A stretch of DNA of 24,923 nt from a virus: positions 1-24,923 of the IMG/VR virus record IMGVR_UViG_3300037485_000323. One strand, written 5' to 3'. Positions 1-24,923 of the stretch are shown in pieces. The notes below the pieces were generated by a model. That model did no database searches and was not told the origin of the DNA. It saw only the letters and a list, made by a program, of their open reading frames with translations. Positions within the stretch are counted from its first letter, which is position 1. Every line of letters starts with the position of its first letter. Position numbers and translations under genes: made by a program.

Positions 1-46
1 TGATATTGTTGTAGGTGGTATCGAATATCGTGTTAATAAATTTTAA
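1..46 (+). CDS. 3' end of a small unknown protein (partial)
   Basis: An open frame enters from the left edge and ends at a TAA at 44-46, giving the last 14 residues (DIVVGGIEYRVNKF). It stops just before the ribosome binding site of the next gene, the same spacing as in the following tight gene array, so it is probably the end of another small early gene. Too little is visible to say what it does. Confidence 0.45.
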   Translation, partial: DIVVGGIEYRVNKF

Positions 47-56
47 GGAGATTTAA

Positions 57-233
57 ATGACTATTTACGATCAGTTGCAAACTAATGTAGGGCAGCTAAA
101 TTATGTGGTTGGCATCTTGGCTGCTGGCAACTTAGATGATTGGGAGATCAAAGAGTACGAAGGTCTAAAATCTGATTACATCTACAAAATTGATGAATTA
201 AGATTAAAAATAAAAGCATACGAATTAATGTAA
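57..233 (+). CDS. Small hypothetical early protein, 58 aa
   Basis: Starts MTIYDQLQTNVGQL at an ATG that follows GGAGAT (47-52) with the usual spacing. It ends eight bases before the -35 box of promoter P1. The product is 58 residues, has no Cys or hydrophobic segment long enough for a membrane, and looks helical with a charged second half. I do not recognise a family. The good ribosome binding site and the fit between the left partial gene and P1 support that it is real. Confidence 0.65.
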   Translation: MTIYDQLQTNVGQLNYVVGILAAGNLDDWEIKEYEGLKSDYIYKIDELRLKIKAYELM

Positions 234-240
234 TTATGTG

Positions 241-275
241 TTGACAGCATCCTTAATAAGTATATAATGAATGTG
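241..275 (+). promoter_or_regulatory. Sigma70-type promoter P1 (repeat family)
   Basis: A perfect -35 box TTGACA (241-246) is followed by a 16-bp spacer and a perfect -10 box TATAAT (263-268). The spacer contains CTTAATAAG (252-260), a palindrome about its central base. The sequence downstream of -10, GAATGTGTAGGTT (269-281), recurs at P4 and nearly so at P3. The first gene behind it starts at 310. Match to consensus and recurrence at other intergenic spots make this a confident call; transcription starts near 275 by spacing. Confidence 0.88.
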
Positions 276-309
276 TAGGTTAGATATTTAATTATTTAGG
301 AGATCGAAA

Positions 310-489
310 ATGGAAATGCGAAATGCAATAGCAATTATTGATGAATACCGAGCTGTTATTGGTGTGCCTTATTTGGAAGCCTTGATTGAAATGAGAGCTG
401 ATTTTGAAAATGGTTACTTGAACTATGATCAAGCTCTAGCTTATCGCGTGTTCATGGCTGCTGGTCGTGAAATGTTTGCGCCTGTTTAA
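310..489 (+). CDS. Small early protein, 59 aa, paralogue of the gene at 4094
   Basis: First gene behind promoter P1; the ATG follows GGAGATCGAAA. The 59-residue product (MEMRNAIAIIDEYRAV...) lines up over its whole length with the product of the gene at 4094, also the first gene behind a near-identical promoter (P4). Shared features are an AIxxIxxY start, a central EAL, and an AYxxF near the end. No known domain is recognised. The duplicated promoter-plus-gene arrangement suggests an old duplication inside the early region. Confidence 0.75.
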   Translation: MEMRNAIAIIDEYRAVIGVPYLEALIEMRADFENGYLNYDQALAYRVFMAAGREMFAPV

Positions 490-499
490 GGAGATCGAA

Positions 500-709
500 A
501 TGGCAAAACTTAATAAAATTGAAAAAAAAGTTGAGAATCAAGTGGAAGCAATGTTTTACAAATTAGCGTTTGGTGTCCAATTCGATATTTTTGATCTGTG
601 CAAAGTAGGAAAAGATGCTAAAAAAATCTTGTTAGCGGTTGGCGATGACGGCTTAGAGGATGCTGAAATGGCAATGATCGAAGCAATCGCGCAGTACAGA
701 GTAAATTAA
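500..709 (+). CDS. Small hypothetical early protein, 69 aa
   Basis: I chose the ATG at 500 because GGAGATCG (490-497) sits immediately upstream; an in-frame ATG at 467 lies inside the preceding gene and lacks a binding site. The product (MAKLNKIEKKVENQVEA...) has a basic amphipathic start and ends with AIAQYRVN. Short proteins with this kind of ending (xAIxxYRxN) occur among phage hypotheticals, to my recollection, but no function is known to me. It lies 10 bases after its upstream neighbour, in the same transcript from P1. Confidence 0.7.
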   Translation: MAKLNKIEKKVENQVEAMFYKLAFGVQFDIFDLCKVGKDAKKILLAVGDDGLEDAEMAMIEAIAQYRVN

Positions 710-729
710 CTTTACGAAAGGATTGAATC

Positions 730-876
730 ATGTATCAAATGTCTGAAGTTGATGTAAAAGTTATTGTTAATGCTTTAAATCAAGAATTGAAATTACCAAA
801 TGGAATATTGAGTGCTGAAGAAGTTGATGCTGCAAAACAATTAATCGCTTATTACCAAAATCTTTTAGGAGAATAA
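730..876 (+). CDS. Small hypothetical early protein, 48 aa
   Basis: The ATG at 730 follows AAAGGATTGAATC, a good binding site of a different type from the GGAGAT cassette. The product (MYQMSEVDVKVIVNAL...) is 48 residues, acidic, and likely two helices. It ends one base before the next start codon, so the two are probably translated together. Function unknown. Confidence 0.65.
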   Translation: MYQMSEVDVKVIVNALNQELKLPNGILSAEEVDAAKQLIAYYQNLLGE

Positions 877-877
877 A

Positions 878-1069
878 ATGAGTACATATTATGAAGATCT
901 AAAAATGAACAATCCAGCAAAATACGCTGATCGTAGGATTGCAGGAACTTTAGATAAAGTTGCATTAAAAAACATGATCCGCGCTTTATCTATTTTGCCT
1001 TTACTTAATACAAATGAAGATGAAATTCGTTTGGCTGCTGCCAAAAGGTTGATTAGAAATAGGTACTAA
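878..1069 (+). CDS. Small hypothetical phage protein, 63 aa
   Basis: Starts one base after the preceding stop, and its binding site AGGAGA lies in the last codons of that gene, indicating coupled translation. The 63-residue product has a central stretch VALKNMIRALSILPLLNT followed by a charged helix AAAKRLIRNRY. A pattern of ALSxxPxLNTxEDexRLxAAK is one I associate with small conserved phage proteins of unknown role. No catalytic motif or membrane segment is visible. Confidence 0.7.
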   Translation: MSTYYEDLKMNNPAKYADRRIAGTLDKVALKNMIRALSILPLLNTNEDEIRLAAAKRLIRNRY

Positions 1070-1093
1070 AATTAATTACTGGAGATCACGAAA

Positions 1094-1300
1094 ATGAAAT
1101 TTATTGCTCAAAATAACGGTAGATTCTACATAGAAAATCTTAGGCAAATGCGTTACTTCCCAATCAAAAAAGCCGAAGCTATAGCCATGCTTGCTAATGG
1201 TCAAGCAGAAGAAGTTAATTACTGTCCGTTTGGTCGGATAGATCTTCAAATGGCAGCAATGGAAACTCGCGCTGCAATTCAAAAAATAATGGAAAAATAA
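1094..1300 (+). CDS. Small hypothetical early protein, 68 aa
   Basis: The ATG at 1094 is part of the full start cassette GGAGATCACGAAAATG (1081-1096). The 68-residue product (MKFIAQNNGRFYIENL...) begins with an apparent beta-strand pattern and ends in a helical, charged tail. No family recognised. A reading frame on the opposite strand over the same bases lacks any start cassette and is ignored. Confidence 0.7.
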   Translation: MKFIAQNNGRFYIENLRQMRYFPIKKAEAIAMLANGQAEEVNYCPFGRIDLQMAAMETRAAIQKIMEK

Positions 1301-1301
1301 A

Positions 1302-1376
1302 ATGTTAAATATATCTCAATATTTTGTAGTTCATATTCTTGTTATGGATTTTAATGAGGAGAGCAGACCGCAATGA
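1302..1376 (+). CDS. Possible 24-aa leader peptide overlapping the next gene
   Basis: A short frame (MLNISQYFVVHILVMDFNEE, then SRPQ) runs from 1302 to a TGA that overlaps the next start codon as ATGA (1373-1376). The overlap is the classic arrangement for coupled translation, and the 70-base gap would otherwise be unusually long for this region. Only a weak GGA lies upstream and the peptide is very short, so this is tentative. Confidence 0.3.
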   Translation: MLNISQYFVVHILVMDFNEESRPQ

Positions 1377-1591
1377 CTAAAAATGAAGCATTTTATATGT
1401 CATTAGACAAATGGAAATTGTTGGAACATATTTGCGATGAATTTGATAATGCAATTAGAAGCGATTTAGAACATGGTGTTAAATCATTAAACGAAATATA
1501 TGCGGCTAAATTTTTTAAAGAATATCCCGAATTAAATAAATTTGCAGGATATTTAAATCAACTGCGTGAAATTTATGGATTGGATGAATAA
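1373..1591 (+). CDS. Small hypothetical early protein, 72 aa
   Basis: The ATG follows GAGGAG (1357-1362). The product starts MTKNEAFYMSLDKW, and the next gene's product starts MTKDEAFEKFW; the shared MTK(N/D)EAF start suggests that the two proteins share an N-terminal element, although the rest does not align by eye. The body is acidic and helical with aromatic residues. The stop overlaps the next start by one base (TAATG). Function unknown. Confidence 0.7.
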   Translation: MTKNEAFYMSLDKWKLLEHICDEFDNAIRSDLEHGVKSLNEIYAAKFFKEYPELNKFAGYLNQLREIYGLDE

Positions 1592-2166
1592 TGACTAAAG
1601 ACGAAGCATTTGAGAAGTTTTGGAATACGGAGATAGTTTCTGCTGTAACTGGTAGTGTTGATACAGCCATGTGGGGCGATATTGATAGAAACGATACTGC
1701 CTATATATTTATGGCTGGATTCAAAGCCTGTAAAGAAGCATTAGAACAGCCAACAGTCACAGAATTAAATGACGAATACTTGCGTGATACTTATGTGCAA
1801 GGGTTATCACAGCCAGCACAAGAACCTGTGGCGTGGATTAATGTTAAAGATAAATTGCCGCCAGTTAATATTGAGGTTTTAACTTACGATAAACATCACG
1901 AAAAACAATATTTTTTAACTTCAATTATTATTGAAAATGTAGATAAATTTTATTTCAATGCGTTTACTCATTGGATGCCATTGCCTAAAGCACCCAATGA
2001 AACTAACACCCACCCTGCACCATCATGGCAAGGATTAAGTGATGATGAAATATGGAATATAGCAAATTTTTTAGGTAAAAATAAAGAATGGGATTATCCA
2101 GTTATGTTTGCTAAAACTATTGAGAAGGTTTTGAGGGAGAAAAATAATGCAAAAATAATCAAATAG
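1591..2166 (+). CDS. DUF551-like phage protein, 191 aa
   Basis: The middle of the protein carries the DUF551 signature: a WINVKDKLPP start near residue 82 and a closing THWMPLP near residue 127, with a strand-rich segment between them. DUF551 domains are widespread in phage early regions, often joined to other short modules, and have no established function. The N-terminal third (MTKDEAF...) resembles the start of the preceding gene. The C-terminal third (LSDDEIWNIANF... then FAKTIEKVLREKN) matches a pattern common at the ends of such mosaic phage proteins. It is the last gene before promoter P2. The assignment rests on recalled motifs. Confidence 0.75.
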   Translation: MTKDEAFEKFWNTEIVSAVTGSVDTAMWGDIDRNDTAYIFMAGFKACKEALEQPTVTELNDEYLRDTYVQGLSQPAQEPVAWINVKDKLPPVNIEVLTYDKHHEKQYFLTSIIIENVDKFYFNAFTHWMPLPKAPNETNTHPAPSWQGLSDDEIWNIANFLGKNKEWDYPVMFAKTIEKVLREKNNAKIIK

Positions 2167-2170
2167 AGTA

Positions 2171-2205
2171 TTGACATAATCCTTAATAAGCATACAATGT
2201 AGTTG
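2171..2205 (+). promoter_or_regulatory. Sigma70-type promoter P2 (repeat family)
   Basis: TTGACA (2171-2176), a 16-bp spacer and TACAAT (2193-2198). The spacer again contains the palindrome CTTAATAAG (2182-2190). The downstream block GTAGTTGTGGTT (2199-2210) is a diverged copy of the one at P1. It lies between the DUF551-like gene and the gene starting at 2238. Confidence 0.8.
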
Positions 2206-2237
2206 TGGTTGTTATTAATTTATTGGAGATTACGAAA

Positions 2238-2447
2238 ATGGCAAATGAAGAATTTTTTAGTTACGTTAATAGTTTTTATGGAAATGCTGGCATTTATAAC
2301 ATGGGATTTGAAGAAGATTGTATTCGAGCTGCTATTGAAATAGTTCGTTTAGGAAATCGTTTTGGAGTTCCTTTTTGTGGTGACAGTTTAGATCGTGAAC
2401 ACGTTTTGGTTGTGCTGCAAGAGAATTTCAACGGCATTAACGCATAA
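2238..2447 (+). CDS. Small hypothetical early protein, 69 aa
   Basis: First gene behind P2. The start is the ATG at 2238 in the cassette GGAGATTACGAAAATG (2225-2240); an upstream in-frame GTG at 2205 falls in the promoter's initial transcribed region and is rejected. The product (MANEEFFSYVNSFYGNAGI...) is acidic, with two Cys and an alpha-helical look. No family recognised. Confidence 0.72.
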   Translation: MANEEFFSYVNSFYGNAGIYNMGFEEDCIRAAIEIVRLGNRFGVPFCGDSLDREHVLVVLQENFNGINA

Positions 2448-2462
2448 ATGGAGATTACGAAA

Positions 2463-2768
2463 ATGAAATATGCAAATCATCATGGTTATTCAGATGTAAA
2501 TCCCTACGAAGTTGTCAAAGTTATTTCAGAAAAATGTTTAGAGATCCGCGCCATGATCGCGGAAAAAGATCCTAGTGTTGTTACTCAGTTTGTTGTTGGC
2601 GGCTTCTCAGCGTTTAGCGACAATGCTCAAAAATGGATTATCGAATCAGATCCAGTTTGTCCAGTTTTCAGAATTAGAAAACATATTGGCGGAGATTGGA
2701 GAGATAAACATGGTAATCGTTATGTGTTAGCAGATCATCCGATTAAACACTACGACTACAATTTCTAA
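2463..2768 (+). CDS. Hypothetical early protein, 101 aa
   Basis: I prefer the ATG at 2463 at the end of the start cassette. An in-frame ATG at 2448 would read the cassette itself as MEITK, which also happens at 4274 and 5582, so it is most likely a by-product of the cassette. The protein (MKYANHHGYSDVNPYEVVKV...) has a helical N-terminal half and a strand-rich, aromatic and basic C-terminal half (IGGDWRDKHGNRYV). No catalytic motif is recognised. Confidence 0.7.
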   Translation: MKYANHHGYSDVNPYEVVKVISEKCLEIRAMIAEKDPSVVTQFVVGGFSAFSDNAQKWIIESDPVCPVFRIRKHIGGDWRDKHGNRYVLADHPIKHYDYNF

Positions 2769-2774
2769 CTAAAT

Positions 2775-2788
2775 AGCCCTTCGGGGCT
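2775..2788 (+). terminator. Short AGCCC-TTCG-GGGCT hairpin
   Basis: A 5-bp GC-rich stem closed by a TTCG tetraloop sits between the stop at 2768 and the next start cassette at 2795. There is no T-run behind it, so it is a poor intrinsic terminator. It may instead act as an RNA processing or stability element that sets apart the SprT-like gene. Confidence 0.4.
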
Positions 2789-2807
2789 TCTACTGGAGAT
2801 AACGAAA

Positions 2808-3272
2808 ATGGAATTAATTGAAGCGCAGCAGTTAGCAAAAGAACTTATGCAGCAGCATAATGTTTCTCACTATCATTTCAAATTTGATAATGCTGTTAGG
2901 CGATTTGGTTACTGCAACTACTCTAAAAAAACAATTAGCCTAAGTAAAAAAATAGTTAGCTTAAATGATCAAGCTACAGTCAAAAATGTAATCCTGCACG
3001 AAATCGCTCATGCGATGCTCGGTCATGGTTACGGTCATAATGCCACATGGGTGCGTACCGCAAAATCAATTGGCTGCGATGGTAAACGCTGCTACAGCCG
3101 CAATGAAGTATCAACACCTAAATTAAAATATTCTGTTATCTGTACAAACTGCAAAGGTAAATGGAAACGCGCAAAAAAACCAATTAAAGGTTTAGCGTGT
3201 GGTAGCTGCTGCAAGAAATTTAATGGCGGCAAATATTCTAAAGAATTTATTTTTGAAGTAGTTTTAAATTAA
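2808..3272 (+). CDS. SprT-like zinc metalloprotein, 154 aa
   Basis: The HEIAH motif at residues 64-68 (catalytic Glu 65) followed by GHGYGHNATW gives the HExxH plus third-His pattern of the SprT-like/Spartan zinc metallopeptidases, with His 77 the likely third ligand. The C-terminal part holds a zinc-ribbon-like set of Cys pairs (C112/C115 and C131/C134), as in other SprT-family members. Cellular SprT-like proteins cleave DNA-crosslinked proteins; phage versions are common but not well studied. The start is the cassette ATG at 2808. It is the last gene before promoter P3. Family assignment is strong; the phage role is inferred only. Confidence 0.88.
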   Translation: MELIEAQQLAKELMQQHNVSHYHFKFDNAVRRFGYCNYSKKTISLSKKIVSLNDQATVKNVILHEIAHAMLGHGYGHNATWVRTAKSIGCDGKRCYSRNEVSTPKLKYSVICTNCKGKWKRAKKPIKGLACGSCCKKFNGGKYSKEFIFEVVLN

Positions 3273-3286
3273 ATCAAATATACCTA

Positions 3287-3321
3287 TTGCAATTATCCTT
3301 AATAGGTATATAATGAATGTG
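3287..3321 (+). promoter_or_regulatory. Sigma70-type promoter P3 (repeat family)
   Basis: TTGCAA (3287-3292), a 16-bp spacer and TATAAT (3309-3314). The spacer has the same core ATCCTTAATA, but the palindrome is imperfect here (CTTAATAGG, 3298-3306). The following GAATGTGTTGGTT (3315-3327) differs from P1 by one base. The -35 box is weaker than at P1, P2 and P4. Confidence 0.8.
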
Positions 3322-3347
3322 TTGGTTAGTTAATTAGGAGATAAAAA

Positions 3348-3527
3348 ATGATTTACAGATTCAGAGTTGCTGAAAATGTTTATGAGTTTGAAGCTGAAGC
3401 TGCTGTCGAAGCGATGGAGATGTGTAATCGTCAAGTAATGGATGGATTAAACATTGGTCCGTATGCTTGGCAAGATGCCATTGAGCCAAATGTTTTTTAT
3501 TGTGCTGCTGGTAATTTTTGGGATTAA
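3348..3527 (+). CDS. Small hypothetical early protein, 59 aa
   Basis: First gene behind P3; ATG at 3348 follows GGAGAT (3337-3342). The product (MIYRFRVAENVYEFEAEAAV...) starts with a strand pattern, then a helix, and ends in an aromatic stretch (FYCAAGNFWD). It is acidic. No family recognised. The sequence fits tightly between P3 and the next start cassette. Confidence 0.68.
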   Translation: MIYRFRVAENVYEFEAEAAVEAMEMCNRQVMDGLNIGPYAWQDAIEPNVFYCAAGNFWD

Positions 3528-3542
3528 TTAAGGAGATCGAAA

Positions 3543-4028
3543 ATGGAAAAAAAATTAAGTGTTCATGCTGCGGCAGCAAGATTGATCCGCCAGTACATGA
3601 AAGCAAATGGAATCGTTGGTCGCGTTAATGCTGATAGCTATGCTGGTGGTAACAGCGTAAATATCTACGTTGAAGATATGCCGCCAGCAGCCTACAAAGC
3701 TCTTGAAGATTATGCAGGTCAATACCAGTACGGTAATTTTGATGGGATGCAAGATCTTTACGAATACAGCAATGTTAATAATGACATTCCTCAAGTGAAA
3801 TACGTTTTCGTGAATAACAAAATCAACGATGAAATGCGTCAAGAAATTTGGGATTTTGCTGTGGGTTATTATGGCGGAATGATGGGTGCGCCTGTCAATG
3901 CAGGTGATGCTGGTATGTACTACCACGAAGGTATGCGAGTTTGGGGAAATGAGATCATCTATCGTGAATTTAGAAATGAAGATGGTGCATTTTGGAACTT
4001 CAAAAATAATGTTCAATTAGCTGCTTAA
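3543..4028 (+). CDS. LPD29-like phage protein, 161 aa
   Basis: The ATG follows GGAGATCGAAA. The first 60 residues have the pattern of the large polyvalent-protein-associated domain LPD29: an amphipathic helix AAAARLIRQYMKANG, then a strand, then SYAGGNSVNIYVED. LPD29 domains are found in phage and mobile-element proteins, often injected or anti-host ones, but their function is unproven. The C-terminal half is rich in Tyr, Gly and Met (VGYYGGMMGAPVNAG...) and has no recognised domain. It is the last gene before promoter P4. The domain call is from memory of the motif and moderate in confidence. Confidence 0.65.
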   Translation: MEKKLSVHAAAARLIRQYMKANGIVGRVNADSYAGGNSVNIYVEDMPPAAYKALEDYAGQYQYGNFDGMQDLYEYSNVNNDIPQVKYVFVNNKINDEMRQEIWDFAVGYYGGMMGAPVNAGDAGMYYHEGMRVWGNEIIYREFRNEDGAFWNFKNNVQLAA

Positions 4029-4033
4029 TTTAC

Positions 4034-4068
4034 TTGACTCTATCCTTAATAAGTATATAATGAATGTG
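4034..4068 (+). promoter_or_regulatory. Sigma70-type promoter P4 (repeat family)
   Basis: TTGACT (4034-4039), a 16-bp spacer and TATAAT (4056-4061). The spacer contains CTTAATAAG (4045-4053), and the bases after -10, GAATGTGTAGGTT (4062-4074), are identical to those at P1. The gene behind it (4094) is a paralogue of the gene behind P1. Confidence 0.86.
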
Positions 4069-4093
4069 TAGGTTGATTATTAAGGAGATTGAG

Positions 4094-4270
4094 ATGCAAG
4101 TTCAGCAAGCAATTGGAGTTATTGAGCAGTATGCGGTTTGTAATTTTGATGGTTGTTTCATGGAAGCCTTGTTTCAGATTGGTGATTTAGTTCGTGCTGG
4201 TGAAGCCGATCAAGAAGAAGAAGAAGCCTACCAAGCCTTTTTGCTTCCAGCCAATGAGTTTTTTCACTAA
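4094..4270 (+). CDS. Small early protein, 58 aa, paralogue of the gene at 310
   Basis: Start chosen at 4094 because GGAGAT (4084-4089) lies five bases upstream. An upstream in-frame start at 4064 would begin in the promoter. The product (MQVQQAIGVIEQYAVCNFDG...) aligns end to end with the P1-driven 59-residue protein: AIxxIxxY, central EAL, then AYxxF and a FF near the C-terminus. It differs in carrying a very acidic stretch (DQEEEEA). Function unknown. Confidence 0.75.
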   Translation: MQVQQAIGVIEQYAVCNFDGCFMEALFQIGDLVRAGEADQEEEEAYQAFLLPANEFFH

Positions 4271-4288
4271 TTAATGGAGATTACGAAA

Positions 4289-4522
4289 ATGAACTTATCA
4301 AAAGAAATACAAGAATTTGAAGAAGCGATCAATAGTGATAACTTTTTATATTCTCGGAAATGGAGAGTTAGCCAATATTCTGATAATTATAGTGTTGTTG
4401 CTTATCTTAAAGATGACATAAGCGTTAATGGAAAATCGGGATATGCCATGCTTCCATTAAAAGAAGCATTAGAAGTGCTAGAAAAAAATGGCAAAGAAAA
4501 GCCTTATGGCTCATTAGTTTAA
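4289..4522 (+). CDS. Small hypothetical early protein, 77 aa
   Basis: Start at 4289 in the cassette GGAGATTACGAAAATG; the in-frame ATG at 4274 would translate the cassette as MEITK and is considered secondary. The product (MNLSKEIQEFEEAINSDNF...) has a helix, then a three-strand-like pattern (RKWRVSQYSDNYSVVAYL), then a helix with PLKEALEVLEKNG. The fold looks compact, but no family is recognised. Confidence 0.7.
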   Translation: MNLSKEIQEFEEAINSDNFLYSRKWRVSQYSDNYSVVAYLKDDISVNGKSGYAMLPLKEALEVLEKNGKEKPYGSLV

Positions 4523-4546
4523 TCAATAAAATTAAAGGACATTGTA

Positions 4547-4687
4547 ATGATCAAAGTAACAGCAGAATTTAACGTAGAAAATGAAGAAGTAATGGATCGC
4601 TTGTTTATGATGATGGTTGAAAACTTTGGAGTTTTTATTGAGTATGATGTCGAAGAAATAGAGGAGAATGAATGTGGAATTAACTGA
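4547..4687 (+). CDS. Small acidic hypothetical protein, 46 aa
   Basis: The ATG at 4547 follows AAAGGACATTGTA. The product starts MIKVTAEFNVENEEVMDRLF and is strongly acidic at its end. It overlaps the next gene by up to 20 bases in another frame, which points to translational coupling. A reading frame on the other strand over the same bases has no usable start signal. Function unknown. Confidence 0.6.
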   Translation: MIKVTAEFNVENEEVMDRLFMMMVENFGVFIEYDVEEIEENECGIN

Positions 4688-4835
4688 AGAAATTGTGACT
4701 GAATTAGCGCGAAATGTTTGTTTAGCATCTACTGACTTTGATGGCGCGTATGGTATAGATTATGTTGAGTACGTTTTTACAATTGATGAATTAATGGTGC
4801 TGGCTCAATCATTAAACAAATTAGAATTATTTTAA
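4668..4835 (+). CDS. Small hypothetical early protein, 55 aa
   Basis: Starts inside the preceding gene. The ATG at 4668 sits almost on top of its binding site GAGGAG (4661-4666). The in-frame GTG at 4674 has proper spacing and may be the true start, shortening the product by two residues. The product (VELTEEIVTELARNV...) is acidic and helical. Its last codons form the first unit of a 10-bp tandem repeat. Function unknown. Confidence 0.6.
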   Translation: MNVELTEEIVTELARNVCLASTDFDGAYGIDYVEYVFTIDELMVLAQSLNKLELF

Positions 4836-4855
4836 ATTATTTTAAATTATTTTAA
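4826..4855. repeat. Three 10-bp tandem repeats of ATTATTTTAA
   Basis: ATTATTTTAA occurs three times head to tail at 4826-4835, 4836-4845 and 4846-4855. The first copy forms the end and stop of the preceding gene. The AT-only block lies just upstream of promoter P5 (-35 at 4865), where an A/T-rich element could help RNA polymerase binding, or it may simply be slippage. Confidence 0.85.
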
Positions 4856-4864
4856 TCAATTTGC

Positions 4865-4900
4865 TTGCAGTTAAACTATTTTAGGAATATACTGATCTTG
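4865..4900 (+). promoter_or_regulatory. Sigma70-type promoter P5 (diverged member)
   Basis: TTGCAG (4865-4870), a 17-bp spacer and TATACT (4888-4893). It lacks the CTTAATAAG palindrome but keeps the downstream CTTGTTGGTT block (4897-4906) seen at the other promoters. The gene at 4933 follows. It is less close to consensus than P1, P2 and P4. Confidence 0.68.
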
Positions 4901-4932
4901 TTGGTTGATTATAAATTACTGGAGATAACGAA

Positions 4933-5211
4933 ATGAATGTAGAAAAACTTTTAAATAACTTGCCTAAAATTCCTGTGTTAGTTTGGAATCGTGAAACTAG
5001 AGAGCATGAAGATAAATTAGTAGCTCCCCATGCTTTTATTCGTGATGGATATTTATATGTAAGCGCGGAAAATGGTGATGATGCTGCTGATTACTACGGT
5101 GAATATCATGGTGGTTATGCTTGGATCAATCCGATTTTGGAAAAATTTGCTACTGATAACAAATGTTATTGGGAGTGGCAAGATGCAGGTACTATCGTTT
5201 TAAATAAATAA
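4933..5211 (+). CDS. Hypothetical early protein, 92 aa
   Basis: First gene behind P5, with a start cassette one base shorter than usual (GGAGATAACGAAATG, 4921-4935). The product (MNVEKLLNNLPKIPVLVWNR...) has alternating strand patterns and an aromatic, acidic centre (DYYGEYHGGYAWINP). It looks like a small beta-rich protein. No family recognised. Confidence 0.72.
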   Translation: MNVEKLLNNLPKIPVLVWNRETREHEDKLVAPHAFIRDGYLYVSAENGDDAADYYGEYHGGYAWINPILEKFATDNKCYWEWQDAGTIVLNK

Positions 5212-5230
5212 TTTACTGGAGATTACGAAA

Positions 5231-5458
5231 ATGGGAAATTTAGAAACAATCGAAGTGTACGGTGTGGAGTTTGATGTTTATTATACTTACCATACTTACG
5301 CTGATCCCTTTGGAACTGGTGACAGTCCTACCGAACATGAGATCGACATAACATCTATCGAAGATGTTACAGGTACTCAAAATCTGCAAGAGCTTCTTGG
5401 TGAAACAGTCATAGATAAAATTATCGAACAAATTAGTTTAATTGAAACAGGGAGATAG
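5231..5458 (+). CDS. Small conserved-type phage protein, 75 aa
   Basis: Start cassette GGAGATTACGAAAATG at 5218-5233. The product is beta-rich and acidic at first (VEFDVYYTYHTYADPFGTG...), then PTEHEIDITSIEDV, and ends in a helix. Short phage proteins with the order 'YYxYxx ... PxExExxIxxI ... C-terminal helix' are common in my recollection, but have no known function. A minus-strand frame over the same bases is not supported. Confidence 0.7.
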   Translation: MGNLETIEVYGVEFDVYYTYHTYADPFGTGDSPTEHEIDITSIEDVTGTQNLQELLGETVIDKIIEQISLIETGR

Positions 5459-5460
5459 TC

Positions 5461-5535
5461 ATGGAACTTTATCTTATATGTTACTTTGCTGGTGTTGTTA
5501 CTGTCATGGTCTTAAATGACGCTTGGAGTCGGTAA
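5461..5535 (+). CDS. Tiny membrane peptide, 24 aa
   Basis: An ATG at 5461 follows GGAGATAGTC (5451-5460), so it has the same type of binding site as its neighbours. It encodes MELYLICYFAGVVTVMVLND plus AWSR. Residues 2-18 are hydrophobic enough to span a membrane. Its stop overlaps the ATG at 5535 as TAATG. The good binding site and the gap it fills make it plausible; nothing further is known. Confidence 0.5.
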   Translation: MELYLICYFAGVVTVMVLNDAWSR

Positions 5536-5597
5536 TGTCAGAAGATCAATTCCAAGCCGAAATTATGGATGAACTTAAAATTATGGAGATTACGAAA

Positions 5598-6272
5598 ATG
5601 TCAAAGAAAACTGGTTTAGATCTGCTGCGCGAACCTTTCCCCGAACATCAAATTAGCAAATTACCAAAGCCTACTAAGGCTCAAACAGATCAAGTACGAG
5701 CTGATTTTAAAGCTGGTATGCGCTGTAATGTATGTGGTGGATGGCATCATAAAGATGTAGTTCATTTAGATTACGTTGGTCACGCTGCATTAACTGATCG
5801 TTTATTAGATTGCGATATTAACTGGAATTGGAAGCCTGTAGAGTTTGGCGGTATTCCTGCTGGTGCATTAGATGCAAATGGCGGTATGTGGATCGAGCTT
5901 ACAGTCTGCGGAGTATCACGATTAGGCTATGGTGATGCTGAAGGTAAAGTTGGCGGCAATGCTGTAAAAGAGCGAATTGGTGATGCTTTGCGTAATGCAG
6001 CAATGCGATTTGGTGCAGCACTTGATCTGTGGCATAAAGGCGATCTTCATGTAGAAGATGAAGAAGCTCCAGTAGTTAAAGTTTCACCAGCACCTAATTT
6101 GAAGCCACCATTTATTGATGTATTTAAATTAAAAACATTATTGCAAATATCAAAAGATGGTGAAGAATTAAAAAAACAATGGGCTGCAATATATCCTCAA
6201 GTTAAAAATACTGAATATTTAACAGAAGTCCAAAAAGAATACGAAGATATGAAATCTTTATTCAATGTATAG
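5598..6272 (+). CDS. Rad52-like single-strand annealing protein, 224 aa
   Basis: The core (residues about 57-148) has the pattern of phage Rad52-fold annealing proteins: DYVGHAALTDRLLD, a WIELTVCGVSRLGYGD strand pair, and the helix GDALRNAAMRFGAALDLW, which matches the Rad52 motif 'xDALKRAxRxFGxALG'. An N-terminal C43xxC46 with H50/H51 could bind metal. The C-terminal third is charged and likely flexible. Such proteins anneal complementary strands during phage recombination, and the Gp157 and SSB genes downstream agree with that. The start is uncertain: the cassette ATG at 5598 has the better context, but an in-frame ATG at 5535 with GGAG upstream would add 21 residues. Confidence 0.72.
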   Translation: MSKKTGLDLLREPFPEHQISKLPKPTKAQTDQVRADFKAGMRCNVCGGWHHKDVVHLDYVGHAALTDRLLDCDINWNWKPVEFGGIPAGALDANGGMWIELTVCGVSRLGYGDAEGKVGGNAVKERIGDALRNAAMRFGAALDLWHKGDLHVEDEEAPVVKVSPAPNLKPPFIDVFKLKTLLQISKDGEELKKQWAAIYPQVKNTEYLTEVQKEYEDMKSLFNV

Positions 6273-6284
6273 GAGATCACGAAA

Positions 6285-6473
6285 ATGCAAACTCAAAAAC
6301 AAAAGATTATTGAATGTTTGAAACAAGGCTGGAAATCACCACTTGATGCACTATATGAAGCAGGTACGATGAAGCTGTCCACTAGAGTAAGTGAGCTACG
6401 TCATGAAGGTTATAAGATCAATGACGTTTGGCATGAAAGCGGAAATTATAAACTTTACAGGATGGAGAATTAG
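6285..6473 (+). CDS. HTH_39-type helix-turn-helix protein, 62 aa
   Basis: The whole 62-residue product reads as one small winged helix: QKQKIIECLKQGW, then LDALYEAGTMKLSTRVSEL as the helix-turn-helix, then RHEGYKINDVWHESGNYKLY as the wing. This is the layout of the HTH_39 family of phage proteins. It has a full start cassette (6272-6287) that overlaps the end of the preceding gene. It could be a regulator of early promoters or a replication accessory factor; nothing in the sequence decides between these. Confidence 0.78.
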   Translation: MQTQKQKIIECLKQGWKSPLDALYEAGTMKLSTRVSELRHEGYKINDVWHESGNYKLYRMEN

Positions 6474-6474
6474 C

Positions 6475-6972
6475 ATGGCTTCGTTATACGAAATTACTAT
6501 GGAATATAAACTTATTGAGAGTAAGTTAAATGAAATGAATCTTGATGAACAAACGGTAGCCGATACTCTTGAAGGCGCAATCGGAGAGTTTGAAGAAAAA
6601 GCAATCAACATTGCTAAGTTCATTAAGAATCTTGAAGCTCAAGCTCTAGCGATCAAAACTGCTAGAGAAGAAATGTCATTACGAGAAAAAGCCATTGAAA
6701 AGAAAGCGGCAGCCGTAAAAGAGTATCTAAAAGTTAATATGCAGTCCTGTGGCAAGATTAAAATTGATTCGCCATACTTTGCATTAACTCTTAAAAAGAA
6801 TCCTTCAGCAGTCGTTATTGATGATGCTGGAGCTATTCCAACCGATCTTTATGTGTATCCCGATGCACCAGCACCATATCCCGATAAAAAAGCCATTGGT
6901 GATCGCCTTAAAGCTGGTGAAGAAATTAACGGAGCGCATCTTGAGCAAGCAGAAAGACTCGAAATCAAATAA
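6475..6972 (+). CDS. Gp157-family phage protein, 165 aa
   Basis: I start at the ATG at 6475, with GGAGA at 6464-6468, which gives MASLYEITMEY, the usual Gp157 beginning. The order of features matches the family (siphovirus Gp157, Pfam PF05565): DTLEGAIGEFEEKA, a long coiled-coil stretch (about residues 38-95), KIKIDSPYFALTLKKNP, IPTDLY, then DKKAIGDRLKAGEEINGAHL near the end. Gp157 proteins sit in phage recombination clusters with annealing proteins and SSB, as here; a Streptococcus thermophilus phage member was linked to phage resistance phenotypes. The exact role is unsettled. Confidence 0.9.
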   Translation: MASLYEITMEYKLIESKLNEMNLDEQTVADTLEGAIGEFEEKAINIAKFIKNLEAQALAIKTAREEMSLREKAIEKKAAAVKEYLKVNMQSCGKIKIDSPYFALTLKKNPSAVVIDDAGAIPTDLYVYPDAPAPYPDKKAIGDRLKAGEEINGAHLEQAERLEIK

Positions 6973-6990
6973 TTATATAAAGGAAATATC

Positions 6991-7407
6991 ATGGCTAGTG
7001 TAAATCGTGTAATTTTAATTGGTAATGTAGGAAATGATCCCGAAATAAGGTTTATGCCTAATGGTGATGCCGTTGCAAATTTTAGCATTGCTACTACTGA
7101 TCAATGGAAAGATAAACAAGGGCAAAAACAAGAATCTACAGAATGGCATCGAATCGTGATGTATCGTAAACTTGCTGAAATTGTTCAATCTTATGTAAAG
7201 AAAGGCGCATCACTTTATATTGAAGGTCGATTACAATCAAATAAATGGACTGATAAAGCTGGAATTGAGCGTACTACAATTCAGATCATTGGAGAGCAAT
7301 TGCGTATGTTAGGCGGAAAACAAGATAACCATGCTGAAGCTCCTCAAGCTGCTGAACCTAATTACAATACTCCAATAGATCAGATCGATAGTGACATTCC
7401 ATTTTAG
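6991..7407 (+). CDS. ssb: Single-stranded DNA-binding protein, 138 aa
   Basis: Typical bacterial-type SSB: MASVNRVILIGNVGNDPEIR start, FSIATTDQWKD, STEWHRIVMYRKLAEIVQSYVKKGASLYIEGRLQ in pieces of the OB fold, then a Gln/Ala/Asn-rich linker and the acidic tip DSDIPF (residues 133-138) that docks partner proteins. Length is near the usual 140-180. It has AAAGGA upstream (6979-6984). It protects exposed DNA strands and works with the annealing protein two genes upstream. Confidence 0.96.
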   Translation: MASVNRVILIGNVGNDPEIRFMPNGDAVANFSIATTDQWKDKQGQKQESTEWHRIVMYRKLAEIVQSYVKKGASLYIEGRLQSNKWTDKAGIERTTIQIIGEQLRMLGGKQDNHAEAPQAAEPNYNTPIDQIDSDIPF

Positions 7408-7415
7408 GAGTTTAT

Positions 7416-7625
7416 ATGTCAAACAATTCAATTACTGGCGATAAATTGACAAGTAAAATTGGCAATAAAGAGCAGAAGAAAAAATTTGATGAAGGATTTG
7501 ATCGTATATTTGGTAAAAGTAAAAATCAATATAGTGAAGATTGGCAAGACTCAGAGCGTGATCGCGCCATAGCTCAAAATGGAAACTCAGGCGAACACTA
7601 TCAGGAGTTAAAAAATGAAAAATAA
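7416..7625 (+). CDS. Small charged hypothetical protein, 69 aa
   Basis: The ATG follows AGGAGTTTAT, whose first bases are part of the ssb stop region. The product (MSNNSITGDKLTSKIGNKEQ...) is highly hydrophilic, with many Lys, Glu, Asp and Asn, and has FDEGFDRIFG as its only hydrophobic element. Probably helical or disordered. It overlaps the next gene by 11 bases. Function unknown. Confidence 0.68.
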   Translation: MSNNSITGDKLTSKIGNKEQKKKFDEGFDRIFGKSKNQYSEDWQDSERDRAIAQNGNSGEHYQELKNEK

Positions 7626-7911
7626 ATTAACAGCATTATTAGTAATATTATTTTCAATAACAGCTCAAGCCGAAGCGATCATGTGGTGCATGAATACAGA
7701 AGGCGGAAAGATTATATTGACTGATGAAAAATGTACTAATAAATCAGGAAATATTGCTTATATTCTTGGAAGCTCAAACCAATCAACAACAATGGGATGT
7801 TGGACAAGTGACTCAATGGCAATTCATGTATTATGGTCTGAAAGATATTTAAGATCTTATGATTACAATGGATGGACAATTGTAAATAAAAATAACCCAT
7901 CAACAATGTAA
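7615..7911 (+). CDS. Secreted periplasmic protein of unknown function, 98 aa
   Basis: The first 19-21 residues are a signal peptide: MKNK, a hydrophobic core LTALLVILFSITA, and a cleavage site around AQAEA. The mature part has GGKIILTDEKC (C40), then MGCWTSDSMAIHVLW (C62), a C25 early on, and an end of RSYDYNGWTI. This layout, GGxIxLTxxxC ... GCWTxDxxxIHVxW ... LRSYxxxGW, is one I recall in small exported proteins of betaproteobacteria and their phages. No function is known to me. An exported phage protein expressed with early genes could act on the envelope, for instance in superinfection control. The binding site AGGAG is in the preceding gene. Confidence 0.75.
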   Translation: MKNKLTALLVILFSITAQAEAIMWCMNTEGGKIILTDEKCTNKSGNIAYILGSSNQSTTMGCWTSDSMAIHVLWSERYLRSYDYNGWTIVNKNNPSTM

Positions 7912-7921
7912 GGATTAAATC

Positions 7922-8068
7922 ATGAACAATGGAAGATTTCCTCGCAGCAGCCAAGAAGCATTTGGCATTAGATTAAAATCTGAAGATTTTGAAGAAGAAA
8001 AATCATCATCTTTTTATGTTATATGTATATCAATATTGCTTATTTCAATAGTTTTATTTTTTAAATAA
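7922..8068 (+). CDS. Small membrane protein with FPRSSQEAFG motif, 48 aa
   Basis: The ATG follows AAGGATTAAATC. The product starts MNNGRFPRSSQEAFGIRLKS, continues with an acidic patch, and ends in a single membrane segment (about residues 31-47, FYVICISILLISIVLFF). The motif RFPR(S/T)xxEAFG at the start followed by one C-terminal membrane helix is one I associate with small phage proteins from betaproteobacterial hosts. Function unknown. Confidence 0.65.
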   Translation: MNNGRFPRSSQEAFGIRLKSEDFEEEKSSSFYVICISILLISIVLFFK

Positions 8069-8080
8069 TTGGAGAAAATA

Positions 8081-8293
8081 ATGTCATGCAATAAAGAAGA
8101 TTGTAATCAAGGTAGATGTGATTGTCCGAGAGATAATGATAAAGCTGTTGTAGTTGCCATACTATTTATAGTGCTAATTTTTTCGACAGCTTTGGGTATG
8201 TGGAAATTATTTAACATTGGCAAAGGATCGCCATGCGCGGTTGAAATTGCATTTAAAGATAGTAAAGCTACTTACATTGGATCAAGTTTATGA
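8081..8293 (+). CDS. Small Cys-rich membrane protein, 70 aa
   Basis: Start at 8081, with GGAGAAA (8071-8077) upstream. An alternative in-frame ATG at 8069 is not sensible because it overlaps the binding site. The N-terminus holds a Cys cluster (C3, C8, C13, C15; CNKEDCNQGRCDCP), followed by a membrane segment at about residues 26-45 (AVVVAILFIVLIFSTALGMW) and a 25-residue tail. Small phage proteins with a CxQGRxCxC motif plus a membrane helix are common hypotheticals. The stop overlaps the next start as ATGA. Confidence 0.68.
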   Translation: MSCNKEDCNQGRCDCPRDNDKAVVVAILFIVLIFSTALGMWKLFNIGKGSPCAVEIAFKDSKATYIGSSL

Positions 8294-8469
8294 ATGGCTG
8301 CCATACGGATTTAGTTCCTGATCGCAATCAGCATGAAAAAGTATTTCATAGCAATGGAAAAACATCATGGGATTATAACTTTACACGCGAGTGTCAATAT
8401 TCAAAACAATCCATTGTTGATGATGGATGTAACAACTGCAAAAATAATGCAAAACTTATATTAGGATAA
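8290..8469 (+). CDS. Small Cys-containing hypothetical protein, 59 aa
   Basis: Begins in an ATGA overlap with the gene before it. The product (MNGCHTDLVPDRNQHEKVFH...) has Cys at 4, 35, 47 and 50, the last two as CNNC, with WDYNFTRECQY in the middle. The four Cys could bind a zinc ion. A pattern of WDYxFTRxCxY ... CxxC is one I recall from other phage hypotheticals. No function assigned. Confidence 0.62.
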   Translation: MNGCHTDLVPDRNQHEKVFHSNGKTSWDYNFTRECQYSKQSIVDDGCNNCKNNAKLILG

Positions 8470-8473
8470 AATT

Positions 8474-8698
8474 ATGGAAAAAACTAAAGAACAAATTTTA
8501 ATGGATGCAATCAATGAATTTCGAGGAGTAGATACTACTGTAGGATTTATTGTTATGGCTTTTGATGAAAGTGCTTATCAATCTCATTTATTTAATATAA
8601 ATGAATATAGTGCAATTGCAGCAGTTTCTATTCTTAAAAATGATTTGCTAAATAAAGATTTATTTGGTGAAAAGAAAGCAAAAGAACAATCCGTATGA
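8474..8698 (+). CDS. Small hypothetical protein, 74 aa
   Basis: The ATG lies four bases after the preceding stop with TAGGA at 8462-8466 upstream. The product (MEKTKEQILMDAINEFRGVD...) is mildly acidic, with a helix at each end and a hydrophobic centre (TVGFIVMAFD). Its stop overlaps the next start as ATGA. No family recognised. Confidence 0.66.
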   Translation: MEKTKEQILMDAINEFRGVDTTVGFIVMAFDESAYQSHLFNINEYSAIAAVSILKNDLLNKDLFGEKKAKEQSV

Positions 8699-8760
8699 TT
8701 TTAACCAATGAAGAAATGAAAGAGCTTAGAAGGCTATTAAAGATCCCAAAACCTAAATAA
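8695..8760 (+). CDS. Possible 21-aa protein at the end of the early array
   Basis: Reads MILTNEEMKELRRLLKIPKP then K, starting in an ATGA overlap. Its last 8 bases overlap the end of the endolysin gene on the other strand. It is short, but the overlap style and the amphipathic, basic helix are coherent. If it is real, the early and late transcripts collide tail to tail inside coding sequence. Confidence 0.42.
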   Translation: MILTNEEMKELRRLLKIPKPK

Positions 8761-9289
8761 CTTTTTCATTCATCTTTATCGCACGTTTTTTTACTTCATT
8801 AATTCTATTAATCCATCCCTTTAGAAATTCTATTTGGGATGGTTTCCTATCTACAATACTTCTGTAAAAAGATTCTTTTTGATCGCTAAATGCGTTTATT
8901 AACGAAATTTTGTCGGATTTTTTAATTAATGCCAATGTAATAGATCCTAAAACACCATCTGCATCAGCACCAACTGATTTTTGTAATGTTTTAATACTTC
9001 TTCCATATCCAGCATTAACAGCAAAATCAAATACGCAATAATCAATGCCTGAAGGCAAATCTGAGCAACGGCAAGTATTCCAATAGCCATTTAAATAAAT
9101 AACTGATACATCCATATCAGAAATCTTTTTTAAGTCGTTAGCCGTTAAATGTGTGTTCTTCTTGAAGATTCTATATGTTTCTAACGTAATACCTTTCATG
9201 GTAGCACCACCATGATCATTGGGATTATCTACAAAACCACCTTCACTTGCTAAAACATAGTTTAATGAATCTTTAAAATTACTGAGCAT
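8753..9289 (-). CDS. Endolysin, GH108-type, 178 aa
   Basis: The protein starts with the GH108 lysozyme-like pattern: a helix, then ASEGGFVDNPNDHGGATMKG (residues 14-33), with Glu 16 the likely catalytic acid. After it come the YWNTCRCSDLPSG and FDFAVNAGYGRSIKTLQ segments typical of the domain, where GVLGS and the following helix form the C-terminal peptidoglycan-binding part. It cuts the glycan backbone of murein. No signal peptide is seen, so it needs the holin to reach the wall. Its start overlaps the end of the spanin gene (TAATG), and it is the last gene of the leftward late transcript. Confidence 0.9.
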   Translation of the reverse strand: MLSNFKDSLNYVLASEGGFVDNPNDHGGATMKGITLETYRIFKKNTHLTANDLKKISDMDVSVIYLNGYWNTCRCSDLPSGIDYCVFDFAVNAGYGRSIKTLQKSVGADADGVLGSITLALIKKSDKISLINAFSDQKESFYRSIVDRKPSQIEFLKGWINRINEVKKRAIKMNEKVI

Positions 9290-9780
9290 TAATGTTTTAC
9301 CTGTTCAATACCTTCATACCAATCAATTAAAGCATTGAGTTGATCGCGTATTTGTTTTGCCTGTTCAAAATTTTCTATGACGTTTGTAAGGATTTGCTCA
9401 TCTGTAACTTTAAAGGTATCGGAGCTGGTGGTCGTTTTAGAAGTTCCTGTGGCGGCTTTGGGCAGATCGCCTGTAAGGGCTGAGTTCCACAAGCTGAGAG
9501 CATTGCTGTCAGCAAAACAAATGCGATTATCCGTAACATTTTGCACCTTACCTTTTAAAGTTCTATAAACAATTACTTGATCTGCTTGCTGTTGCTCAAA
9601 CTTAACAGCAACTTCTCTAGCATATCTATCATAAGCTAGTTGTAGATCTATTGTTTCTTGTAATGCTTTTTTAAGATTGGCATCATATTTCCATCCATGA
9701 ACAATCCAGCCCATTAAAAATGCAAAACAAATAGCTCCAGCAATTAAAATTAATTTAACATTAAGAGAAAGTAATGGCAT
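9289..9780 (-). CDS. Rz-like inner-membrane spanin, 163 aa
   Basis: One N-terminal membrane segment (about residues 9-28, KLILIAGAICFAFLMGWIVH), then a charged, helical periplasmic part. Together with its place between holin and endolysin, and an Rz1-like lipoprotein encoded entirely within it in the +1 frame, this fits an i-spanin. It would join the outer-membrane partner across the periplasm and fuse the two membranes at lysis. The C-terminal region (ILTNVIENFEQAKQIRDQLN) is suited to coiled-coil formation. Sequence similarity in this family is weak, so the assignment leans on architecture. Confidence 0.8.
   Translation of the reverse strand: MPLLSLNVKLILIAGAICFAFLMGWIVHGWKYDANLKKALQETIDLQLAYDRYAREVAVKFEQQQADQVIVYRTLKGKVQNVTDNRICFADSNALSLWNSALTGDLPKAATGTSKTTTSSDTFKVTDEQILTNVIENFEQAKQIRDQLNALIDWYEGIEQVKH
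9375..9539 (-). CDS. Rz1-like outer-membrane lipoprotein spanin, 54 aa, embedded in Rz-like gene
   Basis: Wholly inside the i-spanin gene, in the +1 frame. It reads MLRIIAFVLLTAMLSAC, a lipoprotein signal peptide with the lipobox LSAC (Cys 17 lipidated), then GTQPLQAICPKPPQELLKRP and more Pro-rich sequence to residue 54. The mature part of about 38 residues with 7 Pro is like lambda Rz1 in size and composition. AAGGTAAGG lies just upstream as a binding site. The lipoprotein would sit in the inner leaflet of the outer membrane and pair with the i-spanin. This is a clear call despite its small size and its nested position. Confidence 0.9.
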   Translation of the reverse strand: MLRIIAFVLLTAMLSACGTQPLQAICPKPPQELLKRPPAPIPLKLQMSKSLQTS

Positions 9781-9783
9781 TAC

Positions 9784-9972
9784 CTATCCCTTAGTTACCG
9801 TTTTAATAAATGCTGAAACTACACCACCTAAAGCTGCGCCTTCACCCCAATTAACACCGCTATAATGAGATCCAAACAAGGAAACAACAAATCCTATTCC
9901 TTGCCAAGTAGAGGACTCAGCAATACGCGCCAAAAAGAAAGCATAAATAAGTTTTAATTTTCTTTTAATCAT
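9784..9972 (-). CDS. Putative holin, 62 aa
   Basis: A short basic N-terminus (MIKRKLKLIYAFFLARIAES) is followed by STWQGIGFVVSLFG and, after a turn, GAALGGVVSAFIKTV, giving two hydrophobic segments. The ESSTWQGI motif and the overall layout resemble small holins of proteobacterial phages. It lies directly upstream of the spanin pair and endolysin, as expected in a lysis cassette. Its start overlaps the stop of the preceding gene (TAATG) and no clear binding site is seen, so its translation is probably coupled, which may keep its level low. Confidence 0.7.
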   Translation of the reverse strand: MIKRKLKLIYAFFLARIAESSTWQGIGFVVSLFGSHYSGVNWGEGAALGGVVSAFIKTVTKG

Positions 9973-10214
9973 TAATTTTTAGGAAAAGATTTTTTTGAAG
10001 TTGTTTTTTTAACTTCAACTTTAACTTCTTCCTCAACAACGGCATCTTGCACAATAACTTCTACTGGATCTTCAACTGCAACCTGAGTTTTATTAGGCGG
10101 CAATTTATTAATAGGAGAAGCGTCATAAACTTTTGCGTCTGCTGGTATTTTATCTAATGAAATTTTTGAACTATCATAAAATCCATTTGTTTTTTTTGAA
10201 TAAAAAATTGTCAT
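9972..10214 (-). CDS. Tail-fibre-assembly-like small protein, 80 aa
   Basis: The N-terminus MTIFYSKKTNGFYDSSKISL ... IPADAKVYDASP resembles the start of phage tail fibre assembly proteins (YSxxTxGFYxxxI...IPxDAxxI). The second half is a Val/Glu/Lys-rich, likely disordered tail. It follows the tail fibre gene directly, with AAAGGA upstream (10219-10224 region), which is where fibre chaperones lie. It is much shorter than classical Tfa proteins, so it may be only the fibre-binding part. Confidence 0.6.
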   Translation of the reverse strand: MTIFYSKKTNGFYDSSKISLDKIPADAKVYDASPINKLPPNKTQVAVEDPVEVIVQDAVVEEEVKVEVKKTTSKKSFPKN

Positions 10215-10239
10215 AATTTTTCCTTTAAATTTAATATTA

Positions 10240-11550
10240 TTAAGCAGTTCGATTCCACATATAAACTACTATATATGGTTGTAAGTTAGCATTAGTACCA
10301 CTTACACCTGCTGCAGCTACAGTTGTAGTTGTAGAAGTTGAAGTTAATGTAGAAGTTGATGTTGCTACAGATACAGATATTCCTGTAGTAGCGTATTGAG
10401 AATATACTGAAGTTGCAGTAGATGTGTTTGATCTACCAACTTGAGTTGTACCATTACTGCCACCAGCAAGAAGCTCATGTCTGTGACCGGGATCAGTTAC
10501 AGTTGGAGTTGATACTGATGTAGAAGTTGATCCCGATGTAGAATTTGAACTTGCAGTATGCGTATGACTAACTACAACTGCATCAGCACTACCGCCAGTT
10601 GCACCTGCTGAGAATCCACCACCATTACCAATAAGAACTCTACCAGCACCAAATGCAACCCATGTACCAAACCCAAATAAAGTTGCAGGGCTAGTTGATA
10701 CGGTTGAAGTGTATATTGATCCTATTGGATAAGCTGCTGCAAGTGCAATGGCAAGAGTTGTATATCCAGCAGGATTAGTTGCATTGTATGGTGTAAATCC
10801 TAAAGCAGTTGTTACATCAAGTGAATTTAATGTGATAGCACCAGTACGAGTATTGAAACTTGTTACTGAAGAAGCATTGGCATAATAAACATTTGTTGCA
10901 TCAGACCATAAAATTTGTGATGATGATTGCGTAACATTAACACCAGTACCAGCAGAAGTTTTAACTGTTAAAGTATAAGATCCTGTAGTTTGATTAGAAA
11001 CAATCCATTCAGATATTTGATTAGGTACAATAATTGTACTGTTGGCAGTTAATACACCAGTAACTTTAAGAACTGGATAGGCAGCTTGCAATGTAGTTAA
11101 AGTAACACTTGTGCTTGTCATAGCAACTGATTCCATCCCCTCAAATGTAAGGGAGATCCAACCAGCACCATTAGCATCAGGATCAGTTGTATTATTTTCT
11201 GCTGAACTAATCCAAAGCCCATTGAAAGAGGTACTTGCTAAAATAGCACCTTTTGGATAACCGCCAATAGTTGTTGAAAATGCAGAATCATAATAGAAAA
11301 AACCACCTGCTTGTTGCCATTGTGTAATTGCAGTAATTTCATTCAATATACCATTAACATCAGATCCAAAAGGCGGCACTCCGCCTGTACCAATAGGTGT
11401 AAAAGTTAATGGTGGAAATCCATCTTCTAAAGATGCTTTTCCATCAGTTACACCAATTTGCGATGTTACAGGAATTGTATTTATATAACTTCCACCTGCT
11501 GCATACGCAAAAGGCAATGGAATTTTGGTTGGTATATTAGAACTTTGCAT
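10240..11550 (-). CDS. Tail fibre / collar-type protein, 436 aa
   Basis: Last virion gene before the lysis cassette, after the DUF2612-like baseplate gene. The N-terminal part (about 1-150; FAYAAGGSYINTIPVTSQIG... VPPFGSDVNGILNEITAITQW) looks like the adaptor region of proteobacterial phage fibres. The C-terminal part has IGSIYTSTVSTSPATLFGFG-type collar sequence, two HxH motifs (H329/H331 and H356/H358), long Ser/Thr runs, and an end LQPYIVVYMWNRTA typical of fibres. It likely binds the host surface. The low-complexity Ser/Thr region (about 332-425) is AT-poor in hydrophobics and probably fast evolving. Confidence 0.82.
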   Translation of the reverse strand: MQSSNIPTKIPLPFAYAAGGSYINTIPVTSQIGVTDGKASLEDGFPPLTFTPIGTGGVPPFGSDVNGILNEITAITQWQQAGGFFYYDSAFSTTIGGYPKGAILASTSFNGLWISSAENNTTDPDANGAGWISLTFEGMESVAMTSTSVTLTTLQAAYPVLKVTGVLTANSTIIVPNQISEWIVSNQTTGSYTLTVKTSAGTGVNVTQSSSQILWSDATNVYYANASSVTSFNTRTGAITLNSLDVTTALGFTPYNATNPAGYTTLAIALAAAYPIGSIYTSTVSTSPATLFGFGTWVAFGAGRVLIGNGGGFSAGATGGSADAVVVSHTHTASSNSTSGSTSTSVSTPTVTDPGHRHELLAGGSNGTTQVGRSNTSTATSVYSQYATTGISVSVATSTSTLTSTSTTTTVAAAGVSGTNANLQPYIVVYMWNRTA

Positions 11551-11561
11551 AATTTATCCTA

Positions 11562-12158
11562 TTAATATGTTAATGATACGCTAACACCAGCAGGTCTAGG
11601 AAATACACCCGAATTGTTAATAATTGCTATTTGAACAGCACTTGGTACAAATGTTAAATGATACTCAAATTCCATTGCACCCAAATCAATTACATAAGCC
11701 GATCCAAATGGGTTTATTCCATCACTTGTACTAAATTGAGCTTGCAATAAAGCATTAATAGATTTAATTGATAAATTAGAAATATTAGCCGCAGCTTTAA
11801 CTAAAATTAATCTTCTGTATTGAGGATCTGCCAAAGAAAATGTTGTTGTTGCAGTAGTTCCTTGCCAAAATGGAGCTTGATTAAATGGCTGTGGACCAGT
11901 TGCAGCAGTTGGAGCTGTGTAGGCTTCTTCAAAACCTAAATATGGAGAAGCAGGTATTTCAATATTTCGAGATACACCTACTATTATTCCCCAAATATCC
12001 AAGCCATTTCCAACGGCAGTTTGTACGTTCCAAATATTAGAATAAAAGTTAGCAATATCAGCAGAAGGATCAACTGCATCATTAAACGAATTTAAAATAC
12101 CAGTTAGCGTTGGCGAATCAACGTATTGGCTTAAAAGCGTTTCATCCCAATTCATCAT
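11562..12158 (-). CDS. DUF2612-like baseplate protein, 198 aa
   Basis: It starts MMNWDETLLSQYVDSPTLTG and contains WNVQTAVGNGLDIWGIIVGV, YRRLILVKAAANISNLSIKS and LLQAQF, the pattern of DUF2612 phage proteins, which are the counterpart of P2 gpI and link baseplate wedge to tail fibre. It sits between baseplate J and the fibre gene, as expected. The start overlaps the baseplate J stop (ATGA). The second Met (12155) is an alternative start. Confidence 0.82.
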   Translation of the reverse strand: MMNWDETLLSQYVDSPTLTGILNSFNDAVDPSADIANFYSNIWNVQTAVGNGLDIWGIIVGVSRNIEIPASPYLGFEEAYTAPTAATGPQPFNQAPFWQGTTATTTFSLADPQYRRLILVKAAANISNLSIKSINALLQAQFSTSDGINPFGSAYVIDLGAMEFEYHLTFVPSAVQIAIINNSGVFPRPAGVSVSLTY

Positions 12159-13366
12159 ACTAAAGTTACACTTATATTTGATGAAGTAAGAGTTGGCAAT
12201 TGATCAATACCAATATCAACAAATAATGTTGTTGGACTTGCGCTAGTTCCTATATAAACTTCAATAACATTTACATTAGGATTAATTGCATTAATATTTG
12301 CATAATATCTACCTGAATATGATGTAGATGCTATCCCTACAGCAGTTCCACCATCTAATCCATTGAAAGATTCAATTACCGCATCTTGAACAAGTTGAAT
12401 AATATTTGATGGCAATAAAGTACTATCTATAATTTCAATTGCAAAATAAATAGGTACTGAAGTTGGGATCAAATAAGTAACTGTATAACTTGGCTGAGGT
12501 GAAGGATAAGTCATATCATAAACAGTAACTGATGTATTTCCGTTATAACTTGTACCCGGTGGTTTTTTACTCCAAATAGCTTCAGCAACGGCAGTACTAT
12601 CTCCACCAGCGACACTTACGCATATAGAATTAGCAATCAATGAATAGCTAGTGCTTCCATAAGTAACAGTAGCATTAGTAGAATTATCTATAACAAAAGC
12701 ACCAATTACATTGGGTACAGCAGTAACTGCGGCAAAAATAGATTGTATTGAATTGATTGAATTTCCAGCAACGCTTGCGGATCTTCTAGCTTCAAATTCA
12801 GTCCTTGTTTCTACAAGATTTCCTAATGTACCTGCGGTTGGATTTGAAACTGTATCCCATCCTGCAATAGCTGTATAAATTATAGTTAATGCACCAATAT
12901 TACAAGCAATTGCGCCTTGAGTTTGATTTTGAAATTGAACCGTAACAGATCCAGTTGAAGGAATTGTTGCTGTAGCAGTTGAAGAATATAGATAACCGCT
13001 AGAATCTTGAGCTACTGATCCTACAGGAATAACCGTACCTACCGCACCATTACAAGTTGCACTAACTACCGTACCAGCACCAGCAATTCTTGTAATAAAA
13101 TATATTTCACCAATTGCATCCTGCCAAATTCCTGAAGCCATTGATGGATTAACCTGATTAGCAATATAGGCTATCTGATTATTCTTATCGCCAATAATGG
13201 CTGTTTCAGATTGAGCTATTTGACCTTGAGGAGTTTGAAGCGAAGGATTAACACCACCACCAAAAGCAGTATCAATATCAGCTTGAACACCAATTAAAAT
13301 GTCTGATTCAGCAGGTAATACAGGACTACCATTTACCCACGTTATTGCTGGTACGCTAGTTGTCAT
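12155..13366 (-). CDS. Baseplate J-like wedge protein, 403 aa
   Basis: Baseplate J family by layout: an N-terminal WVNGSPVLPAESDILIGVQAD region, a helical IAQSETAIIGDKNNQIAYIANQVNP stretch here given in part, then AGAGTVVSATCNGAVGTVIP and GSVAQDSSGYLYSS, then GTLGNLVETRTEFEARRSAS, which is the characteristic 'xEtdeexRxR' part of this family. Its C-terminal half is beta-rich. The protein forms the wedge of the contractile baseplate. Neighbours on both sides are baseplate genes. Confidence 0.9.
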   Translation of the reverse strand: MTTSVPAITWVNGSPVLPAESDILIGVQADIDTAFGGGVNPSLQTPQGQIAQSETAIIGDKNNQIAYIANQVNPSMASGIWQDAIGEIYFITRIAGAGTVVSATCNGAVGTVIPVGSVAQDSSGYLYSSTATATIPSTGSVTVQFQNQTQGAIACNIGALTIIYTAIAGWDTVSNPTAGTLGNLVETRTEFEARRSASVAGNSINSIQSIFAAVTAVPNVIGAFVIDNSTNATVTYGSTSYSLIANSICVSVAGGDSTAVAEAIWSKKPPGTSYNGNTSVTVYDMTYPSPQPSYTVTYLIPTSVPIYFAIEIIDSTLLPSNIIQLVQDAVIESFNGLDGGTAVGIASTSYSGRYYANINAINPNVNVIEVYIGTSASPTTLFVDIGIDQLPTLTSSNISVTLV

Positions 13367-13369
13367 AAT

Positions 13370-13735
13370 TTATCCAAATGCCACATTATTAATAGCTCCA
13401 TCAGTATCAATAATTTGTATTGATCCTGATAAAACTCTGTTTGTAAAAGAAGTAAATGTAACTAAAGTAGCAGTTACATTGGGAATAGTAAATGCAGCTA
13501 TTGTTAATTGTTGATCTACATATTGCAAAGGCGGAGATTCACCTAATATATTTTGCCAATATGGTAATCCCAATGAATTATTGTACCAACATTCACCTAA
13601 AAATGTACGAGTTGCTGAAGCGACATCTTGAGCAATAGAATAAGGCGCACCTGCTAATGCAATATTGGCATTAACATCTAATACTAAATCCCATGCGTTT
13701 TGATCTAACAATAATGAATTTTGAATTATAGTCAT
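13370..13735 (-). CDS. Baseplate wedge subunit, gp25/DUF2634-like, 121 aa
   Basis: A 121-residue protein, DQNAWDLVLDVNANIALAGA then YSIAQDVASATRTFLGECWY, NNSLGLPYWQNILGESPP. This 'WDLxLDxxGNIAxxxxxxxxxQDVxxAxrtFxGExwydxxxGiPYwxxILG' pattern is one I know from baseplate proteins directly upstream of baseplate J in DUF3383-sheath phages. It probably fills the gp25-like sheath-initiator role. The family name is less certain than the role. Confidence 0.78.
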   Translation of the reverse strand: MTIIQNSLLLDQNAWDLVLDVNANIALAGAPYSIAQDVASATRTFLGECWYNNSLGLPYWQNILGESPPLQYVDQQLTIAAFTIPNVTATLVTFTSFTNRVLSGSIQIIDTDGAINNVAFG

Positions 13736-13747
13736 TTTTAACCTTAA

Positions 13748-14467
13748 TTACATAGTGCTGCTAGTTGTACCAGTACTTCCACCTTGAGGATCAGGATGCG
13801 TATGAGCGTTATATTGTGATCTCATACCTGCTATCGTTCTTGTATTAGTTGCATAATTGTCAATAATATTACCACTAACTTTTAAAAGTGGTGTATTCAT
13901 TATAACATTCGTTGAAGCATTAACGGTTGTAGTTGGAGAGTTGACAATTGTAGTAGGTGCATTAACGGTTACATTCGTAGGAGAAGTAATTGTAATTCCT
14001 GAACTATTAAATTGAATGTATTGTGTTGGAGCTGCACCAATAATAGTCATTAAATAAACCATATCTGACAGATCATTCTTGCGATTAGAACCCGGTGCAG
14101 AAGGTTTTTTTGCACTTTTTACAGTTGATATATCTCGATCACATACAGTAGCGATACCAATATCACCAGCAACAGGATCTAAAATTATTCCATTAGTGCC
14201 ACCTTGTATTCTCATATAAGGTACATTGTAAACAATTCCATGCGCCCAAACTTGACCTGATCCATCTACTGCACTTACTAAAGGCTGAACTGAAACCGTT
14301 CCTATAGGCGATAATCCGCCAGCATTAGTACAAGATATAACTTTAACTGGAATAGCAGTTCTAATCCCTGATAAAGCAGTTCTTATCATGAATTGCAATC
14401 TTCCTACTTCAGAAGCATTATCTGAAGCAACATGATTGCTTAAAACTCCGTTAGTTGATTGCGACAT
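13748..14467 (-). CDS. Baseplate central spike, Gp138-type, 239 aa
   Basis: The N-terminal part (about 20-125) has an OB-type Gp138_N domain pattern: RTAIPVKVISCTNAGG, VSVQPLVSAVDGSG, GDIGIATVCDRDIS. From about 155 to 195 it has a short repeat (VTVNAPTT, IVNSPTT, TVNASTN, VIMNTPL), which fits a triple-stranded beta-helix. The C-terminus has HTHPDPQGG with H222 and H224 (HxH). In phi92 gp138 and P2 gpV, spike tips of this type bind iron through HxH. It pierces the outer membrane. It overlaps the hub gene by 17 bases. Confidence 0.87.
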   Translation of the reverse strand: MSQSTNGVLSNHVASDNASEVGRLQFMIRTALSGIRTAIPVKVISCTNAGGLSPIGTVSVQPLVSAVDGSGQVWAHGIVYNVPYMRIQGGTNGIILDPVAGDIGIATVCDRDISTVKSAKKPSAPGSNRKNDLSDMVYLMTIIGAAPTQYIQFNSSGITITSPTNVTVNAPTTIVNSPTTTVNASTNVIMNTPLLKVSGNIIDNYATNTRTIAGMRSQYNAHTHPDPQGGSTGTTSSTM

Positions 14468-15311
14468 ATTGCGAAGGACTCAATTGTGAAGTTGTAAACC
14501 ATGCGCCATCAGGAGTTAATGTACTAATTTCATGAGTAACATTTTGAACTGGAAATCTTCCATTAGCTTTAGGTAATGATGAAGTTAAATTAATTGTTCT
14601 TCCATTAGTTATAATTGGATTGAATTCTGATTTAACAGTAAAACCAGCTTCCCAATAAGAAGGATAACCAACAAGACCAGTTTCAGGACCAACATCAATA
14701 ACTACGTTATCTCTAGTTCCATTGTTAGGAAATATGGTTACAGTATTATTTTCAATTACCAATGGAAATGATGCAGCTCTTGCTGCCGTTTGAATCTGAT
14801 CAATTAAAGATCCTGATAAATATTGGTTTTGTAAAACTGCGGTTGCACCACCAACATTATTAAATGCCCAATTACCACCCAATTGCTTAGTAAGAGATTC
14901 AATAATATATTCAGCTTTAGTTGCGCCAACATAACTATTTGCTGCAACTGGCAATGCTTTATTGTAATACCCTGCAACTGCCGCGCAAGTAAATGAAATA
15001 TCAGGCATTGAACTTAAATCAATAAAACTTGAAATTATAGTTCCTGAAAATACCTGATTTAAAATAGATCCTTGATTACCTGCACTAACAGTTACGGATT
15101 GATTTTGAACAGCCACCATATTTGCACCAGTACTTGAATACTGATTCATTTGCGCCAATGTCATGCCATATACTTTTAATTGTAATTGACCAAAAGCACT
15201 ATAACCACCGGGATTAGTTATAGTTGCTGAACACCGCAATCCTTTAAGATCTAGCACTTCACTATTTGGGCTAGTAAATTGAAGGCTTATTTCTCTTACT
15301 GCATACGTCAT
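14451..15311 (-). CDS. Baseplate hub protein, 286 aa
   Basis: A beta-rich protein: REISLQFTSPNSEVLDLKGL, RCSATITNPGGYSAFGQLQL, VYGMTLAQMNQYSS. This and its place between the plug-like gene and the spike fit the baseplate hub of compact contractile phages (the gp27/gpD-like role). No enzymatic motif is visible. It overlaps the spike gene by 17 bases and starts in an ATGA overlap with the gene before it. Confidence 0.78.
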   Translation of the reverse strand: MTYAVREISLQFTSPNSEVLDLKGLRCSATITNPGGYSAFGQLQLKVYGMTLAQMNQYSSTGANMVAVQNQSVTVSAGNQGSILNQVFSGTIISSFIDLSSMPDISFTCAAVAGYYNKALPVAANSYVGATKAEYIIESLTKQLGGNWAFNNVGGATAVLQNQYLSGSLIDQIQTAARAASFPLVIENNTVTIFPNNGTRDNVVIDVGPETGLVGYPSYWEAGFTVKSEFNPIITNGRTINLTSSLPKANGRFPVQNVTHEISTLTPDGAWFTTSQLSPSQYVAIN

Positions 15312-15601
15312 GCTGGAAGCCAGTAAGTTAAAATGTAACGAGAACCTAATCCTGTGTAATATGGATCATCAGTTCCTTGAGTATCAATAAACACCAATTG
15401 ACCAATAAAGCCAAGATAAATCTCTCTTACTAATCCTACGGCATTTAGACAAATCATTGTATTTACAATGCCTGATCCATTAAGTATTAAATCAAAATAC
15501 AATCCTGTACTTTTTTGATAAATATTAATTTCGCAATTTTGACCATTTAATTGAATTGTAAATGATTGAGAAGCAACTGCCGTTAGAGGAATTACTTGCA
15601 T
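15308..15601 (-). CDS. Pam3-type baseplate plug-like protein (DUF6983-like), 97 aa
   Basis: The 97-residue sequence has the pattern of the DUF6983 family described as a baseplate plug in cyanophage Pam3: MQVIPLTAVASQSFTIQLNG, INIYQKSTGLYFDLILNG, LVREIYLGFIGQLVFIDTQG, then GTDDPYYTGLGSRYILTYW. In Pam3 this protein closes the tail tube at the baseplate hub. It is encoded between hub genes here as well. The assignment is by recalled motif and context. Confidence 0.72.
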   Translation of the reverse strand: MQVIPLTAVASQSFTIQLNGQNCEINIYQKSTGLYFDLILNGSGIVNTMICLNAVGLVREIYLGFIGQLVFIDTQGTDDPYYTGLGSRYILTYWLPA

Positions 15602-15602
15602 A

Positions 15603-16262
15603 TTATTTTCCTCTCCAAAATCTTGTACTCATAAAATCTATTTTATCTTTGTCTGCATCTATGTGAGATTGCTGTTTTGGAGTTGCGAAATTAGGAGCTA
15701 CTTGTCCATTGTATTGTGGAGCTGCGCCACTTGGAGCTGTAGTTGCAGGAGCGGCAACTTGAGCAATTCTAACTTGTTGAAACCATAATTGAGCAATGAT
15801 TAAAGATACACCTTGCTTTGCTTCTCTACGGTAATCCACATGAACAAGATTACAATTTTTATATGTAAAATTTGGAGTAATGACATTAATTAAAGTTAAT
15901 GAATTCATTAATGTATCTATAGCATTTAAGAAATTTTCTTTAGTCATTTTTCCTTTGCCATTACAAGAAACAGTTATTCTGCAATCAAAAGGCATTGCTA
16001 CTTTATTGTAACTTTGAAATCCACCGCCTTCTATTGGGTAATTTGGGATCTTGCGTTCTTCCCTATATTCAAAATCAATAAATGAATCAGGTGACAATAC
16101 AGCACCGCCATCAGCACCAACAAATCCCCATTGAACACCTATAACAGAAGTTACTGGTTTGGCTATTACTCTAGTAGGTAATTTTGCAGGATAAAGTATC
16201 GAGCGAGGAATCGCTGGTACACCTGGCAATGGTGGTATATATGGAAATGGGATTAATGGCAT
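15603..16262 (-). CDS. Dit-like baseplate/hub protein, 219 aa
   Basis: Directly downstream of the tape measure. The Pro-rich start (MPLIPFPYIPPLPGVPAIPR) is followed by a domain with IDFEYREERKIPNYPIEGGG and VAMPFDCRITVSCNG, the layout of Dit-like tail proteins ('yREaeI.nyPvEdGgfasynKV..P'), which join the tail tube to the baseplate hub. The C-terminal 60 residues are Ala/Pro/Gln-rich and flexible. Its start overlaps the tape measure stop (TAATG). Confidence 0.76.
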   Translation of the reverse strand: MPLIPFPYIPPLPGVPAIPRSILYPAKLPTRVIAKPVTSVIGVQWGFVGADGGAVLSPDSFIDFEYREERKIPNYPIEGGGFQSYNKVAMPFDCRITVSCNGKGKMTKENFLNAIDTLMNSLTLINVITPNFTYKNCNLVHVDYRREAKQGVSLIIAQLWFQQVRIAQVAAPATTAPSGAAPQYNGQVAPNFATPKQQSHIDADKDKIDFMSTRFWRGK

Positions 16263-17980
16263 TATCTATTTCCTACTATTCCAGCATTAATTAAAGAGTT
16301 ATTTTGGATGGCTTTGTTTATGTCTTTGGCAATGCCATCAGGATCAGTTGCAGCAGTATGAATATTAACTGCATTGATGCTTGTTTGCACATTATTATTT
16401 GTAGTTCCTGCGGCTACTGGAGCTGTAGCTGTTGCGCCTGTCATACCTTCAGGAATTTTTGGTCCTATCATCCCTTCATGAGCTTCTTGCGCTTTTCTGA
16501 TAGATTCAACTTGGTATCTTTGTATTGGTGCATCAGGATCTATTTTTGTTTTTTTAGATAGATCTGCAAGATAATCAGGTGCATCCTTTAGATCTTCACC
16601 GCTACCTAACCATCCTTTTACATCTTTAGTGCCATAGATCAATTTTCTTAATGTATTAAGACCTTGCCTTCTTTTCTTATTGATCAGCTCAGTTTGTGCA
16701 GCAGCACCTGCTTCCATAGTTGGGAATATAGCAAAATTATCTTTATCTGCACCTATAGCACCATGCGCTTTTGCCCATTCACCGTATTTAATATTACCGG
16801 GATTTGAATTACGATAACTTCTTGATCCTTGACCACTTGCAGCTCTTGATTTTGCTGCTTCAGTTTCCGTAGTTTTTATTCCGTAATTACCGGGAGTTTG
16901 TGTGGCTTTTCTATATTGCTCATCTAAAACTTCTTGAGATTCTCCAGCTTTACCGCTATAAGTCATTAAACCAATACCTGTTAAAGCTCTCCATGATGTT
17001 GCAATTGCTGCTAAAGCAGTAGAAATCTTAGTAAACGTACCAGTAATAATTGCACCTTGAGTTGCGGCAGTAAGACCTAATAAAGCCAATGCTCTTGATA
17101 AGACTCCAAGAATACCTGCAAAAACTACTGTTTTAGTTCCTGCACCATCTACTGATTTATCCCATTCAGTAAATTTTTGCACTCCTTCAGTTGTTTGATT
17201 TATTACGGTATTTAATGATGGGTATAAAGAATCCATTATTTGATTCTTTAGACCGCCTAATGACATTGATAATGATGCTATTTTTTCTTGGAATCTTTTA
17301 GCTGACTCTGTATTTTTTTCATTTACACCTGATAATTTATAGCTTTCATTGTATAACTTATGAACAGCATCAGATCCTTGCATTAGGATCATAAATGTAT
17401 TTTTATCTATACCTAATTGTTGAGCTAAAGAATAAGTTAATTGTTCACCATTGGCTTCTTTAAATCTTTTTAAAGCATCCGACAGTTTGAAAATATCAAC
17501 TGTACCTTTGTTAATATCTATAGATCCTAATGCACCTAATCTCGCTAGTGGAGTTAGTATTTGTGCATCGCCTAACTTGATACCTGCAACACCTGATTGA
17601 AGTGCTTGCAATGATCCTTGAAAATCATCAGCCGTACCGCCAACATTTTTTAATACATTACCCCACGCATCAAGTTCACGCGAAGACATACCAAATAATT
17701 GCGAGTTTCTACCTAATTCTGCATTGCCAGCAGTCATAGTTTTAACAAAGCCAGTAAATGCGGATGTACTGAAAGCTGCAATCCCAAATGAGATTAAAGC
17801 ATCGCGTGATTTTTCAAAACCCCTTGCGGTTTCTTTAGAATTGCGCTGAATGTTATTTGAAGTTCTTTGATTAGCTTCATCAAATTTCCGTAATTCTTCT
17901 ACGGATTTCTTTTGAGCTTTGTCGAATTTAGAGGAATCTAAACCAAGTTCAATGAGTAAACTGTCGATTACTGTAGCCAA
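16262..17980 (-). CDS. Tail tape measure protein with lysozyme-like domain, 572 aa; TTG start
   Basis: The N-terminal 120 residues have coiled-coil character (SKFDKAQKKSVEELRKFDEA) and AELGRNSQLFGMSSRELDAW, typical of tape measures. Hydrophobic segments lie at about 280-345. Around residues 385-490 is RNSNPGNIKYG ... FAIFPTMEAGAAAQTELI, a domain often seen in phage virion proteins and thought to help open murein. It sets tail length and is ejected. The start is TTG at 17980: GAGGA lies at proper spacing, no ATG in this frame fits, and MATVIDSLLIELGLD is a normal beginning. At 572 residues it implies a short tail. Confidence 0.88.
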   Translation of the reverse strand: MATVIDSLLIELGLDSSKFDKAQKKSVEELRKFDEANQRTSNNIQRNSKETARGFEKSRDALISFGIAAFSTSAFTGFVKTMTAGNAELGRNSQLFGMSSRELDAWGNVLKNVGGTADDFQGSLQALQSGVAGIKLGDAQILTPLARLGALGSIDINKGTVDIFKLSDALKRFKEANGEQLTYSLAQQLGIDKNTFMILMQGSDAVHKLYNESYKLSGVNEKNTESAKRFQEKIASLSMSLGGLKNQIMDSLYPSLNTVINQTTEGVQKFTEWDKSVDGAGTKTVVFAGILGVLSRALALLGLTAATQGAIITGTFTKISTALAAIATSWRALTGIGLMTYSGKAGESQEVLDEQYRKATQTPGNYGIKTTETEAAKSRAASGQGSRSYRNSNPGNIKYGEWAKAHGAIGADKDNFAIFPTMEAGAAAQTELINKKRRQGLNTLRKLIYGTKDVKGWLGSGEDLKDAPDYLADLSKKTKIDPDAPIQRYQVESIRKAQEAHEGMIGPKIPEGMTGATATAPVAAGTTNNNVQTSINAVNIHTAATDPDGIAKDINKAIQNNSLINAGIVGNR

Positions 17981-18000
17981 GATTCATCCTCTTTTAATGA

Positions 18001-18596
18001 TTATTTCTGACTCATTATATATGCGTTATGCCGATCAACGGCATTAATTTCAATTAAGATCCACATATCCTCGATACCATAAACAGTATCGAGTTCATGT
18101 AGAGTAGCAAGTTTAGAAGATACAACGGTAGCTATCGCTTGCGTAGTGGCTTGATACTCAATGAGCTTTCTTGTTGAGTTTCCTGTGCTTCTGATTCCGA
18201 AGTCGATCTGCTTTCGCCTAAAAAAAAATCCATGTGGAGATCCCAAATGGCTTTTCTTAAATGCAATCTAGTAGTTACTTCTTCAATATCTTCTTCAATT
18301 AAATTCCTTCTTACACTTGCAGAAGGTATTATTTGAACACAAGTCATCATTTCATCCAGTAAAGGCTTTGCAGCTTCAAATGGAATCTTCAATAAGTTCA
18401 TATATCCAATAGCCATCAAACCAGCCATGCCTTGAGAAGCCAAGTTTTCAGGAATCTCGATGCCAGCATTGCCAACTGCGAGAATTACCTTAAAAGCCCA
18501 GCTCTCCGCTTGAGAAGCAGACATTTCAGTAATTAAAAATTGTTTACCGTTATCTCTGCCTTCATCCGCTACAAATGTTGCTTCTTTTCTAGCCAT
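18001..18596 (-). CDS. Tail assembly chaperone long form by -1 frameshift, 198 aa
   Basis: The frame ending at 18001 is open from 18246 and overlaps the short chaperone gene. It is in the -1 frame relative to it. A run of nine T (minus strand, 18228-18220) lies in the overlap; slipping back one base on T TTT TTT changes ...HMDFF-LGES into ...HMDFF-FRRKQIDF. The long form would have 125 residues of the short protein followed by 73 from the new frame, ending with YGIEDMWILIEINAVDRHNA. This is the G/GT arrangement found between tail tube and tape measure genes in most long-tailed phages. No clear stimulatory hairpin is seen. Confidence 0.82.
18132..18596 (-). CDS. Tail assembly chaperone short form, 154 aa
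   Basis: Lies between the tube and tape measure genes, the standard place for the gpG-like chaperone. The product (MARKEATFVADEGRDNGKQF...) has KQFLITEMSASQAESWAFKV, a segment typical of chaperones of DUF3383-sheath phages, then helices MAGLMAIGYMNLLKIPF, and a hydrophilic end after the T9 run (GESRSTSESEAQETQQ). The chaperone coats the tape measure during tail assembly and is not in the virion. The start ATG at 18596 follows a weak AAAATATG context near the tube stop (18603). Confidence 0.82.
   Translation of the reverse strand: MARKEATFVADEGRDNGKQFLITEMSASQAESWAFKVILAVGNAGIEIPENLASQGMAGLMAIGYMNLLKIPFEAAKPLLDEMMTCVQIIPSASVRRNLIEEDIEEVTTRLHLRKAIWDLHMDFFLGESRSTSESEAQETQQESSLSIKPLRKR
18220..18228 (-). 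promoter_or_regulatory. T9 slippery site for programmed -1 frameshift
   Basis: Nine T on the minus strand, read GAT TTT TTT TTA in the short chaperone frame. Both the P- and A-site TTT tRNAs can re-pair after slipping one base back, leading into the frame that stays open to 18001. The overlap of the two frames (18132-18246) contains no other long homopolymer. Confidence 0.75.
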
Positions 18597-18602
18597 ATTT
18601 TA

Positions 18603-19040
18603 TTAGAATCCGCTTATTGAACCTACGATTGTTTGCCATGTAATTTCATATACAACTGGTTGCAATGTTTTTTTAACAGCAGGAAATGGTGTTGCTAGTG
18701 TTAAATATCCATTGATCAAATTATATACCATACCTGTAGAGGGCAATGTAATTGTACCATTCGCTACAAACACATCAATTGCTGCATCTTGCGCTGCTCT
18801 CCAGCCATCAAAAATTGCCACGCTTGGGCTGTCAGCTTGAAGATGAACTGTCATTTTATATGGAATCCATACTTTACCGCCTGACAGAACACCATCAACA
18901 CCCATCAAAACTTCTGATTGTTGAACTGATTCACTTTCAAAAGCATCATCTACTGCATAGCCTTGAATACTTAAAGGCGCACCGAATATGCCACCAATTG
19001 ATAAAGTTAAGGCTGAATTTGCTGAGGTTATTGTTGCCAT
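18603..19040 (-). CDS. Tail tube protein (DUF3277-like), 145 aa
   Basis: A 145-residue protein directly after the sheath gene. It starts MATITSANSALTLSIGGIFG and contains GYAVDDAFESESVQQSEVLM, GVDGVLSGGKVWIPYKMTVH and LQADSPSVAIFDGWRAAQDA, the sequence of DUF3277-type tail tube proteins of contractile phages. The subunits stack as rings inside the sheath. The + strand frame over the same region is an artefact of the codon bias. Confidence 0.85.
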   Translation of the reverse strand: MATITSANSALTLSIGGIFGAPLSIQGYAVDDAFESESVQQSEVLMGVDGVLSGGKVWIPYKMTVHLQADSPSVAIFDGWRAAQDAAIDVFVANGTITLPSTGMVYNLINGYLTLATPFPAVKKTLQPVVYEITWQTIVGSISGF

Positions 19041-19050
19041 GATTTAATCC

Positions 19051-20544
19051 TTATTGAATAACGATAGATGCAAGAGTAATTTGTTGTACGCTTTCACCAT
19101 CTTGGTAATATAAAGTGATAGGTGGTGATTGTCGTGCAGCGCGTGTTATGGCAGTTGCAGGTGAAATCTGTAACACATAACCTTGTGAAGCAATTACAGG
19201 CGCAGCATCATAACCTAAAGCATACCGAACTTGAGAAGCCTGTGAAGCAGACAATTGAATACCTTTACGGATCGCACCAAAATTAATCGCAGCATTAATT
19301 GGATCTAAACAAGCAGCATTGATTAATGAGTAGCCTTGAGTATTGTATGGAATTGATCCAACTTGTTGAAGCAAGGTAATCAAAGCTAATTGTAAATTAG
19401 CATTTAACCAAATTTGATTCAAATAAGTATCAGCCCATAACCATTGACCTGAAACAGAACCCGGTGTAAACCAAGAAGCATTGTTAGCAGGATTATTAGA
19501 TCCATAAGCACCGTAGCAATTGTAGCCATTAGCAACTACAGCAGCATAATTAGAAGCCGTTGTAACTGATGGCAATAAACCTGACTGCTCTTTAAAGTCT
19601 AATGTTGCGCGACCATTTAAACGAGTAAAATCTAATGAAGCAGCAAAACCAGCAGCAAATGCTGAATGAGTATTGTTGCCATAAATTGCCAATGTGCCAA
19701 CCACATCACCTGTTTGTAACCAATTTCCAAATGTAGTAGTTGCGGCAGCATCAAGAATATTTACATCAGAATCTTGACAGATATACAAGAAACGAGGTGC
19801 AACTGAATTAGACCATGTAGCAAAATCTTCTTTTTCAGCAATTACTGATTCCCATACTGTAAAAAATGTAGCCCAATTTTGATTTTGATTAACAATACTA
19901 TTCATAAAGGTTGCAGGATTAGCAGCATCTTGACCTTGAGAAGTTGTAGCACCAGTAGCCGAAGTTAACATTAAACCAGTTGCCATTGCGCTAACTGCTG
20001 CAAAGCTAATTGTTTCTGTAACACCAGTAGCAGTTGTAGTGAAAATAAATGCACTATGAACTGAATCAAAAGTTACTGCAAAATCAGGAGCAGTAAAAGC
20101 ATTTTGAATAGCGGTAGCAGCAGCACTAAAGCTGGCAACTGAAGCCAAACTGATTGATCCTGAAGTTTCTACAACACCAGCAACTGTCAAAGATATTGTA
20201 CCTGTACCAAGTGCTTGCAATTGACCTAAAGTCATTGCAGCCAATGATCCGCCCCTTAACCAGCCGCTTGTTGCTTCTTCTGCATAATTAGCAATAAGCA
20301 AAGAACCCGGTAACTGAGTGCCAATGCTATAGCCATTGAAATAAATACTGGCTAATGACGCTTCTTCAGAGGTCGCGCCAAAGTAGGCAGAAACATCACT
20401 AGCGGTTGAAAATTCTAAAATAGTTTCAGCAGGAGCGTAAGCATTTTGTGTGAGCATCAATCCGTTTAAATCTACAGCGATGCCACCAGCAGACAATACT
20501 GATGGAACTACATTTACTACTTGTGAAAAAGGAATAGTACTCAT
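19051..20544 (-). CDS. Tail sheath protein (DUF3383), 497 aa
   Basis: The 497-residue product starts MSTIPFSQVVNVVPSVLSAG and continues with TASDVSAYFGATSEEASLAS, the family opening for DUF3383 sheath proteins. Later it has NPANNASWFTPGSVSGQWLW and, at the C-terminal end, LGYDAAPVIASQGYVLQISP and RAARQSPPITLYYQDGESVQ, both characteristic. It forms the contractile outer tail tube. GGAGAT lies upstream (20553-20548), the same binding-site sequence as in the early genes. Confidence 0.93.
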   Translation of the reverse strand: MSTIPFSQVVNVVPSVLSAGGIAVDLNGLMLTQNAYAPAETILEFSTASDVSAYFGATSEEASLASIYFNGYSIGTQLPGSLLIANYAEEATSGWLRGGSLAAMTLGQLQALGTGTISLTVAGVVETSGSISLASVASFSAAATAIQNAFTAPDFAVTFDSVHSAFIFTTTATGVTETISFAAVSAMATGLMLTSATGATTSQGQDAANPATFMNSIVNQNQNWATFFTVWESVIAEKEDFATWSNSVAPRFLYICQDSDVNILDAAATTTFGNWLQTGDVVGTLAIYGNNTHSAFAAGFAASLDFTRLNGRATLDFKEQSGLLPSVTTASNYAAVVANGYNCYGAYGSNNPANNASWFTPGSVSGQWLWADTYLNQIWLNANLQLALITLLQQVGSIPYNTQGYSLINAACLDPINAAINFGAIRKGIQLSASQASQVRYALGYDAAPVIASQGYVLQISPATAITRAARQSPPITLYYQDGESVQQITLASIVIQ

Positions 20545-20553
20545 AAAAATCTC

Positions 20554-21072
20554 CTATGGTTGAAATGTCTGATCTATTGGTGCTAGATCCACTACTACAT
20601 CTAACATTGACTGCTGTGATGTAGTTAATGTTGGATTATATTGCAAATTACCTTCTAATTTCCATCGTTGATAATATTGTTGTTCACCATCAATTAAAGG
20701 AATTTGTACTGGATCATCCGCATACAAAGGCTGAATATTCGCTGGAAATATATCCGTAGCATATTCATCACGAAATAAAGCCTGAGTTTCCATAGCCCAA
20801 ACCTGAGAATCAGGTCCGTAGAAATCAAGTTGAATAACGTATCTTGTCGGAGTAAGAATTGATTTTTCCTGCAATGTGGAATTGTATGTGTCCACATTAA
20901 AAGATAATCTATTCATACCAGTATTATTCATAACAACAAATCCGCCCTTTGGCATTGCCACCAAATTATCTTGGGCTTGTACCACTTCAGTATTAACAGG
21001 TAAAAATGTCCTAAAAAAAACAACTAATGCCCTGAAAACATCCTGATCAATAATATCAATAGTAACTGCCAT
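20554..21072 (-). CDS. Neck/tail terminator protein, gp12-like, 172 aa
   Basis: I start at the ATG at 21072, which follows AGGATTAATT and gives MAVTIDIIDQDVFRALVVFF; a longer frame from 21111 begins inside the preceding gene. The protein has RALVVFFRTFLPVNTEVVQA, GGFVVMNNTGMNRLSFN and DFYGPDSQVWAMETQALFRD, matching the 'phage neck terminator gp12-like' type that lies just before the sheath gene. It would cap the tail tube at the neck. Confidence 0.78.
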   Translation of the reverse strand: MAVTIDIIDQDVFRALVVFFRTFLPVNTEVVQAQDNLVAMPKGGFVVMNNTGMNRLSFNVDTYNSTLQEKSILTPTRYVIQLDFYGPDSQVWAMETQALFRDEYATDIFPANIQPLYADDPVQIPLIDGEQQYYQRWKLEGNLQYNPTLTTSQQSMLDVVVDLAPIDQTFQP

Positions 21073-21074
21073 AA

Positions 21075-21458
21075 TTAATCCTGCTGCAATGTCACTATAA
21101 CATGACACCAATCACTCCATGTTTCTACAACCTGAGTAATAAGCCAATTTCTATTTCTTCCCAAAGGTATCTCAGGAAATACTAAAATATCACCACCAAT
21201 CTGATCCGCACGAACTACACCAGCAGCATTGCCATACATATAAACTGATCGCATTACTCCAGTAATATTTAATCCATCAGTATGCTGTAGATCCGTAGCA
21301 CTTAGAGCTTGAACTTGAGCTTTAACTGAAAGCATTAAAGCTGTAGGAGTTCTTCTTCCTGCGTCATCAGTTGTATATCCAGTTGACTGAATCCAATTAA
21401 TTAAAATATTTGGATTTGTAATCTGAGTATAACCATTAACCATTGATCTTAAATTCAT
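21075..21458 (-). CDS. Head-closure/neck protein, 127 aa
   Basis: A 127-residue protein in the connector block. The N-terminal part is TQITNPNILINWIQSTGYTT ... GRRTPTALMLSVKAQVQALS, and the end is GGDILVFPEIPLGRNRNWLI followed by TQVVETWSDWCHVIVTLQQD. This resembles the small protein that lies between the DUF4054 and terminator genes in DUF3383-type myophages. A role at the head-tail interface is inferred from context. Confidence 0.65.
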   Translation of the reverse strand: MNLRSMVNGYTQITNPNILINWIQSTGYTTDDAGRRTPTALMLSVKAQVQALSATDLQHTDGLNITGVMRSVYMYGNAAGVVRADQIGGDILVFPEIPLGRNRNWLITQVVETWSDWCHVIVTLQQD

Positions 21459-21460
21459 AA

Positions 21461-21937
21461 TCAGCCTTTAGCAGTAAAATCAGATCCAGTTTTATTAACT
21501 GCATTTTGTACTGATGCTAACATTAAACCTGTATCAATTAATGGTTTTGCTGAACCTTTTCTTCTAATTGTAATAGGAGATAAAGGTGGACTATAAATAG
21601 AGGAAATTTTTGTTTGAATATCTGCGGCTGCCGCCATGCCAACTAAATCTAAAACATCAAAAGCTGACATTTGATTTTCGACAACTTTAGGAATTGATTT
21701 AGCAATAATATTTGACCAAGTATCTTTTTTTTCTTGGACAGTTGGTCGAATAAATGGTCTAGCAGGAATATTTCTTGCAGGTGCGCCAAATTCTTGAATG
21801 GCTGCTACAGAAGCAACTCCTGTACCATCTTCGTAATTAATTCCTGATGGAAAACCAACTTGAGCGACTAAACCATTAAATTCTTCAGGAACTCGATCTA
21901 GTATGGTTTTAATCTTATCAAGATTTAAGGATTTCAA
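21461..21937 (-). CDS. Head-tail connector protein (gp10/morphogenesis-like), 158 aa
   Basis: The sequence has VAQVGFPSGINYEDGTGVAS, AIQEFGAPARNIPARPFIRP and ITIRRKGSAKPLIDTGLMLA. The 'EfG...iPaRPFirp' and 'PLiDTGxmxaSv' motifs are those of HK97-gp10/virion-morphogenesis type connector or minor tail proteins. It lies between the DUF4054 and head-closure genes. Its start overlaps the DUF4054 stop (ATGA). Confidence 0.76.
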   Translation of the reverse strand: MKSLNLDKIKTILDRVPEEFNGLVAQVGFPSGINYEDGTGVASVAAIQEFGAPARNIPARPFIRPTVQEKKDTWSNIIAKSIPKVVENQMSAFDVLDLVGMAAAADIQTKISSIYSPPLSPITIRRKGSAKPLIDTGLMLASVQNAVNKTGSDFTAKG

Positions 21938-22380
21938 AATACACCGCCAGCCTTACGAAATGCAGAATTTTCGTAACTGCCACCAATATATAGCCCTACG
22001 TTTGCTACAGCGCGTAGTAGAGCGCGTAATTGATTGCCGTATGGTGTAGTAGCCAACCACCATCCAAAAGCCGTTTTAACAGGTGGTGGTGTAAGCGATA
22101 CATTGATCGTACCTTCACCAGTACCTTGAACTACTACAGTTGGAATTCCAGCAGAAATCATTGTGAATGATTGCGCTAAATGAGCGCACATCAGATCCAA
22201 AGCTAATTGGAGCTGTTTGTTTTTAAAATTGTATGGATAATTATTATCGGGATTAATGTATGCCGATCCCATAGTCCACCAGCCATCGAGTTGAGCAGTT
22301 GGAAAGTCAGTTACATCAGCAAAAGCTGGAAATTGCAATCTGAAACTAGCATCATCGAAGGCAGGGACTAGAGAAGGCAT
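21934..22380 (-). CDS. DUF4054 head-tail adaptor, 148 aa
   Basis: A standard DUF4054 sequence: FRLQFPAFADVTDFPTAQLD near the start, then NKQLQLALDLMCAHLAQSF, then TAFGWWLATTPYGNQLRALL and GLYIGGSYENSAFRKAGGVF at the end. DUF4054 proteins act as adaptors between the portal and neck. Length and place downstream of the major capsid gene are as usual. Confidence 0.88.
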   Translation of the reverse strand: MPSLVPAFDDASFRLQFPAFADVTDFPTAQLDGWWTMGSAYINPDNNYPYNFKNKQLQLALDLMCAHLAQSFTMISAGIPTVVVQGTGEGTINVSLTPPPVKTAFGWWLATTPYGNQLRALLRAVANVGLYIGGSYENSAFRKAGGVF

Positions 22381-22389
22381 ATTTATCTC

Positions 22390-22749
22390 TTAATTAAGTT
22401 TAGGCGCATCATCATCATTGACATAATCTGAAGCTGTCAAAGGTGCTGATTTGTCTTTTAAATTCATATCAGGTACTACTTTTTCTACTGCGGTTGCTTT
22501 CTTGCTGATAGTTATAAAACCATCTTTTTCATGTTTCAAGAAAACTTGATTCTTTTGCAATGCTTCATATTCAGCATCATCAATTTCAGTCGCAACACCA
22601 ATTGGTGTAATTAAACGATCATTAGCAACTCCTGTACCACCCTTGATAAGAACACCTACGTCTTTTATAGGCATATCATTACCGCCTTGTAACCAGTTTT
22701 GATACAACTGATCATTAGCTAGTGTGGAAAATACATGGACTGTAGCCAT
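22390..22749 (-). CDS. Hypothetical structural-region protein, 119 aa
   Basis: First gene after the capsid terminator. AAAGGAG precedes the ATG. The product has STLANDQLYQNWLQGGNDMP, VGVLIKGGTGVANDRLITPI and GVATEIDDAEYEALQKNQVF, and ends in an acidic Asp tail (NDDDAPKLN). Proteins of this type ('GGanVanKRliTP.GvaT.vsdeel..Le') are common next to DUF2184 capsid genes, but I know no function for them. Confidence 0.68.
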   Translation of the reverse strand: MATVHVFSTLANDQLYQNWLQGGNDMPIKDVGVLIKGGTGVANDRLITPIGVATEIDDAEYEALQKNQVFLKHEKDGFITISKKATAVEKVVPDMNLKDKSAPLTASDYVNDDDAPKLN

Positions 22750-22774
22750 TTGTAATACTCCTTTAGATAATAGA

Positions 22775-22795
22775 GAGCGAGGATAACCCTCGCTC
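22775..22795 (-). terminator. GAGCGAGG hairpin before the 119-aa gene
   Basis: A perfect 8-bp inverted repeat (22775-22782 and 22788-22795) with a 5-base loop. There is no T-run on either side. On the minus strand it lies 26 bases before the start of the next gene, after the capsid terminator. It may be an RNA processing or stability hairpin, or a second pause site. Confidence 0.6.
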
Positions 22796-22811
22796 CACTA
22801 TCTTACATCAT

Positions 22812-22843
22812 ATAAAAAAGAGAATCCATAGAACCCTCTTTTT
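22812..22843 (-). terminator. Rho-independent terminator after the major capsid gene
   Basis: On the minus strand the RNA folds as a 13-pair stem, counting three G-U wobble pairs, with a 3-base loop. The arms are AAAAAGAGGGTTC and GGATTCTCTTTTT (22831-22843 and 22815-22827), and a T-tract follows. It lies 5 bases after the capsid stop. Position and shape fit a partial terminator that keeps capsid mRNA in excess of downstream connector genes. Confidence 0.78.
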
Positions 22844-22848
22844 ATTTC

Positions 22849-23952
22849 TTAGATGCCTGAGTAACGAACTACAGCATAAGGTCGTTTCAACATAACACCA
22901 GCAGTAGCGTTTGAATAATCTTCAACGTATGCTTTAGCTTGTTTCTCTACACCTAATGCTTGGAACTTGGCAGGTACAACTTGAACCCATGTACGGCTGT
23001 CATCACTTGCACCATCATCAACGCTTTCAGCGTATAGATAGAACACGTTAGCACCACCATTGGCAAAGTTTAATTGAGGAGCAGAAATTACGCGCAATTT
23101 AGCGTAAGTTTTGTTCAACCAATCGCGTACTGAAATACCAAAATCAGACGTTACTGATAAGTATTGATAAGCATCAGTTGGCAATGCCAATGTCAACTCA
23201 GCATCTTCAGGATTGATAGTATCTTGAGATTGAGTTTGCAATTGAGCAGCAGCTACACGAATATCAGCTACGATCTGTAAAAATGATTTATTAGCCCATA
23301 GTGTTGAAGAACCTGTACCAGTTGCGGCAACTGTTACATAAGCTGGAAGGCTAGGATCATTCAAGAAGCCATAAGTTAAGTTATTACCACCATTGTAGCC
23401 ATTGAAACCGATAAGGTTACGTTGGATTTCCAATGATAGAGCAGCAGAAGCACGTTTTTCAGCAGAAGTGCTGATGCGAATACGAGCAGCGCGAGCTTCT
23501 TCCAATGAACCTACTTTGATACCTTTTTCAAAACGAATAACAGTTCTACGAACAAAGTTTGTATTCCATGAAGCTAAAGGTACATTGGTATAGTCACCGT
23601 ATGGTAACGCATTACCAATTGGCTCTAAAATACCTTGAACAATTTCTTCATCTTCCCATGAACCAGTTGTAGTAATACCAACTAGATCATCAATTTTACG
23701 AGCAGCAGTAATTACCTTAACGAAACCCGGCAACCAATTTTGCAAAAATTGAACTGGTGTAGTGATAGATGGGCTTGTAACATCGGCTTGAGTGCCGCTA
23801 TCCATTGCCCAATTTGCCATAGCTTTAACTTGGCGATCTGTAAAGTTAATACCGATTTGGTTTAAAGCTGAAAAATCAGCTACGTCATCAGCAGCCATTG
23901 TTACAGATCCTACTTTACGAGGACCGATGTAACTGCGTTCTTGTGATTTCAT
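22849..23952 (-). CDS. Major capsid protein (DUF2184-like), 367 aa
   Basis: A HK97-fold capsid protein of the DUF2184 type by layout: FSALNQIGINFTDRQVKAMA, LPGFVKVITAARKIDDLVGI, TTTGSWEDEEIVQGILEPIG, then FVRRTVIRFEKGIKVGSLEE and a C-terminal P-domain with AELTLALPTDAYQYLSVTSD. The end is VMLKRPYAVVRYSGI, common in the family. It lies between the decoration-type gene and connector genes, and is followed by a terminator. No N-terminal scaffold domain is visible, which is consistent with the separate protease/scaffold gene upstream. Confidence 0.92.
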   Translation of the reverse strand: MKSQERSYIGPRKVGSVTMAADDVADFSALNQIGINFTDRQVKAMANWAMDSGTQADVTSPSITTPVQFLQNWLPGFVKVITAARKIDDLVGITTTGSWEDEEIVQGILEPIGNALPYGDYTNVPLASWNTNFVRRTVIRFEKGIKVGSLEEARAARIRISTSAEKRASAALSLEIQRNLIGFNGYNGGNNLTYGFLNDPSLPAYVTVAATGTGSSTLWANKSFLQIVADIRVAAAQLQTQSQDTINPEDAELTLALPTDAYQYLSVTSDFGISVRDWLNKTYAKLRVISAPQLNFANGGANVFYLYAESVDDGASDDSRTWVQVVPAKFQALGVEKQAKAYVEDYSNATAGVMLKRPYAVVRYSGI

Positions 23953-23963
23953 AATGTATATCC

Positions 23964-24476
23964 TTAGTCAGTTATGCGGATGGCAGTTAAACCAGTAGCT
24001 GTAATTGGGTAATTCCAAATAACAGCATTTGGTACTCTTGTATATCCTACAGTTGGAGTTGCATTTGGTGCTGTAGCATATAAAAGACCAGTTGTATCGT
24101 TGTAATAAACCCAATCACCAATATTGCCGCCATCAACAATAGTTACAACAATCGTACCCATTGTTAAGAACTCGCCTTGAGAATTGCCGTTTAAAAACAT
24201 TGTAGGATCAAGTGGATTACCACCAACAGCACCGTAAGAAGCGTATGCTTTTGGGTTTACCAAAATACCTGCAAATACATTAGTGCCATCCACGATAGCA
24301 CCACCTTGAGAAGCGACATTGGTAGTATTTGATTTAGTAAATGCTAAACCAATAGTACCGCCATCTTCATCCAAAGTTAATGAATCGACACGTTGAGGAC
24401 CGTCAACAATTAACTCGCCCGGTACACCGAAGCCAAGATTAATATTAACAGCAGATTGAAAAGTAGCAGCAGTCAT
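23964..24476 (-). CDS. Head decoration / structural cement protein, 170 aa
   Basis: Lies just upstream of the major capsid gene in the transcript. The beta-rich sequence has LGFGVPGELIVDGPQRVDSL near the start, FAGILVNPKAYASYGAVGGN in the middle and TPTVGYTRVPNAVIWNYPIT near the end. This 'fGvpGEl..dgp.rv ... faGilvnPk.ya' pattern is one I know from structural proteins paired with DUF2184 capsids. It probably binds the capsid surface. Confidence 0.78.
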   Translation of the reverse strand: MTAATFQSAVNINLGFGVPGELIVDGPQRVDSLTLDEDGGTIGLAFTKSNTTNVASQGGAIVDGTNVFAGILVNPKAYASYGAVGGNPLDPTMFLNGNSQGEFLTMGTIVVTIVDGGNIGDWVYYNDTTGLLYATAPNATPTVGYTRVPNAVIWNYPITATGLTAIRITD

Positions 24477-24478
24477 AA

Positions 24479-24923
24479 TTATTTGCCTTTTTCTAAGAAT
24501 CGTTGAACAAAATTGCCTTTGCGATAGCTTACAGCATTATCCATGCCATGAGCAACGCTAGATGCGCCCTTACCATCGAGATAAGCACCTAAGAATGTAA
24601 CTTTCGCACTTTTAGGAGCATCTAAGCCAAGTTTTTTAATACCATACGATGCCATTTCGCCTAAATCCATTTCAGCGTGATCAAACGCGCCAATATGTTT
24701 AGATAGCTTGTCGTATAGTTTGTTTTTATCAGCAATGTTTTTATGAACTTGCTTGATAATTGCAGCAGCATCCATGCCAGTAGCGCGTTCACCTTCTTTA
24801 GGTGGATTGGCATTGCCGCCTTGAGGAATTGGATCAGGTACTTCATCAGCAACTTCTTCTGATTCTGACATTTCTTCATCAGGCATTTCAGGATCTGTTT
24901 CTTCATCAGATACAGCTTCTGCA
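24479..24923 (-). CDS. DUF2213-like prohead protease/scaffold protein, C-terminal part (partial)
   Basis: Open to the right edge of the window; the last 147 residues are visible. They begin with a strongly acidic stretch (Glu/Asp-rich, [20 protein letters not shown]) typical of the scaffold part, then [20 protein letters not shown] and [20 protein letters not shown], the usual end of DUF2213 proteins. The family's N-terminal half is thought to be a prohead protease; that half lies outside the window. Internal ATGs (such as 24886) are not starts. Confidence 0.8.

Follow-up and report, generated by a model that had tools for sequence, protein, structure and literature searches.

In phage P22, the ribbon-helix-helix repressor Arc acts on one promoter, that of ant, via a 21-bp operator lying between the -35 and -10 boxes. 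In the case of the phiC31 CIRs, the P1 C1 operators, and the SPbeta repeat elements, one repressor serves many operators throughout the genome and the prophage is kept silent. The PeSL cassettes of T4-type phages, which carry a mobile early promoter and a stem-loop moving between genes, contain no operator. In archaeal viruses, a conserved early regulatory sequence precedes the anti-defence genes (PMC11065993). Aca1 to Aca9 are small HTH autorepressors, the inverted repeat of which is always located within the core promoter (PMC9410906). The proven site of Aca10, ATACGCTCATTGAGCGTAT, overlies a TTGCAA-N16-TATTCT promoter, and residues Q22, Q37, and R44 of this protein have been tested as DNA contacts (PMC9410881).

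Four promoters (P1 to P4) were identified in the stretch of viral DNA analyzed here (24,923 nucleotides, referred to below as the window), and the coordinates of all the features are given in Table 1. The boxes and 16-bp spacers of these near-identical promoters were found exactly where a sequence-only reading had placed them, as was the conserved block 3' of the -10 box (GAATGTGTAGGTTAG or similar). The 9-bp spacer palindrome CTTAATAAG described in that reading is present at 252, 2182, and 4045, and the site at 3287 carries CTTAATAGG, which deviates by a single base. The sequence CTTANTAAG occurs four times in the window as against 0.59 times expected, a count reached in none of 100 shuffles, and ATCCTTAATA is also present in four copies (none in the control read backwards). 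With a matrix of the wider family, the four sites scored 30-39 bits, the runner-up in the window 3.9 bits, and the maximum of 60 Markov shuffles 14.2 bits. The four-promoter observation is confirmed as real and far above chance. One of the four window copies of CTTANTAAG lies elsewhere, at 14886. Sites orthologous to P2 and P4 were found at L005 8740 and L006 3800, respectively.

Table 1. Promoters, operator-like dyads, and genes in the window and on the adjoining contig.
Feature	Position	Strand	Description
P1	241..268	+	-35 TTGACA 241-246, 16-bp spacer, -10 TATAAT 263-268; matrix score 34.4 bits; 59-aa gene, start codon 310
P2	2171..2198	+	TTGACA-16-TACAAT; 30.4 bits; start codon 2238
P3	3287..3314	+	TTGCAA-16-TATAAT; 38.1 bits; start codon 3348, next gene 3543
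P4	4034..4061	+	TTGACT-16-TATAAT; 39.0 bits; start codon 4094
Decayed fifth promoter	4865..4893	+	TTGCAG-17-TATACT; TTGGTT leader retained, dyad lost
P1 operator-like dyad	249..263		ATCCTTAATAAGTAT, fits ATNCNNANTNNGNAT
P2 operator-like dyad	2179..2193		ATCCTTAATAAGCAT
P3 operator-like dyad	3295..3309		ATCCTTAATAGGTAT, the CTTAATAGG variant
P4 operator-like dyad	4042..4056		ATCCTTAATAAGTAT
Putative short early ORFan behind P1	310..489	+	AIAIIDEYR family; behind the motif in L064 too
Putative short early ORFan behind P2	2238..2447	+	FFxYVxxFYG family, 16 loci
Putative early protein (161 aa), second gene behind P3	3543..4028	+	DIPQVKY family
Putative short early ORFan behind P4	4094..4270	+	same family as 310-489, by inspection
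Window end	24797..24923		127 bp identical to the end of contig L030/L138
Aca10-like gene on L030/L138	L138:9897-10103		own motif site at 9837
Further motif promoter on L030/L138	603	-	

The conserved unit of the spacer is 15 bp long, with the consensus ATNCNNANTNNGNAT, and exceeds both CTTANTAAG and the palindrome first noted. Among 59 distinct sites, the near-invariant spacer bases are mirror-symmetric, A8, T9, C11, and A14 on one side facing T16, G19, A21, and T22 on the other, and dyad positions +-2, +-3, and +-5 are variable; the symmetry about the dyad centre amounts to 0.741, the average of all centres being 0.305 (sd 0.10). No covariation across sites was detected at the variable dyad positions (z -1.1). 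The distance between the 15-bp element and the -35 box is the same with 16- and 17-bp spacers: where the spacer is 17 bp long (-10 GATACT or similar), the -10 box shifts by one base and the element stays put relative to the -35 box. The symmetry of the invariant bases supports the earlier proposal that the dyad between the two boxes is a putative operator. The same reading had attributed the conservation of the spacer to selection or to recent duplication: the mirror-symmetric invariant bases point to selection, and duplication also seems to contribute, since near-identity extends to the 5' leaders and the Shine-Dalgarno regions and one promoter type precedes different genes. Conserved boxes with a diverged spacer, which that reading had named as evidence against its claim, do occur in the decayed promoter at 4865. 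The ortholog of the decayed promoter, at L006 3321, carries ACCTAATAGGT.

P1 to P4 belong to a promoter family with about 90 distinct members, all from freshwater phages known only as uncultured viruses; the matches in L025, L027-L029, L034, L075, L077, and L095 were discarded as chance occurrences, those checked having shown no gene start behind them. A further set was assembled from loci picked by an HTH protein (see below), the motif being left unused (28 non-redundant loci, 198 kb). In these 28 loci, AT.C..A.T..G.AT was found in 61 copies, the highest count among 420 permuted palindromes (mean 5.0, sd 5.3), and in 44 of the 61 copies TTG lies exactly 8 nt 5' of it, as against 4.4% by chance. 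The fact that the same site is the commonest palindrome there supports the earlier suggestion that several transcripts form one regulon. The tight motif had 0 matches when about 85,000 genomes of bacteria and archaea (257 Gb) were searched; a host consensus promoter was considered and rejected, the relaxed motif giving one chance-like match without a -35 box. Nor was a leader RNA element detected: the folding of 51 leaders did not surpass that of shuffled sequences (mean z 0.11), and an Rfam search of the window gave no match.

The dyad is likely to be controlled by an HTH protein of 64-73 aa, a relative of Aca10 (PDB 7xi5), the anti-CRISPR-associated repressor by which anti-CRISPR genes are shut off. 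The profile of this protein matches Aca10 (7xi5) with an E value of 2.3e-13, and the L030 protein alone with 3.4e-9; about half of the residues are identical over 52-54 positions, and the size (about 60-73 aa) and the single HTH are those of the Aca10 family. Among the Aca10 contact residues, Q22 is kept but Q37 and R44 are both replaced by serine (R45, which follows R44, is kept), which is why the protein is called here Aca10-like and not Aca10. Its HTH also resembles those of the HigA and MqsA antitoxins. AlphaFold gave only a weak model of the HTH protein (pLDDT 69), for which a structure search returned no match.

With the HTH protein alone as the query, 71 loci were obtained, and the motif is carried by 62 of them; most of the nine others are truncated at contig ends, six starting at the gene or shortly ahead of it, and variant operators are present in two. 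When 52 loci were collected by their DIPQVKY gene, the motif was found in 28, of which 23 encode the HTH protein, and none of the 24 loci devoid of the motif encodes it; these counts are not independent events, since most of the contigs are related and the motif occupies nearly one clade of the DIPQVKY tree. In nearly all the loci, a motif promoter of the same strand precedes the HTH gene by 572-1446 nt, and this gene is located directly behind the motif in L030 (9837), L195 (3800), and L192 (3932), the layout of an autoregulated aca gene. No such HTH gene was found in the motif-bearing contigs G015, G027, G028, and G031, all of which are fragments. The HTH protein encoded at 6285, which had been put forward as a possible binder, proved to be an HTH_39 winged-helix protein present in no other motif-bearing locus, and was rejected as the regulator. 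The Aca10-like protein encoded on the adjoining contig, L030, is the better candidate. The window and L030 share their terminal 127 bp without a difference, and one reading frame runs through the join.

Because the shared site resembles the docking site of an Aca10-related repressor, the small genes behind these promoters qualify as good candidate genes for counter-defence in phages. The DIPQVKY gene stands immediately behind the motif in many relatives. No known function was found for the neighbour genes tested in Pfam, NCBIfam, and PADLOC, no known acr gene was recognised, and neither the 50,697 phage records nor the 72,556 plasmid records searched contained a match to the gene family tested.

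Taken at the level of sequence, these data make it probable that the four sites are early sigma-70 promoters of short ORFans, switched off by an Aca10-like autorepressor with a scattered regulon. Upon DNA entry, the host RNA polymerase would immediately fire all the motif promoters, which are predicted to be strong, and the Aca10-like protein, the gene of which sits behind the same kind of promoter, would accumulate alongside the other early products. As a dimer it would bind the ATNCNNANTNNGNAT operator filling each spacer, cover the spacers, and exclude the polymerase, so that the whole promoter set would be turned off, the Aca10-like gene included. The promoters, the symmetric operator with its constant register, its co-occurrence with the Aca10-like gene, and the location of this gene behind the motif are seen in the sequence itself, and binding, repression, timing, and the counter-defence role of the ORFans are what we infer from it. 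It is also conceivable, although we put this forward tentatively, that a single Aca10-like protein controls a dispersed regulon of at least 5-7 early promoters per phage, driving at least 10 short ORFan families common to phages with different terminases, and that these ORFans form an uncharacterised counter-defence pool for which the operator could serve as bait.

The near-identity of the leaders and ribosome binding regions would also be expected if no regulator were involved and a strong promoter cassette had been copied and shuffled among genes, its spacer being kept for promoter strength alone, much as with the PeSL modules of T4-type phages. The presence of the same promoter before different gene families, at shifted places in relatives, and the stem-loop GCCCTTCGGGGC abutting the promoter in some of them (L005 9589, L007 1032) are in line with this explanation. 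It is unlikely, however, given that the mirror-symmetric bases are retained exactly in sites that diverge over most of the rest of the spacer, that the element is fixed while the -10 box shifts, that it co-occurs with the Aca10-like gene, and that the tight motif has no matches in prokaryote genome contigs. The stem-loop, which directly precedes the motif promoter in L005 and L007 and was also read in L006, is not present at the four window sites. The one stem-loop of the window (2776) abuts no promoter, which sets the window apart from the PeSL cassettes, as does the T4-type host range of the latter.

A different binder seems improbable, whether a host factor or a 62-aa HTH protein, the gene of which (L138:692-880, L005:7532-7720) diverges from the first early promoter. 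In L005, L030, and L041, the 62-aa HTH gene and a motif promoter stand back to back, the classical position for a regulator, but no more than four loci of the viral collection contain this gene, and it is missing from the other motif-bearing lineages; being restricted to one lineage, it was rejected as the regulator. If a host factor were the binder, sites would be expected in host genomes, which is at odds with the zero count of the tight motif in 257 Gb of prokaryote sequence. Lastly, the resemblance to HigA and MqsA might suggest that the Aca10-like protein binds the dyad as an activator or as an antitoxin-type autoregulator instead of repressing early genes. This is very improbable: the promoter boxes are already near-consensus, polymerase is normally blocked when a site takes up the whole spacer, the Aca proteins tested repress (PMC9410906), and no toxin partner was seen.

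The early-gene repression proposed for the Aca10-like protein can be compared most directly with Aca10 itself, at the acrIC7-acrIC6-aca10 promoter of Pseudomonas citronellolis (PDB 7xi5, PMC9410881). Both systems have homologous small HTH proteins, one palindromic site in the same register of a TTG-N16-TA promoter, and an aca/HTH gene placed either within the regulated operon or after it. The Aca10 operator and the present dyad centre on the same base and agree at 6 of the 8 invariant bases, a likeness which is modest against random palindromes (P about 0.05). The half-site is ATGCTWA here and ACGCTCA in the Aca10 system, Q37 and R44 are changed, and no known acr gene was seen here. The inverted repeat lies within the core promoter, as with Aca1 to Aca9, but the latter are described as single acr-aca operons, and their operators and HTH subfamilies differ from those found here (PMC9410906). 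The location of the putative operator between the -35 and -10 boxes recalls P22 Arc, and the pairing of one putative repressor with many operators recalls the scattered operators of temperate phages; no match to tyrosine integrase (PF00589) was obtained in any motif-bearing contig tested, including the largest two (49 and 48 kb), and no strong HTH_3 repressor was found, the phage of the window being incomplete. The early signal of the archaeal viruses is likewise a promoter-level mark shared by many small early genes scattered in the genome, but it involves archaeal promoters, whereas bacterial sigma-70 promoters, a dyad, and an identified HTH partner are present here. As the tight motif has no match in about 85,000 prokaryote genomes, the operator is specific enough to be used as a tag when uncultured phages of freshwater are searched for putative counter-defence genes. 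In contrast with the Aca10 system, one protein would face several separate promoters per genome here, and if this many-promoter version is true, phages use Aca repressors as master off-switches of their whole immediate-early programme.

The sequence-only reading of four near-identical promoters at 241, 2171, 3287, and 4034, with a palindrome in their spacers, was borne out: all four are present at these positions, CTTAATAAG was found in three of them, and the promoter at 3287 reads CTTAATAGG. In the window, CTTANTAAG is enriched (4 occurrences observed vs. 0.59 expected), ATCCTTAATA is confined to the four promoter sites, and a matrix based on the wider family gives these sites 30–39 bits, as compared with at most 3.9 bits in the rest of the window. 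The boxes are able to outlast the dyad, since a decayed promoter at 4865 has kept the former and lost the latter. An asymmetric element lying outside the dyad, TGTAG(T/G), is conserved in every promoter at about +1 to +5 (274–279 in the window, for example), near the predicted transcription start; an RNA fold was looked for in the leaders of the promoter family and none was seen. A near-fixed block running from the Shine-Dalgarno sequence to the start codon, GGAGAT(N0-2)CGAAA(A)ATG, is found ahead of twelve of the window's early genes, and its uniformity is far above that of a normal ribosome site. The stem-loop GCCCTTCGGGGC, located between early genes, leads straight into the promoter in relatives, the same arrangement as that of a promoter-stem-loop cassette.

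Pattern scans of the viral collection seeded with the four window sites, together with protein-led scans, yielded about 90 distinct sites, all in uncultured freshwater phages, while the reversed-sequence controls gave 2 matches at the first threshold and, with the refined matrix, 0 scoring over 12 bits. At nearly all sites, a start codon comes 58–69 nt after the first -35 base. The genes behind the sites encode short proteins belonging to a dozen or more families, which are common to phages with different terminases (Terminase_3 in contig L005, Terminase_6 in L042). The 161-aa family, encoded by the second gene behind the 3287 promoter, had no matches in a search of 50,697 phage records and 72,556 plasmid records, and the tight motif had none in 84,980 prokaryote species (one genome each). 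Contigs L130/L132 (G012), L042, and L037 represent another lineage of phages, in which these promoters and small early genes are located as an island flanked by the portal gene and the genes for head morphogenesis.

When the first T of -35 is numbered 0, positions 8, 9, 11, 14 and 16, 19, 21, 22 of the 59 distinct sites read A T C A / T G A T, at 97–100% when paired about position 15, and positions 10, 12, 13 and 17, 18, 20 are variable. Since the fixed and variable positions mirror each other, the conservation pattern is itself two-fold symmetric: ATNCNNANTNNGNAT. Complete 15-bp palindromes exist (ATACTTAATAAGTAT and ATGCTTAATAAGCAT, for example), and L046–48 carry ATTCTTAATTAGAAT. In a second promoter class with a 17-bp spacer, the position of the element is constant relative to -35. 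To guard against bias from the PWM, the plain pattern was also counted in 28 non-redundant loci that had been retrieved solely through the HTH protein; its 61 occurrences put it at the top of 420 permuted palindromes (mean 5.0), and TTG lies exactly 8 nt upstream in 44 of them. No covariation was detected between the variable dyad pairs (z -1.1).

The candidate regulator belongs to a family of HTH proteins (64–73 aa, core LSQSKAASLIYTTQARWSNYETGKSRMHPAAWELF), which on sequence grounds is called Aca10-like because two of the three contact residues tested in Aca10 are changed in it. Among loci fetched by the 161-aa protein, the family occurs in 23 of the 28 carrying the motif and in 0 of the 24 lacking it; of the five exceptions, all of them short or incomplete loci, one (L067) has the start of the HTH gene at its very edge. 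Conversely, retrieval with the HTH family gave 71 loci, 62 of which contain the motif. Among the other nine, six start at the HTH gene itself or no more than about 420 nt from it, L162 and L202 carry variant operators, and L207 shows a weak partial match. The loci counted here are not independent of one another, since the contigs share ancestry and, in the tree of the 161-aa (DIPQVKY) family, the motif group is nearly one clade, with one member, L049, carrying neither motif nor HTH gene. In almost all the loci, the HTH gene and a motif promoter share a strand, with the gene 572–1446 nt downstream; in L030 (9837), L195, and L192, the gene stands directly behind such a promoter.

The window is an IMG/VR virus contig (24.9 kb, 36% G+C) encoding a sheath, a baseplate wedge, and a tape measure, and its phage is tailed, with a contractile tail. 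The early region (1–8700) runs rightward and the structural region leftward over the remainder. Positions 24797–24923 of the window and 18804–18930 of L138 (the same 18,930-bp contig as L030) are identical over exactly 127 bp, each being the last stretch of its contig, and the reading frame L138:17971–18930 runs on into the window. As assemblers with k = 127 leave an exact 127-bp overlap at a graph break, we infer that the two contigs probably come from one phage. L138 carries a terminase, a portal, a replication gene, the Aca10-like gene, and two further motif sites, at 603 (-) and 9837. Its 1068-aa portal-like protein (6634–9840) has a long C-terminal part with a GGSGSGKSE stretch that recalls zeta-toxin-like kinases, and a portal fusion is possible. 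A 62-aa HTH-like protein with almost no relatives in IMG/VR (L138 692–880, L005 7532–7720) is divergent from the first early promoter, ahead of a replication initiation gene.

Spacer dyads upstream of homologs of the 161-aa gene in other phages, and recurrent elements of the early region
Feature	Position	Remarks
Spacer dyad ACGTAAgcgggTTACGT	L088 5929	shuffle P 0.005
Spacer dyad TTACAAAttgtTTTGTAA	L049 5902 and 5936	shuffle P 0.02
Spacer dyad ATAACAaactcTGTTAT	L094 5906	shuffle P 0.07
Spacer dyad AGCATTTAATGCT	L078 5236	shuffle P 0.08
Shine-Dalgarno-to-start block	window 299, 490, 1081, 2225, 2450, 2795, 3532, 4276, 4921, 5218, 5585, 6272	
Stem-loop GCCCTTCGGGGC	window 2776-2788; L005 9345, 9589; L007 1, 1032	between early genes

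In four unrelated phages, the spacer upstream of the homologous 161-aa gene holds dyads of other sequences, and one of these phages, L078, also encodes a CI-like and a Cro-like gene with AGCATTTAAAGCT between them, which suggests that control of the 161-aa gene commonly falls to whatever repressor its phage happens to have. In the window's phage, the early promoters would most likely fire upon DNA entry, after which the Aca10-like protein would build up, occupy the promoter spacers, and shut off the whole set, its own gene included. This set would comprise the four window promoters, L138:603 (-), and the L138:9837 site ahead of the Aca10-like gene, the 4865 promoter having escaped from it. That the driven ORFans might be counter-defence genes is suggested only by their link with Aca systems and by archaeal viruses, in which early regulatory sequences are used in a comparable way (PMC11065993).

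The HTH family profile matches PDB 7xi5 (E 2.3e-13), as does the L030 protein alone (E 3.4e-9). This structure is that of Aca10, a dimeric repressor whose binding to AATACGCTCATTGAGCGTATT, a site overlying a TTGCAA-N16-TATTCT promoter, was demonstrated by EMSA (PMC9410881). When the Aca10 promoter was pieced together from the published parts, which give one consistent sequence, the centre of its palindrome fell on the same base as the dyad centre here; six of the eight invariant dyad bases agree with the Aca10 operator, a match that is modest alone (P about 0.05 vs. random palindromes). In each bacterial family tested, Aca proteins act as repressors of promoters whose core contains an inverted repeat (PMC9410906). 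Operators embedded in promoters and autorepression by Aca proteins are already known; what would be new is a scattered regulon of the Aca10 type in phages that can be recognised from its sequence.
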